From an uncultured Acidobacteriota bacterium (lineage in GTDB: Bacteria; Acidobacteriota; Vicinamibacteria; Fen-336): 64,000 nucleotides of DNA. The DNA is taken from assembly GCA_902826455.1 (NCBI GenBank), contig CADEEV010000009.1:1-64000 (forward strand), given 5' to 3'. This document shows, piece after piece, positions 1 through 64,000 of the stretch (positions are counted from its first letter, which is position 1; each line of letters opens with the position of its first letter). Under the pieces are notes generated by a model. The model was given only the letters and a program-made list of their open reading frames with translations, did not search any database and had not been told where the DNA came from. Position numbers and translations under genes: made by a program.

Positions 1-685
<685 letters not shown>

Positions 686-693
686 CTACGTGA

Positions 694-720
694 CTAGCAG
701 TCTCTACCCCTGACTGCCAA
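694..720 (-). promoter_or_regulatory. CIRCE-like inverted repeat (putative HrcA operator)
   Basis: On the minus strand the sequence is TTGGCAGTC, a 9-nt spacer AGGGGTAGA, then GACTGCTAG. This is exactly the 9-9-9 geometry of CIRCE (TTAGCACTC-N9-GAGTGCTAA), the operator of the heat-shock repressor HrcA. The arms pair at 7 of 9 positions and each matches the CIRCE arm at 7 of 9. The C-to-G change is symmetrical in both arms. It lies 100 bp upstream of the small gene that leads groES-groEL. The left arm TTGGCA could double as a -35 box. Confidence 0.6.
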
Positions 721-750
721 TTAGCAAGGGAATTGTGGGGCGGGGCCGCC

Positions 751-1377
751 CTAGAGCTGGATGATGCCTCGCGGCACGGCGATGGCGACGGCCTGGGTGC
801 GGCCCGTGGCGCCCAGCTTCTCCATGATGTGCTTCACGTGGACCTTCACGGTCTCCTCGGAGATGAAGAGATGCTCGGCGATGTCCTTGTTGCGCTGCCC
901 CTTCGCGATCAGCCGGAGCACCTCGAGCTCGCGCGAGGTGAGCGGCTCGTCGCCGAGGTGCTCGGCGAGGTGGGTCATCACCTCCCGCGGGATGCGCTTG
1001 CGGCCCGCGTGGACGTCGCGGATGCCCTCGAGCAGCTCGCCCGGCGGCATGCTCTTCAGCAGGTAGCCGCGGGCGCCCGCCTCGAGGGCGCGGTGCACCG
1101 AGACGTCGCCCTCGAACGTCGTCAGCATCACGATGCGCGCGTCCTTGAACTCGGCGCGGATCGCGATCAGCGCGTCGATGCCGCTCATGTCGGGCAGCCG
1201 CAGGTCCATCAGGGTCACGTCGGGCTGATGGAGCCGGTACAGCGCGAGAGCCTCGGCGCCCGTCGCGGCGGAGGCCACGAGCTGCATGTCCGGCTGGCTC
1301 CCCAGCATCGCGGCGAGGCCGTCGCGCAGCAGCGGGTGATCGTCGACGCACAGGACGCGGAGGGGCGCGGCCGCCAT
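751..1377 (-). CDS. NarL/FixJ-family response regulator (REC + LuxR HTH)
   Basis: Two-component transcription factor, 208 residues. The receiver domain (about 6-122) has acidic residues in CVDDHPLLRDG, the phospho-acceptor Asp in VTLMDLRLPDMSG and the switch Lys in GYLLKSMPPGEL. The LuxR-type HTH (about 145-205) begins LTSRELEVLRLIAKGQRNKDIA and contains SEETVKVHVKHIMEKL. No histidine kinase is adjacent, so it is an orphan. The upstream -10 (TATACT, 1384-1389) ends 6 nt before the ATG and there is no Shine-Dalgarno sequence, suggesting a leaderless mRNA. Targets unknown. Confidence 0.92.
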   Translation of the reverse strand: MAAAPLRVLCVDDHPLLRDGLAAMLGSQPDMQLVASAATGAEALALYRLHQPDVTLMDLRLPDMSGIDALIAIRAEFKDARIVMLTTFEGDVSVHRALEAGARGYLLKSMPPGELLEGIRDVHAGRKRIPREVMTHLAEHLGDEPLTSRELEVLRLIAKGQRNKDIAEHLFISEETVKVHVKHIMEKLGATGRTQAVAIAVPRGIIQL

Positions 1378-1383
1378 GGGGGC

Positions 1384-1389
1384 AGTATA
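1384..1389 (-). promoter_or_regulatory. -10 hexamer TATACT, leaderless-type
   Basis: TATACT on the minus strand, 6 nt before the ATG of the response regulator at 1377. With initiation about 7 nt after the -10, transcription would begin at or next to the start codon. No SD motif lies between. A TGACGC about 18 bp upstream could be a weak -35. Confidence 0.45.
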
Positions 1390-1508
1390 CCGAGCGCGGG
1401 CCCCGCCGCGTCACCCGTTGGAGGTAGGCCACAAATGCCCCATCGCGGGATGCGGAGCAGGGGCCTGGACCGCTATCGTCGCGCTGCCATCACAAAGGAG
1501 CGAAGACC

Positions 1509-2471
1509 ATGAGCCACCCTCCCGCCGTTTCCGAAACCAGCCCCGCGCGGCGCCAGATCCTCGTCGGAGGCGCGGCGCTGGCCGGCATCGCCGGCCTCGT
1601 CCCCGCGGCGCAGGGCGAGCCCCCGGCCGAGGCCCCGAAGCGGCCAGCCGGCAGCACCGTGACGACGAAGGACGGCACCCAGATCTACTTCAAGGACTGG
1701 GGCAAGGGTCAGCCCGTCGTCTTCTCCCACGGCTGGCCCCTCACGGCCGACGCGTGGGAGGACCAGATGGTGTTCCTGGGCCAGCGCGGCTATCGCGTGA
1801 TCGCCCACGATCGCCGGGGCCACGGCCGCTCGACCCAGACCTGGGACGGCAACGAGATGGACACCTACGCCGACGATCTCGCGACGCTCTTCGAGGCTCT
1901 CGACCTCAAGAACGCGGTGCTGATCGGCCACTCCACGGGCGGCGGCGAGATCACGCGCTACATCGGGCGCCACGGCAACGGCCGGCTGGCCAAGGCCGTG
2001 CTCGTGGGCGCCGTGCCGCCGCTCATGCTGAAGACTGCGGCCAACCCCGGCGGCCTGCCGATCGACGTGTTCGACGGCATCCGGAAGGGCGTCACGGCCG
2101 ACCGCTCGCAGTTCTTCAAGGACCTGACGCTCCCGTTCTACGGCTACAACCGCCCCGGAGCGAAGATCTCCGAGGGTGTGCGCGAGTCGTTCTGGCTGCA
2201 GGGAATGATGGGCGGCCTGAAGCCCGAGCTCGACTGCATCAAGGCGTTCTCGGAGACCGACTTCACCGAGGACCTGAAGAAGTTCACGGTGCCGACGCTC
2301 GTGCTGCACGGCGACGACGACCAGATCGTGCCGATCGCCGATTCGGCCCTCATCTCCTCGAAGCTCGTGAAGAACGCGACGCTCAAGGTCTACCCGGGCT
2401 CCTCCCACGGCATGGCGACGGTCGAGAAGGACCGCGTCAACGCCGAGCTGCTGAGCTTCATCAAGGGATAG
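1509..2471 (+). CDS. Exported alpha/beta hydrolase, non-heme chloroperoxidase-like
   Basis: Serine hydrolase of the alpha/beta fold, 320 residues. An N-terminal twin-arginine-like signal ([20 protein letters not shown]) predicts export. The mature part has the oxyanion segment [15 protein letters not shown], nucleophile elbow GHSTGGGE (Ser142), acid in [10 protein letters not shown] and catalytic His in SSHGMA. This is the pattern of cofactor-free haloperoxidases and perhydrolases; the natural substrate is unknown. An AAAGGAG ribosome site sits 8 nt before the ATG. The 3' end overlaps the convergent phosphoesterase by 11 bp. Confidence 0.88.
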
Positions 2472-3270
2472 CGGGCGTCCACTCCGATCCGCTCTTGACG
2501 TAGTCGACGCGGCGGGCCTCGTGGAAGGCGCTCTCGTTCCAGGCCCGCCGCGTGAACGCGAGGCGCTGGGGCGAGAGCTCGAGGACGTTGTAGCTGTTGA
2601 CCTCGTCGCGCAGGCGGTGCGACGTGGCGGTGCCGGCCTGGGCCACGAGCAGGGCGCGCCCGACGTGGGCGTGGTGCGCGCGGACGTCGCCGGTGTAGCC
2701 CAGGTGCAGGTGTCCCGAGAGCACGAGGTCGACGCCGCAGGCCTCGGCCGCGTAGAGCGCCTCGGCGGCGCGACCGACGAGCGGCGGGGGCTCCGCCCCG
2801 GGGGGCGGCAGGAAGGGATGGTGCGTCACCAGCACCTTCACGACGTGGGGAGGCAGCGGCCCGAAGCGCCGCCGCACGAGGTCGATCTGCTCCGGGGAGA
2901 TGCGCCCCTCCTTCCACCTGTTGGAGCGGGCGGTGTTGAGCCCCAGCACGGCCAGGGTCTCGCTCGCGAAGAAGGGATCGACGTCCTCCGCGACGTAACG
3001 CCGGAAACGGGCGAGCGGGCTCACGAAGCGGCTCACGAGGTCGAACAGCGGGATGTCGTGGTTGCCGGGCACGACCAGGCGCGGGAACGGAAGCCGGTCG
3101 AGGAACGCGCGCGCCTTGGCGAATTCCCGGCGCCGCGCCCGCTGCGTGAGATCCCCGCTCACCACCACCAGCGACGGGCCGAGCGCCCGAAGGTCGGCGA
3201 CGAGGGCCTCGACGAGGACCGGGTTCTCGGCCCCGAAGTGGAGATCGGAGATGTGGGCGAGGGTGCTCAC
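2461..3270 (-). CDS. Calcineurin-like metallophosphoesterase
   Basis: Dinuclear-metal phosphoesterase, 269 residues. The metal-binding blocks are in canonical order: D-x-H in [10 protein letters not shown] in [10 protein letters not shown] in VPGNHDIP, H in VTHHPFL, and H-x-H in SGHLHLGY. This resembles the CpdA / YaeI group of cyclic nucleotide or nucleotide-sugar phosphodiesterases; the substrate cannot be read from sequence. The GTG start overlaps the lipid-kinase stop as GTGA, so the two genes are translationally coupled. Confidence 0.9.
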
Positions 3271-4178
3271 GAGGCCGGTTCGGGCTTCGGGGCCGGGACG
3301 AGCACCCGCAGCGCCCGCGGCCGGATCGAGTAGTGCAGGGGCGAGCGGAGGCGCACGACCTCGCCGTCCAGGGACACCTGCAGCGAGGACCGGCCGGTCC
3401 GGATCGTCGCGTGGCGCACCTCAAAGGAATGGAAGTCGCGGTCCTGCTCGAGGCGTCCGACGAGGGCGCGTCCCGCGAGGCGCACGAGGCCGGCGCGGCC
3501 CGCGTTGCGCGACAGGTAGACGCTCAGGGATCCGTCCTGCAGGCTCTCGCGCGAGCCCAGCGAGAACAGGTCCATCGCGTAGCGATTGTTGCCCACGAAG
3601 ATGAAGGGGGTCTCGAGGCCGACCACCTCGTCGTCGAGCTCGAGCCCGACCTGCAGCAGCGGGAAGCGCCGCAGCACCCCCAGGGACGCCTTCGCCATCG
3701 CGAGCCACTTGCCGCCGCCGCCGTGGTGCCGCAGCTCCTCGCGGTCGTGGACCGCGGTGGGGTAGAGGCCGACCGAGGAGTTGTTGAGGAAGACGTGGCC
3801 GTTCACCTCGCCGACGTCGACCTCCGTCACGTGGCCTGCGCCGATGGCGGCCACCGCGGCCTCGAGCTCGAGCGGGACGCCCGCGTCCTTCGCGAAGTGG
3901 TTGAGCGTGCCGAGAGGCAGGATGCCGAGGGCCTTCGAGCCGCCCACGAGAGCCGCCGCGCCGGCGCTCACGGTTCCGTCGCCGCCGCCCAGCACCACGA
4001 CGTCCACCCCCGACGCCGCGGCTTGGCGCGCGGCGGCCGGCAGGGCCGCGTGGTCGACCGACTGCACATGGGCGGACACGCTCGAGGCCGCGAAGGCCTC
4101 GCGGACGCGGGTGAGCGTCTGGTCGCCGGCGATCCCTCCGGCCGCGCCGTTCAGGAGCACGGCGGCCCTCATGGACAT
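3267..4178 (-). CDS. Diacylglycerol/lipid kinase (DagK/YegS family)
   Basis: Lipid kinase of the diacylglycerol/sphingosine kinase fold, about 303 residues from the ATG at 4178. I chose that start because a GGAGG lies 11 nt upstream; a GTG at 4205 and an ATG at 4172 are alternatives. Signature blocks are the N-terminal LLNGAAGG, the nucleotide loop VVVLGGGDGTVS, GILPLGTLNHFAKD, and VNGHVFLNNSSVGLYP of the second domain. It probably phosphorylates diacylglycerol or a related lipid at the membrane. It is coupled to the downstream phosphoesterase. Confidence 0.9.
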   Translation of the reverse strand: MSMRAAVLLNGAAGGIAGDQTLTRVREAFAASSVSAHVQSVDHAALPAAARQAAASGVDVVVLGGGDGTVSAGAAALVGGSKALGILPLGTLNHFAKDAGVPLELEAAVAAIGAGHVTEVDVGEVNGHVFLNNSSVGLYPTAVHDREELRHHGGGGKWLAMAKASLGVLRRFPLLQVGLELDDEVVGLETPFIFVGNNRYAMDLFSLGSRESLQDGSLSVYLSRNAGRAGLVRLAGRALVGRLEQDRDFHSFEVRHATIRTGRSSLQVSLDGEVVRLRSPLHYSIRPRALRVLVPAPKPEPAS

Positions 4179-4267
4179 GGACTTGATTGCCTCCGGCGTC
4201 CTCACAGCAAGGTGCCTGCCACTCGACCAGGCGTGTGATGAGCTCGTCCGACATCGGCGCCCGGTTT

Positions 4268-4281
4268 CGTTTCTAGAAACG
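4268..4281. promoter_or_regulatory. 14-bp perfect palindrome, putative operator
   Basis: CGTTTCTAGAAACG reads identically on both strands and lies in the 249-bp divergent spacer between the lipid kinase and kaiC. A copy differing at one base occurs at 16490-16503 in another divergent spacer. The form fits a dimeric repressor site, but no regulator can be assigned. Confidence 0.45.
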
Positions 4282-4427
4282 TCTCAAGGACCGCAGGCGC
4301 CACGGTCGTTAGGCCTTTGTAGCCAACGTTTAGCCGTGGCACCAGCCTTGCTATCCGTCGGGTTGCCCGGCGCTGGCGCGGATCGCACGGTTGCGAGCGG
4401 GCTTTCATTCTTCAGGAGATCACCGGG

Positions 4428-5876
4428 ATGAGCGACTCGAACCCCGGGCGTGCGTCGCTGAGCAAGGCGCCGACCGGCATTGCGGGACTGGACGAGATCA
4501 CGCACGGCGGGCTGCCTGCCGGCCGGCCCACGCTGATCGCGGGCGGACCGGGCTCCGGCAAGACCCTCCTCGGCATCAGCTTCCTCGTGCACGGCGCGCT
4601 GCACCACGGCGAGCCTGGCGTGCTCATGAGCTTCGAGGAGAACGCCGAGGAGCTGGCGGCCGACGTGGCCTCGCTCGGCTTCGACCTCGATGCCCTCGTC
4701 GGCCAGAAGAAGCTGTTCATCGACTACGTCCAGATCGAGCGCAGCGAGATCGAGGAAACGGGTGACTACGACCTCGACGGCCTGTTCGTGCGTCTCGAGC
4801 ATGCGATCCGGTCGGTGGGGGCGAAGCGCGTTGTGCTCGACACGCTGGAGGCCTTGTTCTCCGGCCTGCAGAACGAGGCCATCCTGCGCGCGGAGCTGCG
4901 GCGCCTGTTCCGCTGGTTGCGCGACCGCAATCTCACGGTCCTCGTCACGGGGGAGAAGGGCGAGGCGAGCCTCACGCGTTACGGCATCGAGGAGTACGTC
5001 AGCGACGCGGTGATCCAGCTCGACCACCGCATCCACGAGCAGATCTCGACGCGGCGCATCCGGGTCGTCAAGTACCGGGGCTCCCACCACGGCACGAACG
5101 AGTACCCGTTCCTGATCGGCGCCGACGGCGTCAACGTGCTGCCCGTGACGTCGCTGCTCCTCGAGCACGCGGCGTTCGAGGAGCGCGTCTCGACCGGCCT
5201 GCCCTCTCTCGACAAGATGCTCGGCGGTGAAGGCTACTATCGCGGCAGCACGGTGCTCGTCTCGGGCACTGCGGGCACGGGCAAGACGACGGTCGCCGCC
5301 CACTTCGCCCAGGCCACGTGCCGGCGCGGCCAGCGCTGCCTGTACTTCCTGTTCGAGGAATCGCCGCGCCAGATGATGCGCAACATGCGCTCGGCCGGGA
5401 TCGAGCTCGAGAGCTACCTGGAGCAGGGGCTGCTGCAATTCCACGCCGATCGGCCTGCGCGCCACGGCCTCGAGAACCACCTGCTGATGATGCACCAGGC
5501 GATCGAGCGCTTCCGCCCCGACACGGTCGTCCTGGATCCCATGACGAACCTGCTGGCGATCGGCACGCGCCTCGACGTGCAATCGATGCTGACGCGCATG
5601 ATCGACCATCTGAAGGTGCAGGGCGTGACCGCGCTCTTCACGAGCCTGACCGGCGCTAGCGCCGACATCGAGGTCACCCAGACGGGCATCTCCTCTCTCG
5701 TCGACACGTGGATCCGGCTGTCCCTCGAAGAGCGGCAGCGGCGCCTCGAACGCTGGATCTACGTCCTCAAGTCGCGCGGCATGGCCCACTCCGACGAGGT
5801 GCGGTACTTCCGCATCGGCGCCGCCGGTGTCGAGATCCTGCCGCCCGAAGCGACGGATCGGAGGCTCCAAGCATGA
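4428..5876 (+). CDS. kaiC: KaiC-family double-domain ATPase/autokinase
   Basis: Circadian-clock-type RecA-fold ATPase, 482 residues with two KaiC domains. CI has Walker A GGPGSGKT (39-46) and catalytic glutamates in SFEEN (70-71). CII has Walker [10 protein letters not shown] (279-287) and LFEES (310-311). The cyanobacterial phosphosites T426, S431 and T432 align with T417, S422 and S423 in [14 protein letters not shown], so the third site is Ser rather than Thr. ATGA overlap couples it to kaiB. No kaiA is nearby. It likely acts as a hexameric ATPase/autokinase, but rhythm generation is unproven. The 5' spacer carries the 14-bp palindrome. Confidence 0.93.
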
Positions 5877-6187
5877 CGCCACAGGCGGCGACAGACCACG
5901 AGTTCGACCTTCGGCTGTACGTGGCGGGTCAGACGCCGAAGGCCGCCCGGGCCTTCGCGAACCTGCGCAAGATCTGCGAGGAGCACCTCGCCGGTCGCTA
6001 TCGGATCGAGGTGATCGACTTGCTCGAGGATCCCCAGCTCGGCCGCGGGGACCAGATCCTCGCCCTCCCGACGCTCGTGCGCCGGCTCCCCCAGCCCATC
6101 AAGAAGATCATCGGCGATCTCTCCAACACCGAGCGCGTCCTCGTCGGCCTCGACCTCCGGTCGAGACGCGAGGACCCCCTTGGCTGA
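5873..6187 (+). CDS. kaiB: KaiB-like protein 1
   Basis: Thioredoxin-like, fold-switching partner of KaiC, 104 residues starting ATG at 5873 inside the kaiC stop (ATGA). Family landmarks are [59 protein letters not shown] and [10 protein letters not shown], which match cyanobacterial KaiB closely. It is expected to bind the CI ring of KaiC. A second, divergent kaiB follows with an 8-bp overlap. Confidence 0.93.
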
Positions 6188-6494
6188 TTCCTTCGACGAT
6201 GCGGTCCGTGCCCACGACAACGCCCAGTACGTCCTCAGGCTCTACGTGAGCGGCATGACCCCCCGCTCCACCCGGGCCGTCGAGAACGTCCGCAAGGTCT
6301 GCGAGGAATACCTCGCGGGGCGCTACGAGCTCGAGGTGGTGGACATCTACCAGCAGCCGAGCCTGGCGCGCGACCGCCAGATCATCGCGGCGCCGACGCT
6401 CATCAAGGAGATGCCCTTGCCGTTGCGCCGCATCATCGGAGACCTGTCCAGCACCGAGCGGGTGCTGATCGGGCTCGACATCCGGCAGGCGTGA
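6180..6494 (+). CDS. kaiB: KaiB-like protein 2
   Basis: Second KaiB paralogue, 104 residues. The start is TTG at 6180 with GAGG 6 nt upstream, overlapping the preceding kaiB by 8 bp. It retains [61 protein letters not shown] and [10 protein letters not shown]. The DIYQQP and RDRQ segments separate it clearly from copy 1, so this is not a recent duplication. The weak TTG start may lower its dose relative to copy 1. Its stop overlaps the histidine kinase GTG by 4 bp. Confidence 0.92.
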
Positions 6495-8083
6495 GCATGG
6501 ACGCCGAGCTCGCGGAGCTCAAGGCGCGCCTCGCCGAGGCCGAGGAGACGCTCTCGGCGATCCGCAACGGCGAGGTCGATGCGCTGCTCGTCGTCGACGG
6601 CGACACCGAGCGCGTCTACACCATGCGCAGCGCCGACGCCCCGTACCGCGCCCTCGTCGAGCAGATGCAGGAAGGCGCCGTGACCGTGAGCCTCGCGGGC
6701 GACGTCGTCTACTGCAACCGGCGCTTCGCCGAGCTGCTCGGCGTGCCGCTCCAGAACGCCATCGGCGCGCCGATCCGCGACCTGATCGATCCCGAGGAGC
6801 ATGCGGCCCTCGCCCACGTCCTCGCGAAGGGCACGGGAGGACTGCGGACGCGCCTCAGGACCGCCGACCAACCCGCGGCCGAGGTGCACATCTCCGTGAG
6901 CGGCGTGACGATGGACGGAGTCGAGTACAGGACCCTGATCGTCAGCGACCTCAGCACCCTGACGCGCATCCAGCGCGAGAGCCGCTCGAAGGACGAGTTC
7001 CTCGCCATGCTCGCCCACGAGCTCCGCAATCCCCTGGGGGCGATCACGGGGGCCGTGGAGGTTCTGGAGCGCGCGAGCCTGCCCGAGCCCGGGACTCGCC
7101 ATGCCCGCGACGTCATCCAGCGCCAGGCGCGGCACATGGCCCGGCTCGTCGACGACCTCCTGGACGTCGGCCGGGTGATGACGGGCAAGATCGTGCTCGA
7201 CCGCAAGCCCGTGCTGCTGGGGGATGCCGTGCGCTCGGCGATCGCGGCCGTGTCGTCCGCCCACGGCTTCTCCGGACGCGTCGAGCTCGGCCTGCAGCCC
7301 GTGTGGGTGCGTGCCGACGCCGTGCGTCTCGAGCAGATCGTCGGCAACCTGGTGTCGAACGCCCTCAAGTTCACGCCCGCGCCCCAAGCCGTTCGCGTGA
7401 GCGTCTCGGCCGACGGCGGCGACGCCGTCCTGTGCGTGGCGGACGAGGGCTCGGGGATCGGCGCCGAGCTGCTGCCGCGCATCTTCGACCTGTTCGTGCA
7501 GGCCGAGGACACGAGCGACCGGACCAACGGCGGCCTGGGCATCGGTCTCACCCTGGTGCGGCAGCTCGTCGAGCTGCACGGCGGGGGCATCGAGGCCACG
7601 AGCGGAGGGCTCGGGCACGGCGCGAGCTTCACGGTGAGGCTGCCCGCGATTCTCGCGCCGGCGCTGGCCGCTTCGCCCGCGGACCGGCCCGGGGCCGCGC
7701 CGCCCGCGACCCGCGTGCTGCTCGTCGACGACCACTCCGACGCCCGGGAGATGTGCGCGCTGATCCTGAGCGCCGCGGGCCACGTGGTCGTCCAGGCGCC
7801 CGACGGCGCCGCGGCCCTGGCGCTCTTCAGGGAGTTCCGGCCCGGCTTCGCGATCATCGACATCGGCCTGCCGGGAATGGACGGTTACGAGCTGGCGCGC
7901 CTCATCCGCAACGAGCCCGGAGGCCGCGAGGCCCGGCTGATCGCGCTGACGGGCTACGGGTTCCCCGAGGACCGCGAGCGCTCGGCGGCCGCCGGCTTCG
8001 ACCGCCACATGGTGAAGCCGGCCCCGCCCGAAGAGCTGCGCCGGGCCCTCGAGGGTCCGCTCAGCGCGTCAACGTCCCGCTGA
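6491..8083 (+). CDS. Hybrid PAS-histidine kinase-receiver of the kai operon
   Basis: Cytosolic hybrid sensor kinase, 530 residues from the GTG that overlaps the kaiB2 stop (ATG two codons on is an alternative). Order: N-terminal coiled segment with AIRNGEVDALLV, PAS (about 50-155), HisKA with phospho-His H176 in MLAHELRNPL, HATPase with N box NLVSNALKF, DEGSGIG and GLGIGLTLV, then a receiver with Asp457 in IIDIGLPGMDG. No membrane span. It is the last gene of the kai operon and a natural candidate output or input kinase, a role filled by SasA/CikA in cyanobacteria (inference). Confidence 0.92.
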   Translation: MSMDAELAELKARLAEAEETLSAIRNGEVDALLVVDGDTERVYTMRSADAPYRALVEQMQEGAVTVSLAGDVVYCNRRFAELLGVPLQNAIGAPIRDLIDPEEHAALAHVLAKGTGGLRTRLRTADQPAAEVHISVSGVTMDGVEYRTLIVSDLSTLTRIQRESRSKDEFLAMLAHELRNPLGAITGAVEVLERASLPEPGTRHARDVIQRQARHMARLVDDLLDVGRVMTGKIVLDRKPVLLGDAVRSAIAAVSSAHGFSGRVELGLQPVWVRADAVRLEQIVGNLVSNALKFTPAPQAVRVSVSADGGDAVLCVADEGSGIGAELLPRIFDLFVQAEDTSDRTNGGLGIGLTLVRQLVELHGGGIEATSGGLGHGASFTVRLPAILAPALAASPADRPGAAPPATRVLLVDDHSDAREMCALILSAAGHVVVQAPDGAAALALFREFRPGFAIIDIGLPGMDGYELARLIRNEPGGREARLIALTGYGFPEDRERSAAAGFDRHMVKPAPPEELRRALEGPLSASTSR

Positions 8084-8540
8084 ACGTCCAGGTCCCGCAG
8101 GACTGGGTGTTGTCGTGCTCCACGTAGCGGGCCGTGTTGCCGCTGAACGTGAGAGACGCGTCCGAGAACGTCACGGCGCCGCACGTGGGACTGAACGTGT
8201 TCTTCGTGCCGGCGCCGCCGCCCGTGGCCGTGAAGAAGCCGGTGGCGTTCACGTTCCCCGTGAAGGCGGAGAACGGCTCCGTGCGCGCGCCCAGGGTGAG
8301 CGCGCCGTTGATCGTGGCCTGCGAGCCCGCCTGCACGACGACCATCGTCACGCCGATCGTCTGGACGTTGATCGGCCCGACGTTCCAGGTCAGGAAGCCC
8401 GAGTAGTTGCCCGAGATGTTCGGGATGTCGCTGGGGGAGCCCGGCGCGTCGTCGCCGCAGGAAGAAAGCCCGGCGGCGAGGGCGAGAACGAGGCTCGCCT
8501 TGAGGAGTCGCGCCGCGAGGGACCGGCTGTCGATATTCAT
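8061..8540 (-). CDS. Small hypothetical lipoprotein
   Basis: 159 residues with a lipoprotein signal: LLKASLVLALAAGLSSCGDD puts a lipobox Cys near residue 28. The exported part is rich in Ser, Thr, Gly and Asn with beta-like repeats (SGNYSGFLTWNVG, ATINGALTLG, FTGNVNATGFFTA) and two Cys that could pair. GGAGG lies 5 nt before the ATG. The 3' end overlaps the kinase gene by 23 bp. No family recognised; probably a periplasmic or surface beta-sandwich lipoprotein. Confidence 0.8.
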   Translation of the reverse strand: MNIDSRSLAARLLKASLVLALAAGLSSCGDDAPGSPSDIPNISGNYSGFLTWNVGPINVQTIGVTMVVVQAGSQATINGALTLGARTEPFSAFTGNVNATGFFTATGGGAGTKNTFSPTCGAVTFSDASLTFSGNTARYVEHDNTQSCGTWTFSGTLTR

Positions 8541-8609
8541 GAGGACCTCCGTGGAACGGGAAGACGCACCCGTCCTCGGCGGAGAGTCAGCAAGCCCCGT
8601 GCCAGGGAA

Positions 8610-9515
8610 TCAGACGTGCGAGCCCTGGTCGCCGCAGCCCTCGCTCTCCTCGAGCTGCAGCGTGACGTGGGTGATGCGGAAGTCGTGGGCGAGGCGGTCG
8701 CGCACGGCCGGCAGCACGTCGCGGTGGAGGGCGCCGTGGTGGATGACCGCGTGGGCGCTCAGGGCGTTCATGCGCGTGGTGAGCGTCCACACGTGGAGGT
8801 CGTGGACCGACTCGACCCCGGGCGTCGCTCGGATCGCCGCCCGCACCGCCTCGAGGTTCACGTCGGCCGGCGTGCCCTCGAGCAGGACGCCCACCGCTTC
8901 CTTCAAGAGGGCCCACGTGCGCGGCAGGATGAAGAGCGCGATGCCCGCGGAGACGAGGGGGTCCGCGTAGTACCAGCCGCTGCTCCACATCACGACGCCG
9001 GCGAGGATCACGCCCGCGCTCGCGACCATGTCCGAGAGCACCTCGAGGTAGGCGCCCTTGACGTTCAGGCTGTCGGCGGCGCCCTTCTTCAGGAGCAGCA
9101 CGCACACCACGTTCAGCACCAGGGCCGCCGCGGCGATCGCGATCATCGGCCCGGTGGACACGGCGGGCGGCTCCCGCAGCCGCTCCACGGCCTCGGCGAG
9201 GATGAAGAACGACACTCCCACGAGCACGATGCCGTTGACCAGCGCGGCCAGGATCTCGACCCGGTGGTAGCCGTAGGTGCGCTCGGGCGTCGCCGGGCGC
9301 TCGGCGAACTTCATGGCGACCAGGGCGAGGCCGAGGCCCGCGACGTCGGTCAGCATGTGGCCCGCGTCCGCGAGCAGCGCGAGGCTTCCCGTCAGGAACC
9401 CGCCGACGGCCTCGAACACCATGAGCCCGAGGGCGAGCCCGAGCACCCAGGTCAGCCGCTGACGGTTCTCGTGGCGAAGGTCGGCGTGGTGATGATGGTC
9501 GTGGCCGTGGGCCAT
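8610..9515 (-). CDS. Cation diffusion facilitator (CzcD/ZitB type)
   Basis: Inner-membrane divalent-metal/proton antiporter, 301 residues from the ATG at 9515. An upstream GTG at 9539 overlaps the likely -10 TATCGT (9530-9535), so the ATG is preferred. A His-rich start (MAHGHDHHHHADLRHEN) precedes six spans. The first metal site HMLTD lies in the LLADAGHMLTDVAGL helix and the second in YLEVLSDMVAS. A cytosolic C-terminal domain (VESVHDLHVWTLT) follows. It likely exports Zn or similar ions. It is divergent from a P1B ATPase across 58 bp, making a metal-efflux locus. Confidence 0.93.
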   Translation of the reverse strand: MAHGHDHHHHADLRHENRQRLTWVLGLALGLMVFEAVGGFLTGSLALLADAGHMLTDVAGLGLALVAMKFAERPATPERTYGYHRVEILAALVNGIVLVGVSFFILAEAVERLREPPAVSTGPMIAIAAAALVLNVVCVLLLKKGAADSLNVKGAYLEVLSDMVASAGVILAGVVMWSSGWYYADPLVSAGIALFILPRTWALLKEAVGVLLEGTPADVNLEAVRAAIRATPGVESVHDLHVWTLTTRMNALSAHAVIHHGALHRDVLPAVRDRLAHDFRITHVTLQLEESEGCGDQGSHV

Positions 9516-9573
9516 GGAGTCCAGGCCAGACGATAGCACCGGTTAGACTGAACGCCTGGCAGGAGCATCGACA

Positions 9574-11847
9574 GTGCCCATGAAGGACCCGGTCTGCGGC
9601 ATGACGGTCGACCCGTCGGCGTCCGCCGGCGCGTTCCGCCATGCCGGGACGACCTATCACTTCTGCGGCAAGGGCTGCCTCGAGCGCTTCGCCGCCGACC
9701 CCGAGCGCTACCTGCGTCCGCGCGCCGCCGCCCCGAGCCTGCTCGAGCCTCCGCCGCGGACGACCACCCCCTACACCTGCCCGATGCATCCGGAGGTGCG
9801 GCAGCTGGGTCCCGGAGCCTGCCCGCTGTGCGGCATGGCCCTGGAGCCGCTCACGCCGACCGCAGACGCACCCGACGACCGCGAGCTGCGCGACATGAGC
9901 CGGCGCTTCTGGATCGCCCTGGCCCTGACCCTGCCGGTCTTCGTCTGGAGCATGGCAGCGATGCTGCCGGGCGTCCCGCCTTCGCTGCCGTGGCTCGAGC
10001 TGATCCTGACGACGCCCGTCGTGCTCTGGGCCGGCTGGCCCTTCTTCGAGCGCATGGCCGCCTCGCTCGCCCGCCGCAGCCCGAACATGTTCACGCTCAT
10101 CGGTCTCGGTACCGGGGCGGCCTACGCGTTCAGCGTCGCGGCGACCCTGGTCCCGGCCTGGTTCCCCGACTCCTTCCGCGGCCACCACGGGCAGGTCGAG
10201 CGCTACTTCGAGGCGGCGGCCGTGATCGTCGTGCTCGTGCTCCTGGGGCAGGTGCTCGAGCTCCGCGCGCGCCGCCGCACCGGCAGCGCCCTGCGCGCGC
10301 TGATGTCCCTTTCCCCGAAGACCGCACGCCGCCTCTCGAGCGACGGCGGCGAAGCGGACGTCCCGCTCGAGGCCGTCGTCGTCGGAGACCGGCTGCGGGT
10401 GCGGCCCGGCGAGAAGGTCCCTGTCGACGGCGTCGTCCTCGAGGGCTCCAGCCTGGTGGACGAGGCCATGCTTACGGGCGAGCCTGTCCCGGTCGGGAAA
10501 GGGCCCGGCGACGCGCTCACGGGCGCGACCCTCAACGGCACGGGCAGCCTGGTGATGCGGGCGGAGCGCGTCGGCTCCGGCACGATGCTGGCGCAGATCG
10601 TCGCGATGGTCGGCGTCGCGCAGCGCAGCCGCGCGCCCATCCAGGGACTCGCGGACCGCGTCGCCGCCGTGTTCGTGCCGGCCGTGCTCGCGACCGCCGT
10701 CCTGACGTTCGTGACCTGGGCCTGGCTGGGACCCGAGCCGCGGCTCGCCCACGCGCTGGTCCATGCGGTCGCGGTCCTCATCATCGCGTGCCCCTGCGCC
10801 CTGGGCCTCGCCACGCCGATGTCGATCGTGGTCGGCATCGGCCGCGGCGCCGGCCTCGGCGTGCTGGTCAAGGACGCGACCGCCCTCGAGCGCCTCGAGG
10901 CCGTGGACACCGTCGTCCTCGACAAGACCGGCACGCTGACCGAGGGCCGTCCCCGCGTCGTGGCCGTGGAGGCCGCCCCCGGTTTCCGGGAGGACGACGT
11001 CCTGCTCGGAGCCGCGAGCCTCGAGCGCGCGAGCGAGCATCCGCTGGCCGCCGCCGTGCTCGCCGCCGCCGACGGCCGCGGCCTGGCACCCGAAGCCGTC
11101 ACGGCCTTCGAGTCGCACACGGGCCACGGCGTCACCGGCCGCGCCGGCGGCCGGCAGCTGGCCCTGGGCAGTGCCGCGCTCGTCGCGCCCGGACCTCTGG
11201 CCGCTCGCGTCGATGCGCTGCGGGCGGAGGGCCGCACGGTGCTTCTGCTGAGCCAGGACGGCGCGCTCGCGGGACTGCTCGCGATCGAGGATCCCGTCAA
11301 AGCCACGACGCGCGAGGCCCTGGCCGGGCTGAGGCGCGAGGGCCTGAAGATCGTGATGCTCACGGGCGACCACCGCGTCACCGCCGGTGTCGTGGCGCGG
11401 GGCCTCGGCATCGACACCGTGATCGCCGACGTCCGGCCCGCGGACAAGGCCGCGGCCGTGAAGGCGCTGCAGCAGGAGGGCCGGCGCGTGGCGATGGCCG
11501 GCGACGGCATCAACGACGCCCCGGCGCTGGCCCAGGCCGACGTGGGCGTCGCCATGGGCACGGGCACGGACGTGGCCATGGAGAGCGCCGGCATCACGCT
11601 CGTCAAGGGCGACCTGCGCGGCCTGCTGGCAGCGCGCCGGCTGTCGCGCGCCACCCTGCGGAACATCCGGCAGAACCTCTTCTTCGCCTTCGCCTACAAC
11701 GCCCTCGGCATCCCGGTCGCGGCGGGCCTTCTCTACCCGAGCTTCGGCCTGGTGCTGTCGCCGATGCTCGCGGCGCTCGCCATGACCTTCAGCTCGGTCT
11801 CTGTGATCGGGAACGCGCTGCGGCTGCGGTCAGAGCGCCTCGGCTGA
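9574..11847 (+). CDS. P1B-type heavy-metal translocating ATPase with YHS domain
   Basis: Copper/heavy-metal export pump, 757 residues. N-terminal YHS domain (DPVCGMTVD to about 48), then a heavy-metal-binding motif [20 protein letters not shown] (67-86) instead of an HMA CxxC domain. Core blocks are TGEP (301-304), metal-transport CPC in [13 protein letters not shown] (406-408), phospho-Asp450 in [16 protein letters not shown] and [10 protein letters not shown]. The CPC favours Cu(I)/Ag(I). GTG start chosen because AGGAG lies 8 nt upstream; -10 TAGACT is at 9544-9549. Its 3' end overlaps the convergent SGNH gene by 59 bp. Confidence 0.94.
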
Positions 11848-13672
11848 GACCCCGCACCTCGAGCCAGCGCGCGAGGGCCGCCGCCGCGGCTTCCTGACCG
11901 GCCGCGTTCCAGTGGGAGTCGTCGGGAAAGTAGAGGTTCGTCCCGGCGGCCACCTCGCGCTCGAGCCCCGGCGTGAGGTCGAGGAACGGGATGCCTTCCT
12001 CGGAGCAGAAGTCCCGCATCAGGCCGTTCAGGGCCAGGCGATGGGCCATCAGCGACTCGTACGCGGGGGCCTCGGGATCGTGCAGCGCGGCGCGGAGTGC
12101 CGCGCTGCGGGCCTCCGGTGCGAAGGCGTCTTCGAGCAGCGGCAGGTAGACCTGGGCCTTCGAGGGCACGAACATCACCGCGAGCTCGCCGCCCCCCGCG
12201 GCGACGAGCGCCTTCATCTCGCGATACGCCCCGCGCGTGAGCTGCCAGCGCCGCGACGCGGCCAGCTCCTCGGTCGAGTAGCGCAGACCGTTCAGGTACG
12301 CGGGCAGGAACGCGAAGCGCAGCGTCCGACCGCGGACCGGGAGGGCGAACAGGCCGCGATCGAAGAGCGGAGCCGCGTCGTCGCGCCCCGTGGGGTCCTC
12401 GCCGTCGAAGGCGACCGCGGTCGGCGCCTTCCGTGAGGCCTCGAGCGCGTGCTCGCGCCAGCGCGTCGCGAGACCCTGCCGCAGGCTCACGACGTAGAGC
12501 TGGTCGAAGCGCGCGATGACCTGCTTGAAGCGCCAGCCCGCGCTCGACGTGGGCGCTCCACCGCGACCGTGGTTGTCCGCGAAGCGCTCGGCGTCCTGCA
12601 GGTCGTTGCCGGCGAAGAACGCGACGATCACGAGCGGAGGCCGACGGGGGAGAGCGTAGTCGCGCAAGGCCAGCAACTCCTGCTGCGGTCCGAAGCCCGC
12701 GGTGCCGTAGTTGCGCACCCGCACGCCGGTCTTCTCGGCGAGGCGCGATGGCCAGCTGAGCTCCGCCGGCAGGGTCATCGCGTCGGTGAACGAGTCCCCG
12801 AGGGCCGCGATGTCCTCGAATCCGCCAGAGCTTGCCGGGTTGCGGAAGCCGTCGGGATCCGTCTCGAAGGGGAAGCGGTAGGGCGCGTGGCGCACCAGGC
12901 CGGGCGGCAGGAACCCCATGCGGACGATGTCGCCGTGCTGCCATTCGCAGAACGTGCGGACGCCCGGGGCGAGACGGGAACCGTAGCGCGGCGAGTCCTG
13001 CCAGCGCGGATCGCGCTGCCGCTCGCCGAGATCGCGGCGCTCCTCGGCGATCCAAGCGGGCAGGTGGGTGCCGGCGAGGCGCAGGCCGGCCTCGAGGACG
13101 AGGAAGCACACGAGGGCCGTGAGAGCGGCCGTGAGCGCCGCGAAGAGAGGAGCGCGAGTGCCGACGGGCCGGATCGCGCCCGGCCGGAATGCCCGCGCCG
13201 CGACGAGGCCAGCCACGAGGAGCGACAGCGCCACGAGCTTGGGCACGGCGCTAGCCTCGCGCCAGAGCCGCGGGTCCAGCCAGCGCACCTCGCCGCGGTT
13301 CGCGAGCTCCAGGCGTCCGGAGAGCGGCGGCACGTCGAGGACGATGTCGGTGGGTCCCGTCAGGGTGCGGCGCGCGAGCAGGCGGCGGCCGCCGGCATCG
13401 AGGATGGCGATCTCCACCGTCGCGTCGGCGCTCGGCACGGCACGCACGCGCAGCTGGGACGGGGCCGGCAGGTCGACGGGAAAGGCCACGCGATCGGCCG
13501 GGGCGCTGAGGATCTGGGGCTCGACGCGATCGCCCACGATCTCGAAGCGCTGCCGGCTGAGGACCGTCTGGCCCTGGGCCGGGGCGTCCTCCAGGTACAG
13601 GCGATAGGTGCTCGCGTAGAGCCACTGCCGGACCAGCAGGATCGTGACGATCGCCGCCGCGCAGCCGGCCAC
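11789..13672 (-). CDS. Membrane-anchored SGNH/GDSL hydrolase-like protein
   Basis: About 627 residues from a GTG at 13672; the frame stays open upstream without an ATG, so the start is uncertain. An N-terminal anchor ([15 protein letters not shown]) precedes a beta-rich extracytoplasmic region, two more spans ([19 protein letters not shown] and [20 protein letters not shown]), and a C-terminal SGNH domain. That domain has block I in [15 protein letters not shown], block III in [11 protein letters not shown], and a D-x-x-H in [12 protein letters not shown]. This resembles polysaccharide O-acetyltransferase partners of the AlgX/AlgJ kind. It lies directly downstream of the Calx-beta gene, possibly coupled. 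It overlaps the P1B ATPase gene by 59 bp. Confidence 0.8.
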
Positions 13673-13749
13673 GCGCGCGAGCCATCCCGTTCGGTCGAGT
13701 CGCAGACGAAGCCTCCCGGAGGGAGGCGCTGCAACTGCGGTGCCAGTGG

Positions 13750-16407
13750 CTAGATCAGGTCGTTGTCGACGATCGTGACGACGCCCTGGCCGTCCGCGAT
13801 CGTGGCGTTCGTCGGCAGGCTCAGGTTCACGGCGAAGGTCTCCGAGAACTCGAAGGCCGTCGTGTCGCCCTTCACCTGGACCGTGACGCTCAGGTTCGTG
13901 ACGCCGGGCGCGAAGCTCAAGCTGCCGCTCGTCGGCACGTAGTCGACGTTCGCGGCGGCGAAGCCGAGGCCGGAGCCCAGCTCCGCGGTCGCGTAGTCGA
14001 CGGTCACCGTGGCCGTGGACGCGGTCGAGAGCGTGACGCTCAGGACCACGTTCTTCGTTCCGGCGTTGCCCTCGGTCACCGATTTGTCGCCGATCGAGAG
14101 GGTCGGCGGCGCGTCGTCGTTGTTGACGATGCCGACGCCCCGGCTGTCGAGGATCGTCAGGCCCGTCGGGCTCGACAGGTCGACCACGAAGGCCTCGTTG
14201 GGCTCCAGGGTCGGGTCGCCCTTGACGGCGATCGTGATCGTCTTGCTCGTCTGGCCCGACGTGAACGTCAGCGTCCCGGACTTCGCCGTGAAGTCGGACG
14301 GCGACGTGGCCGAGCCGGGGCTCGTCGCGTAGTTGAGCGAGACGGTCGAGGTGGGCGCTGGCGACAGCGTGACCGTGAAGACGGCGCTCGTGGTGCCCGC
14401 GTCCCCTTCGGACACCGTGACGTCGTCGATGGAGGCGAAGATCTCGGGAGCCGCCGGATCGTCGTCGACGATCGTTCCGCTGGCCGCGGACACGCCCAGG
14501 TAGGCGTTGGTGGCCGAGACCAGGTTCACGAAGAACGTCTCGTCCGTCTCGTGGACGGCATCGCCCTTCACGGTCACGGTGAACGTCCGCGTCACGACCC
14601 CCGGGTTGAAGGTCAGCGTGCCGCTCTTCGCCACGTAGTCGTTGCCCGCCACGCTGGCCGTTCCGTCGGCGGTCGCGTAGTCGAGGGTGACCGTGCGCGC
14701 GCTGGCGGCGCTCAGGGTCGCGGTGAACGTGACCGTGTGGGTGCCCGACGCGCCCTCGGCCGTCGAGACGTTGTCGATCGTCACGAGAGGCGCCGCGTCG
14801 TCGTTGATGATCGTCACGACGCCGGTGGCCTGGGAGATGATGGCGTTGGTCACGTTCTGCAGCGCCACCGAGAACGTCTCGTCGTCCTCGTCGATCGCGT
14901 CGCCGTTCACGATCACGGTCGCGGTCTTCGTGTCCTCGCCCGGCGCGAAGGTGAGCGTCGTGAGGGCCTTCGCGACGTAGTCGCTGCCCGCCGTCGCGCT
15001 GCTGCCGGCCGCCACGGTCTTGTACTTCACCGTCACGGTGCTCGAGGACGGCGGCGAGAGGAAGACCGTCAGGCTCGCGAGCTGCGTGCCGGCGTTGCCC
15101 TCGAGGAGCGCGACGTCCGTGAGGTAGAGCGCCGGCCTCTCGCACTCGTCGCCGATCCCGTCGTGGTCCTCGTCGGCCTGGGTCGGGTTCGCGGCGAGCG
15201 GGCAGTTGTCGATGCCGTCGAAGAAACCGTCGCCGTCGGTGTCGACCGCGCCGTCGAACGAGAGTCGATAGGCGACGCCGCGGCCTTGAGCGCCGCCCGA
15301 GTCGGTGACGCCGTAGAAGCCGCCGTCGGCGCCCAAGATCAGCCCGCCGAAGGGGAACGAGCCCGTGGGCTCGGCGAAGTCGTGTCCCAGCCCGTAGCCG
15401 GCTCCGTCGTTCGTGACGCGGAACGCGGCGCCCACGCCCGTCGAGCCGCCGCCGTAGGCCGTGCCGTAGAGCGCGCCGTCCTCGCCGACGGCGACCCCGA
15501 CGTAGGGGTTCGAGCCGAGCGTCGAGTTGAAGTTGTGGATCACCGCGAAGCCGGCACCGCTCGTGGCGAGGCGGAACACCGTCCCGAGATCGAGGCTGCC
15601 TCCGAAGACCGTCGTACCGTAGAGCGTTCCGTCGCCGCCCTGGACCAGCGAGCCGAGGAACGGATAGGCGCCCTGGGCGCCGTCGAAGCTGTGCAGGACG
15701 CCGAAGCCGTTGCAGTCGGTGCCGATGCGGAACATCGTGCCCTTCGTCGCGGCGCCGCCGGCGTAGGTCGCGCCGTAGAGCAGGCCGTCGCTCGCCAGGA
15801 GCAGGCCGCCGTAGGGGAGCGCGGCGTCGACGCTGCCGTCGAACTCGTGCAGCACCTCGAACGTGGCGCCGTCGGCCGCGAGCTTGTAGACCGTCCCCTG
15901 CTCGGAGCTTCCGCCGCCGACCGTCGTGCCATACAGGAAGCCTGCGGAGTCCTGCACCAGGCCCGCGTACGGGTAGCCGCCGTCGGTCACGTAGTCGAAC
16001 TCGTGGAGCAGCGTGAAGCTCGAGCCGTTCGCCGCCATCCGGAACACGACGCCGACCTCGCCGGCGCCGCCCTGGGACGCGGTCCCGTAGAACGCCCCGT
16101 CCTGGCCCTGGATCAGGTTGCCGTAGGGCGTCATGCCGTCGAGACCGCCGAACGAGTGGAGCACGGTGAAGTCGGAGCCGTCGGCCGACATGCGGAAGAT
16201 GCTGCCGAGCCCGGAGCTGCCGCCGCTCGTGGTCATGCCGTAGAAGTCCCCGTCGCTCGCCTGGACCAGGCCCACGGGGAGGTTCGATCCCTCGGCCGCC
16301 GAGAACGGGTGGAGGACGTCGTAGGTCTGGGCTTCGGCCGCGGCAGCGAAGAAACACGCGGCGAGACCCGCCAGGAAGAGCGTCCGGAGCGACCGACCTG
16401 CCTGCAT
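13750..16407 (-). CDS. Secreted GloVer-repeat / Calx-beta repeat protein
   Basis: 885-residue exported protein. A signal peptide (RTLFLAGLAACFFAAAAEAQ) precedes about eight GloVer-type repeats of roughly 40 residues (consensus LHxFxxxxGxxPxxxLxxxxDGxxYGTTxxGG, residues about 28-390). A calcium-binding type-3-like segment (DTDGDGFFDGIDNCP) follows, then four Calx-beta domains of about 115 residues, each ending in an NDD/DDD loop. The C-terminus VVTIVDNDLI has no visible anchor. It is presumably a calcium-stabilised surface adhesin or matrix protein. The upstream spacer holds a palindrome at 16489-16504. Confidence 0.88.
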   Translation of the reverse strand: MQAGRSLRTLFLAGLAACFFAAAAEAQTYDVLHPFSAAEGSNLPVGLVQASDGDFYGMTTSGGSSGLGSIFRMSADGSDFTVLHSFGGLDGMTPYGNLIQGQDGAFYGTASQGGAGEVGVVFRMAANGSSFTLLHEFDYVTDGGYPYAGLVQDSAGFLYGTTVGGGSSEQGTVYKLAADGATFEVLHEFDGSVDAALPYGGLLLASDGLLYGATYAGGAATKGTMFRIGTDCNGFGVLHSFDGAQGAYPFLGSLVQGGDGTLYGTTVFGGSLDLGTVFRLATSGAGFAVIHNFNSTLGSNPYVGVAVGEDGALYGTAYGGGSTGVGAAFRVTNDGAGYGLGHDFAEPTGSFPFGGLILGADGGFYGVTDSGGAQGRGVAYRLSFDGAVDTDGDGFFDGIDNCPLAANPTQADEDHDGIGDECERPALYLTDVALLEGNAGTQLASLTVFLSPPSSSTVTVKYKTVAAGSSATAGSDYVAKALTTLTFAPGEDTKTATVIVNGDAIDEDDETFSVALQNVTNAIISQATGVVTIINDDAAPLVTIDNVSTAEGASGTHTVTFTATLSAASARTVTLDYATADGTASVAGNDYVAKSGTLTFNPGVVTRTFTVTVKGDAVHETDETFFVNLVSATNAYLGVSAASGTIVDDDPAAPEIFASIDDVTVSEGDAGTTSAVFTVTLSPAPTSTVSLNYATSPGSATSPSDFTAKSGTLTFTSGQTSKTITIAVKGDPTLEPNEAFVVDLSSPTGLTILDSRGVGIVNNDDAPPTLSIGDKSVTEGNAGTKNVVLSVTLSTASTATVTVDYATAELGSGLGFAAANVDYVPTSGSLSFAPGVTNLSVTVQVKGDTTAFEFSETFAVNLSLPTNATIADGQGVVTIVDNDLI

Positions 16408-16488
16408 AACTGCTCCCTGGAGGGGGAACCCCGGACCGCGGGTCGCAATACGATAACAAAGAAGCCAGGGTCCTGCTCGCCGAGGCCG

Positions 16489-16504
16489 CCGTTTCTACAA
16501 ACGG
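16489..16504. promoter_or_regulatory. Inverted repeat CCGTTT-CTAC-AAACGG, putative operator
   Basis: Perfect 6-bp arms around CTAC in the 180-bp divergent spacer between the Calx-beta gene and doxX. Its inner 14 bases (16490-16503) match the kaiC-upstream palindrome at 4268-4281 in 13 of 14 positions. It lies about 90 bp from both start codons. Confidence 0.4.
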
Positions 16505-16587
16505 TCGCGCGCTCCGCTCGTGCGGCGCGCGTTTGCCGGCGAACCTGCGGCACCGAAATTGCTCCCTTCGCTTCGTTGGAGGCGTGC

Positions 16588-16968
16588 ATGGAGCGATGGC
16601 TGGGCCGGTACTCGAGTGCGATCTACGCCGCGATGCGGCTGGTGGTCGGGGCCGCCTTCGCCTGCCACGGCGCGCAGAAGCTGCTCGGAGCGTTCGGCGG
16701 CACCAGGGCCACGGAGCTGCAGGGCCAGATCGCCGGCACGATCGAGCTCGTCGGCGGGGCGCTGATCGCGGTCGGCCTCGCCGCCGGCTGGGCCGCTTTC
16801 CTGGCCAGCGGCCTGATGGCCTTCGCCTACTTCATGGTGCACGCGCCCAAGGGCTTCTGGCCGATCGAGAACAAGGGCGAGCTCGCGGTCGTCTACTGCT
16901 TCCTGTTCCTCTTCATCGCGTCGCGGGGCTCGGGCGACTTCAGCGTGGATCGACTGGCGCGGCGATGA
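16588..16968 (+). CDS. DoxX family membrane protein
   Basis: 126-residue inner-membrane protein of the DoxX family with four hydrophobic segments, including AAMRLVVGAAFACHGAQKLL, GTIELVGGALIAVGLAAGW, FLASGLMAFAYFMVHAP and LAVVYCFLFLFIASRG. The FACHGAQKLLGAFGG motif is typical. DoxX proteins are linked to redox stress and thiol homeostasis in other bacteria. The ATG at 16588 has GGAGG 6 nt upstream. Its stop overlaps the next small gene (ATGA), beginning a three-gene operon. Confidence 0.9.
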   Translation: MERWLGRYSSAIYAAMRLVVGAAFACHGAQKLLGAFGGTRATELQGQIAGTIELVGGALIAVGLAAGWAAFLASGLMAFAYFMVHAPKGFWPIENKGELAVVYCFLFLFIASRGSGDFSVDRLARR

Positions 16969-17132
16969 AGCCCACGACTCCCGAGCCGAAGGACAAGACG
17001 CCGCGCGAGCAGCACACGGGCGTCACCCAGGGCTGGCAGTCGGGCGTCGGGGACACGTTCCCCGACACCCATGCAGAGCCGTCCCCGGAGAAGGAGCCGC
17101 ACGAGACGGAAGCGGAGAAGGAGACCCGATGA
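16965..17132 (+). CDS. Small hydrophilic protein between doxX and FMN-barrel gene
   Basis: 55-residue ORF, very rich in Lys, Glu, Pro and Thr (KPTTPEPKDKTPREQHTG, then [18 protein letters not shown]). It is probably intrinsically disordered, with no membrane span. It overlaps the upstream doxX stop and the downstream split-barrel start, each by the ATGA tetranucleotide, so it is embedded in a translationally coupled operon, which supports real coding. No family recognised. Confidence 0.65.
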   Translation: MKPTTPEPKDKTPREQHTGVTQGWQSGVGDTFPDTHAEPSPEKEPHETEAEKETR

Positions 17133-17629
17133 CCGACAAGCACGTCGATCCGGTCGCGCACCTCAAGCAGATGCTGAAGGAGTTCACCACCGCGATGCTC
17201 GTCACGCGCCGCGACGACGGCGGCCTGCGCTCGCGGCCCATGGCGATCGCGGAGGCGCGCGTCGACGGCGTCATCTACTTCTCGACGGCCATCGACTCGC
17301 CGAAGATCGAGGAGCTCGCGTCCGACTCGCGCGTGAACGTGGCGCTCCAGTCCGGCTCGCGCTTCGTCTCGATCACCGGACGCGCCCGCGTGGTGCGGGA
17401 CCGCGCCCTCATCGAGCGGCTGTGGTCCGAGGCCTGGCGCGTCTGGTTCCCGGGCGGCAAGGACGATCCCACGCTCTGCCTGATCGCGGTCGAGCCCGAG
17501 GAAGCGGAGTACTGGGACCAGTCGGGCGCCAAGGGCATCAAGTCGATGTTCCAGATGGCGAAGGCCTACGTGAGCGGCGCCCAGCCCGAGGACTTCGACC
17601 GGGAGCAGCACAGCAAGTTCAGGGTATAG
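17129..17629 (+). CDS. Pyridoxamine 5'-phosphate oxidase-like FMN split-barrel (general stress protein 26 type)
   Basis: 166-residue cytosolic flavin-binding split barrel. Landmarks are [60 protein letters not shown] and the C-terminal [20 protein letters not shown] typical of the GsP26 subgroup. Such proteins bind FMN, but their substrates are largely unknown and many respond to oxidative stress, consistent with doxX in the same operon. AGGAG lies 6 nt before the ATG. The 3' end overlaps the convergent kinase gene by 11 bp. Confidence 0.88.
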
Positions 17630-19826
17630 GCGGGTACAGCCGGTCGAACTCCGGGTCTCCGTGGAGCGGCGCCAGGTCGGGATCGCGCCGCGTCCAGTTG
17701 GCGTCGCGCCAGCCCACGTTCCAGGCCTTGGCGAGCGTCGCGACGGCCTCGTCCTTGAAGCCCATCAAGCAGAAGGTGCAGGCGGCGTTGTACAGGACCG
17801 TCGCGTCGTTGGGCCGTAGCGCGATCGCCAGGTTCGCCTCGGCGCGCGCCTCCTCGTTGCGGCCGATCGACGCGTAGTCCGCCGCGAGCAGGGTGTGGGC
17901 CCTGCCGTCCTCGGGCACGTTCTTGAGGTGCGTCTCGAAGGCGAGGATCTCGCGCTGCCGGAGGTTCTCGAGAGCTTCCTTCTTGCCCAGGGCCGACAGC
18001 GAGTTGGAGATCGGCACGTAGACGTTGTAGTCGGCGCCGCTCGCCTCGAGGGCGGAGTCGGCGATGCGCGCCACGTCGTGGTAGCGCCCGGCCGCGAACA
18101 TCGCGCGCAGGATCAGGTAGTACGCCCCTTCGCAGTCGCGCTTGCGCTCGATGGCCGTCTCGGCCAGGCGCACGGCGTGCTCGTGGTCGCCCTTCGCGTA
18201 GAGGATCCAGCCCTGGGCCACCAGCACCTCGGGCGCGTCCTTCGCGAGCTCCGCCGCGCGCCGGGCGGCCGCCTCGGCGCGCTCGATCCACACGGGGATG
18301 CCTTCGTAGTGGAAGTGGTACTGGGCGCAGACGTGGGCGATCGCGGCGTAGGCGAGGGCGAAGCCCGGGTCGAGGGCGACCGCGTTCTCGAACATCTGGA
18401 GCGCGAACTGCAGGTCCTGGCGCGTCAGGCGCCGCGTGAAGCTCTTGCCGCGCAGGTACTGCTCGTAGGCCTGGAGGTTCTCGGTGGGCTTCGCCGCGAG
18501 GGCCTCCTTCTCCTGGGGCGAGAGCGTGATGCGCAACGCCTCGGCGATCTTGCGGGCGATCTCGTCCTGCACCTCGAAGACGTCCTGCATCTCGCGGTCG
18601 TAGCGCTCGGACCAGAGCGGGAAGTCGGTCTTGGTGTCGACGAGCTGGGCGTTGATGCGCAGCCGATTCCCGGCGCGGCGCAGGCTGCCGGTAAGCACGA
18701 AGGCGGCGCCGAGCTGCTGGCCGATCTGCAGCGCCGTGATCGGCTTGTCGCGGAAGGCGAGCACGGTCGGCCGCGAGAAGATCTTGAGCTCCTTGATCTT
18801 GAACAGCTCCGTGATGATGTCCTCGGTGACGCCGTCGCGCAGGTACTCGTCTTCCTTGATGCCGCTCAGGTTCTCGAAGTAGAGGACGGCGACGGACTTC
18901 TGGGTCGCCTTGACCGCGCCGCCCCGCGAGTCGCCGCCCTCGCCGCGGCGCGCGCCCGACGACACGTCGCGCTTCAGACGCATCAGGTCGGTCTTGAGAT
19001 CGCCGGCATGCTGATAGCGCAGGTTGCGGTCCTTCTCGAGGGCCTTGCCCAGGATCCGGTCGAGATCGGCCGGCAGCGCCGCGTTCGTCTGGGCCAGGGA
19101 CATCGGCTCGCGGTTCAGGATCGCGTCGAAGACGACGGCCGACGTGTCGCCCGAGAACGGCAACGTGCCCGTGGCCATCTGGTACAGCACGGTGCCGAGG
19201 GAGAAGATGTCGGTGCGCGCGTCCGTGAGCTGGCCGCGAGCCTGCTCCGGCGACATGTAGGAGACGGTCCCGAGCGTCGCCCCCGCGCGCGTCAGGTGCT
19301 CGGGCTGCGCGGCCGTCGGCGCTTCCGAGCCCGCCTCGCCGCCCTTCGCCGCGCCGCGCTCGATCTTGGCGAGGCCGAAGTCGAGGATCTTGAGCTGGCC
19401 GCGCGTGTTGAGGAACACGTTCGCCGGCTTCAGGTCGCGGTGCACGATGCCCTTGGCGTGGGCCGACTCCAGGGCGTCGGCCACCTGGATCGCGAGGTCG
19501 AGGAGCAGGCCGAGCTCGAGGGCGCCCTTCTGCAGCCGCGCCGCGAGCGTCTCGCCTTCGAGGAGCTCCATCACGATGAAGTGCTGGCCCTCGAACTGCT
19601 CGATCGCATGGACGGTGCAGATGCCGGGATGGTTGAGCGCCGAGGCCGCGCGCGCCTCGCGCTGGAAGCGCTCGAGGGCCGCGGCGTCCTGGGCCATGTC
19701 GGGCGGCAGGAACTTGAGGGCCACCTGACGGCCGAGCTGCGAGTCCTCGGCCTCGTAGACGACGCCCATGCCGCCGCTGCCGATCTTCTTGGTGATCCTG
19801 TAGTGCGCGACCGACTGCCCGATCAT
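17619..19826 (-). CDS. Ser/Thr protein kinase with FlgO/TolB-like domain and TPR repeats
   Basis: 735 residues from ATG 19826, chosen because GAGG lies just upstream and the kinase domain begins 8 codons later. Kinase (8-270): glycine loop [33 protein letters not shown]. No membrane span follows. Residues about 310-440 hold a [20 protein letters not shown] to LTGSLRRAG domain, common beside adenylate cyclases and kinases in Acidobacteriota. TPR repeats fill the C-terminal third. Likely a cytosolic signalling kinase with TPR-mediated partner binding; targets unknown. Confidence 0.92.
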
Positions 19827-19928
19827 CACGGCGCCTCGCTCTCGGTGGGGAAGCGCGATGCTATGCGCCGCCGCCGCTCCGCGCAATCGACCCCCGGCGT
19901 AGAATCCCGCCATCCTCGGAGGCCCGGC

Positions 19929-21197
19929 ATGCGACGTCTGTCATTCCTGTTCGCGCTCTGTGCTCTCTCCGCGTCGGGTCAGGCGTCGCCCGTGGTGACC
20001 GCCGTCAAGGCGGGCCGGCTGCTGGACGTCGCGGCCCAGAAGGTCCGCGAGAACGTGGTGATCGTCGTGGAGAACGGCCGCATCAAGGAGCTCGCGGCCT
20101 CGGTACCGGCCGGCGCCGCCGTGATCGACCTCTCGGGCAAGACCGTCCTGCCGGGCTTCATCGATGCCCACACCCACGTCCTGCTCCAGGGAGACGCGAC
20201 CGCCGAGGACTACGACGCGCAGCTGCTGAAGGAGTCGCTGCCGTACCGCGCCCTGCGCGCGACCCGGGCCATGGCGATCGCCCTGGGCCACGGCTTCACG
20301 ACTTTGCGCGACATCGGCAACGAGGGCGGCGGCTTCGTCGACGTCGATCTGAAGCGCGCGGTCGCCGCGGGGGTCGTGAGCGGGCCGCGGCTGTTCGTGG
20401 CCACGAAGGCCCTGGCTCCCACGGGCGCCTACGGCCTCGCCGGCTACGCGTGGGAGCTCGACGTGCCGAAGGGCGTCGAGATGTGCGACGGCGCCGACGC
20501 CTGCCGGCGGGCCGTGCGCGACCAGATCGCCCACGGCGCCGACTGGATCAAGGTCTACGCCGATCGCTCGTACTACAAGCAGCCCGACGGCCAGATCCGC
20601 TCGCTGCCGAACTTCACCCTCGAGGAGATGACCGCGATCGTGGACCAGGCGCACCGCACGCGCCGCAAGGTCGCCGCGCACTCGATCACGCCCACCGGCC
20701 ACGCGATCGCCCTCGCAGCCGGCGTCGACTCGATCGAGCACGGCAACGTCCTCGACGACGCCACGATCGCGGCGATGGCCGCGCGCAAGGTCGTGCTGTG
20801 CCCGACCCTCACGGTCAGCGCCTTCGTGGCCGGCCCGCGCAGCGCCACGAACCCGATCTGGAGCGACCTCTACGAGGCCGCGAAGGACTCCGTGCGCCGC
20901 GCCCACAAGGCCGGCGTGCCCATCGCCGTCGGCACGGACGCGGGCGGCTTCGACTGGGACAAGCGGAACCAGGCCGAGGAGTTCCGCCGCTACGTGGAGC
21001 TGGGCATGACGCCGTGGGAGGCGCTGCGCTCGGGCACCATCGTGGCCGCGGCGCTGCTCGGCCAGGAAGGCAGCCTCGGCGTGATCGCGCCGGGCGCCCG
21101 GGCGGACCTCGTGGGTCTCCAGGAGGACCCGCTCCAGGACATCACCGCCACCGAGCGCGTGTCGTTCGTGATGAAGGACGGCGTGGTGGTGCGATGA
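19929..21197 (+). CDS. Secreted metal-dependent amidohydrolase
   Basis: 422 residues with signal peptide ([20 protein letters not shown]). Amidohydrolase TIM barrel: H-x-H in [11 protein letters not shown], probable carboxylated Lys in [10 protein letters not shown], His ligands in [10 protein letters not shown] and DSIEHGNV, and catalytic Asp in [11 protein letters not shown]. Closest to prolidase-like (Xaa-Pro / imidazolonepropionase-related) amidohydrolases, which would fit the Xaa-Pro peptidase three genes downstream. GGAGG lies 7 nt before the ATG, with -10 TAGAAT upstream. It overlaps the next gene as ATGA. Confidence 0.9.
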
Positions 21198-21868
21198 CGG
21201 AGGCGGCGCCGCAGCCGAAGCGCGAGCACAACAGCCTCACGGCCGCGGCCGAGAAGCGGCTGCTGATCTGGCTGGCCGGACGCATGCCCGCCCGGGTCAA
21301 CTCGGATCACCTCACCGCGCTCGGGCTGTTTGGAAACGCCCTCGCCGGCGCGGGCTACGCCCTGGCCGGCCGCGATCCCGCCTGGCTCCACTTCGTGAAC
21401 GCGAGCCTCGTCGTGAACTGGTTCGGCGACAGCCTCGACGGGACGCTGGCCCGCGTCCGGAACCGCCTGCGCCCGCGCTACGGCTTCTACGTCGACCACC
21501 TGGTCGACGCGTTCGGCGCGCTGTTCCTGCTCGTCGGCCTCGCCGCGTCGGGTCTCGTGAGCGAGCGCGCCGCTCTCGCCCTGCTCGTCGCCTACTTCCT
21601 GTTCTCGATCAACATGTACCTCACGACGATCGGCATCGGCGTCTTCAAGATCTCCTACGGACTCGTGGGAGGCACGGAGCTGCGGATCCTGCTGATCGCG
21701 GTGAACCTGTTCGTGCTCGCGCGACCCGTCGTGGCCCTGGCCGGCCGCTCGTTCCTGCTGTTCGACCTCGTGGCCTGGGGCGGCGCCGCCGGCCTCGCTC
21801 TCGTGACCGTGCGCTCGGCCTGGCAGATCACCGTGCGGCTCTACGACGAAGAGCGGCTGGACGGCTGA
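21194..21868 (+). CDS. CDP-alcohol phosphatidyltransferase family protein
   Basis: 224-residue integral-membrane enzyme. It has the CDP-alcohol signature DSLDGTLARVRNRLRPRYGF followed by YVDHLVDAFG, with all four acidic metal-binding residues and the Gly/Ala-Arg positions. About six hydrophobic helices. It transfers a phosphoalcohol from a CDP donor to an alcohol acceptor in phospholipid synthesis; acceptor unknown. The start overlaps the amidohydrolase stop (ATGA). A small zincin-like gene follows after 3 bp. Confidence 0.9.
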   Translation: MTEAAPQPKREHNSLTAAAEKRLLIWLAGRMPARVNSDHLTALGLFGNALAGAGYALAGRDPAWLHFVNASLVVNWFGDSLDGTLARVRNRLRPRYGFYVDHLVDAFGALFLLVGLAASGLVSERAALALLVAYFLFSINMYLTTIGIGVFKISYGLVGGTELRILLIAVNLFVLARPVVALAGRSFLLFDLVAWGGAAGLALVTVRSAWQITVRLYDEERLDG

Positions 21869-21871
21869 TGG

Positions 21872-22498
21872 ATGCGGCTGCGCGAGCAGTTCTTCGTGGC
21901 CGTCGTGCTCGGCGGCGCGACATGGTTCAGCCTGCTGCGGATCGCCGAGAGCAAGAACGAGGCGGCCGTGGGCTCCGCCAGCTATTCCCTCGTCAGCGGA
22001 CACCCGGCGGAGCGTGAGGCCTTCGACGCCCTGCGGGCGCGCCTCGCGAGCATCGGGCAGGGCCCGTTCGCCGCGCGCCTCGGGGAGCTCGCGGCCGAGG
22101 GCCGGATCCGTGTCGCGCCGGCCCTGGGCGCGCAGCGCTGGGCCGTGTTCGTCGAGTCCCTCGGCCTCGTGAAGCGCATCTACGTCCGGCGCACGGCGCT
22201 CCTCGACCCGCGGGCGCACCTCGCGGAGCAGGGCGCGGTCCAGGGCAGCTTCGGGCAGCAGCAGGTCTTCGCCTGGATCAGCCTGTGCGGCGCCCTGCGT
22301 CACGAGCTCGCGCACAACGACGGCCTGCTCGAGGAGTACGCGGCCTACGCCGTCGAGGTCGGTTGGTACGAGGAGCTGCGGGCCTCGGCCTTCGTGAAGG
22401 GGCTCGAGGGCCGCCAGGCCGAGACGTGGCAGTGGGCCCTCGACTCGGCGGTGCTGAGCGCGCGCGAGGCCGCGCGCCGGGAATATTCCAGGAGATGA
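21872..22498 (+). CDS. Hypothetical exported protein with HELAH motif
   Basis: 208 residues with an N-terminal hydrophobic anchor (EQFFVAVVLGGATWFSLLRI). The middle carries RHELAHNDGLLEEYAAY, an HExxH-type zinc-binding motif with a following glutamate pair, suggestive of a small zinc metallopeptidase, though the fold is not recognised. It lies 3 bp after the CDP-alcohol transferase gene and its stop overlaps the leader of the Xaa-Pro peptidase, so it is part of the operon. Not assigned to a named family. Confidence 0.72.
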   Translation: MRLREQFFVAVVLGGATWFSLLRIAESKNEAAVGSASYSLVSGHPAEREAFDALRARLASIGQGPFAARLGELAAEGRIRVAPALGAQRWAVFVESLGLVKRIYVRRTALLDPRAHLAEQGAVQGSFGQQQVFAWISLCGALRHELAHNDGLLEEYAAYAVEVGWYEELRASAFVKGLEGRQAETWQWALDSAVLSAREAARREYSRR

Positions 22499-22500
22499 CC

Positions 22501-23967
22501 ATGAACGTGAGCCGCTTCGTGTCGCGCGTCGCCTTCGTCCTCGCCGTCGCGGGCCCTTCGGCCGCCCAGGACGTGCCGTTCTTCACCACCGACTTCCCGC
22601 CCGAGGAGTTCGCGGCGCGCCGCGCCGCGGTCTACCAGGCGATCGGCAAGACCGTCGCGCTCGTGCAGGGCGCGCCGGCGCCGCCGGGCTACACGCGCTT
22701 CCGCCAGACGAACGAGTTCTACTACCTGTGCGGCGTCGAGGTGCCGAACGCGCTGCTGCTCCTCGACGGCAACCAGCGCAAGGGCATCCTGTACCTGCCC
22801 CATCGCAACGACCGGCGCGAGGGAGGCGAGGGCAAGGTGCTCTCGTCCGAGGACGCCGACCTCGTGAAGAAACTGTCCGGGATCGAGGTCGTCTACGGCA
22901 GCGACCTGCTGGCCGAGCGCCTGGGCGTTCACGTCATGCGCGGCGACCGCGTGATCTACACGCCCCTGGCTCCGGCCGAGGGCGCGTCGATGAGCCGCGA
23001 CCTCGCCCTGCGCTCGATCGCCGAGCGCAGCGGCGACCCCTGGGACGGCACGCCCTCGCGCGAGGGGCGGCTGGTCCAGCTCATCCACGAGCGCTTCCCG
23101 GCCTTCGAGGTGCGGGACTTCACGCCGATCCTCGACGGCCTCCGGCTCGTGAAGAGCCCCCGGGAGATCGCGCTCATCAAGAAGGCGACGCGGCTCGCCG
23201 AGCTCGCGATCCTCGAGGGCATGCGCTCGACCGTGCCCGACCTGTGGGAGCACGAGCTCGACGCCGTCGGCAAGTTCGTCTTCTACCGGCACGAGGCCCA
23301 GGGCGAGGCCTACTACTCCCTGATCGCGAGCGGGCCCAACGCCTGGTACCCGCACTACAACGCCGGCAAGCGCCGGATGAAGGACGGCGAGCTGCTGCTC
23401 ATGGACTTCGCGCCGGACGTCGGCTACTACATGAGCGACATCACGCGGCAGTGGCCCGTGAACGGCAAGTGGAGCCCGTGGCAGCGCGAGCTCTACGGCT
23501 TCTACCTCGCCTGCTACAAGAAGATCCTGGCGGCGATCGCGCCCGGCAAGACGCCGCAGCAGGTGGTGGCCGAGGCGGCGGCGGGCATGGACCAGATCGT
23601 GGCGTCGACGAAGTTCTCGAAGCCGATCTACGAGGCCGCCGCGCGGGCCTTCGTGAAGGAGTACCACACGTCCCTCGAGAACTACCCGATGATCGGCCAC
23701 TGGGTCGGCATGGCCACCCACGACGTGGGCGGGCCCGCGTCGCCGCTCCGGCCCGGCATGGTGCTCACGATCGAGCCGCAGTTCCGCATCCCCGAGGAGC
23801 GCCTCTACATCCGCCTCGAGGACCTGATCGTGATCACGGCGACGGGCATCGAGATCGTCTCGAAGGACCTGCCGATGGAGATGGACGCGATCGAGAAGGT
23901 CATGGCCGAGGAGGGGATGCTGCAGCGCTATCCCCGCGACGCCGCGGCCGACGCCCTCGTGCGCTAG
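22501..23967 (+). CDS. Exported Xaa-Pro aminopeptidase (M24)
   Basis: 488-residue metallopeptidase with signal peptide (RFVSRVAFVLAVAGPSAAQ). The N-terminal creatinase-like domain holds TRFRQTNEFYYLCGVEVPNA. The pita-bread catalytic domain has metal ligands in LMDFAPDVGYYMSDITRQW (two Asp), MIGHWVGMATHDVG (His), TIEPQF (Glu) and RLEDLIVIT (Glu). It releases N-terminal residues preceding proline, probably in the periplasm. ATG 22501 is preferred over 22495 because AGGAG lies 6 nt upstream. Its TAG stop shares the palindrome CTAG with the convergent amidohydrolase. Confidence 0.92.
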   Translation: MNVSRFVSRVAFVLAVAGPSAAQDVPFFTTDFPPEEFAARRAAVYQAIGKTVALVQGAPAPPGYTRFRQTNEFYYLCGVEVPNALLLLDGNQRKGILYLPHRNDRREGGEGKVLSSEDADLVKKLSGIEVVYGSDLLAERLGVHVMRGDRVIYTPLAPAEGASMSRDLALRSIAERSGDPWDGTPSREGRLVQLIHERFPAFEVRDFTPILDGLRLVKSPREIALIKKATRLAELAILEGMRSTVPDLWEHELDAVGKFVFYRHEAQGEAYYSLIASGPNAWYPHYNAGKRRMKDGELLLMDFAPDVGYYMSDITRQWPVNGKWSPWQRELYGFYLACYKKILAAIAPGKTPQQVVAEAAAGMDQIVASTKFSKPIYEAAARAFVKEYHTSLENYPMIGHWVGMATHDVGGPASPLRPGMVLTIEPQFRIPEERLYIRLEDLIVITATGIEIVSKDLPMEMDAIEKVMAEEGMLQRYPRDAAADALVR

Positions 23968-25418
23968 GCCGGGCCCACCTGCTTCGACAGGTGGCGCAGG
24001 AACTGCGCCCGCGTGCGCGGGCCGTAGGTGAGGTGGGTCGGCTGCGGGTCGTTCGCGTACTCGAGGCGGGCCTGCGCCACGCGATCGCCGCGCAGGCGGC
24101 GCTGCACGTCCGCGACGTCGAGTCCGAACAGGCCCGCGGCCGACAGCCCGAACACCTTCGCCTTGAGCGCGGGCGTCAGCTCGGGGTAGCCGTGGCGCTC
24201 GCGCAGCTCGGGCGCGATCTGGAACGCGCGGAAGGCCTGGATCTGGTCCTGGGGCGAGCCGTACCAGATGCTGTCGGTGCCCCAAAGCACGCGGCTCTCG
24301 CCGACGCGGGCGAGCAGCTTCCCGAGCGCATGGGCCGCCGTCGTGGGATCGCCCATCACGACGCGCCAGGTCGTGCCGAGCTCCGCCCAGACGTTGCTGT
24401 CGGGCTTGATGCCGTTCTCGTCGAGAGAGCGCAGCAGGGAGCTGATGCCGCCCGCGGCCTTCGGGTCGTGGACCCCTTCCTCGAACGGGAAGTCGAAGCC
24501 CGAGTGGTAGATCACGAAGTTCACGTCGGGGAAGCGCTTCGCCACCGGCCCGATGTCGCGGCACCCGGCATAGGTCGGGTCGTAGCCGAGCAGCGACAGC
24601 CCCTTGTGGATGCAGATGACCTTCGCGCCGAGCCTGCGGGCCTGCTCGATCATCGGGATGCCCGTGGCCTCGTCGTCGAGCCAGAAGCCCGTCCCGTTCG
24701 GGCCCCACTGCGTATAGACCTTCCAGGCCACGATGCCCTCGGCCTCGCGCAGGCGCTGCATGCCGTCGAGCTGCGCCTGGAGGGGCGGCAGGTTCGGCAG
24801 GACCTGGCCCAGCAGCCGCAGGCGCGGCCAGCCCTCGAGCATCTCGATCGTGCGCCGCGTGTCGTCCATCTCCTTCTGCGTGAGCGGCGTCGTGAGGGGC
24901 GCGGCGGGGAGGCCCGACAGCACCGCGACGTCGGTGTCGCTGTCCATGAACACCTCCTTCGCGAAGTGGTGGCGCGAGTAGCAGCGCAGCGGGTCGCTCT
25001 CGCCGCAGCCGCCCTGCCCGAGCCGCTTCAGGAACTCGAAGTGCGGGTTCTCGGGGAGCCAGCTGCGGTCGGGGCTCACGTGGTGGGTCTGGACGTCGAA
25101 GATGAACTCGTCCCCCGCCAGCACCTGTGCCGCGGCCTGGGTGTCGAGCGCCATGGCAGGATCGAGGGCGAAGAAACCGCCCGGCCGCGTTCCGGCCCAG
25201 ACCCGGTTCACGGCCAGGAGCGTCGTCGCGACGCCGGCCGCGCTGCGCAGGAAGCTGCGGCGCGACGTTCCCAGCCGCCGCGCGTTGCGCTCGGCTTCGG
25301 CCCGGGCCAGGCGCTGGGCCTCGACCAGCCGAGGCTTCGGGGGCGGGAGCACCTCGCCGTTCGAGACGGGGTCGAGGCGCACGGGCAGCGTCGCGACGTC
25401 GTTCACGCGTCTGGACAT
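23964..25418 (-). CDS. Tat-exported amidohydrolase (amidohydrolase-2 family)
   Basis: 484 residues. A long N-region precedes a twin-arginine signal (TSRRSFLRSAAGVATTLLAV, about residues 51-70). The catalytic part is a TIM barrel of the amidohydrolase-2 type: FDVQTHHVSPD, VAWKVYTQWGPNG, VICIHKGLSL, FVIYHSGFDFPFEEG and VLWGTDSIWYGSPQ, with metal-binding His and final Asp. It is probably a zinc-dependent hydrolase or decarboxylase folded in the cytosol before export. A GGAGG just upstream supports the ATG. The promoter region contains an 8-bp inverted repeat at 25452-25487. Confidence 0.88.
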   Translation of the reverse strand: MSRRVNDVATLPVRLDPVSNGEVLPPPKPRLVEAQRLARAEAERNARRLGTSRRSFLRSAAGVATTLLAVNRVWAGTRPGGFFALDPAMALDTQAAAQVLAGDEFIFDVQTHHVSPDRSWLPENPHFEFLKRLGQGGCGESDPLRCYSRHHFAKEVFMDSDTDVAVLSGLPAAPLTTPLTQKEMDDTRRTIEMLEGWPRLRLLGQVLPNLPPLQAQLDGMQRLREAEGIVAWKVYTQWGPNGTGFWLDDEATGIPMIEQARRLGAKVICIHKGLSLLGYDPTYAGCRDIGPVAKRFPDVNFVIYHSGFDFPFEEGVHDPKAAGGISSLLRSLDENGIKPDSNVWAELGTTWRVVMGDPTTAAHALGKLLARVGESRVLWGTDSIWYGSPQDQIQAFRAFQIAPELRERHGYPELTPALKAKVFGLSAAGLFGLDVADVQRRLRGDRVAQARLEYANDPQPTHLTYGPRTRAQFLRHLSKQVGPA

Positions 25419-25451
25419 GATCCCTCCGCTCGTGCGCGCACTGTCGGATCG

Positions 25452-25487
25452 AAGGCCGAGGGCTGTCAACGCTTTTGTGTCGGCCTT
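25452..25487. promoter_or_regulatory. 8-bp inverted repeat in divergent promoter region
   Basis: AAGGCCGA and TCGGCCTT are perfect inverted arms separated by 20 bp, between the Tat amidohydrolase and the porin-like gene. A minus-strand TTGACA (25464-25469) lies inside the spacer and a plus-strand TTGAAA begins at the right arm. The placement suits a repressor acting on both promoters; no regulator assigned. Confidence 0.35.
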
Positions 25488-25529
25488 GAAAGGCTCCGGG
25501 GCGGAAGCCATGATGGGCGGACTCCATAG

Positions 25530-26612
25530 ATGAAGATGCAGTCGGCGTGCGTGGTCATCCTGCTGGCGGGAGCCGTGGTCGCGCCCGCCCAGGCCCAGGA
25601 CGCGTTCCAGGGGGGCGGCTTCGCGTCCGCGCGGGGCGGCTCGAACAGCTCGGGGCCTCTCGCGGGGGAACAGCTCGGCGCCCAGCTCCAGCTCGGGCTC
25701 GACTGGTCCGCGTCTCCGAGGTTCCTCGCCCACGTGCACCTGCTCGCCCGCACGGACGACGGCGACGCGAGGCGCGGGCACGCGGGCACGCCCGAGGCCT
25801 ACCTGGAGCTCAACGCGCCGCTGGGCCCCGGCAGGCTGAGGCTGCGCGGAGGGGCGTTCTTCCTGCCGACCTCCCGCGAGAACGTCGACGCGCTGTGGGA
25901 GAACCCCTACGCCTTGTCGTCGTCCGCGCTCAACACGTGGCTCGGGGAAGAGCTGCGGCCCGTCGGTCTCGACGCCACCTGGCTGCAGGACGGCGTCGTG
26001 GTCGGAGCGACGCTCTTCCGCGGCAACGACACGTTCGGCGCGCTGCCGATCGATCGCGGCTGGGCCCTCCACGACCGCTGGACGCTGCTCGGGGAGAAGG
26101 TGGCGAGCGGCGACTACTTCACGTCGGTCTCGGCCGAGACCGACGGCCGGCTCGGCTACTCGGCCCGCGCCGGCTACGGCACGGGCGCCTTCGCGGCCCT
26201 CTTCACCCACATCGACAACCGTTCCGACGGCCTGCTGTACGGCGACCTGTACAACTGGACCACGCGCTTCGACCTCGTCGGCGCCGAGCTCTCGCGCGAC
26301 GACTGGACGCTGGCGGGGGAGTTCGGCTGGGGGCCGACCACGCTCGTGTTCCCCGGCGGCAGCGCCACCGACGAGCTGCGCGCGGGCTACCTCCTCGTGT
26401 CGCGGCGCTTCGCCCGCGCCCGGGCCAGCGTGCGCGTCGACGCGTGGCGCGGCTCGTACCGGGGCACCGAGGAGGTGCGCTGGGATCGCGCGCTCACGGC
26501 GGCCGCCTTCTGGACGCCCGTGCCGCGGCTGCGGGCGGGAGTCGAGCTCGCGGCGACGCGCGACACGGCCCGCGTCCTCGTCGACCTGCGCTACGGGTTC
26601 TCCCGCCGCTAG
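25530..26612 (+). CDS. Porin-like outer-membrane beta-barrel protein
   Basis: 360 residues with signal peptide (CVVILLAGAVVAPAQAQ). The mature part alternates polar and aromatic residues in amphipathic strands (LGAQLQLGLDW, RFLAHVHLLAR, GRLRLRGGAFFLP, LGYSARAGYG) and ends in the short strand VLVDLRYGFSRR, typical of an outer-membrane barrel, though the last residue is Arg rather than Phe. A cupredoxin gene follows after 30 bp and a GGDEF-EAL gene after that. Function unknown; perhaps a channel for the cluster's ligand or metal. Confidence 0.72.
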   Translation: MKMQSACVVILLAGAVVAPAQAQDAFQGGGFASARGGSNSSGPLAGEQLGAQLQLGLDWSASPRFLAHVHLLARTDDGDARRGHAGTPEAYLELNAPLGPGRLRLRGGAFFLPTSRENVDALWENPYALSSSALNTWLGEELRPVGLDATWLQDGVVVGATLFRGNDTFGALPIDRGWALHDRWTLLGEKVASGDYFTSVSAETDGRLGYSARAGYGTGAFAALFTHIDNRSDGLLYGDLYNWTTRFDLVGAELSRDDWTLAGEFGWGPTTLVFPGGSATDELRAGYLLVSRRFARARASVRVDAWRGSYRGTEEVRWDRALTAAAFWTPVPRLRAGVELAATRDTARVLVDLRYGFSRR

Positions 26613-26629
26613 GCCCGGCGGGCCAGTGG

Positions 26630-26635
26630 TACTCT
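26630..26635 (+). promoter_or_regulatory. -10-like hexamer TACTCT before cupredoxin gene
   Basis: TACTCT ends 7 nt before the ATG at 26643 and no SD motif is present, so the cupredoxin gene may also be read from a leaderless transcript besides read-through from the porin gene. Confidence 0.3.
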
Positions 26636-26642
26636 CACCTCG

Positions 26643-27224
26643 ATGCGTTGGCCTCCAGCCGTGGCGCTGCTTCTCGCGACGGGCGGGGCGAGCGCCGCGA
26701 GCGTGAACGTCGCGGTCCTCGACGAGCGCGGCGCCCCGATCGCCCAGGCCGTCGTCTACGCGATCCCGGAAGGGCGCCGGCCCGCGCCGCCCGTGCGCGG
26801 CGCGGTGCTCGACCAGAAGAACCGCGCCTTCGTGCCCCACGTCCTCGCGGTGCAGACCGGGACGTCCGTGAAGTTCCCGAACAGCGACAACGTGCGCCAC
26901 CAGGTCTACTCGTTCTCGCCCGCCAAGCGCTTCCAGCTGCCGCTCTACGAGGGCACGCCGGCGGCCCCGGTGGTGTTCGACAAGCCCGGCGTCGTCACCC
27001 TGGGCTGCAACATCCACGACCGGATGAGCGCCTACGTCGTGGTGGTCGACACGCCCCACTTCGGCGAGACCGAGAAGGGCCGCGTGTCGCTCCAGGGCCT
27101 CGCCGAGGGCCGCTACACCCTGCGCGTCTGGTACGCTGGCCTGCGCGGCGAGGCGCCTTCCCAGGAGCTCACGCTGGGGGCCGGCGACGCCCGCGACGTG
27201 CAGTTCCGGATCGACCGGAAGTAG
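26643..27224 (+). CDS. Periplasmic cupredoxin-like protein (methylamine-utilisation-protein type)
   Basis: 193 residues with signal peptide (AVALLLATGGASAAS). A plastocyanin-like domain carries candidate type-I copper ligands: His in NVRHQVYSF and the Cys-His-Met set in LGCNIHDRMSAYV. A C-terminal beta-sandwich (GLAEGRYTLRVWYAG) resembles a carboxypeptidase-regulatory-like fold. It may bind copper or shuttle electrons in the periplasm. It sits between the porin-like gene and the GGDEF-EAL gene, 5 bp from the latter. Confidence 0.85.
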   Translation: MRWPPAVALLLATGGASAASVNVAVLDERGAPIAQAVVYAIPEGRRPAPPVRGAVLDQKNRAFVPHVLAVQTGTSVKFPNSDNVRHQVYSFSPAKRFQLPLYEGTPAAPVVFDKPGVVTLGCNIHDRMSAYVVVVDTPHFGETEKGRVSLQGLAEGRYTLRVWYAGLRGEAPSQELTLGAGDARDVQFRIDRK

Positions 27225-27229
27225 CCGCC

Positions 27230-29566
27230 ATGTGGCCGCGCAGCTTCCAGGCGAGGCTCCTGGCGCTCACGGTCACCGCCCTCGTGCTGCTCCAGGCCGC
27301 GACCCTCGTGGCGCTCCACGTGACGGGGGAGCGCAACCTGAAGCGCACCCTGGCCGAAGAGCTGCGGGTCGGCGCCCGCGTCCTCGATCGCATCCTGTCG
27401 GCCCGGGGCCGGCAGCTCTCGGACACTGTGAGGGTGCTCGCCGCCGACTTCGCGTTCCGCGAGGCCGTGGCCTCCGGGGACCGCCCGACGATCACGTCGG
27501 TGCTCACGAACCACGGCTCGCGGATCTCGGCCGACGCGGCGTTCCTCATCTCCCTCGACGGGTCCGTCGAGGCCGACACCCTCGACGGCCGCTTCGTCGG
27601 CCGGCCCTTCCCGCTGCCCGCCCTGGTCAAGCGCGCGAACTCCGAGGCCGAGGCGGCGGCGGTCGCCACCCTCGATCACCGGCCCTACCAGTTCGTCGTG
27701 GTGCCCGTGCTCGCCCCCCAGGCGATCGCCTGGGTCGGGATCGGCTTCCGGATCGACGAGAGCGTGCTCGACGAAGTGCGGCGCCTGACGTCCCTCGACG
27801 TCTCGCTGTGGAGCCCGAACCCGGGCGCCCCGGCCACGCTGATCTCGACGCTGCCTCACGAGAGGCAGGCGGAGCTCGTGCCCCACCTCGGCAGCGCATC
27901 GGCCGCGGAGACGATGCGGCTCGGCGTCGACCTCTACGAGACCCTGGTGCAGCCCCTGGCCACGGCTGACGACTCGCGGGTCAACATGCTGCTCCAGCGC
28001 TCCTTCGAGGAGGCGCAGCGGCCCCTGCGGGAGCTCGAGCTGCAGATCTTCGGCGTCTCGAGCGCGGCGCTCCTGGTGGCGATCGTGGCCGCGATCTTCT
28101 TCGCCCGCAGCGTGACGCGGCCCCTGCGCAGCCTGGCCCTGGGGGCGGTCCGCATCGGCCAGGGCGACTACTCGACGCCGGTCGAGATGAGCCAGGACGA
28201 CGAGATCGGCCAACTCGCGGCGGCCTTCAACGGCATGCGCACGGAGATCGGGCAGCGCGAGGAGCAGATCCGCTTCCAGGCCACCCACGACAGCCTCACC
28301 GAGCTGCCGAACCGGACGCTGTTCCTCGACCGCCTGGCCACCTGGATCTCGGCCGCGCGGCGCCGGGGCAGCCGCATCGGCATGGTCATGATGGACCTGG
28401 ACCGGTTCAAGGAGATCAACGACACCCTCGGCCACAAGCTGGGCGACGACGTGCTGGTGGAGGTGGGGCGGCGCCTGCGCCAGACCCTGCGCGAGAGCGA
28501 CACGGTCGCGCGCCTGGGCGGCGACGAGTTCGCCGTGATGTTCGAGACCCTGGACGCCGCGAGCGCCATCGACGTGGCCCGGCGCCTGGGCGCGGCCCTC
28601 GAGACGCCGCTCACGGTCGGCGGCGTGTCGATCGAGGCCCGGGCCAGCATGGGCATCGCACTCTTCCCGCTCCACGCCGAGGACGCCGGCACGCTCCTGA
28701 AGCGCGCCGACGTGGCGATGTACGAGGCGAAGCGCAACCACGCGGCCTACGCGATGTACGAGCCGGGCCGCGACGAGCACTCCCTGCGCCGCCTCGCGAT
28801 CCTCTCGGAGCTGCGCAACGCCGTGCTGCGCGACGACCTCGAGCTGCACTACCAGCCCACGATCGACGTGGCGACGGGGGCCGTGGTGCGGGTCGAGGCC
28901 CTGGTGCGCTGGCGCCACGCGGTCCATGGGCTCCTGCTGCCCGACGAGTTCGTGGTGCTCGCCGAGCAATCGGGCAGCATCGGCATGATCACGCGCTGGG
29001 TGCTGCGCCGGGCCCTCGGCGACTGCGCCGACTGGAAGCGCCTCGGCTTCGCCCTGCCCGTGGCCGTGAACCTGTCGGCCCTCGACGTCCACGACCCCGA
29101 GCTCCTGACCTTCGTGAGCGGCCTGCTCCACGACAGCGGCCTCGAGGCGGGCCAGCTCGTCCTCGAGCTCACCGAGAGCGCCGTGATGAAGGACGCCGCC
29201 TACGCGCTGCGCACGCTCCGCGACATGAAGACGCGCGGCATCACCCTGGCCATCGACGACTACGGGACGGGGCACTCGTCCCTCGCGCACCTCAAGCGGC
29301 TCCCCGTGGACGAGCTCAAGATCGACAAGTCCTTCGTCGTGCACCTGACGGCCACGGCCGCCGAGGACAACGTGATCGTGCGCTCGACGATAGAGCTCGG
29401 CCACAACATGGGCCTCGTCGTGGTCGCCGAGGGCGTCGAGAGCGCCGAGGGCCTCGAGCTCCTGCGGGGCTTCGGCTGCGACCTCGCCCAGGGCTACTTC
29501 ATCAGCCGGCCCCTCCCGAAGGAAGCGCTCCTCGAGTGGCTCGCCCCGCGCTTGACGCCTCGATAG
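27230..29566 (+). CDS. Membrane bifunctional GGDEF-EAL c-di-GMP enzyme
   Basis: 778 residues. N-terminal span (LLALTVTALVLLQAATLVAL), periplasmic sensor (about 35-270), second span (SSAALLVAIVAAIFFA), HAMP (RSLALGAVRIGQGDYSTPV), GGDEF domain with intact RLGGDEFAV and substrate motif LTELPNRTLFLDRL, and an EAL domain beginning LHYQPTIDVATGAVVRVEAL with DDYGTGHSSL and ELKIDKSFV. Both active sites look complete, so it could make and degrade cyclic di-GMP. The periplasmic sensor next to a cupredoxin suggests redox or metal sensing (inference). Confidence 0.93.
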   Translation: MWPRSFQARLLALTVTALVLLQAATLVALHVTGERNLKRTLAEELRVGARVLDRILSARGRQLSDTVRVLAADFAFREAVASGDRPTITSVLTNHGSRISADAAFLISLDGSVEADTLDGRFVGRPFPLPALVKRANSEAEAAAVATLDHRPYQFVVVPVLAPQAIAWVGIGFRIDESVLDEVRRLTSLDVSLWSPNPGAPATLISTLPHERQAELVPHLGSASAAETMRLGVDLYETLVQPLATADDSRVNMLLQRSFEEAQRPLRELELQIFGVSSAALLVAIVAAIFFARSVTRPLRSLALGAVRIGQGDYSTPVEMSQDDEIGQLAAAFNGMRTEIGQREEQIRFQATHDSLTELPNRTLFLDRLATWISAARRRGSRIGMVMMDLDRFKEINDTLGHKLGDDVLVEVGRRLRQTLRESDTVARLGGDEFAVMFETLDAASAIDVARRLGAALETPLTVGGVSIEARASMGIALFPLHAEDAGTLLKRADVAMYEAKRNHAAYAMYEPGRDEHSLRRLAILSELRNAVLRDDLELHYQPTIDVATGAVVRVEALVRWRHAVHGLLLPDEFVVLAEQSGSIGMITRWVLRRALGDCADWKRLGFALPVAVNLSALDVHDPELLTFVSGLLHDSGLEAGQLVLELTESAVMKDAAYALRTLRDMKTRGITLAIDDYGTGHSSLAHLKRLPVDELKIDKSFVVHLTATAAEDNVIVRSTIELGHNMGLVVVAEGVESAEGLELLRGFGCDLAQGYFISRPLPKEALLEWLAPRLTPR

Positions 29567-29578
29567 TACGTTGCGTAC
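29566..29578. promoter_or_regulatory. Putative PadR operator, copy 1
   Basis: GTACG-TTG-CGTAC, a perfect 5-bp dyad around three bases, overlapping the last base of the GGDEF-EAL stop codon. It is repeated as copy 2 exactly 20 bp downstream, i.e. two helical turns, within the longer match AGTACGNTGCGTACCA. Confidence 0.6.
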
Positions 29579-29585
29579 CATGACA

Positions 29586-29598
29586 GTACGATGCGTAC
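29586..29598. promoter_or_regulatory. Putative PadR operator, copy 2, containing the padR start codon
   Basis: GTACG-ATG-CGTAC. The three central bases are the ATG of the PadR-family gene at 29591. A bound repressor here would cover the 5' end of its own gene, indicating autorepression. No SD sequence precedes the ATG. Confidence 0.6.
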
Positions 29599-30157
29599 CA
29601 AGAGCGCCGCGAGCCTGCCCGCCACCGCCCTCGACGCCATGCTCATGGGCCTGCTCGAGGGGGGGCCGCGCGCCGGCTACGAGCTGCGCAAGGCCCTCGT
29701 CGGCAGCCCCCTCAAGCACTTCAGCGAGAGCCCGGGAGCCGTCTATCCGGCTCTGAGGCGCCTGGAGGCCAACGGCTGGGTCGTCCCGGTCACCGACGCT
29801 CCCGGAGGCCGCGGCCGGCGCGACCTCAAGCTCACGCCCCGGGGCCGCGCCGCCTTGTTGTCGTGGCTCGGGCGGCCGGTCAGCCGCGAGGACGTGGTCT
29901 GGCGCCAGGACGAGCTGGCCTTGCGCTTCGCGTTCCTGTGCCCCGCCTTGCCGCTCTCGGAGGCGAAGCGTTTCCTGAAGGACTTCCTCCGCGAGATCCA
30001 GGGCCATCTGGTCGAGCTGAGGCGCTTCCGCAAGGAGATGGCGCCGGGCATGACGCCGACGGGGCGCCTCGCCTTCGACGGCGGCGTCGCACTCTACGAG
30101 GCGCGGGCGCGCTGGGCGCGGGGCGCGCTCACCACCCTGGGGAGACGATCACGATGA
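29591..30157 (+). CDS. PadR-family transcriptional regulator
   Basis: 188 residues. N-terminal winged helix of the PadR type: ALDAMLMGLLEGGPRAGYEL, GAVYPALRRLEANGWV and the wing GGRGRRDLKLTPRGRAAL. The C-terminal helical dimerisation domain (about 95-188) is of the Vir-like class. It is the first gene of a three-gene unit with a multi-span membrane protein (ATGA overlap) and an epimerase (ATGA overlap). Two 13-bp dyads at its 5' end suggest it represses its own operon. Ligand unknown. Confidence 0.92.
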   Translation: MRTKSAASLPATALDAMLMGLLEGGPRAGYELRKALVGSPLKHFSESPGAVYPALRRLEANGWVVPVTDAPGGRGRRDLKLTPRGRAALLSWLGRPVSREDVVWRQDELALRFAFLCPALPLSEAKRFLKDFLREIQGHLVELRRFRKEMAPGMTPTGRLAFDGGVALYEARARWARGALTTLGRRSR

Positions 30158-30951
30158 CGCGCTTCGTCCTGAAGAGCCTGGCCCTGCTCGTCCTCTCGCT
30201 GGTGATCGGCGCGGCGGCGGCTCCGCTCCTGCCGAAGGCCATCCTGGCGGCGGCCTCGCCGGCGCTCGGGCCCGTGCTCCTCTCGAGCGCCCTCACGATC
30301 GTCTTCGCGCTCTGTCTCGCGGGCCGCAGCTCCGGAGGCGTCGCGAGCCGGGCCCTGCTGCTGCTGTGGCTGATCTTCGGGCTCCAGGCCAACAACCTGG
30401 TGGAGACGCTGATCTTCGACATCGGCCTGCCGCGCCCCGAGCTGTGGCGCTTCTACCTCCACGGGTTCGTGTCCACGGCCGTGCTGGCCCTCGCGATCGC
30501 GTGGGCCGCCGGGCCTCCGTTGCCGGCGGCTTCGCGAGCGCCGCGGCCGCTCTCCGCGACCCTCGGGCGCCTGGCCGTCGTGGCCGTCGTCTACATCGGC
30601 GTGTACTTCACGGCCGGCGAGGCGATCTACCCGTACATCGCGAGCTTCTACGGCGCCTTCCGGCTGCCGGCCGTCACGACGATCGTGCCCCTGGCGCTCA
30701 CCCGCGGGCTCGTCTTCGGGCTGCTCGCCCTGGCCCTCGTCGAGCGCCTCGGGCCGGGCCAGCGGCGCGGGCCGTTGTGGGTGGCCGGCCTCTTCAGCGT
30801 GGTGGGCGGCGTCGCGCCGCTCTTGATGCCGAACCCCTTCATGCCCGACTACGTGCGCTACGCCCACATGGTCGAGGTCGGCATCTCGAACGTCTTCTTC
30901 GGCCTGTTCGCGGGCGCGCTGCTCGCGCGGGATGAGAGAATGCCCGGATGA
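30154..30951 (+). CDS. Multi-span membrane protein coupled to PadR
   Basis: 265 residues with about seven hydrophobic segments: SLALLVLSLVIGAAAAPLL, GPVLLSSALTIVFALCLAG, ALLLLWLIFGLQANNLVETL, FVSTAVLALAIAWAAG, GRLAVVAVVYIGVYF, FGLLALALVERL and GISNVFFGLFAGALLA. It overlaps padR upstream and the epimerase downstream by ATGA tetranucleotides, so it is translationally coupled to both. I recognise no named family. PadR-linked membrane proteins are often exporters or stress proteins, but no transporter motif is visible. Confidence 0.78.
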   Translation: MTRFVLKSLALLVLSLVIGAAAAPLLPKAILAAASPALGPVLLSSALTIVFALCLAGRSSGGVASRALLLLWLIFGLQANNLVETLIFDIGLPRPELWRFYLHGFVSTAVLALAIAWAAGPPLPAASRAPRPLSATLGRLAVVAVVYIGVYFTAGEAIYPYIASFYGAFRLPAVTTIVPLALTRGLVFGLLALALVERLGPGQRRGPLWVAGLFSVVGGVAPLLMPNPFMPDYVRYAHMVEVGISNVFFGLFAGALLARDERMPG

Positions 30952-31940
30952 AACTGCTCTTCATCGGAGGCACCGGCAACATCAGCTCCGCGTGCGTCGA
31001 GCTGGCCCTCGAGCGCGGTCACGACGTGACCCTCTTGACGCGCGGCCAACAGCCGCTGCCGCCGGGCGTGAAGGCGCTGTCGGGGGATCGCAACGACGCC
31101 GGGGCACTCGCCCGCGCCGCCGCCCACAACTTCGACGCCGTCCTCGACTTCGTGGCCTTCAAGCCCGAGCAGGTCGAGGCCGTGGTCTCCGCCTTCGCCT
31201 CCCGCACGGGGCAGTACGTCTTCATCAGCTCGGCGACGGTGTACCGGCGTCCGTCGCCGCGCGCCTTCACCCGCGAGGACGACCCGCTGGGGAACGACCA
31301 CTGGGAGTACGGCCGGCTGAAGATCGCCTGCGAGGAGGCGCTGATCCGCGCCCACCGCGAGCGCCAGTTCCCCGTGACGATCGTGCGGCCCTCCTACACG
31401 TTCGGACCCACCTGGGTGCCGAGCGCCGTGGCGGGCCACGACTACACCCTCGTCGACCGGATCCGGCGCGGCCTGCCCATCGTCTCCCACGGCGACGGCA
31501 CGTCGTTCTGGATGATGACGTTCCACACCGACTTCGCCCTGGGCTTCCTGGGCCTCGTGGGCAATCCCCGGGCGATCGGCGAGGCCTTCCACGTCACGAC
31601 CGACGAGGTCCTGACCTGGGACACGATCTACCGCGAGATCGGCCGCGCCGCAGGCCGCGAGCCCGAGATCGTCCACGTGCCGTCCGACCTGCTCGCGGCG
31701 CTCCTGCCCGACAAGGCCGGCACGCTGCTCGGCGACAAGGCCCACAGCTCGATCTTCGACAACGCGAAGCTGAAGGCCGCCGTTCCCGAGTTCCGCGCCT
31801 CCGTGTCGTTCCGTGAGGGCATCGCCCGCAGCATCGCGTGGTTCGACGCCGATCCGGCGCGGCGCCAGGCGAACGCGGCCACGAACCAGGCCCTGGACCG
31901 GGTCGTCGCGGCGCAGCGCGGGGCGTTCCCTACTTCGTGA
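30948..31940 (+). CDS. NAD(P)-dependent epimerase/dehydratase
   Basis: Extended short-chain dehydrogenase, 330 residues. Rossmann motif LLFIGGTGNISSACVELAL at the N-terminus, strand QYVFISSATVYRR and catalytic Tyr-Lys in EYGRLKIACEEAL. RPSYTFGPTW is the C-terminal substrate segment. It resembles sugar-nucleotide epimerases such as those in plant CSP41-like groups; substrate not assignable. It is the last gene of the padR operon. The 3' end overlaps the convergent secreted-protein gene by 11 bp. Confidence 0.9.
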   Translation: MKLLFIGGTGNISSACVELALERGHDVTLLTRGQQPLPPGVKALSGDRNDAGALARAAAHNFDAVLDFVAFKPEQVEAVVSAFASRTGQYVFISSATVYRRPSPRAFTREDDPLGNDHWEYGRLKIACEEALIRAHRERQFPVTIVRPSYTFGPTWVPSAVAGHDYTLVDRIRRGLPIVSHGDGTSFWMMTFHTDFALGFLGLVGNPRAIGEAFHVTTDEVLTWDTIYREIGRAAGREPEIVHVPSDLLAALLPDKAGTLLGDKAHSSIFDNAKLKAAVPEFRASVSFREGIARSIAWFDADPARRQANAATNQALDRVVAAQRGAFPTS

Positions 31941-32823
31941 GGCCGCACGCCGCCGACCACGGCGCGAGCATCGCGTCGATGCCGGCGAGGTCGAAGCTGT
32001 CGACCGTGGGTTCGCCTTGCGAGCCCGGGAAGGCGACGTTGAGGCGGCCGTGGCCGAGCAGGCTCTTCAGCTGCTCGCGGGGCTTCGCCAGGTAGATCGC
32101 CTTGCCGTCGCTTCCCGGCCTCGATGCGACCTTGAGCGTCGGCCCCTCGTCGAGCTGCAGGCCCACGGGCTGGCCCTGGGACGATAGGCCACCGCTGTCC
32201 ACCGCCAGGTAGAGGTCGGCGTCGTCGCCGCGGCAGCGCAGGCGGAGCGACACGACGCCGTTGTCGCCCTTGAGCGAGAGCACGACGCCCTCGGCCCCCT
32301 TCGCATCCACGAGGCCGCGGGCCGTCCACTTGCCGGCGGGCGCCACGGGTCCCAGGGCCGGCGCGGCCGCGGGCGGGAAGCGACAGTGACGCCGCAGCTC
32401 GTCGAGCGCGGGCGCGAGGCGGCGCAGGTCGTAGTGCTCGGGACTCCCCGCCGCCACGAGGGTGAGGGTGCGGGCCGATCCGAGGGTCGAAAGAAGGCGC
32501 GCGGCAGGCAGGCGCGCGCTCACGTTCGTGTCCCACTCCGCGTAGTAGAGGACGGCCTCGCCCCCGTCCGTCGCGATCGAGAGCGGGCCGCCCTTGCCGG
32601 GCGTGCCGCTGAAGTAGAACGCCTCGAGGAGCGGCTCGCGGTCGCTGCAGCGCAGGCTCAGCGTGCCGGTCCGCAGGAACGACTTCGCGTCGGGAATGGG
32701 CGTGCCGGTCACGGCATGCAGCGTCTTCTTGTCGCGGGTGCGCGTCGCGTAGGCCCAGCCCACGCTCTCGGGGACGCCGGCAGGGGCCGCGAGGACCGCG
32801 GCGAGGGCGAGGGACGACAGCAT
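31930..32823 (-). CDS. Hypothetical secreted protein
   Basis: 297 residues from ATG 32823. The signal peptide (MLSSLALAAVLAAPAG) favours this start over a TTG at 32862, which coincides with a -35-like TTGACA. The body has two similar beta-rich halves (GTLSLRCSDREPLLEAFYF and GVVSLRLRCRGDDADLYLAV) that look like a repeated domain, each with a Cys in the strand. No family recognised with confidence. Possible -35 TTGACA and -10 TACCGT precede the gene. Confidence 0.75.
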   Translation of the reverse strand: MLSSLALAAVLAAPAGVPESVGWAYATRTRDKKTLHAVTGTPIPDAKSFLRTGTLSLRCSDREPLLEAFYFSGTPGKGGPLSIATDGGEAVLYYAEWDTNVSARLPAARLLSTLGSARTLTLVAAGSPEHYDLRRLAPALDELRRHCRFPPAAAPALGPVAPAGKWTARGLVDAKGAEGVVLSLKGDNGVVSLRLRCRGDDADLYLAVDSGGLSSQGQPVGLQLDEGPTLKVASRPGSDGKAIYLAKPREQLKSLLGHGRLNVAFPGSQGEPTVDSFDLAGIDAMLAPWSAACGLTK

Positions 32824-32832
32824 CGGAGGACC

Positions 32833-32862
32833 ACGGTAGGAGCCCCGCGCCCGCCTTGTCAA
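32833..32862 (-). promoter_or_regulatory. Promoter TTGACA-N18-TACCGT
   Basis: On the minus strand a perfect -35 (32857-32862), an 18-bp spacer and a -10-like TACCGT (32833-32838) that ends 9 nt before the ATG of the secreted-protein gene. No SD sequence follows. Confidence 0.45.
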
Positions 32863-32886
32863 GATCGGCCCTCGCCCCGGACGTCG

Positions 32887-33198
32887 CTACGGCTTCTGCT
32901 GGTCGTCGTGCTTCTGACGGTAGATGCTCCGGCTCGCGCGGTTCTCGTCGCGGCGCAGGTCGGCGCGCTCGCGCGGTCCCAGGTGGCCGTCGTCGTGACG
33001 GTAGCGGTACTCCTCGGCACGGATGTGCGCCTGCTGCCCGATCAGGCGCGCGGCCTCGCGCCGGGTCAGCTCGCCCGACTGGACGCCGTTGCGGATGCGG
33101 ACGGACTGCCGGTGCTCGCGGCGGTTCACGGGGCCGGCCTCGGCCGTACCGACGGCCAGGAGGCCCAGGACGGCCAGGCTCGAGAGTGCGGTCTTCAT
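32887..33198 (-). CDS. Small secreted charged protein
   Basis: 103 residues from ATG 33198 with GGAGGAG upstream. Signal peptide (LSSLAVLGLLAVGTAEAG) followed by a highly basic helical region (NRREHRQSVRIRNGVQSGEL, LRRDENRASRSIYRQKHDD) including TRREAARLIGQQAHIRAEEY. It resembles small periplasmic EF-hand-less stress proteins of acidobacteria, but no family is certain. It lies 95 bp downstream of the response regulator, same strand. Confidence 0.8.
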   Translation of the reverse strand: MKTALSSLAVLGLLAVGTAEAGPVNRREHRQSVRIRNGVQSGELTRREAARLIGQQAHIRAEEYRYRHDDGHLGPRERADLRRDENRASRSIYRQKHDDQQKP

Positions 33199-33293
33199 CG
33201 TGCTCTCCTCCTCCGGGCCTCCTTGCGGGCGGCCCGAATCGTGGTGTTCGTCGGGATTGGACCGCGAGGTCGGGAAGAAGGTTGGCCCGGCGG

Positions 33294-33701
33294 CTACGTG
33301 GCGGGGGGGCCGCCGGCCGGCCGGCGGCCGACGCTCGTGAACAGGCCCACGACCGAGCGCAAGGCGGCCCGGGCCACGGGCTTCACGAGATACGAGTCGG
33401 CGCCGGCGCCGCGCCCGGCCGTGTAGTCCTTCATGTCCTTGTTGGCGGTGACGAAGATGATCGGGACGCGGCAGCCCTGCTCGCGGAGCAGTCGGCAGGC
33501 CTCGTAGCCGTCCATCTCGGGCATGTTCACGTCGAGCAGGATCAGGTCGAAGGGACCGTCGGCCTCGTAGCGCTGGAGGCACTCGAGGCCGTTCGCGCCT
33601 TCGACGATCTCGAACTGTTCGGTGCGGTCGCCCTCGAGCATCGCGCGCACCAGCTGGCGTGTGGCCGCGTGGTCGTCGACGACGAGGATCCGCTTGGCCA
33701 T
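33294..33701 (-). CDS. Single-domain response regulator (CheY-like)
   Basis: 135 residues comprising one receiver domain: acidic pair in LVVDDHAATRQ, phospho-Asp in LILLDVNMPEMDGYEA, Thr in FVTANKD and Lys in YLVKPVARAAL. A short Gly/Pro tail follows and no output domain is present, so it must act by binding a partner or in a phosphorelay. No kinase adjoins it; the hybrid kinases of this window are possible but unproven partners. Divergent from the DUF255 gene across 43 bp. Confidence 0.92.
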   Translation of the reverse strand: MAKRILVVDDHAATRQLVRAMLEGDRTEQFEIVEGANGLECLQRYEADGPFDLILLDVNMPEMDGYEACRLLREQGCRVPIIFVTANKDMKDYTAGRGAGADSYLVKPVARAALRSVVGLFTSVGRRPAGGPPAT

Positions 33702-33730
33702 GAACCCGAGAGGTTAGCATGCAAAACGGA

Positions 33731-33736
33731 TAGACT
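33731..33736 (+). promoter_or_regulatory. -10 hexamer TAGACT, leaderless-type
   Basis: TAGACT ends 8 nt before the GTG of the DUF255 gene at 33745; no SD sequence intervenes. Confidence 0.4.
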
Positions 33737-33744
33737 CTCCGGCC

Positions 33745-35889
33745 GTGTCGAAGCCCGAGTCCTCGAAGCCCAACCGGCTGGCCGCGGAGTCGAGCCCCTA
33801 CCTGCTCCTTCACGCCCACAACCCCGTGGACTGGTACGCGTGGGGCGACGAGGCCTTCGAGCGCGCCCGGGCCGAGGACAAGCCGATCTTCCTGTCGGTC
33901 GGCTACTCGACGTGCTACTGGTGCCACGTCATGGAGCGCGAGAGCTTCTCCGATCCCGACATCGCGAAGCAGCTCAACGACGCGTTCGTGGCGATCAAGC
34001 TCGACCGCGAGGAACGCCCGGACCTCGACGAGATCTACATGGCGGCGACCCAGCTGCTGACCGAGTCGGGAGGCTGGCCCAACTCGGTGTTCCTGACCCC
34101 CGAGGGCAAGCCGTTCTTCGCCGGAACCTATTTTCCGCCCGACGATCGCCACGGCCGGCCGGGCTTCCCGCGCGTGCTGACGGCGATCCGCGAGGCCTGG
34201 GCGCTGCGGCGCGCCGAGGTCACGCAGCAGGCGGAGACGTTGTCCGAGGCGATCCGGCGCCAGGCCGAGGGTGGGGGAGCGCCCGGCGTGCCGGATCCCG
34301 GCGCGGGCGACGCCCTCGAGGCCGAGCTCGCGCGCCGCTTCGACCGCCGCCACGGCGGCTTCGGCCGCGCGCCCAAGTTCCCGTCGCCCGCGAACCTCTA
34401 CTTCCTCCTCGACCGGGCCCGGGCGGGCGGCGCCGAGGCCCGCGACATGCTGGTCGTGACCCTCGACCGCATGGCGCGCGGCGGCATCCACGACCAGATC
34501 GCCGGCGGCTTCCACCGCTACTCGACCGACGCCGAGTGGCTGGTGCCGCACTTCGAGAAGATGCTGTACGACAACGCGGCTCTCGCCGAGCTCTTCGTCG
34601 AGGCGGACGCCCTCGCTCCGGCCGAGGGCTTCGCCCGCGTCGGCCGCGCCACGCTGGACTTCGTGCTGCGCGAGATGACCGGGCCCGGGGGCGGCTTCCT
34701 CTCCGCGATCGACGCCGAGACCGACGGCCACGAGGGCGCCTACTACACGTGGACCGCCGCCGACCTCGACGCGGCCCTCGACGCGCCCACGCGCGCGCGC
34801 CTCGCGACGCTGTACGGCTTCGACGGGAGCCCGACCTTCGAGCGCGACCGCTACGTGCTCCACCTGCCGGAGGCTGTGGACGACGCGCTGCTCGCCGCCG
34901 CCGAGCCGGGCCGGGCCCGGCTCCTCGCCGTCCGCGACCAGCGCCCGCGGCCCCTCACCGACGACAAGGTCCTCACGGACTGGAACGGCATGATGATCGC
35001 CGCCATGGCCGTGGCCGGGCGCGCCCTCAACGAGCCGCGCTACGTGGCGGCCGCGGAGCGCGCCGCGCAGTTCGCCCTCGCCTCGCTCGTCGATCCCGCG
35101 AGCGGAGAGCTGCGCCACGTGTGGCGCCTGGGCACAGTGAAGGTCGCCGCACTGCTCGACGACTACGCGTTCCTGATCGCCGGGCTGCTGCGGCTCCACG
35201 AGGCCAGCGGCGCCGAGCGCTGGCGCGACGAGGCGCGGCGCCTCCAGGCCGAGCAGGACCGGCGCCTCTGGGACGAGGCCGCCGGCGGCTACTGGAACGC
35301 CGGCGACGACCCGCGCCTGCTGGTGCGCTCGAAGTCGGCTCACGACGGCGCCGTCTCGTCGGCCACGGGCATCGCCGCCCTGAACCTGATCGCCCTGGGG
35401 GATCGGGCGCGGGCCGAGAGACTCCTGCGCTCGCTCGCCGAGCCGATCGCGCGCTGGCCGCAGGCCCACGCGACGCTCGTGCGCGCGGTCGCGGCCTTCG
35501 GGCCGATCGTCGACGCCGCCATCGCCGCGGAGCCCGCGGCCCCGGTCCTCGCGGCCACGGCGCGGGACATCGTGACCGTGACGGCCAGCGTCGATCGCAG
35601 CGTCGCCGGCGCCTGGAAGCCGTTCGTCCTCGAGCTGACGGTGGCCGAGGGCTGGCACCTGAACGCCAACCCGCCCCTGTTGCGGTTCCTGGTCGCGACG
35701 GAGGTGCGTTCGGGCCGGAGCGAGGTACGATCGGTGCGTTACCCGAAGGACGAGCGTTACGAAGGCCGCATCCGCATCGAAGGCGAGGTCCATGTCGAGG
35801 GCGCCTCGCCTTCCGTGTCGCTGACGTACCAGCCCTGCGACGAGGAGAAGTGCCTCACCCCCGTGACGCGCGACATCGCCTTCCCGTGA
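33745..35889 (+). CDS. DUF255 thioredoxin-domain protein (YyaL/SPATA20) fused to a DsbD-alpha-like domain
   Basis: 714 residues, GTG start. N-terminal thioredoxin-like domain with [20 protein letters not shown] and CxxC in STCYWCHVM (Cys57, Cys60), then an (alpha/alpha)6-like glycosidase-type barrel (about 170-590; [30 protein letters not shown]). The C-terminal 110 residues resemble the N-terminal domain of DsbD (GWHLNANPP, and [13 protein letters not shown] with two Cys). Family function unclear, probably redox-related. It heads a unit with a PIG-L-like gene (GTGA overlap). Confidence 0.9.
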
Positions 35890-36818
35890 CCCCGGACCTC
35901 TCGAAGCTCAAGCGCTATCAGTCGGTCTTCGTGTCGACCCACGAAGGCGACGCGGTGCTCTCGTGCGCGGCGCGTCTCATCGCCGCGGGCGCCCGCGGCG
36001 GCAAGACCCTGATCGTGACGCTGTTCCGGGTCGGCGACGAGCAGCCCTTCTCGGAGCCGGGCTCCCTGTCGATCGGCCTGCCCGCCGCGTCGCTGCGCGA
36101 TCCCGCGTCCTACGACTCCTTCCGTTCCCTCGTCTTCGGGCCCGCCGGGCGCGACGAGGCCAGCCTCGAGCAGGCGGCCCGCGTGATCGACGAGGTCTTC
36201 CGCCGCACCCAGGCCCGCGACCTGTACCTGCCCCTGGGGGTCGGCGGTCACGTGGATCGCCAGCTCGCCCACGAGGCCGGCTTGCGCGCCGTGCCGCCGA
36301 AGCCGGGCCGCAACGTCTTCTTCTACGAGGAGCGTCCGGAGGCTCTCGTCCCCGGGGCGGTGCGGCTGCGTCTCGCCGAGCTCGGCGCGCGCCTGCCGCC
36401 CGTGGCCGTCGACGTGGCGCGCGAGGGCAGCCTCCCGCGCTTCCTCTACCGCTTCAACACGGTGCCGCAGCGCCGCGTCGCGCCCCGCGGCCTCGCCGAG
36501 CGCCTCGCGTGCAGCCGCCTCGCCGCGCGCGCCTGGCTGGAGGCGCGCGCCTGGCAACCGCAGCGCGCCTTCGGGCCGCGTCTCCAGCCGGTCCTGCAGC
36601 GCGTCGAGGGCGACTCGCTCGCCGCGATCCGGGAGATGGCCCACGCCGAGGGCGAGCGGCGCCGGGCGCCCGCCGCGTCGGCGCACCGCCTGCTGCGCCT
36701 CGCGTCGCGCTACGCCGACGGCCTCGGAGGCAGCGAGCACCTCGAGCGCTATTGGCTGTTGCTCCCGACCCGCGAGGACGAGGGCCGCTCGGAGCTACCC
36801 GCGACGCTGTCCGCGTAG
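35886..36818 (+). CDS. PIG-L/LmbE-like deacetylase family protein
   Basis: 310 residues, GTG start overlapping the DUF255 stop. The N-terminus matches the LmbE fold: [20 protein letters not shown] corresponds to the PHPDDE loop with the first Pro/Asp positions changed, and [15 protein letters not shown] provides the second zinc-binding H-x-D pattern. Such enzymes remove N-acetyl groups from sugars or thiol glycosides. The altered loop (HEGD) may change or remove activity. The C-terminal third is unassigned. Confidence 0.75.
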
Positions 36819-36826
36819 TTTCGCGG

Positions 36827-36832
36827 TAGGCT
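36827..36832 (+). promoter_or_regulatory. -10-like hexamer TAGGCT, leaderless-type
   Basis: TAGGCT ends 7 nt before the ATG of the GNAT gene at 36840 with no SD sequence between, suggesting an internal promoter in the 33745-39209 gene run. Confidence 0.35.
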
Positions 36833-36839
36833 CGGGCCC

Positions 36840-37691
36840 ATGGCCCAGAACGCCTCCGGTCTCTTCGCCGACGTCGAACTCGCGGCGCGCATCGAGCGTG
36901 CCGAGCGCACGCTGATCGAGGAGGGCGCTCTCGCCGCCGCGCGCCGCGACGCCCACGAGCGCGTGCTCGTGCTGCCGGTGGGCGGCGGCCTCGCGGTGTG
37001 GGCCGGAACGGGCTCGCCGCTCAACAAGGTCGTCGGCCTCGGCTTCGGCGGCCGCGTCGAGGATCGCGAGCTCGACGCCGTGGAGGCCGAGCTCGCCGAG
37101 CGCGACACGCCGGTGCAGTTCGAGATCTCGACCCTCGCGGATCCCGCCCTCGTCGAGCGTCTGACGCGCCGCGGCTACGTGCTCCGCGGCTTCGAGAACG
37201 TCCTGGGCCTGCGCCTCGCCGCCGGTCGCGAGGCGCCCCTCGCGAAAGGCGTCGCGATCCACGACGTCGGGCCCAGGGAGTTCGAGGCCTGGCTCGACGT
37301 GGTCGTGGACGGCTTCGCGACCCCCGACACGCAAGGTGTCGCGTCCCACGAGGAGTTCACCCGCTCCGCCGTCGAGCGCGCCATGCGCGATCTGACGTCG
37401 GCCAGCGGCTTCGTGTGCTCCCTCGCGAGCCTCGACGGCGCCCCTGCGGGCGGCGCCAGCCTGCGGCGCAGCGAGGGGCTGGCGCAGCTCTGCGGCGCCG
37501 CGACGCTGCCGGGATTCCGCCGCCGCGGCGTGCAGGCCTCGCTCCTGTCGGCGCGCCTCGCCTCGGCCGCCGGCGCCGGCTGCGACCTCGCCGTGGTCAC
37601 GACCCAGCCGGGCTCCAAGTCGCAGGAGAACGTCCAGCGACTCGGCTTCGAGCTGCTCTACGCGCGGGCGGTCCTCGTCCGGCCCGCCTGA
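36840..37691 (+). CDS. GNAT-family N-acetyltransferase
   Basis: 283 residues. The C-terminal half (about 135-283) is a GNAT fold with motif A in GAATLPGFRRRGVQASLLSA, the acetyl-CoA pyrophosphate loop, and NVQRLGFELLYARAV at the end. The N-terminal half looks like a degenerate second GNAT lobe (PLNKVVGLGFGG, RRGYVLRGFENVLGL). Substrate unknown. It lies 21 bp after the PIG-L-like gene and 3 bp before a solute-binding lipoprotein gene. Confidence 0.88.
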   Translation: MAQNASGLFADVELAARIERAERTLIEEGALAAARRDAHERVLVLPVGGGLAVWAGTGSPLNKVVGLGFGGRVEDRELDAVEAELAERDTPVQFEISTLADPALVERLTRRGYVLRGFENVLGLRLAAGREAPLAKGVAIHDVGPREFEAWLDVVVDGFATPDTQGVASHEEFTRSAVERAMRDLTSASGFVCSLASLDGAPAGGASLRRSEGLAQLCGAATLPGFRRRGVQASLLSARLASAAGAGCDLAVVTTQPGSKSQENVQRLGFELLYARAVLVRPA

Positions 37692-37694
37692 GCC

Positions 37695-39209
37695 ATGAGA
37701 GGCGCCGCCTGGGCACTCGTCGGGACGCTCGGAGCGCTCGGCTGCTCGGGCGCGAGACCCGCGGCGCCTCCGGCCGGCACCCTCCGCATCGCGGTGCAGG
37801 GCGACATCACCGGCCTCTATCCGAAGCTGCGCAACGAGTCCTACAGCTTCGCCGTCAATGCCAACGTCTTCGAGGGCCTGACCCGCCTCGGCCACGACCT
37901 GGGTCCGGAGCCGGCACTGGCCGACGCCTGGGCGAACCCCGACGAGCACACCTGGGTCTTCCACCTGCGCCCGGGCGTGCGCTTCTCCGACGGGCGGCCC
38001 GTCGGCATGCCGGACGTGGTCGCGTCGCTGCGTCACGCCATGAGCGCGAACACCACGCGGACTCTCCTCGCCCCCATCGAATCGATCGAGCCCGTCGGCC
38101 CGGACTCGCTGAAGATCAGGACGCGCTTCCCCTGTCCCGTGCTGCTCGCCCACCTGGCGTTCGCGTTCGTCGTGCCCGAAGCGGCCCTTGCCGCCGTCGA
38201 CGGCACCCGCGCCCTGGGCACGGGACCGTTCGAGGTCGTGGCCTGGACGCCCGGCCGGGAGCTCGTCCTGGCCCGAAACCCGCAGTATCGCGGGGCGCGT
38301 CCCGACTTCGACGAGGCGCGCTTCGTCGTGACGCCGGATCCGGTGCAGCGCCTTCGCGCGCTGCAGGCGGGCAGCGTCGACATCGCGGACAACGTGCCCA
38401 CCCGCGAGATCGCGGCCCTGCGCGAGAGCCCGTCGTTGCGGGTCGTGAGCCGGCCCGGCCTGCGCGTCCTGTTCCTCGCGCTGCGCGTCGATCGGGCGCC
38501 GTTCACCGATCCCCGCGTGCGCGAGGCACTGGATCTCGCGATCGACCGCGGCGCGCTCGTGACGCGGGCGATGAACGGCTTCGGCGTGCCCTCGGCGCAG
38601 CTCGTGCCGCCGCCGGTCCTGGGCTTCAACCCGGACATCCCGCTGACCGCCGCGAACCCGGCCCGGGCCCGGGAGCTGCTGCGCGCGGCGGGCCATCCGG
38701 AGGGCCTTGCCTTGCGTCTCGACGGACCGACCGACCGCTATCCGTCGGGGATCGAGATCATGCGCGAGGTCGCACGCCAGCTGGGGGAGGTCGGGATCCG
38801 GATCGAGATCCAGGGCCGGCCCAAGGACGCGTTCTTCACCCACGTCGACGGCGGCCAGTACCAGCTCCTGCTCTACGGCTGGTCGTGCGAGACGATCCAG
38901 GCCGGCGAGGCCCTCGACGAGCTGATTCGCACGCCGCCGCCCGGGGAAGGCCCGAACATCGAGGGTTTCTCGGACTCGCGCATCGACCTGCTGATCGACA
39001 CGGCCAATCGGGCCTCGCAGATCCGGGAGCGCTCGACGCTCCTGGGCGAGGCCCTCGCGGCCGTGGCCGCGGCGCGCCCGATCATCCCCCTCGCGATCCA
39101 GAACGAGTCGTTCGCGTTCTCGTCCGAGCGCGTCGCGTGGAATCCCTCCCTGGACATGGCGCTGTTCGTCGCCGACGTGCGCCGACCCGCTCCGTCCGGC
39201 GTCCGCTAG
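37695..39209 (+). CDS. Family-5 solute-binding lipoprotein (peptide/nickel ABC type)
   Basis: 504 residues with lipobox (LGALGCSGARP, Cys17). It follows the oligopeptide/nickel-binding fold: GTLRIAVQGDITGLYP, NVFEGLTRLG, WVFHLRPGVRFSDGRPV, ALGTGPFEVVAWTPGRELVL, VREALDLAIDRGALV, and the RASQIRERSTLLGEALAAV end region. It captures peptides or similar ligands outside the inner membrane. No permease or ATPase gene lies nearby, so its transporter is elsewhere or it works alone. Ends 3 bp from a convergent cupin gene. Confidence 0.9.
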   Translation: MRGAAWALVGTLGALGCSGARPAAPPAGTLRIAVQGDITGLYPKLRNESYSFAVNANVFEGLTRLGHDLGPEPALADAWANPDEHTWVFHLRPGVRFSDGRPVGMPDVVASLRHAMSANTTRTLLAPIESIEPVGPDSLKIRTRFPCPVLLAHLAFAFVVPEAALAAVDGTRALGTGPFEVVAWTPGRELVLARNPQYRGARPDFDEARFVVTPDPVQRLRALQAGSVDIADNVPTREIAALRESPSLRVVSRPGLRVLFLALRVDRAPFTDPRVREALDLAIDRGALVTRAMNGFGVPSAQLVPPPVLGFNPDIPLTAANPARARELLRAAGHPEGLALRLDGPTDRYPSGIEIMREVARQLGEVGIRIEIQGRPKDAFFTHVDGGQYQLLLYGWSCETIQAGEALDELIRTPPPGEGPNIEGFSDSRIDLLIDTANRASQIRERSTLLGEALAAVAAARPIIPLAIQNESFAFSSERVAWNPSLDMALFVADVRRPAPSGVR

Positions 39210-39212
39210 CCG

Positions 39213-39542
39213 CTACTCCGTCTCGGCGGGGGCGAAGAAGACGAGCGCCGTCAGGTCCTCCCGGACGCTGTGGAAGCGGTGCGTCGCCCCGGCGGCCACG
39301 AAGAGCACGGCGCCGGTCTCGGCAGGCAGGTCCTGGCCGTCGACCGTGAGCACGGCCGCGCCGCTCGCGACGTAGTAGACCTCGTCCTGGTGGTGCGGCG
39401 ACTGCGGGTCGGCCGCGCCCTGCTTCAGGTGGTAGATGCCCATGCTCAGGCTGGGAACGCGCAGGAACTCGAGCCACGCGCGGCCGGACTGCTCCCGATC
39501 GGCCTTCAGTCGCTCGAGGCTGAAGGCTCGTGCCGTGCTCAT
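39213..39542 (-). CDS. Cupin-domain protein
   Basis: 109 residues from ATG 39542, chosen because GGAGG lies 7 nt upstream; frames further up lack such a signal. Cupin motif 1 in SPHHQDEVYYVASGAAVLTV supplies His/His/Glu, and motif 2 in TGAVLFVAAGATHRFHS supplies His, a likely single metal site. Small beta-barrel of unknown ligand; such proteins act as dioxygenases, isomerases or binding proteins. It stands alone on the minus strand. Confidence 0.85.
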   Translation of the reverse strand: MSTARAFSLERLKADREQSGRAWLEFLRVPSLSMGIYHLKQGAADPQSPHHQDEVYYVASGAAVLTVDGQDLPAETGAVLFVAAGATHRFHSVREDLTALVFFAPAETE

Positions 39543-39585
39543 GGGGTCACCTCCGGGCCGATACATTACCTCGACGCTCACGGGT

Positions 39586-39591
39586 TAGGCT
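39586..39591 (+). promoter_or_regulatory. -10-like hexamer TAGGCT, leaderless-type
   Basis: TAGGCT ends 6 nt before the ATG of the zinc-finger gene at 39598, with no SD motif. The same hexamer-spacing pair occurs before the GNAT gene (36827-36832). Confidence 0.4.
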
Positions 39592-39597
39592 TGGGCC

Positions 39598-40128
39598 ATG
39601 GCACACCTGATCCAGCCGGCCACCACCGCGCGGTCGAAGTGCCGGGGCTGCGGCGAACGCATCGCCGCCGGCGCGCTGCGCTTCGGCGAGGTCGTCCCCA
39701 ACCCGTTCGCCGAAGGCGATGCGACCCAGTGGTTCCACGTCGCGTGCGGCGCCCACAAGCGGCCCGAGCCGTTCCTCGAGGCCCTGTCCGGCGCCAGCGA
39801 GCCCGTTCCCGACGCCGAGTCCCTGAGCGCGGTGGCCCAGGGCGGCGTCGCCCACCCGCGCCTCGCGCGCATCGACGGCGCCGAGCACGATCCCTCGGGC
39901 CGCGCGACCTGCCGTCACTGCAAGACCAGGATCGAGAAGGGCGCCTGGCGCATCCGCCTCGTGTACTACGAGGACGGACGCTTCCAGCCGTCCGGCGCCG
40001 TCCACGTGCCGTGCGCGCGCGCCTACTTCGAGGCCGACGACGTGCTGCCCCGCGTCAGGCACTTCGCGCCTGCCCTGGCCGAAGCCGACCTGAAGGAGAT
40101 CGAGACGCTCCTCGCCCCGGCTACTTGA
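39598..40128 (+). CDS. Protein with two PARP-type zinc fingers
   Basis: 176 residues containing two copies of a C-x2-C ... H-x2-C zinc module. Finger 1 has SKCRGCGERIAAGALRFGE and TQWFHVACGAHK (about 12-58). Finger 2 has ATCRHCKTRIEKGAWRIRL and AVHVPCARAYF (about 98-145). The spacing and the basic/aromatic residues after the first Cys pair match the zinc fingers of eukaryotic poly(ADP-ribose) polymerases, which bind DNA ends. No catalytic PARP domain is present. Likely a nucleic-acid-binding protein (inference). Confidence 0.75.
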   Translation: MAHLIQPATTARSKCRGCGERIAAGALRFGEVVPNPFAEGDATQWFHVACGAHKRPEPFLEALSGASEPVPDAESLSAVAQGGVAHPRLARIDGAEHDPSGRATCRHCKTRIEKGAWRIRLVYYEDGRFQPSGAVHVPCARAYFEADDVLPRVRHFAPALAEADLKEIETLLAPAT

Positions 40129-40618
40129 TCCAGTCCTCGTAGCCCGCGAGCCCCTTCCAGCGCTCGGGGTCCTGCAGGACGAGGGTGTTGAAGTAGACGT
40201 CGATCTGGTCGTGGGGGAAGGCCGGCGCGATCGCGAGGGCCGCCTTCTTGAGGGCGCCTGCTTCGGGCACGGGGAAGGCGTCGGCCTCTTCCTTCAGCAG
40301 GCCGTTCTCGTGGGGCAGCCCGAGGGCGTCGAGGAACGCGACCAGCAGGGGCCGCCGCGAGCCCAGGTGCAGCGAGATCAGGAGCGACGAGACCAGGGGC
40401 TCGCCGGGGTCGAGCACCGTCGAGAGCGCCTCGGCCAGGGCGTCGGGCGCCATCGCCCGGGCCACCTGGGGCCGGAGCTTGCGCACGCGGATCACGGCCG
40501 ACAGGGCGTGGGCGTACAGCTCGGGCGGGGGCTCTTCCAGGAAGGTCGCCGCCGCGACGCGCTTGTCCTCGCGCGACACCTTCTTCCAGATGCGTCCGGC
40601 GCTCGTCTCGAAGTCCAT
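40121..40618 (-). CDS. Hypothetical alpha-helical protein
   Basis: 165 residues from ATG 40618, predominantly helical (DKRVAAATFLEEPPPELYAH, LRPQVARAMAPDALAEALST, SSLLISLHLGSRRPLLVAFL) with no signal peptide or span. It may form HEAT-like helices. I do not recognise a family. The -10 TATACT (40627-40632) lies 8 nt upstream with no SD sequence. It overlaps the zinc-finger gene by 8 bp tail to tail. Confidence 0.75.
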   Translation of the reverse strand: MDFETSAGRIWKKVSREDKRVAAATFLEEPPPELYAHALSAVIRVRKLRPQVARAMAPDALAEALSTVLDPGEPLVSSLLISLHLGSRRPLLVAFLDALGLPHENGLLKEEADAFPVPEAGALKKAALAIAPAFPHDQIDVYFNTLVLQDPERWKGLAGYEDWIK

Positions 40619-40626
40619 GGCGCGGG

Positions 40627-40632
40627 AGTATA
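40627..40632 (-). promoter_or_regulatory. -10 hexamer TATACT, leaderless-type
   Basis: TATACT on the minus strand ends 8 nt before the ATG at 40618; no SD sequence between. The same hexamer precedes the response regulator at 1377. Confidence 0.4.
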
Positions 40633-40673
40633 CCGTTGACAGGGCCGGCTCCCGTCGCGACCATAGGCGCGCT

Positions 40674-40937
40674 ATGGCTTCACTCGACAGCCGCGGCTGC
40701 CTCACGGACGAGGGTCTCGACAGCGTGGCCCGCGCGCCGGTGGGCCAGGCGCCGGCCGAGCTCGCGGCGCACCTGGCGTCCTGTGCGCGATGCCAGGAGA
40801 GGATGTTGTTCCGCGGCACGCCGCGCGGCCCGAGGAAGACGGCGCCGCCCCGCTGGCGCGTGTGGGTCGTCGTCGGGGCCGCGATCCTGCTGCTGCTGTC
40901 GGTGCTCGTGACGCTGCGCCGGGTGGCGGGCGTCTAG
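40674..40937 (+). CDS. Mini membrane protein with anti-sigma-like zinc motif
   Basis: 87 residues. The N-terminal half has AELAAHLASCARCQERM, the H-x3-C-x2-C motif of zinc-binding anti-sigma (ZAS) domains, followed by a linker and one membrane span (VWVVVGAAILLLLSVLVTL). It looks like a stripped-down anti-sigma factor, but no sigma gene is adjacent. ATG at 40674; no clear SD sequence. Its TAG stop lies in a CTAG shared with the convergent SDR gene. Confidence 0.72.
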   Translation: MASLDSRGCLTDEGLDSVARAPVGQAPAELAAHLASCARCQERMLFRGTPRGPRKTAPPRWRVWVVVGAAILLLLSVLVTLRRVAGV

Positions 40938-41629
40938 ACGGGGATCACGGCGCCCGTCGTCGCCGCCGACGCCGGCGACAACAGGAACGCGATCACCCGG
41001 GCGACGTCCTCCGGCGACGTCCAGCGCGAGCGGTCGGCCTTCGGCATCGCGTGGCGGTTCGCCTCGGTGTCGATCGTGGTGGGCGAGACGGCGTTGAAGC
41101 GCACGCCACGATCCCGGTTCTCGAGGCTCAAGGCGCGCGTCAGGGCCAGCACCGCGCTCTTGGAGGCGGCGTAGGCCGCCATCCCGCCGCCGGCGGTCTC
41201 CGCGGTGCGCGAACCCACGGTCACGACGCTGCCGCCTTCCTTCAGGAGCCAGGGCAGCGCCGCGCGGCAGGTGGAGTACACGGACTCCAGGTTGATCCGC
41301 AGCATGTCGTCCCACTCCGACGCGGGCGAGACCTCCAGGTTGCCCGAGGCGGCGAAGCCGCCCGCGATGCAGGCGACACCGTCGAGGCCTCCCAGCCAGC
41401 TCGCGGCGGCGTCGACGAAACGCCGCATCGCGTCGAGGTCGGAGACGTCGGCCGGCTGGCCCCACAGCGACACGGCCTGGGCCCCGGCGGCGGCCTGCAG
41501 GGCCTCCCAGCCCGCGGCGCCCCGGTACGGCACGGCGACCCGGTCGCCTCGCGCGAGCAGCTGCAGGACGAGCGCGCGGCCGAGGGCGCCGGTGCCGCCC
41601 GTGACGAGGATGCCGGCCGCGCTGTGCAT
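40934..41629 (-). CDS. Short-chain dehydrogenase/reductase
   Basis: 231-residue classical SDR: cofactor loop VTGGTGALGRAL, strand ACIAGGFAASGN in place of NNAG, catalytic Ser in VVTVGSRTAE, Tyr-x3-Lys in AAYAASKSAVLAL, and the PTTIDTEANR segment after the active site. It reduces or oxidises an unknown alcohol/carbonyl with NAD(P)H. The -10 TATAAA (41636-41641) ends 6 nt before the ATG, without an SD sequence. Confidence 0.9.
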   Translation of the reverse strand: MHSAAGILVTGGTGALGRALVLQLLARGDRVAVPYRGAAGWEALQAAAGAQAVSLWGQPADVSDLDAMRRFVDAAASWLGGLDGVACIAGGFAASGNLEVSPASEWDDMLRINLESVYSTCRAALPWLLKEGGSVVTVGSRTAETAGGGMAAYAASKSAVLALTRALSLENRDRGVRFNAVSPTTIDTEANRHAMPKADRSRWTSPEDVARVIAFLLSPASAATTGAVIPV

Positions 41630-41635
41630 GGCCCG

Positions 41636-41641
41636 TTTATA
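41636..41641 (-). promoter_or_regulatory. -10 hexamer TATAAA, leaderless-type
   Basis: TATAAA on the minus strand, followed by CGGGCC and the ATG of the SDR gene at 41629: a 6-nt gap with no SD sequence. One of the clearest examples of the pattern. Confidence 0.5.
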
Positions 41642-41704
41642 CCACCGCGGGCCGTGGCGGCCGGTTGTGGGCTATCATGACCGTCCCTCCAGCCCCGAAG
41701 AACT

Positions 41705-44191
41705 GTGATCTGTCCTTCCTGCGAAATCGACAACGAAGCCGGCCTCGAGACCTGCTTCGGCTGCGGCAAGAGCCTCTCCGCCGTGACCCAGGGCGCGCTG
41801 ATCTCGGGACGCTACGAGATCCTCGACCTGCTCGGCAAGGGCGGCATGGGCATGGTGTATCGCGCCCACGACCAGCTCCTCGACGAGATCGTGGCCATCA
41901 AGGTCCTGCGCAGCGAGTTCGTCGGCACGCCCGAGGTGGCCCAGCGCTTCCGCTCGGAGATCAAGCTCGCGCGGAAGGTGTCGCATCCCAACGTCTGCCG
42001 GATCCACGAGTACGGCCAGGACGGGACGCTCACCTACATCTCGATGGCGCTCATCGAGGGCACGGACCTGAGCCGCCTGGTGCGCGCCCACCCGGAAGGC
42101 CTGCCCCTGGACACCGCGTTCGCCCTCGCGATCCAGGTGACGGACGGCCTGCAGGCGATCCACGACGTCGGGATCATCCACCGCGACCTCAAGAGCTCCA
42201 ACGTGATCTGCGACGCGGCCGGGGTCGCCCGCCTGATGGACTTCGGCATCGCGAAGGACTCGGCCGGCAAGGGCCAGCTCACCGCGACGGGCCAGGTCAT
42301 GGGCACCCCCGAGTACATGAGCCCCGAGCAGTGCCACGGCGACGCCCTCGACTTCCGCAGCGACGTGTACTCCCTGGGCATCGTGCTCTTCGAGATCTTC
42401 ACGGGCCGCGTGCCGTTCCGCGGCGAGACCCTGATGGCGACGCTCCTGAAGCAGGTGCAGGACGAGCTGCCCCTGGACGCCGCCCTCACGGCGCGCCTTC
42501 CGGCCGGCGTCGTCGCGACCCTGCGCAAGGCGCTCGCGAAGGACCCGGGCCAGCGCTACGGGACCGCCGCCGAGGTGGCCGAGGCGCTGCGCGACGCACG
42601 CAGGACCCCGGCCCCCGTCGACGCCGCGACGCCCGCCGATCCGCCGCCGGCTCCCGCGACCGAGCGGCGTCGCGACACGCGCCTGCCGATCAGCCTCGAC
42701 ATCCTCCTGCAACGCTCGTCGGCGGGCGGCGCCATCCTGCAGGAGGAGCGCACGATCGCCGACAACGTCGGACGCCACGGGGTCCGTGTGCTCACCACGA
42801 TGACCTCGATCAACAAGGGCGACACCGTCAACGTCCGGCAGGTGGACGGCGACTTCCAGAGCCGCTCGGCCGTGCGTCACGTCCACGCGGGCACCGACTC
42901 CTTCCGCAAGCTGGGTCTCGAGTTCCTCGATCGCGTCGCGCCGGATCACCTCGTGCCCAGCGACGGCGCCCAGCCGCGCGCCCCCCTCAACGTGCCGAAG
43001 CCCGCCCCGGCCCCGCCGCCGGCTCCGGCCCCGCGCTCCGAGGAGCGCCGCAAGGACTCTCGGCTCGCGATCAGCGTCGACGTCAAGCTGCGGCGCCTGT
43101 CGCCGAGCGGCGTCGTGCTCGAGGAGGAGCGCACGGTCGCGGACAACGTGGGCCGCCACGGCGCCCGGGTGATGTCCGCCATGCGCGACGTCGGCATCGG
43201 CGAGGTCCTCTCCGTGCACGAGGTCGGCACCGACTTCCAGACCCGCGCCGAGGTGCGCGCCGTCTATGTCGGCTCCGACCGGATCCAGCGCCTCGGCCTG
43301 CAGTTCCTCGACCACGCGACGCCCGTGAGGCTTCTTCCCGACGGCGATTCCAAGCCGAAGCTCACGCCGCCGGCCGGCGCCGCGCGGCCGCCCCAGCCCC
43401 CGAGCCCGGCTCCGCCGCCTCGCGAGCGCGAACCGTCCGAGCGGCGCCGCCAGATCCTCGCCGCCTTCGAGGCGCTCGGGACGCGCACGCACTTCGAGGT
43501 GCTCGGGATTCCGCGGGCGTCGAACGCGACCCAGGTCAAGGACGCCTACTTCCGCCTCGCCCGGCAGTACCACGCGGACGTGCAGCTCGAGGCAGACGTC
43601 GCGGACCTCAAGCCCCAGGTCGAGGCGATCTACCTGCGCGTGGGCGTCGCCTACGAGACCCTGATCAAGCCCGACAGCCGCTCGCGCTACGAGGGCCTGC
43701 TGGGTCCGAGCCGTCCGAAGTGGACGCCGTCCGCGGTGCCGGCGGTGAGCCACGAGCCGCGGTCGCCGCCCGCGCGCGAGCCCGAACCGGAGCCGGCGCC
43801 GAAGGCGCCCCTCGACGCCGAGAGCGCCGCGCGCCTCGCGCTCCAGATCGCGGCGCAGGGCCGGGATCTCCTCGCCGAGGGAAAGTTCTGGGACGCGATC
43901 CAGACCCTCGAGGGCGGCCTGGAGCTGGCCCCCGGCACGCGCTCGAACCAGGCGCTGCGCGTCGTGCTCGCCCAGGCCACCGCCAAGAACCCGCGCTGGC
44001 GGAAGCGCGCCGAGGAGATGCTCGTCGAGCTCACGCGCGAGAGAGGCGCGCCGCCCGAGGCGTTCCTCGCCTTGAGCGCGCTCTACGAGGAGGAAGGCTT
44101 CCGGGCTCGCGCCGCGGCGCAGCTGCGCCGCGTGCTCGAGATCCAGCCGGGACACGCGGACGCCCTGGCGCGCTTGCGCGCGCTCGACTAG
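41705..44191 (+). CDS. Zinc ribbon-Ser/Thr kinase-PilZ-PilZ-J-domain-TPR fusion protein
   Basis: 828 residues, GTG start. Order: zinc ribbon (Cys3, 6, 17, 20), Ser/Thr kinase (about 36-300; LLGKGGMGMVY, HRDLKSSN, MDFGIAK, PEYMSPEQ), Pro-rich linker, PilZ-like domain 1 (about 322-425; RRRDTR, DNVGRHG), linker, PilZ-like domain 2 (about 448-550; RRKDSR, DNVGRHG), J-like domain (about 585-655; THFEVLGIPRASNATQVKDA) whose HPD is HAD, then TPR. The PilZ DxSxxG serine is Gly, so c-di-GMP binding is uncertain. Presumed cytosolic signalling hub; CTAG stop shared with rhodanese. Confidence 0.9.
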   Translation: MICPSCEIDNEAGLETCFGCGKSLSAVTQGALISGRYEILDLLGKGGMGMVYRAHDQLLDEIVAIKVLRSEFVGTPEVAQRFRSEIKLARKVSHPNVCRIHEYGQDGTLTYISMALIEGTDLSRLVRAHPEGLPLDTAFALAIQVTDGLQAIHDVGIIHRDLKSSNVICDAAGVARLMDFGIAKDSAGKGQLTATGQVMGTPEYMSPEQCHGDALDFRSDVYSLGIVLFEIFTGRVPFRGETLMATLLKQVQDELPLDAALTARLPAGVVATLRKALAKDPGQRYGTAAEVAEALRDARRTPAPVDAATPADPPPAPATERRRDTRLPISLDILLQRSSAGGAILQEERTIADNVGRHGVRVLTTMTSINKGDTVNVRQVDGDFQSRSAVRHVHAGTDSFRKLGLEFLDRVAPDHLVPSDGAQPRAPLNVPKPAPAPPPAPAPRSEERRKDSRLAISVDVKLRRLSPSGVVLEEERTVADNVGRHGARVMSAMRDVGIGEVLSVHEVGTDFQTRAEVRAVYVGSDRIQRLGLQFLDHATPVRLLPDGDSKPKLTPPAGAARPPQPPSPAPPPREREPSERRRQILAAFEALGTRTHFEVLGIPRASNATQVKDAYFRLARQYHADVQLEADVADLKPQVEAIYLRVGVAYETLIKPDSRSRYEGLLGPSRPKWTPSAVPAVSHEPRSPPAREPEPEPAPKAPLDAESAARLALQIAAQGRDLLAEGKFWDAIQTLEGGLELAPGTRSNQALRVVLAQATAKNPRWRKRAEEMLVELTRERGAPPEAFLALSALYEEEGFRARAAAQLRRVLEIQPGHADALARLRALD

Positions 44192-44589
44192 GGCTTGAGC
44201 AGCGCCTCGTAGCTGCGCTCGGGCTCGGCCTGGGTCGCCGTGGGCAGGCCCAGCGCCCGCCAGCCCGCTTCGGCCGCGGTTCCGCCGAAGCCGGCGCGCT
44301 GGTCGACCACGCTCTCGTAGCCGGCGCTCGCGAGGATCGACGCCGCCTGCAGCGAGCGGCCCCCGGACTGGCAGCCGATCACGAGCTTCGCGTCCGTGGG
44401 GAAGTGCCGCTGCATCACGTTGAGGAAGTCGGCGTTCGGCGCCATGCCACGGGGTCCCATGTGGGCGAGGGGCACGTTGTAGGCGCCTTGCGGGTGCCCC
44501 TGCTCGAACTCCGGCACGGAGCGCACGTCGATGTACGCGTAGCCTTCGTCCATCAAGGCCTTCGCCTGCTCCGGCGGCACTCTGCGCAT
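44188..44589 (-). CDS. Rhodanese-domain sulfurtransferase
   Basis: 133-residue single rhodanese domain: YIDVRSVPEFEQGHPQGA, the active loop CQSGGRS with catalytic Cys, and the C-terminal RAGFGGTAAEAGWRALGLP. It transfers sulfane sulfur to a thiol acceptor in the cytosol. The -10-like TATAAG (44595-44600) lies 5 nt before the ATG. It runs in the same direction as the aminotransferase upstream and is separated from it by 6 bp. Confidence 0.92.
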   Translation of the reverse strand: MRRVPPEQAKALMDEGYAYIDVRSVPEFEQGHPQGAYNVPLAHMGPRGMAPNADFLNVMQRHFPTDAKLVIGCQSGGRSLQAASILASAGYESVVDQRAGFGGTAAEAGWRALGLPTATQAEPERSYEALLKP

Positions 44590-44594
44590 GCGTC

Positions 44595-44600
44595 CTTATA
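44595..44600 (-). promoter_or_regulatory. -10-like hexamer TATAAG before rhodanese gene
   Basis: TATAAG on the minus strand ends 5 nt before the ATG at 44589 and overlaps the end of the aminotransferase gene; no SD sequence. Confidence 0.35.
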
Positions 44601-45759
44601 CCATCCGGCGCAGCAGGCGGGCGACGCCCTCCCGGAACGCCGTGGGCTCCGGGAGCAGGCTCAGGACCAGGTACCCCTGGCCGGGGAAGTCGAAGAAGTA
44701 CCCGGGATGGACGAGCACGCCGTCCTCGGCCACGAGGGCGCAGACGCGCTCCTCCTCGGGCAGCGTGGCCGGGATGCGGAGCACGGCGGTCCAGCCCCCG
44801 TCGGCGGACAGCAGGCTGACCGGGGCCTCGCGGCCGATCGCGCTCGCGAGCGCCGCGCGGTTCGCGCGCAGCCGCTCCTTCACCGGGGCCTGGAGCGCGT
44901 CGATGCCCGCGAGGATTCCCGCGGCCGCGTGCTGCGCCGGCGTCGACACCGACAGGTACGTGTCGGCCACGATCTCGAGACGCGCCAGGGCCTCCTCGCG
45001 CAGGGCGGTGGGGCCGCCGACGGCGATCCACCCGAGCTTGAGCTGCGGCAACGCGCACGACTTCGAGAGCCCGCCCATCGCGAAGGCGAGGGCGGCTCCG
45101 TCGCGGGCCAGGCTGGCCTGGCGCTCCGGGCCCGGAGCGAACAGGAAGTCCGCGAACACCTCGTCGGAGATCACGGCCAGGGCGCGCTCGGCCGCGAACG
45201 CGTCGAGAGCCCGTGCCTCGCTCGTGGACAGGCACGAGCCGGTCGGGTTGTTCGGGTTCACCACGACGATCGCCCGCGTGCGGGGCGTGGTCGCGGCCTC
45301 GACGGCCGCGAGGTCGAGGTGCCACGCGCCGTCGAAGGCGAGGGCGTAGGGCCGCACCTCGACGGACTCGAGGCTCGCGAGGAAGTCGAAGAGCGGGTAG
45401 CTGGGCCGCGGGACCAGCACCGCGTCGCCGGGCTCGCAGAGCAGCTTGAACAGCCATGCGTAGGCCTCGCTGGTGCTGGCCGTGAGCACGAGGCGCTCCA
45501 CGCCGACGTCGAGGCCGCGGCGCGCGTAGTCGCGGGCCACCGCTTCGCGCGCCGCGAGGGAGCCGCACGGAGCCGGGTCGTAGCGGGCGATCGCGGGGTC
45601 GCCGAGGCTCGCCAGCAGGTCGAGGGGCGCCGTCAGCCCGACGCTCGTCGGGTTCGAGACCGTGAGGTCGAAGATCGGCTCGCCGGAACGGAGCCGCTCC
45701 GCTGCCAGCGCGGCGAGGCGGTTCCGGGTACGGTCCCAGCGCGTGCGCGACGAGAACAT
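44596..45759 (-). CDS. PLP-dependent aminotransferase (fold type I)
   Basis: 387 residues from ATG 45759. Class I/II aminotransferase: FDLTVSNPTSVGL at the N-terminus, VVVNPNNPTGSCL, VISDEVFADF, and the Schiff-base Lys in GGLSKSCALPQLKLGW. The LSKSCALPQLKLGW variant is typical of an alanine/aspartate-type subgroup common in Acidobacteriota and myxobacteria. Likely moves amino groups between an amino acid and 2-oxoglutarate; exact substrate unknown. Divergent from the PpiC lipoprotein gene over 23 bp with overlapping -10 elements. Confidence 0.9.
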   Translation of the reverse strand: MFSSRTRWDRTRNRLAALAAERLRSGEPIFDLTVSNPTSVGLTAPLDLLASLGDPAIARYDPAPCGSLAAREAVARDYARRGLDVGVERLVLTASTSEAYAWLFKLLCEPGDAVLVPRPSYPLFDFLASLESVEVRPYALAFDGAWHLDLAAVEAATTPRTRAIVVVNPNNPTGSCLSTSEARALDAFAAERALAVISDEVFADFLFAPGPERQASLARDGAALAFAMGGLSKSCALPQLKLGWIAVGGPTALREEALARLEIVADTYLSVSTPAQHAAAGILAGIDALQAPVKERLRANRAALASAIGREAPVSLLSADGGWTAVLRIPATLPEEERVCALVAEDGVLVHPGYFFDFPGQGYLVLSLLPEPTAFREGVARLLRRMV

Positions 45760-45770
45760 GCCGGCGATCC

Positions 45771-45776
45771 TATAAT
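45771..45776 (+). promoter_or_regulatory. Consensus -10 TATAAT, leaderless-type
   Basis: A perfect TATAAT ends 6 nt before the GTG of the PpiC-type gene at 45783. On the minus strand the same bases give TATAGG 9 nt before the aminotransferase ATG, so one AT-rich patch may serve both directions. Confidence 0.55.
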
Positions 45777-45782
45777 GGCCGC

Positions 45783-46805
45783 GTGTTGAAGCGGCTCTAC
45801 GCCCTCGCGCTCCTGTCCCTGGTCGCCTGCGGGGCGCCGAAGCCCGCGGCGAGCCCGTCACCCGCCGCCTCCGCGTCGCCCGTGCTGCCCCCGCCGGTCG
45901 ACGGCACGACGCCGCTGCCCGATCCGCTCCCGAAGATCGCGGCGATGGTGAACGGACACCCGATCAAGCTGCCCTACGTCGACATGATCGCCCGCGGCCA
46001 GCTCGAGCCCGCCGGCAACCAGGCGAAGGACCGGCCGTTCGCCTACCGGCGCGCCCTGCAGCAGCTCATCGTGCGCGAGCTGCTCTTCGAGGAGGCCGTC
46101 GCGCGCCGGCTCTCGGCCGACGACGCGCGCGTCGAGCAGGCGTACAACGAGGCACGGGTCGGCCACAAGGACGACGAGAAGTGGCTCCAGTACCTGGCCC
46201 AGCAGTACATGGACGTCGACACGTTCCGCGCCGAGATCCGCTCGCAGCAGACGATCGCGGTGCTGCTCGCGAAGGAAGGCGAGCAGGTTCCCGACACGGT
46301 CACGGACGCCGACGCGCGCGCCTTCTACGCCGCGCATCCCGAGATGTTCGACACCGGCGAGCGGCGCCACGTGCGCTACATCCTGCTGCGCGTGCCCGCC
46401 GACGCCCCCGAGCCGCAGCGGGCCCAGATCCGGAACAAGGCCGCGGCGCTGCGCGAGCGCCTCGGGCGGGGCGAGGACTTCGCGGGCCTCGCGAAGCAGT
46501 TCTCCCAGGACCAGTCGAGCGCCGCGAAGGGCGGCGACCTCGACGTCTTCGGCAAGGGCGAGATGGAGCCGAGCTTCGAGAGCGCCGCCTACGCGCTCAA
46601 GCTCGACGAGCTCTCGCCCGTCGTCGCGACCCCGTTCGGGTTCAACATCATCCAGGTGCGGGAGATCCTCCCGGCCCACAAGGTCCCTTACGAGGGCGTC
46701 CAGGATCGCCTCAAGGAGCTGATCGTGAAGCAGCGCCGGGACGAGCGCGTCCAGATCCTCGTCTCGAAGCTCTGGGCCCAGGCGCGGATAGAGACGTACC
46801 TCTGA
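45783..46805 (+). CDS. PpiC/SurA-type peptidyl-prolyl isomerase lipoprotein
   Basis: 340 residues, GTG start. Lipobox in [13 protein letters not shown] (Cys16), Pro/Ser-rich linker, a SurA-like helical N-domain ([40 protein letters not shown]), and one parvulin domain ([66 protein letters not shown]). It assists folding of exported proteins in the periplasm. The glucosidase gene starts 1 bp after its stop. Confidence 0.92.
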
Positions 46806-46806
46806 C

Positions 46807-49506
46807 GTGGCGGCGGTCACCCCGGAGCACGCGCGGCTGACCGGGGCGGCCGCGGACGTCGCGGCCTGGCGGCACTGGGGGCCGTACGTCTCCGAGCGCT
46901 CCTGGGGGACGGTGCGCGAGGACTATAGCGAGACGGGCGACGCCTGGGGCTACCTGCCCCACGACATGGCCCGCAGCAAGGCGTACCGCTGGGGCGAGGA
47001 CGGGCTCGCCGCGATCTGCGACCGCTACCAGATCCTGGTCTTCGGACTGGCCCTCTGGAACGAGCGCGACCCGATCCTGAAGGAGCGCCTCTACGGCCTC
47101 GTGCCCGCCGAGGCCAACCACGGCGAGGACCTGAAGGAGTACTGCTTCTACCTCGACTCGACCCCGAGCCACTCGTACATGAGGTGGCTCTACAAGTACC
47201 CGCAGCGGGAGTTTCCGTACGCCTGGCTCGTCGAGGAGAACCGCCGCCGCGCAGGCAGCGGTCCCGAGTTCGAGCTGCTCGACACCGGCATCTTCGACGA
47301 CGACCGCTACTTCGACGTCACCGTCGAGTACGCGAAGGCGACCCCCGAGGACCTCGCGATCCGCGTCACGGTGGAGAATCGCGGCCCCGAGGCCGCGGCC
47401 CTGCGGCTCCTCCCGCAGCTGTGGTTCCGGAACACCTGGGCCTGGGACGGCGGCGCGCACCCGGAGCCGATCATCCGCGAGAACGACTCCGACCCCGCCC
47501 ACGTGTGCCTGGTCGCCGACGATCGGCCCGCGGATCCGCCCGCCAACCTGCCGTTCGCCTACCACCTGGGCGCGCGGCGCCTGTTCGGGCCGCCGGGAGG
47601 CCGCCCGTTGTTCACGTTCAACGAGACCCACGCCGAGCGGGTGTTCGGGCCCTGGGCGAAGAGCCGGCGCCCGTACGTGAAGGACGCCTTCCACCGCCAC
47701 CTGGTGAACGGCGAGGACTGCGTGAGCCCGGAAGGCCTCGGCACCAAGGCGGCCCTCGACTACCGCCTCGAGGTGCCGGCCGGCGGCCGCGCGGTCCTGC
47801 GCTTCCGGCTCACGAACGAAATGCCCACCGCGCCCCTCGCGGACGTGGACGACGTCATCGCCCGGCGGCGCGCCGACGCCGACGCGTTCTACGCCGTGGT
47901 CCAGCCCCCGGCCGCCACCGAGGACGAGAAGCGCGTGCAGCGCCAGGCCTTCGCGGGGATGCTGTGGTCGAAGCAGATCTACCTCTTCGACGTGAATCGC
48001 TGGCTCGAGGGCGACAACGCCGCGTTCCCGCCGCCCGACGCGCGCTGGCGCTCGCGCAACATCCACTGGCGCCATCTCAACTCGATGCGCATCCTGTCCA
48101 TGCCCGACAAGTGGGAGTACCCCTGGTTCGCCGCCTGGGACCTGGCCTTCCACTGCGCGCCGCTCGCCCTCGTCGACCCCGAGTTCGCGAAGGAGCAGCT
48201 GTGGCTGCTGCTCTTCGAGCAGTTCCTCCATCCCTCGGGCCAGATCCCGGCCTACGAGTGGGAGTTCTCGGACCTCAACCCGCCGGTCCACGCCTGGGCC
48301 GTCTGGCGCGTCTACAACATGGACCGCCAGCGCCAGGGCAAGGGCGACCGCGTCTTCCTCGAGCGCTGCTTCCACAAGCTGCTGATCAACTTCGCGTGGT
48401 GGATCAACAAGGTCGACCGCGAGGGCAACAACGTGTTCGAGGGCGGCTTCCTGGGCCTCGACAACATCACGGTCCTCGACCGCAGCGAGCCCCTCGCCGG
48501 CGGCGCAGTCCTCGAGCAGTCGGACGCGACGGGCTGGATGGGCATGTTCTGCCTGAACCTCATGCGTATCGCCCTCGAGCTCGCGAAGGAGAACAAGGTC
48601 TACGAGGCCCTCGCCACCAAGTTCTTCCAGCACTACATCTACGTCGGCCACGCCATGAAGAAGATGGGCGGCCGCAGCTACTCGCTCTGGGACGAGAAGG
48701 ACGGCTTCTTCTACGACGTGCTGCGCTTTCCCGACGGCAGCTTCGAGAAGTTCCGCGTGCGCTCCCTCGTCGGGCTGATCCCGCTCTACGCGGTCGAGCG
48801 CCTCGAGGAGCACTGGGTCGAGCCGTTCTCGGAGTTCAAGGCGAACCTCCACTGGTTCCTGAACAACAAGCGCCACGTCGTCCAGGGCGTGTGCCACTAC
48901 GTCCAGCGCCCCGACGAGCGCGTGCTGCTGTGCGCGATCGTGGACGAGAACCAGATGCGCGAGATGGTGAAGCGCATCATGGATCCCGCCGAGTTCCTGT
49001 CGCCCTACGGCCTGCGCAGCCTGTCGAGGCACCACGAGGCGCATCCTTTCCGCTTCGGGAACCGGGAGGTGAGCTACGAGCCGGGCGAGGCGGTCTCGAA
49101 GATCAAGGGCGGCAACTCCAACTGGCGCGGGCCGGTGTGGTTCCCGACCTCGTTCCTCATGATCGAAGCGCTGCGCAAGCTCGGCACGGCCTACGGCCCC
49201 CACCTGACGGTGCCCTCGCCCGACGGTCCGGGAGCCCCGGAGGTGACGCTGTGGCAGGTCGCCGAGGACCTTGCGAACCGCTCGATCCGGATCTTCACGC
49301 GGGACGCCGCCGGACGCCGGCCGGTCTACGGCGAGATCCGCAAGTTCCAGGAGGATCCCCATTGGCGGGACCTGATCCTGTTCCACGAGTACTTCCACGG
49401 GGACACGGGAGCGGGCCTCGGCGCGTCGCACCAGACGGGCTGGACCGGGCTCGTGGCTTCGCTCATCGACGAGTGGCGGCGGCCCCCACAACCGTCCTCG
49501 CGGTGA
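46807..49506 (+). CDS. GH63-type (MGH1-like) glucosidase
   Basis: 899-residue cytosolic glycosidase, GTG start. It shows the bacterial GH63 pattern: [38 protein letters not shown]-like start of the N-domain, [18 protein letters not shown], then an (alpha/alpha)6 barrel with [40 protein letters not shown] and [20 protein letters not shown]. It probably hydrolyses alpha-glucosides such as glucosylglycerate or mannosylglycerate-type compatible solutes, as related enzymes do; the substrate is inferred only. Co-transcribed with the PpiC lipoprotein gene. Confidence 0.9.
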
Positions 49507-49563
49507 CGACGGTTCAAGGCCGTGGACGCTGTCGGGTTCCTGACTCGCTCGCCGATACTCAGC

Positions 49564-49569
49564 TAGAAT
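49564..49569 (+). promoter_or_regulatory. -10 hexamer TAGAAT overlapping an apparent ATG
   Basis: TAGAAT ends 7 nt before a GTG at 49577. The ATG at 49568 lies inside this hexamer, so if the promoter is real the RsbW-like gene must start at the GTG on a leaderless mRNA. Confidence 0.45.
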
Positions 49570-49576
49570 GCCGCGA

Positions 49577-50050
49577 GTGAGCCGCCCGTCGAAACCCCCG
49601 GCGCAGGAGCGCCTGCTACAGTTCGAAATGGCGAGCGAGCGCCCGGCCGTGGGTCCGGCCATCGAGCAGATCCTGAGCGCCGTCAAGCACGTGCGGCTGT
49701 CGCAGGATCGCCTGAGCGACCTCGCCGTGGCCCTCGCCGAGGCGCTCTCGAACGCGGCCATCCACGGCAACAAGCTGAACCCGGAGCGCAAGGTGCAGGT
49801 GCGGGTGGCGGTGCTGCCGGGCTCCAGGGCCGTGATCGAGGTCCAGGACGACGGGTCGGGGTTCGACCATGCCCGGGTCTCCGACCCCACGGACCCGGAG
49901 CGGCTGCTGACGCCCGGCGGCCGTGGTGTATTCCTGATGCGCCAGCTCGTGGACCGCCTGGAGTACGAGAGGAACGGCACCCTCGTGCGCCTCACGGTCG
50001 AACGGCGCCCTGCTCGGCCCGCGACGGCCGAAGCCGGCAGCCACAGCTAG
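49577..50050 (+). CDS. RsbW-like ATP-binding anti-sigma/serine kinase
   Basis: 157 residues from GTG 49577 (ATG 49568 adds three residues but overlaps the -10). GHKL ATPase of the HATPase_c_2 type: N box in [16 protein letters not shown]1 in [13 protein letters not shown]2 in [17 protein letters not shown]. Such proteins sequester sigma factors or phosphorylate anti-anti-sigma proteins in partner-switching stress control. No STAS partner or sigma gene is adjacent. Its CTAG stop is shared with the convergent MerR gene. Confidence 0.88.
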
Positions 50051-50964
50051 CGCGCCGACAGGGCTCGCGCCCAGCTCTCGAGCGTTCTCACGTCCTGGAC
50101 GTTCTGGACGCCCGCCCGTCCCTCGGGCGCACCGGCGCCGCCCACGAGCAGCTCGACGCGACGCGGCAGCTTCTCGCGCAGGGAGCGGAGCTGGGCCGCC
50201 GAGCGTGCCCCCCGCGTGGCGATGGAGACGCTGATCGCCACCGCGGCAGCCCCGGAATCCCGGGCCAGGGCGACGATCTCGGCGCTGGGCATCTCCGTGC
50301 CGAGCAGCAGCACCCGACAGCCGGAAGACGCCACGATCAGCGCGGCCATCTGCACCCCCAGGCCGTGGGACTCGCCCGGCAGCGTCGCGAGGATCACGAG
50401 CGGGCCGCGGGCACGCTCCTCGAAGGGGAGCCTCAGCGAGCGCAGCAGGTCGGTGACGCGCTCCGAGAGGAAGTGCTCGTGGCTCACCTCGAGGCGGCCC
50501 TCTTCCCAGGCGAGCCCGACCTCCGCCACGAGGGGCGCCACGCGCTTGTCCACGAAGTCGAGGGGCGAGAAGCGCGCCCAGTCCGCGAGCAGGATGCGCA
50601 TCAGCCGCAGGCTGTCGAAGGCCTCGACGGCCTCCATGAGCTCGGGCAGGTCCAGGAGTCCGACCGGAGCGGGAACGGGCTCGTTCTCGGCGTGGCTCGC
50701 GCCTTTCAACAGCTCGGCCAGGGCCTCCTCCGAGGCGCCCACGACCTCTCCCGCGCGATGGCCACGGGCCAGGGCCTGGGCCACGCGCCGCAGTCGCGCC
50801 ACGACCGCGACGGGGTAGACGCGGTGGCCGGACGGCTTGCGCTCGGGGACGGGGAAGCCGTAGCGCAGCTCCCAGGTCCGCAAGGTCTCGACGGGAATGC
50901 CGGTGGCGCGCGAGAGCGCCCCGATCGACAGTCGGGCGCCGCGTGCGGCCGGGGAATCGCTCAC
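50047..50964 (-). CDS. MerR-family regulator with B12-binding domain (CarH/LitR type)
   Basis: 305 residues from GTG 50964, supported by a promoter ending 9 nt upstream. MerR HTH (about 11-80; LSIGALSRATGIPVETLRTW, RYGFPVPERKPSGHRVYP), then a B12-binding four-helix bundle with the diagnostic W-x9-EH in AWEEGRLEVSHEHFLS, and a Rossmann domain with E-x-H-x-x-G in LPGESHGLGVQ. This is the layout of adenosylcobalamin photoreceptor repressors CarH/LitR, which release DNA on illumination. The adjacent fasciclin and DUF523-DUF1722 genes fit a light-response locus. Confidence 0.88.
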   Translation of the reverse strand: MSDSPAARGARLSIGALSRATGIPVETLRTWELRYGFPVPERKPSGHRVYPVAVVARLRRVAQALARGHRAGEVVGASEEALAELLKGASHAENEPVPAPVGLLDLPELMEAVEAFDSLRLMRILLADWARFSPLDFVDKRVAPLVAEVGLAWEEGRLEVSHEHFLSERVTDLLRSLRLPFEERARGPLVILATLPGESHGLGVQMAALIVASSGCRVLLLGTEMPSAEIVALARDSGAAAVAISVSIATRGARSAAQLRSLREKLPRRVELLVGGAGAPEGRAGVQNVQDVRTLESWARALSAR

Positions 50965-50973
50965 AGGCCGGCG

Positions 50974-51002
50974 ATTATGGTCGGCGCTCCCGACTTCTTC
51001 AA
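50974..51002 (-). promoter_or_regulatory. Promoter TTGAAG-N17-CATAAT of the MerR gene
   Basis: Minus strand: -35 TTGAAG (50997-51002), 17-bp spacer, -10 CATAAT (50974-50979), then 9 nt to the GTG at 50964. Expected initiation leaves a leader of only about two nucleotides. Confidence 0.45.
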
Positions 51003-51078
51003 TGCGTTGGCAAACCCCGTGCACTCGCACCTCCCCGGCCGCGGCGGTGCGCCGCGGCCGGGTCAGGTGCCGAGACGG

Positions 51079-51570
51079 CTACGACTTGGGGAGGAGCACG
51101 CTGTCGATCACGTGGATGACGCCGTTGCTGCAGGCGATGTCGGCCTTCACGACGGTGGCGCCGTCGATCTTGACGCCCTTCGTGGCGTCGACCGTGACGC
51201 TCTGGCCCTGGAGCGTCTTCGCTTCCTTGACCTTCACGACGTCGGCGGCCATCACCTTGCCGGCCACCACGTGGTACGTGAGGACCGCCGTGAGCTTCGC
51301 CTTGTCCTTCAGCAGGGCTTCGACGGTCCCGGCCGGCAGCTTGGCGAAGGCGGCATCCGTCGGGGCGAAGACGGTGAACGGGCCCGGCCCCTTCAGGGTC
51401 TCGACGAGGCCGGCGGCCTGGAGGGCCTTGGCGAGGGTCGTGAAGTTCCCGGCCGCGACGGCCGTGTCCACAATGTCCTTGGGGGCGTCGGCGGCGCGAA
51501 CGGAGACGGCGGGCAGAACGAGGACCGCGGTGGCAGCCACGGCCAGACGACGAAGACGGCTCGCGAGCAT
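51079..51570 (-). CDS. Secreted fasciclin-domain protein
   Basis: 163 residues from ATG 51570 with AAGGAG 7 nt upstream. Signal peptide ([20 protein letters not shown]), then one FAS1 domain: [20 protein letters not shown]1 motif [25 protein letters not shown], and H2 motif [14 protein letters not shown]1 proteins mediate adhesion or matrix contacts; in several bacteria they sit in light-regulated MerR/photolyase clusters. Upstream DNA has a TTGACA and an imperfect 22-bp inverted repeat. Confidence 0.92.
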
Positions 51571-51597
51571 GGATCTTCTCCTTGATAAGACGGCAGA

Positions 51598-51619
51598 CAC
51601 CCATACGCTCGCATGGATG
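51598..51619. promoter_or_regulatory. Imperfect inverted repeat upstream of the fasciclin gene
   Basis: On the minus strand CATCCATGCG-AG-CGTATGGGTG: arms agree at 8 of 10 positions. It lies just downstream of a TTGACA (51629-51634) and 28 bp before the fasciclin ATG, so it could be an operator for the neighbouring B12-MerR protein (inference). Confidence 0.35.
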
Positions 51620-51663
51620 AATGTGTTCTGTCAAGGATGTGAATAGATATTGGCTAGATGAAC

Positions 51664-52629
51664 TCAGGTGTGGTTGCGCAGCATCAGTTCCTTCGGGTGG
51701 GGCTCGAGATAGGCCTGGCCGGCGAGATAGCCCACGCCCAGGCGCCGGACGTGGTGGCGCACCAGCGTGAGCGGCACCACCAGAGGGACGAGGCCCTTGC
51801 GATGGTCCTCGATCAGGCCCACCACTTCCTGGCGCTCGTCGGGGGAGAGCGCGTCGCTGAAGTAGCCCAGCATGTGCTGGAGCACGTTGGCGTGGCGTCG
51901 TGGCGTCGCCCTCGCGGCGAGGGCGGCCATCAGCTCGCCTTCGTAGCGGACGCGGAGCTCGTTTCGAGCCAGCGTCTTCCCCGAGGCGACGAGGCGGCCG
52001 ATGCGCACGTAGGCCTCGGGCGAGTGGGACATCACCTGGAGCTTGAGCGAGGTGTGGAACGCCACGAGCCCGCCGAGGGTCCAGCGCGCCGCGAAGAACT
52101 CCCGCACGCGCCGGTAGGCAAACACGCGCTCCACGAAGTTCTCGCGCAGCGCGAGGTCGCCCAGGCGGCCCTCCTCTTCCACCGGCATGGTGGGGAAGCG
52201 CTCCAGGATCGCCGCGGCGAACAGCCCCACGCCCGTCCGCGTCGACGACAGCCCGTTCGCCGCGTGGAGCTTGACGCGCTCCATGCCGCAGCTCGGCGAG
52301 TCCTTCTTGAAGACGTAGCCCGAGAGCTCTTCGGCCGCGAGGCTCTCGGCCCGGCGGGCGGCGTAGGCCCGCATGGCCAGCGTGTGGTCGCGGCCGCTCT
52401 TCGGCGCCACCAGGTGGACGGCGTCCTTCCGCCGCTCGAGGCGGATCGGCTCCCGGGGTGTGCCGAGACCCAGCTCCACCTCGGGACACACCGGCACCCA
52501 CGTCACGAAGCGGGCGAAGCTGCCGACCAGGAACGGGTCGCGCTTGTGGCCTCCGTCGTAGCGCACGTTCTCGCCGAGCAGGCAGGCCGAGATGCCGATG
52601 CGGATCTCCACGGGGCGACTGTAGCCCAC
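51664..52629 (-). CDS. DUF523-DUF1722 (YbgA-type) protein
   Basis: 321 residues from GTG 52629; a GTG at 52611 is an equally plausible start close to the conserved IRIGISACLLGENVRYDGGH. The N-terminal DUF523 half also holds VCPEVELGLGTPREPIRL and GYVFKKDSPSCGMERVKL with conserved Cys. The C-terminal DUF1722 half includes VAFHTSLKLQVMSHSPEAY and NVLQHMLGYFSDALS. YbgA-type genes are commonly beside DNA photolyase; no photolyase is in this window. Biochemical role undetermined. Confidence 0.88.
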   Translation of the reverse strand: MGYSRPVEIRIGISACLLGENVRYDGGHKRDPFLVGSFARFVTWVPVCPEVELGLGTPREPIRLERRKDAVHLVAPKSGRDHTLAMRAYAARRAESLAAEELSGYVFKKDSPSCGMERVKLHAANGLSSTRTGVGLFAAAILERFPTMPVEEEGRLGDLALRENFVERVFAYRRVREFFAARWTLGGLVAFHTSLKLQVMSHSPEAYVRIGRLVASGKTLARNELRVRYEGELMAALAARATPRRHANVLQHMLGYFSDALSPDERQEVVGLIEDHRKGLVPLVVPLTLVRHHVRRLGVGYLAGQAYLEPHPKELMLRNHT

Positions 52630-52740
52630 GTTTCACAAGGTTTTTCGCGGCCGGCGCGCGCCGGCGTTCTAGAATCCGCCCATTCCCCCGTGTCGGCCGC
52701 GGTCTGGCGGGGGCCAGGCGCGGCCTTGGAGCGACGAACC

Positions 52741-53877
52741 ATGAAGAAGGTGCTGCTGCTGGCCCTCGCGACCGGCCTCGCCGGGGCCGCCCAGGCCGAG
52801 AAGCCGGGATTCAAGACGGGCCGTCCCGAGATCCTCTCGATGAGCGCTCTCGGCTTCGCGCCCGAGGGCGTGCTCCTCGTCGGCGACGGCAAGTCCGGCG
52901 CCGTTTTCGCCCTCGACCTGGGCGACACGACGCCGCGCGAGCTCAAGGATCCGAAGCCCGTCACCGACGTGGAAGCCAAGCTGGCGGCGCTCCTCGGGGC
53001 GACCCCCGCCGACGTGCTCGTCCACGACATGGCCACGAACCCGATCTCCAAGAACGTCTACCTCGCGGTCTCGCGGGGCCGGGCCGGCATGTCCTCCCAG
53101 TGGCTCCTGCCCAACGACGTCGCCGACGCCAGCGTCCTCGTGCGGATCGACGGCGACGCGCGCTTCTCCGTCGTCGACCTGGCCTCGGTGCCCTTCGCCC
53201 GGGCGGCGCTGCCCAACCCGATCGATCCGGGGAAGAAGCACGCCTGGAAGGAGGGCCTGACCCAGCGCGTGGACACGATCGTCCACCTCTCCCACGCGAA
53301 CGGCGTCGTGTGGGTGTCCGGGCTCTCCAACGAGGAGTTCGCCGCGACGCTGTGGCGCGTGCCGTACCCGTTCGCGGCCGGGGTAACGGCCACGACCCTC
53401 GAGAACTACCACGGCGCCCACGGCAAGTACGAGACCGACGCCCCGATCCGCGCCTTCGTGCAGTACCCGATCGCGGGCCGCAGCGAGATCCTCGCGGCCT
53501 ACCTCTGCACCCCTCTCGTGACCTTCGACGCCGGCGCGCTCCAGGACAAGAAGCACGTGCGGGGCCGCACGGTGGCCGAGTTCGGCTCCGGCAACTACCC
53601 GGTCGACATGATCGTCTACAAGAACGAGGGCCGCGAGAAGATCCTGATCGCGAACAGCAACCTGCCCCTGATGATCGTGGACCCGAAGGACATCGAGGCC
53701 TTCAAGGGCGAGATCACGAGCGAGGTGCCGGGGTACACGGCCGGCGTCCACTACGAGGTGCGCTCGAGCGGCTCGGTGCAGCAGCTCGACAACTACGGCG
53801 ACGCCCACGTCGTCGCCCTGCAGCGCCTCATGAGCGGTCGGCTCGACCTCACGCCGTACTCGGTCCGCCGCTTCTGA
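52741..53877 (+). CDS. Hypothetical exported beta-propeller-like protein
   Basis: 378 residues with signal peptide (KKVLLLALATGLAGAAQA). The body looks like a beta-propeller: repeated hydrophobic strands such as GVLLVGDGKSGAVFALDLGD, KNVYLAVSRGRAG, ANGVVWVSGLSNEEFAATLW and EKILIANSNLPLMIVDPKD. No catalytic signature or family is recognised. GGAG lies 9 nt before the ATG and -10 TAGAAT about 70 bp upstream. The next gene overlaps its stop (CTGA), suggesting translational coupling. Confidence 0.8.
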   Translation: MKKVLLLALATGLAGAAQAEKPGFKTGRPEILSMSALGFAPEGVLLVGDGKSGAVFALDLGDTTPRELKDPKPVTDVEAKLAALLGATPADVLVHDMATNPISKNVYLAVSRGRAGMSSQWLLPNDVADASVLVRIDGDARFSVVDLASVPFARAALPNPIDPGKKHAWKEGLTQRVDTIVHLSHANGVVWVSGLSNEEFAATLWRVPYPFAAGVTATTLENYHGAHGKYETDAPIRAFVQYPIAGRSEILAAYLCTPLVTFDAGALQDKKHVRGRTVAEFGSGNYPVDMIVYKNEGREKILIANSNLPLMIVDPKDIEAFKGEITSEVPGYTAGVHYEVRSSGSVQQLDNYGDAHVVALQRLMSGRLDLTPYSVRRF

Positions 53878-55043
53878 GGGCCGTCCGCCTGGCGCCGGCG
53901 CTCGCGGGCCTGTTGCTGGCGAGCCCGGCGCGCGCGGCGGAGATCCGCGTCGCGAGCGCGGCGGGCGCGGCCCACGCGGTGACGGTCGTCGGCGCGCCGG
54001 CCGAGGTGCGCTCCGGCTGGGCGGGTCTCGACGCTCCGGCGCTCGGGCGGCGCCTGCAGGTGTTCACGGGCGACGCGCCCGGGCCCGATCAGCCCACCGT
54101 CGCCGGCGCGGTGCGTGCGACCGAGACCGGCCTCGAGTTCCGGCCGCTCTTCCCGTTCGTCTCGGGCTTGCGCTACACGGCCGTCTACGCGGGCGATCCG
54201 CCGCTGCGCCTCACGTTCGAAGCGGAGCCGCCCGGCGGCCCGGTGCCCCGCGTCGTGTCCGTGTTCCCCTCGGGGGGCCGGCTTCCCGAGAACACGCTGC
54301 GCCTGTACCTCGCCTTCTCGCAGCCCATGGAGCCGCGCGACGTGGAGCGCCACGTCCATCTCCTCGACGACGCCGGCCGCGAGCTCGAGCTCGCCTTCGT
54401 CGAGATTCCCCACGGGCTGTGGGACGCGGCCCGCACGCGCCTCACGCTCATCGTCCACCCCGGGCGCCTGAAGCGCGGGATCGCCCCCGGGGAACGCCTC
54501 GGTGCGCCGCTCCGCGCCGGCCGGAGCTACGCGCTCCGCGTCGACGCCGGCCTGCGCGACGCGACGGGCCGCAGCCTCGGGCTCGACTTCGAGCACCGCT
54601 TCGAGGCGGTCGCGGCCGACCGCAGCTCGCCGCGACCCGAAGGCGTCATGCTCGCCGCCCCTGGATCGCCGACGGCGCCCCTCGTGGTGGATCTCCCCGA
54701 GGCCCTGGACGAAGGGCTCCTGCACCGCCTGCTGTGGGTCGAGGCCGCCGACGGCGAGGCGGTTCCGGGCCGCCTCACGATCGACCGCGAGGAGAGGCGC
54801 TGGACGTTCGCGCCGGAGCGGCCCTGGGCCCCGGGAGCCTACGCCCTGCGCCTGCATCCCGCCCTCGAGGATCGCGCCGGGAACCGCTTCGACCGGCTCT
54901 TCGATCGCGAGCTGGCGGCTGCGGCGCCGGAACCCGCACGAGAGCTCGCCCTGCGCTTCGGGTTCGAGGTGGGGCCGTGCCGGCTGCCTAGCGCGGGCGG
55001 TCGAGGACCTCGCGCACCGTGGCCAGGATCGCCGCGGGCGTGA
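53874..55043 (+). CDS. Hypothetical exported Ig-like protein, probable CTG start
   Basis: About 389 residues. No ATG, GTG or TTG precedes its signal peptide; translating from the CTG at 53874 gives RAVRLAPALAGLLLASPARA, an excellent signal ending in an AxA site, and overlaps the upstream stop as CTGA. The body includes a bacterial Ig-like segment (PRVVSVFPSGGRLPENTLRL, FSQPMEPRDVERHVHL) and a second similar unit (APLVVDLPEALDEGLLHRLL). It ends 56 bp inside the convergent kinase gene. Function unknown; surface beta-sandwich protein likely. Confidence 0.65.
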   Translation: MRAVRLAPALAGLLLASPARAAEIRVASAAGAAHAVTVVGAPAEVRSGWAGLDAPALGRRLQVFTGDAPGPDQPTVAGAVRATETGLEFRPLFPFVSGLRYTAVYAGDPPLRLTFEAEPPGGPVPRVVSVFPSGGRLPENTLRLYLAFSQPMEPRDVERHVHLLDDAGRELELAFVEIPHGLWDAARTRLTLIVHPGRLKRGIAPGERLGAPLRAGRSYALRVDAGLRDATGRSLGLDFEHRFEAVAADRSSPRPEGVMLAAPGSPTAPLVVDLPEALDEGLLHRLLWVEAADGEAVPGRLTIDREERRWTFAPERPWAPGAYALRLHPALEDRAGNRFDRLFDRELAAAAPEPARELALRFGFEVGPCRLPSAGGRGPRAPWPGSPRA

Positions 55044-57528
55044 AGGGCTTCTGGACGAAGGCGGTATTCTCCGAGAACAGGCCCTTGGGCCGCCGCGCCT
55101 CGTCGGTGTAGCCGGACATGAAGACGATGCGCAGCTCGGGCCGCACGCGCTTGAGGCGCTGCGCGAGCTCGCCGCCGGTCGCGCCGGGCATGACGACGTC
55201 GGTCAGCAGGAGATCGATCGCGCCCCCGTGGGCCTCCGCCACCGAAAGCGCCTCTTCGGCCTCGCCGGCCTCGAGCACGCGATACCCGTTCATCGTGAGG
55301 ACCTCGCGCGTGAGCTCGCGCAGCGAGGGCTCGTCCTCCACGAGCAGGAGGGTCTCGGCGCCACCCTGAGGGGGCATGGTCGCCGCCGCCGGGACCGCGG
55401 GCGCGACCGCATCGACCCGGGGCAGGTAGAGCCGGAACGTCGAGCCGCGGCCGATCTCGCTCTCGACCGTGACGTGGCCGCCGCTCTGCTGGAGCAGCCC
55501 GTAGACCATGGCGAGGCCGAGGCCGGTGCCCTTGCCGGGCTCCTTCGTCGTGAAGAACGGCTCGAAGATGTGGCTGAGGGTCTCGCTGCCCATGCCGGTC
55601 CCGGTGTCGCCGACGCTGAGCACGACGTAGGGCCCGGGCGCGACCTCGGGATGGCTCGCCGCGTACGCGACGTCGACGTCCACGTTCCGGGCCTCGATCA
55701 CCAGGATGCCGCCCATGGGCATGGCGTCGCGCGCGTTGACGGCCAGGTTCAGGATCGCCTGGCTGATCTGGCCGCGATCCGCCCGGACGGCGCCCAGGCC
55801 GTCCTGGAGCATGGGGTTCAGGGTGATGTCCTCGCCGATCACCCGGCGCAGCATCGTCGTCATCTCCGTGATGACGCTCGAGAGATCCAGCACCTCCGGA
55901 ACGAGGACCTGCTTGCGGCTGAACGCGAGGAGTTGGCCGGTCAGGGCCGCGGCGCGCTCGGCGGCCTTGCGCACCTGCACGAGCTTGGCGTGTGCGGGGC
56001 TCGCGGGGTCGATGCGCATGGCGGCGAGCTCCGTGTAGCCGAGGATCACGCCGAGCAGGTTGTTGAAGTCGTGGGCGATGCCTCCGGCGAGGCGGCCCAC
56101 GGCCTCCATCTTCTGCGCCTGGCGCAGCTCGTCCTCGACGCGCTTGCGGCCTTCGATCTCCTGCCGCGCGGACGCGTAGAGCCGGGCGTTCTCGATGGCG
56201 ACGGCGGCCTGGGCGGCGAAGGACTCCGCGATCGCGACGTGGCTCGCGTCGTAGAAGCCGGGCTCGCGCTTGTCGAGGGTGAGCATGCCGATGAGCCGGT
56301 CGCCGAAGAGCAGCGGCACTCCCATCCAGGAGCGGATCGGCGTGTTCGCGTGGGCGCCCCACGCGAAGCCGGGATACCGGGCGGGCGCGTCGTCCACGAT
56401 CACCGCGGCGCGCTTCAGCATCACGTCGCGGTTCGGGTTGCCGCCCTCGGCATCGTTCACCTCGAAGCGGGTTCCGAGGATCTCGCCCAGGTCCTTGAAG
56501 CCGTGGCCGCTGATGATCTCCATGCAGTCGCCCCGCGCTTCCTGCACCGAGGCGCTGTCGTAGGGCACGATGCTCTGCAGCTCCCTGAGGATGAGGGCGA
56601 GCACCTCGCGCAGCTCCAGGGTCGAGCCCAGGGCCAGGGTGGCGCTGCGCAGGCGCTCGGCCTGCTCGCGTCCCGCGCGCTCCTTCTCGTAGAGCGCCCG
56701 GTAGCGCTCCTCGCTCTCGCGCAGCACGTCCTCGGCGCCGCGTCGCTCGGTCACGTCCGAGAGCACCCCCACCGATCCCACCAGGCGCCCGGACTCGTCG
56801 TGCCAGGGGTAGGAGTGGTCGGAGAGCCAGCGCAGCTCTCCCGAGCGCGTGCGGATCCTGTAGTCCGCCCAGAACTCGCTGGCCTCGCCGCGCTCGCGGG
56901 CCGCCTGCAACAGGTCGCGCGGCAGCAGACCCCCCGCCTGGCGTCGGACCGCCACCACGAGGCTCGCGAAGCCGCGCTCGTTCACCACTCCGGGCTCGTA
57001 GCCCGTGAGGCGCTCGATGCCGGGGCTGATGTAGTCGTACGTCATGCTGTCGAAGCGCAGGCGGTACAACACCTCCCCGGTGCGTTCGACCACGAAGCGG
57101 AAACGCTCCTCCTCTTCCTTGCGGGCCTGGGCCGCGAGGCGCAACTGCCGCTTCTCCGCGGCCTCGCGCGCCTCCCGCTCGAGGACGCTCGCGAGGCGGG
57201 CCAGACTGCCCTTGAGCACGTAGTCGGAGGCGCCGGCGCGCATGGCCTCGACCAGCAGAGCCTCTCCGACGCTGCCGGAGTACATCACGACGGCGAGGTC
57301 CGGACGACGCGCCTTCACGACCTCGAGGGCGCGCAGCCCGCTGAAGCCGGGCAGCGTGTAGTCGGCCAGGACGACGTCCCAGGTCTCGTCGAGCGCCGCA
57401 GCGAGGTCCGGCTCGGTGGCGACCCGCTGCATCTCCACGTCGAGGCCCTGGCCGCGCAGGTAGGACTCGCCCAGGATCCGATCCTCTTCCGAGTCGTCGA
57501 CCAGCAGCAGTCTCAAGCGGTCGGCCAT
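54988..57528 (-). CDS. Hybrid sensor histidine kinase REC-PAS-GAF-HisKA-HATPase-REC
   Basis: 846-residue cytosolic hybrid kinase. Receiver 1 (1-120; [11 protein letters not shown], Asp in [13 protein letters not shown]), PAS (about 145-280; [19 protein letters not shown]), GAF (about 305-470), HisKA with His in [14 protein letters not shown], HATPase ([30 protein letters not shown]), and receiver 2 (about 730-846; [33 protein letters not shown]). Having receivers at both ends suggests a phosphorelay node taking input from another kinase. It lies 2 bp after the DUF1080 gene on the minus strand. Confidence 0.93.
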
Positions 57529-57530
57529 GT

Positions 57531-58214
57531 TCAGGGAAGCGGGCCCAGGTCCACGCGCCGGAACTCGACCTCGGTGCCTTCGGCCTGGAGCGCGATGCGG
57601 CCGTGATCCGTCGTGGCGTTGCGCCCCTCGTTCACGACGACGCCGTTGACCCACACCTTCAGCGTGCGGCCTCGCGCCTCCACGGCCATCGTGTTCCAGT
57701 CGCCGAGGGGCTTCTCCGAGCCGTCGGTCAGGTTCAGGATGCGGCGCGCTTCGCCTTCGCTGCCTCCCCACTTGGCGCCGTTCTCGCGGGGGCGCCGGGC
57801 GGCCATGTCGGGCACCTCGATGTTCTCCTCGATGCACCAGAAGTCGCCGGCCTCGCCGCTCTGCATCTGGACCTCGATCGACTGCGGGAACATCGCGTAC
57901 AGCGCCCGCGGCTTCGAGGCGTGGACGAGCACGCCGCAGTTGCCGCCGCCGCGCGGGAAGCGGTACTCGACCTCGAGGCGGTAGTCCTTGTAGCTCGCGT
58001 CGGTCAGCAGGTGGCCCTCGGGCTTGCCGAGGCTCACGAGCAGCCCGTTGCGCGCGACGAAGCTGGGCGGCGCCTTGGGATCGGTGTCACGGTCGGGAAC
58101 GTCCGCCGTCCAACCCGCCAGGTCCTTTCCGTTCCAGAGATGGACCACGAACTTCGGAGTGATGGGCGCCGACACCTGCAGGGCGATCGCCAGGTACGCG
58201 AGGGTGGGGAGCAT
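57531..58214 (-). CDS. DUF1080 / 3-keto-disaccharide hydrolase family protein
   Basis: 227 residues from ATG 58214, chosen for the signal peptide (MLPTLAYLAIALQVSA) and a -10 TATCCT 5 nt upstream; an upstream ATG at 58268 is weaker. DUF1080 jelly roll: FVVHLWNGKDLAGWTAD, YRLEVEYRFPRGGGNCGVLV, QSIEVQMQSGEAGDFWCIE, GDWNTMAVEARGRTLKVWVN and GRIALQAEGTEVEFRRV. Family members act on sugars, some as 3-keto-glucoside hydrolases. It is followed after 2 bp by the hybrid kinase gene. Confidence 0.9.
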   Translation of the reverse strand: MLPTLAYLAIALQVSAPITPKFVVHLWNGKDLAGWTADVPDRDTDPKAPPSFVARNGLLVSLGKPEGHLLTDASYKDYRLEVEYRFPRGGGNCGVLVHASKPRALYAMFPQSIEVQMQSGEAGDFWCIEENIEVPDMAARRPRENGAKWGGSEGEARRILNLTDGSEKPLGDWNTMAVEARGRTLKVWVNGVVVNEGRNATTDHGRIALQAEGTEVEFRRVDLGPLP

Positions 58215-58219
58215 GGCCA

Positions 58220-58225
58220 AGGATA
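58220..58225 (-). promoter_or_regulatory. -10-like hexamer TATCCT, leaderless-type
   Basis: TATCCT on the minus strand ends 5 nt before the ATG of the DUF1080 gene; no SD sequence. Confidence 0.35.
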
Positions 58226-58383
58226 CGCCCTGGCTCGCGCCTTGCAATCGAAGGGTGCGAGGGCGCATGACAGTCGACGATTCCTGAGAATCCCGCGGCG
58301 CCGCACGGGGGCTGCCGGCCGCCCGGGCAAAGCTCCATCGCCCGTCGGAAATGGATCCCGAACGTCGGCCCGCTGGGAAAGGC

Positions 58384-58415
58384 GAGGAGTCACAATCCGT
58401 CGATCGTGACTCCTC
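58384..58415. terminator. Perfect 10-bp hairpin, probable terminator
   Basis: GAGGAGTCAC and GTGACTCCTC form a perfect stem around a 12-nt loop, 18 bp downstream of the minus-strand 50-codon gene and upstream of the DUF1080 promoter. It is followed on the minus strand by GCCTTTCCC rather than a long T-run, so it is either a weak terminator or a transcript-end stabiliser. Confidence 0.45.
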
Positions 58416-58432
58416 TTGGGGTGCTCCTGGAC

Positions 58433-58585
58433 CTACCGCTTCGGCGGCATGTCACCGGGGCCGTCGTTCGTCTGGGCGCCTCCGGGCTTCACGGGGGTGA
58501 CGCCCGTTCCGGGCTTGCTGACGCTGATGACGCCGGCGAGGCTGAGGGCGGCGATGGCGGCGAGAAGGGAGCTCAAAACCTGCAT
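58433..58585 (-). CDS. Small secreted or membrane-anchored 50-residue protein
   Basis: ATG 58585 is preceded by a near-perfect ribosome site (AAGGAGG, 6 nt spacing). Residues 1-21 (VLSSLLAAIAALSLAGVIS) form a signal or anchor helix; the tail is Gly/Pro/Thr-rich (KPGTGVTPVKPGGAQTNDGP) and ends MPPKR. Stand-alone gene flanked by a downstream hairpin and a divergent transcription unit. No family recognised. Confidence 0.62.
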   Translation of the reverse strand: MQVLSSLLAAIAALSLAGVISVSKPGTGVTPVKPGGAQTNDGPGDMPPKR

Positions 58586-58681
58586 GGAAGTCCTCCTTGG
58601 GGGCGGCGACGCGCCCCGGCCGGAGTGTAGAGGGGAGGACTGCCGTGGCTGGACAGAAACTGTAAAGGTTATTTTTTCGCC

Positions 58682-58710
58682 TTGACTCTCGTCATGGGAC
58701 TGCGGATATT
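58682..58710 (+). promoter_or_regulatory. Promoter TTGACT-N17-GATATT
   Basis: -35 TTGACT (58682-58687), 17-bp spacer and -10 GATATT (58705-58710) lie just before the ATG at 58723, downstream of an unusually AT-rich patch (attttttcgcc). Initiation near 58717 would give a leader of about 6 nt, overlapping the GAGG at 58713-58716. Confidence 0.5.
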
Positions 58711-58722
58711 GCGAGGCTGTAC

Positions 58723-59283
58723 ATGAACAAAGACATCGAAACGCTCACCGATCTGCTCCTGGCGCCTGGCGGCGGCCGATTGGCCGCCAGCCGGACACTG
58801 AACTGGCTGCTCGAGCACCACGCGGCGCGCTCGGTCGCCCTCTGGGAGATGCAGAGTTCCGGGCCCCGGCTCGCGCTCTCCGTCGGTCTCGACCAGGAGG
58901 CGATGAGTCACGTCCACGACACGTGGAAGCAGCACCGCAAGGGCCTCGACGCCGGCAAGCCCTGGCAGGGGGACCAGGACATCCTGGTGCCCGTGCTGGC
59001 GGACGACCGCCGCTACCTGCTGTCCCTGAGCGGCCTCAAGCCGAGCCGCGCCAGCGTCGAGTCCGTGGCGAGCTACGCCCGGGTCGCCGCCAAGGCGCTG
59101 CAGCGCGACAGCGGCGCCCCGCTCGCGCGCCTCGAGAAGGACATCGAACGGGACGAGCTCACCGCGCTGTTGCAGCGCGAGGAGTGGAAGATCGCCCGTG
59201 TCGCGCGCCTGCTCCACGTCACCCGCGTGACGATCTACAGCCGCATGCGCCGCTACGGGATCGTCCGACCCGCGCGCGCATGA
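58723..59283 (+). CDS. Fis-type HTH regulator with GAF-like sensory half
   Basis: 186 residues. The N-terminal two thirds (RTLNWLLEHHAARSVALWEM, ILVPVLADDRRYLLSLSGL) resemble a compact GAF-like sensor. The C-terminus is a Fis/NtrC-type HTH: DELTALLQREEWKIARVARLLHVTRVTIYSRMRRYGI. It lacks the AAA+ domain of sigma-54 activators, so it likely acts as a simple DNA-binding switch. It is the first gene of a three-gene unit whose second gene overlaps it (ATGA). Confidence 0.82.
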   Translation: MNKDIETLTDLLLAPGGGRLAASRTLNWLLEHHAARSVALWEMQSSGPRLALSVGLDQEAMSHVHDTWKQHRKGLDAGKPWQGDQDILVPVLADDRRYLLSLSGLKPSRASVESVASYARVAAKALQRDSGAPLARLEKDIERDELTALLQREEWKIARVARLLHVTRVTIYSRMRRYGIVRPARA

Positions 59284-59978
59284 CCGTCGCGGGCACCAGC
59301 CTCCGCAACTTCGTCATCACCTCCGCCGGTGAGCTGGGGCTCGCGTTGGCGATCGCCGGGCTGCTGGCCCGCGGGTTGGCCGTGCGCTCCCGTGGCTTCG
59401 CGCTCTATCTCGGCGCGGTGATGATCGGCGACGGCCTTCAGCTGCTCTGGCGCGAGACGTTCTTCACCCACAACTGGTTCGTCGCTCGTCAGGCGCTCTA
59501 CACGGCGCTCAAGTTCGTGATCTGCGCCGAGATGGCGCGCGGCCTGTTCGCGGGGTTTCCCGGTGCCGAGCGTTCCGCGAAGGCGCTCCTGCTCGCCGTG
59601 CTCGTGCTGACGTTCCTGAGCCTGACGCTCCTGCCGTACAGCGGTGGCGATCGGCCCGTGCTCGAGGACCTGATCCCGCGTGCCTCCAACGGCGCGCTGT
59701 GGGCCATGCTGGCGTTGAGCGTCGTCGCGCTCTGGTACGTGGTGCCGCTCCATCCGCTCGACAAGTCGATCCTCGGCGGCTTCATCGTGTGGGGCGTTCC
59801 GTTCATCCTCGGCCTGCGGCTGTTGCGTCACTCCGACTGGGCTCTCCTGCCCTTCGTGAGCCTCATGTCCCAGGTCAGCTACGTGGCGCTCACCCTCTAC
59901 TGGGCCTTCCGCATCTGGACCCTGAGGAAGCCGACGGACGCACCGCGCCTCGATCAACTGCAAGGCAGCGCCGCGTGA
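59280..59978 (+). CDS. Seven-span membrane protein of unknown function
   Basis: 232 residues with seven predicted helices: GELGLALAIAGLLARGLAV, FALYLGAVMIGDGLQLLW, ALYTALKFVICAEMARGLF, ALLLAVLVLTFLSLTLLPY, LWAMLALSVVALWYVVPL, SILGGFIVWGVPFILGLRLL and SLMSQVSYVALTLYWAFRIW. It starts inside the regulator's stop and its own stop overlaps the next ATG by one base. Family not recognised; the 7-span layout would suit a sensor or receptor paired with the GAF-HTH regulator (inference). Confidence 0.8.
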   Translation: MTVAGTSLRNFVITSAGELGLALAIAGLLARGLAVRSRGFALYLGAVMIGDGLQLLWRETFFTHNWFVARQALYTALKFVICAEMARGLFAGFPGAERSAKALLLAVLVLTFLSLTLLPYSGGDRPVLEDLIPRASNGALWAMLALSVVALWYVVPLHPLDKSILGGFIVWGVPFILGLRLLRHSDWALLPFVSLMSQVSYVALTLYWAFRIWTLRKPTDAPRLDQLQGSAA

Positions 59979-60655
59979 TGTTCCTGCCCGTCTTGTTCGC
60001 CGTCCTGGGGGCGTTCATCTTCCTCGCCCTCGTGGCCCGCCGGAACGAGGCGGTCACGCGCCGCCTGTGGGAGGACGCGCTCTCGGGCGAGTGCGCGTCC
60101 CTCGACGCGGTGCGCGCCCAGGTGATGCAGGAGCGCGAGATGGCCGACGAGTCCTATCGGGCCGCCGACCTGGCCCGCGCCACCCAGCAGCCGGACGAGG
60201 CCGCGCGCCTGCTGCGGGTCGGGGCGCGCGTGGTCGAGTCCTGCGCCGATACGCTCCCGCAGCTGCTGCGCTCGATGTCGACGCTCTCGCGGCAGGCCGC
60301 GGCCATCGCTCCCGTGGATCCCCTGAGCGCCGCGCGCTTCAAGCTCGCCGAGCTGCGCGGCCTCGCCCGCGTCCACGCGCTGCTCCACGCCTTCGTCGTG
60401 ACCTCCCGCGAGCGCCTGGCCTTCCGCCTGCGCGTGCTGCGCTTCGCGGTGCCCGCCGCCACGCGCTGGCTGGTGGCGGCCCACTACCGCACCGCCGCGG
60501 CCCCCACGAACGCCAAGGAGTGGCTGCAGCTCTCGAACGTCCGCAGCGACATGGGCACGCTCACCCAGGAGAGCCTCGAGACGCTGCGGGTCGTGCTGCG
60601 CTCCCTGGCCGCCTCGCGCCTCAGCGAGCGCGCGCCCGCCGAGATCGGCCGCTAG
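59978..60655 (+). CDS. Single-span coiled-coil-like protein
   Basis: 225 residues. One N-terminal span (FLPVLFAVLGAFIFLALVA), then a long Ala/Arg/Leu/Glu-rich helical region (RAQVMQEREMADESYRAADL, AARFKLAELRGLARVHALLH) that probably forms coiled coils facing the cytosol. Third gene of the regulator/7-TM unit; its ATG overlaps the preceding TGA. It ends 1 bp from the convergent kinase gene. No family recognised. Confidence 0.78.
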   Translation: MFLPVLFAVLGAFIFLALVARRNEAVTRRLWEDALSGECASLDAVRAQVMQEREMADESYRAADLARATQQPDEAARLLRVGARVVESCADTLPQLLRSMSTLSRQAAAIAPVDPLSAARFKLAELRGLARVHALLHAFVVTSRERLAFRLRVLRFAVPAATRWLVAAHYRTAAAPTNAKEWLQLSNVRSDMGTLTQESLETLRVVLRSLAASRLSERAPAEIGR

Positions 60656-60656
60656 C

Positions 60657-63509
60657 TCAGCGCTTCCGGGCCTCGATCCCGGGAACGTTCTCGGCCAGCA
60701 TCAGGTTCGACGTGAGGTCGAGGTACGCCACCGTCAGGTGGGCGCCGTCCGGCGAGATCCCGAGCGATTCCGCGGCGAGCCCCGCCTCGAGCGCGGCCAG
60801 CCGGCGCCTTCCCCCGGTCGCGCCGTTCGGATCGAAGTCCTGGACGTAGATCGCGTAGGCGCCGCCCTCCTCGCGTCCCACGAAGGCGAGCGCGCGGCCG
60901 TGGGGGAGCCAACGGCAGCGCCCGACGTCCACGTCGCCGGCGGGCACCCAGGCCGGCAAAGGGATCGAGAAGGGCAGCACCTGGCCATCCGCGACCCGGG
61001 CCACGCGCAGGACCGCGCGGTCGCTCCCGAGATCCGCGACGTACGCGACGAGGCTGCCGTCCGGCGAGACCTCCGGCATCTGCAGGTTGCCGGCCACGAG
61101 GCGCGTCCCGTCGCGGCCGTCGCGGCGGATCTTGTGGATGCCCAGGGCCGCGGGATTGCCCGAGGCGTAGACGATCCAGCCGTCCGCCGCCTCGGTCGGG
61201 TTCTCGGCGTCGACGCCGTCGCGGGTGACGCGGCGGGCGCCGCGGCCGTCGGCCTCGGCGATCCACACCTCGAAGTTCCCCGAGCGGTCGTTGCTCCAGA
61301 GCAGCTTGCCGTCCCGCGTGAAGGCCGGGTCCCAGTCCTGGGCCGCATCCTCCGTGAGGCGCCGCACCGCGCCGGTCCTGCGCGACGTGGCCCACAGGTC
61401 GAGGTTGCCGCCGCGGTTCGAGGAGAACACGATCCATTCCCCGGCCGGCTCGTAGACGGGCTCGCGATCCGAGCTCGTGCCGCGCGTCAGCCAGCGAGGC
61501 TCGTGGGGCCTCGCGGGATCGAGGGCGAGCTCGCGCAGGCCGACCCGGAAGGAGCGCGCCTCGAGGGCGACGCGGCCCGGCCCGGCCGCGTCGAGCAGGC
61601 TCACGTCGACGGGCAGCGAGAGCACGGTGCGGCGCGCCGGGCTCGTCACGTCCTGCAGGACCACCGTCGAGCTGCTCGTGTTGTAGACGCTCACCGCGAC
61701 CTGGCGCTGCGCGAAGGCGAGCGTCGAGCCCGAGGCCCACGTCACGCCTTCGGCCGTCGCCACGCCCGGCGGGCCGATGGGTTGATAGCGACCGCTGCTG
61801 GCGTCCACCAGGAACAGGGTGCGGCCCTGCCCGCCCTGCAGGCTCGCGATCGGCACCGCGAGCGACGCGCCGTCGGGCGCGAAGCGGGGCGGCGCCAGCG
61901 CACGCCCCGGCAGCCGTGCCAGGACCCGCACGTCGCTCCCGTCGATGCTCGCGGTGGACAGCACCGTGGTCCAGTCGGAGGCGATCTCGAAGCGCACGAA
62001 GCCGATGCGGCGCCCGTCGGGCGAGATGTCGCCGAAGAAGGCGTCGTCGATCAGGAGCCGCGGCTCGCCGCCGAGCGCCGGCACCCGGTAGAGCGACACG
62101 CGATTGCCGGCGCGGCGCGCGAAGAGCAGGAACGTGCCGTCGGGCGAGAAGCGCGGGTGATCGTCGTCGCCCGCGGTGAGGGGCACCTCGGAGCCGGCTG
62201 CGGTCTGCATCATCCAGATGCGGCGACGGCCGTCGCGGGCGGAGCTGAAGGCCAGCGTGCGGCCGTCCGGAGACGCGGCGGGCGAGGCGTCGCTGCCGGA
62301 GTAGGTGAGGTAGTGCGTGACCGGTGTCGGCGCCACCTCGACCGGCCGCGCCCGCCAGGCGAGAGCGCCGAGCGCCGCGAGCGCGACCGTCGCGAGGAGC
62401 GCCGTGAGCCACGAGGCGTTTCGCGGCCGCCGTGGCCGCACGCCGCTCGGGCTCGAGAGGCGGCCCAGGGCGAGCTCCAGGTCGCGGGCCAGGTCGCGCG
62501 TCGACGCGTAGCGATCCTGGGGATCCTTGGCGAGGCAGCGCTCCACGATCCAGGCGACGTCGCGGGGCACCCGGGGGTGCTCGCTCACGGCCGCAGGCTC
62601 GTCGGTGAGGACGGCCGACAGGGACTGGGCCACGGTCGGCCTGCGGAACGGAGCCGCTCCGGTGAGCAGCTCGTAGGCGACGCACCCGAGCGAGAACTGG
62701 TCCGAGCGCGCGTCGACGGGCTCGCCGCGCACCTGCTCGGGCGACATGTAGCCCGCCGTGCCCACCGGGGTCTCGGGCGACGTGTCGTGGTCCGTGGCGC
62801 CGGCAGGTCCCTGCGGCGGCTCGAGGGCCGCGTCGCGCGTGGCCTTCGCGAGGCCGAAGTCCAGGATCTTCAGCTGGCCTTCGCCGGTGATGAACAGGTT
62901 CGCGGGCTTGATGTCGCGGTGCACGATGCCGCGCTCGTGGGCCGCGCCCAGCCCCCGCGCGGCCTGGGCCGTCCACTCGAGGGCGCGCCGCACCGGCACC
63001 GGCCCCTGCTGGAGGCGCTGGGCGAGGGAGGTGCCCTGGAGCAGCTCGGTGACGAGGAACGGCGTGTCGCCCTCGCGGCCCACGTCGTAGACCGCGAGGA
63101 TCTGCGGATGGTTGAGGGCCGAGGCCGCGCGCGCCTCCTGCTCGAAGCGCCGGAGCCGGTCGGGGCTCGCCACGAGGTCGGCGGGAAGGACCTTGACGGC
63201 GACGTCCCGTCCCAGGCGCTCGTCGCGAGCCCGGTAGACCTCGCCCATGCCGCCGGCCCCCAGCATCGCGCCGATCTCGTAGGGCCCGAGGCGCGTGCCG
63301 GGCGCCACCCGCGCCGCGCCGCCGCTCCACGCGGGCGCTTCGAGGAAGTCGCCCGCCTCCTGGTGCGACTCGAGCAGGCTCTCGACTTCGTGGCGCAGCA
63401 GGGCGTCCTCGCCGCACGCCGTCGCGACGAACTGGGCGCGCTCCTCGGGGCGGCGCTCGAGCGCCTCCCGGAACACGTCCTGCACCCGCTGCCAGCGTTC
63501 GGGGTCCAT
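60657..63509 (-). CDS. Transmembrane Ser/Thr protein kinase with PD40/WD40-like sensor
   Basis: 950 residues. An N-terminal leader (DPERWQRVQDVFREALERRP to ESHQEAGDFLE) typical of acidobacterial kinases near ECF sigma genes; kinase domain (about 75-345; MLGAGGMGEVY, VAVKVL, HRDIKPAN, LDFGLAK, GYMSPEQ); one span (WLTALLATVALAALGALAW, about 370-390); then an extracytoplasmic beta-propeller of TolB-like PD40 repeats (SPDGRTLAFSSARDG, SPDGTFLLFARR, SNRGGNLDLW, SPDGSLVAYVAD). It likely senses envelope ligands. Divergent from the ECF sigma gene. Confidence 0.93.
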   Translation of the reverse strand: MDPERWQRVQDVFREALERRPEERAQFVATACGEDALLRHEVESLLESHQEAGDFLEAPAWSGGAARVAPGTRLGPYEIGAMLGAGGMGEVYRARDERLGRDVAVKVLPADLVASPDRLRRFEQEARAASALNHPQILAVYDVGREGDTPFLVTELLQGTSLAQRLQQGPVPVRRALEWTAQAARGLGAAHERGIVHRDIKPANLFITGEGQLKILDFGLAKATRDAALEPPQGPAGATDHDTSPETPVGTAGYMSPEQVRGEPVDARSDQFSLGCVAYELLTGAAPFRRPTVAQSLSAVLTDEPAAVSEHPRVPRDVAWIVERCLAKDPQDRYASTRDLARDLELALGRLSSPSGVRPRRPRNASWLTALLATVALAALGALAWRARPVEVAPTPVTHYLTYSGSDASPAASPDGRTLAFSSARDGRRRIWMMQTAAGSEVPLTAGDDDHPRFSPDGTFLLFARRAGNRVSLYRVPALGGEPRLLIDDAFFGDISPDGRRIGFVRFEIASDWTTVLSTASIDGSDVRVLARLPGRALAPPRFAPDGASLAVPIASLQGGQGRTLFLVDASSGRYQPIGPPGVATAEGVTWASGSTLAFAQRQVAVSVYNTSSSTVVLQDVTSPARRTVLSLPVDVSLLDAAGPGRVALEARSFRVGLRELALDPARPHEPRWLTRGTSSDREPVYEPAGEWIVFSSNRGGNLDLWATSRRTGAVRRLTEDAAQDWDPAFTRDGKLLWSNDRSGNFEVWIAEADGRGARRVTRDGVDAENPTEAADGWIVYASGNPAALGIHKIRRDGRDGTRLVAGNLQMPEVSPDGSLVAYVADLGSDRAVLRVARVADGQVLPFSIPLPAWVPAGDVDVGRCRWLPHGRALAFVGREEGGAYAIYVQDFDPNGATGGRRRLAALEAGLAAESLGISPDGAHLTVAYLDLTSNLMLAENVPGIEARKR

Positions 63510-63578
63510 GGATGGCTTGGGACGGGGACAGTGTAGGAGCCGCTCGCGGCAGTGGTCAATGTTGATCCGCCGTTGGGC

Positions 63579-63584
63579 TAGACT
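63579..63584 (+). promoter_or_regulatory. -10 hexamer TAGACT before the ECF sigma gene
   Basis: TAGACT ends 7 nt before the GTG at 63592; no SD sequence, again the leaderless pattern. Confidence 0.4.
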
Positions 63585-63591
63585 CGTGGCC

Positions 63592-64000
63592 GTGGCGACG
63601 CGGCGTGCGACGGACCTGCCCGCGCCGGGGCAGGTGACGCGCCTGCTCGAGGCCTGGCGCGGCGGAGACGAGGCGGCCCGGGACCGGCTGATCCCGGTGA
63701 TCTACGCGGACCTGCGCCGTCGCGCCGCCGCCCAGCTGCGCCGCGAGCGCCGCGACCACACCCTCGCCCCGAGCGACCTCGTCCACGAGACCTACCTGCG
63801 CCTGTCGTCGCAGAACGCCGCCTGGCGGAATCGCGAGCAGTTCTTCGGCGTGGCCTCGCGCCTGATGCGGCGCATCCTGGTGGATCACGCCCGGGCCCGG
63901 GCCGCCGCCAAGCGCGGCAAGGGGCTGCGCGTGACCCTCGCCGACGGCCTGATGGCGGCCGCCTCGGCCCAGCCCGACCTGCTCGATCTCGACCAGGCCC
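63592..64000 (+). CDS. ECF sigma factor (TIGR02999-like), C-terminally cut by window edge
   Basis: The open frame from GTG 63592 (or 63586) runs to the window end, giving 136 residues. Sigma-2 region: LLEAWRGGDEAARDRLIPVI, TLAPSDLVHETYLRL, and NREQFFGVASRLMRRILVDH, a set diagnostic of the acidobacterial/planctomycetal ECF group usually paired with Ser/Thr kinases. KRGKGLRVTLADG begins the linker to region 4, which lies outside. The neighbouring divergent kinase (82 bp between starts) is the expected partner and may control its activity. Confidence 0.9.
   Translation, partial: MATRRATDLPAPGQVTRLLEAWRGGDEAARDRLIPVIYADLRRRAAAQLRRERRDHTLAPSDLVHETYLRLSSQNAAWRNREQFFGVASRLMRRILVDHARARAAAKRGKGLRVTLADGLMAAASAQPDLLDLDQA

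What the first reader, a model, noticed from the sequence alone, without database searches (positions are those of the whole stretch)
39598..40128. Stand-alone bacterial protein with two PARP-type zinc fingers
Two C-x2-C...H-x2-C modules with PARP-like spacing occur without a catalytic domain. In eukaryotes these fingers recognise DNA breaks. A bacterial DNA-nick-binding protein of this kind would be of interest for repair or phage defence.
Basis: partly seen in the sequence, partly recalled or inferred. Interest (0 to 1): 0.5.

Follow-up and report, generated by a model that had tools for sequence, protein, structure and literature searches.

The report
Bacterial break-sensing fingers linked to Ku/LigD
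This bacterial gene makes a small protein consisting of little more than the two zinc fingers that human PARP1 uses to detect broken DNA, and its relatives occur almost only in bacteria that also carry the Ku and LigD end-joining repair genes, so it may be an unrecognised helper of bacterial break repair.

Summary
The ORF at 39598-40128 (176 aa, Acidobacteriota) is a tandem of two PARP-type zinc fingers (Pfam zf-PARP, E 1.5e-19) with no catalytic domain. A confident AlphaFold model (pLDDT 94) puts finger 1 on PARP1 Zn1 (Z 9.6) and finger 2 on Zn2 (Z 8.8). It belongs to a free-standing family ("A") seen in nine phyla by record title. None of six genomes with only the sister family "B" has Ku. 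In six genomes A lies within 11 kb of a Ku-LigD-DUF72 cluster, all in one clade of the A tree. Two of three Ku-less genomes carry a decayed A gene. PARP catalytic domain: 1 of 51 genomes. Best reading: a stand-alone break-binding accessory of Ku/LigD repair; DNA binding and partnership are inferred. Phage defence has no support here.

The parts
39598..40128 (+). gene for the stand-alone two-finger protein (176 aa, stop included), family A
39619..39840 (+). zf-PARP finger 1 as placed by Pfam (residues 8-81)
   Evidence: (46.3 bits, over cut-off); fold: PARP1 Zn1, Z 9.6, 2.4 A over 76 residues
39640..39747 (+). zinc-ligand motif 1: C15-x2-C18-x28-H47-x2-C50
   Evidence: sequence; ligands kept in 57 to 58 of 58
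39763..39870 (+). helical linker between the fingers (residues 56-91)
   Evidence: DSSP on the model, pLDDT mostly 93-97
39871..40029 (+). finger 2 (residues 92-144), weaker zf-PARP match
   Evidence: 26.4 bits alone, below cut-off; fold: PARP1 Zn2, Z 8.8, 3.1 A over 83 residues
39910..40014 (+). zinc-ligand motif 2: C105-x2-C108-x27-H136-x2-C139
   Evidence: sequence; ligands kept in 57 to 58 of 58
40045..40113 (+). C-terminal helical tail (residues 150-172)
   Evidence: nearly invariant F156 (56 of 58)

Best explanation
It is a stand-alone DNA-break-binding protein: the two tandem fingers grip the two sides of a nick, gap or end as PARP1 F1F2 does, but in trans, without signalling by poly(ADP-ribose). 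It works as an optional accessory of the Ku/LigD end-joining pathway, for example by holding or presenting nicked or gapped intermediates for LigD fill-in and sealing. Shown here: sequence, predicted fold, conserved ligands and arginines, co-occurrence with Ku/LigD, gene clustering in one clade. Inferred: zinc binding, DNA binding, preference for breaks, cooperation with Ku or LigD.
For: Fold of both fingers and of the tandem matches DNA-bound PARP1. Residues aligned with PARP1 Arg18/Arg122, which insert in the minor groove (PMC4678113, passages seen), are kept: R12 in 58 of 58, R102 R in 42 and Q in 16; R118 in 58 of 58, R28 in 57 of 58, aromatic at 37 in 58 of 58. Ku in 14 of 14 sampled Acidobacteriota genomes with A, 0 of 6 with B only, 127 of 396 overall. 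Ku in 55 of 58 genomes of the genome-contig hits; LigD Prim-Pol in 46 of 50 examined. Background 61 of 299 in Pseudomonadota, against 19 of 20 hits with Pseudomonadota titles. Ku, LigD and DUF72 within 11 kb of A in L034, L039, L040, L050, L091, L092. Two of three Ku-less genomes have a decayed A gene: in-frame stop in L072, zinc cysteines of both fingers lost in L084, against one (L088, frameshift) of 52 scorable Ku genomes. The window's genome has Ku and a ligase-polymerase LigD together on contig C30.
Against: Most A genes are not linked to Ku/LigD; the window's own is on another contig. All six linked loci fall in one 16-row clade of the A tree, so linkage may be few events. NHEJ itself correlates with genome size (PMC7719229): against 167 DUF72-positive genomes of 3.3-6.5 Mb without A, 99 with Ku, the Acidobacteriota result falls to Fisher p 0.001, and genomes were treated as independent. 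Most Ku genomes lack A (113 of 127), so it is not required. PARP1 base-stacking residues F44 and V48 align with A38 and A42 and are not conserved as letters. The decay comparison was made after seeing the data and rests on draft assemblies.
Confidence: 0.58

Rival explanations
1. It is a nick and gap binder for ordinary single-strand-break or base-excision repair, independent of Ku; the link with Ku reflects LigD's own role in gap repair or a shared niche.
For: Tandem PARP1 fingers bind single-strand breaks (PMC4678113). A B. subtilis LigD has 5'-dRP lyase activity tied to base excision (PMC4770248, abstract start seen). Three A genomes lack detected Ku and two of them keep at least part of LigD.
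Against: Ku itself is in 60 of 63 and the A gene looks decayed in two of three genomes without it. B, with the same fingers, does not track Ku.
Confidence: 0.2
2. Co-occurrence is ecological: soil-type, large-genome bacteria carry both NHEJ and this protein, which does something else, for example transcriptional or nucleoid regulation through the fingers.
Against: B-only genomes of similar size have Ku in 0 of 6; physical clustering; 19 of 20 in Pseudomonadota against 61 of 299.
Confidence: 0.17
3. Part of a bacterial poly(ADP-ribose) pathway with a PARP enzyme acting in trans.
For: Fingers are PARP-type.
Against: PARP catalytic domain PF00644 in 1 of 51 genomes (G000 plus 50 hit genomes), not in the window's genome.
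Confidence: 0.02
4. Anti-phage defence protein sensing nicked phage DNA.
Against: No PADLOC match, no relatives in the viral, phage or plasmid scans, no defence gene recognised among recurrent neighbours.
Confidence: 0.03

Closest known systems
PARP1 Zn1-Zn2 (F1F2) DNA-break recognition module
   Same: Two tandem zf-PARP fingers, same ligand pattern, predicted fold (Z 9.6 and 8.8), minor-groove arginine of finger 1 conserved
   Different: Free-standing and bacterial, no Zn3, BRCT, WGR or catalytic domain; finger 2 divergent; fingers joined by a helical linker that the model holds confidently (pTM 0.87); base-stacking residues differ
DNA ligase III zinc finger (nick sensor of a ligase)
   Same: Same finger family (E 3.2e-8 to 1uw0); would likewise serve a ligase
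   Different: One finger fused to the ligase there; two fingers on a separate protein here
Bacterial Ku/LigD end joining
   Same: Same genomes, and in one clade the same gene cluster
   Different: The passages that I searched in two papers on bacterial NHEJ (PMC7719229, PMC8656161) hold neither 'zinc' nor 'PARP'; the described core is Ku and LigD
Bacterial PARPs (WGR plus PARP domain, e.g. Herpetosiphon)
   Same: PARP-related domain in bacteria
   Different: Those are described mostly as WGR plus catalytic domain (PMC4245714, passages); this one has fingers only

Membership tests
zf-PARP (PF00645) | profile score over the curated cut-off | tested here: met
   70.9 against 39.3 bits for the whole protein; finger 2 alone 26.4, below
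zf-PARP (PF00645) | C-x2-C-x(27-30)-H-x2-C zinc ligands | tested here: met
   both fingers
zf-PARP (PF00645) | PARP-finger fold | tested here: met
   predicted model only: Z 9.6 to Zn1, 8.8 to Zn2
zf-PARP (PF00645) | binds zinc and DNA breaks | not testable with these tools
   needs protein
PARP1-like enzyme | PARP catalytic domain in the protein | tested here: not met
   no match in 176 aa; none in the window's genome
PARP1 F1F2 base-stacking pair | hydrophobic residues at PARP1 F44 and V48 | tested here: not met
   A38 and A42 in the window; family A/G and M/T/A there; a neighbouring aromatic at 37 is invariant
bacterial NHEJ component | co-occurs with Ku and LigD | tested here: met
   Ku 60 of 63; LigD Prim-Pol 46 of 50 examined
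bacterial NHEJ component | gene clustered with ku/ligD | tested here: inconclusive
   six genomes in one clade; not in the window's genome
bacterial NHEJ component | needed for or stimulates end joining | not testable with these tools
   needs genetics or biochemistry
anti-phage defence system | match to a known defence model | tested here: not met
   0 families, PADLOC

The most novel reading that the evidence does not exclude
A dedicated third component of bacterial end joining: a free-standing PARP1-F1F2-like clamp that recognises the nicked or gapped intermediate left after Ku-mediated synapsis and hands it to LigD, so that bacteria use in trans, and without poly(ADP-ribose), the break-sensing module that eukaryotes fuse to PARP1 and ligase III.
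Probability: 0.35. Interest if true: 0.78.

Novelty: new variant of a known kind. Interest (0 to 1): 0.6.

Why it matters
Bacterial NHEJ is described as a two-protein system. A conserved, cross-phylum protein that tracks Ku and carries the eukaryotic strand-break-sensing fold would add a testable third factor, and would show the PARP finger working without PARylation. It also offers a small protein for studying how PARP fingers choose nicks over ends.

Tried and rejected
Tried: PARP-pathway reading (PF00644 in 1 of 51), rejected. Phage/mobile reading: viral-contig scans with the window protein and with both family alignments, phages and plasmids by tblastn, PADLOC: nothing. PHROGs gave only weak partial matches to finger 2, best E 2.1e-4, unknown function. 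NCBIfam: nothing over cut-off. Neighbours of family B: 7 of the 8 B genes were laid out (G327 was not), and by eye no shared partner was seen; no statistics were run on them. DUF72 as a specific partner: rejected as a discriminator, it is in 271 of 396 Acidobacteriota and in all A and all B-only genomes. In the fold comparison only PARP1 and ligase III fingers stood clear of the tail of rows.

Rows dropped: from the tree and column counts L072, L085, L087, L088, L089 were left out: internal stop, contig edge, masked bases, frameshift, and a one-finger ankyrin protein. Of the 63 genomes with an A-type hit, L089 is not a true A protein; without it 59 of 62 have Ku. LigD and PARP were asked of 50 of the 58 hit genomes. 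For the decay comparison L085, L087 and L089 were not scored.

Full report
What is there. The ORF at 39598-40128 + encodes 176 aa. Pfam zf-PARP matches with E 1.5e-19 over two stretches; finger 1 is C-x2-C-x28-H-x2-C and finger 2 C-x2-C-x27-H-x2-C. Sequence search of the PDB finds PARP1 fingers and the ligase III finger. AlphaFold2 on an alignment of 13 family members gives pLDDT 94.0 and pTM 0.87. Foldseek ranks PARP1 F1F2 bound to DNA first (2n8a, 9mi8). VIA-align gives Z 9.6 (2.4 A, 76 residues) for finger 1 against Zn1 3oda_B and Z 8.8 (3.1 A, 83 residues) for finger 2 against Zn2 3ode_B, while rows other than PARP1 and ligase III fingers fall to 4.7 and below. These rest on a prediction, not a solved structure.

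A family. In 396 sampled genomes of the phylum, 20 have zf-PARP. The phylum is Acidobacteriota: sampled genome G059 has the same Ku coordinates as the genome of L052, titled Acidobacteria bacterium Mor1, and the window's nearest relative in the tree is a Vicinamibacteria record. The 20 fall into two free-standing two-finger families: A (the window's; 14 genomes) and B (about 205 aa; 8 genomes, two of which also have A). B also gives a confident two-finger model (pLDDT 89.6), not compared with the PDB. A scan of genome contigs with the A alignment gave 58 loci in records titled Acidobacteriota, Pseudomonadota, Planctomycetota, Myxococcota, Gemmatimonadota, Rhodothermota, Bacteroidota, Eisenbacteria and Krumholzibacteriota, nearly all metagenome-assembled. 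The pattern scan makes 58 a lower bound. Phyla are intermixed in the A tree, including a 16-row clade with 100/99 support that holds Pseudomonadota, Acidobacteriota, Planctomycetota and Eisenbacteria, which suggests horizontal transfer; mis-binned contigs are possible.

Conserved surface. In 58 aligned A proteins, R12 and R118 are invariant and R28 is in 57; R102 is R in 42 and Q in 16; residue 37 is always F or Y. By the alignment R12 lies on PARP1 Arg18 and, for the second finger of PARP1, on Arg122, which insert into the minor groove (PMC4678113, passages read); R102 sits at the same spacing before finger 2. PARP1 Phe44 and Val48 fall on A38 and A42, so the stacking pair is not kept as such, though an aromatic next to it is.

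Link with NHEJ. An all-against-all comparison of neighbours in the 58 loci put LigD and DUF72 (4 loci each, tied with one permease family) at the top of recurrent neighbours. tblastn then showed Ku, LigD and DUF72 together near A in L034, L039, L040 and L050, and in two further Acidobacteriota genomes, G119 (L091) and G019 (L092); Pfam confirmed LigD, Ku and DUF72 for L034/L039. In L034 the order is Ku, LigD, DUF72, A, with A 15 bases after DUF72. In L091 LigD is only 36% identical to that of L034 and its orientation differs. L061 has DUF72 next to A and no Ku or LigD in its 20 kb. All six linked loci lie in the 16-row clade, so I claim clustering for that clade only.

Co-occurrence. Among the 396 genomes Ku is in 127: 14 of 14 with A and 0 of 6 with B only. 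Within family f35, A genomes G059, G319 and G343 have Ku, and B-only genomes G033, G263 and G327 do not. The 58 hit genomes have Ku in 48 of 50 and 7 of 8. Nine genomes occur in both sets by identical Ku coordinates, so the union is 60 of 63. LigD Prim-Pol is in 46 of 50 examined. Pseudomonadota background is 61 of 299 against 19 of 20 hits with Pseudomonadota titles. Fisher p: 7e-8 for Acidobacteriota, 2.6e-5 for A against B-only, 9e-12 for Pseudomonadota, but 0.001 against size- and DUF72-matched Acidobacteriota (99 of 167 with Ku). Genomes are treated as independent, which overstates these. NHEJ is known to follow genome size (PMC7719229, passages).

Exceptions. The three Ku-less genomes hold L044, L072 and L084. 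L084 has lost C15 and C108 (and R28); L072 has an in-frame stop inside finger 2; L044 is intact and has LigD. Among 52 scorable Ku genomes one A gene (L088) is broken by a frameshift. By hand, two or more of three against one of 52 has a chance of 157/26235, about 0.006. The comparison is post hoc, and assembly errors or missed Ku genes are possible.

No PAR pathway. PARP catalytic domain is in 1 of 51 genomes, not in the window's. The window's genome has Ku (C30:34521-35060) with a 643-aa ligase-polymerase LigD about 2 kb away and DUF72 at C30:43482, on a contig other than the window's C9.

Prior art. Ten paper searches were allowed and used. Those combining PARP-type fingers with bacteria or bacterial NHEJ returned no paper that, from its listing, is about a bacterial stand-alone zf-PARP protein. 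Searching inside four papers for zinc, PARP and DUF72: no such word in three (PMC7719229, PMC9226535, PMC8656161); in PMC11936186 'zinc' only concerning a eukaryotic PBZ motif. The library holds open-licence papers only, so this does not show absence from print. PMC4245714 (passages) describes bacterial PARPs as mostly WGR plus catalytic domain.

Verdict. The fingers are real; the break-binding role is likely by family; the NHEJ link is new to me and well supported statistically but not mechanistically.

Noticed in passing
G000:C30:34521-44117 (not in window; L090 covers 27000-42000), also G066 C105, G333 C119, G092 C4, G137 C130, G278 C65, G376 C60: DUF72 (PF01904) genes lie within about 10 kb of Ku in many Acidobacteriota, with or without the finger protein, so DUF72 itself may belong with NHEJ (positions).
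   Followed up: partly
L089:9431-10903 (Labilithrix): A single zf-PARP finger followed by ankyrin repeats in one frame; another bacterial use of the finger.
   Followed up: no
G077, G003, G033, G263, G327, G335, G319, G343 (L094-L100 cover seven of them): Sister family B: two-finger proteins of about 205 aa; six of the eight genomes lack Ku. Its partner is unknown.
   Followed up: partly
window 41705-44191 +: 828-aa protein kinase with a DnaJ domain and weak PilZ and TPR matches, an unusual combination.
   Followed up: no
L058, L069, L070: A gene of 108-111 aa of unknown function lies one or two genes from the finger gene, which is in one related Acidobacteriota group.
   Followed up: no
window 40124-40618 -: Convergent neighbour of 165 aa without any Pfam match; its stop overlaps the stop region of the finger gene.
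   Followed up: no
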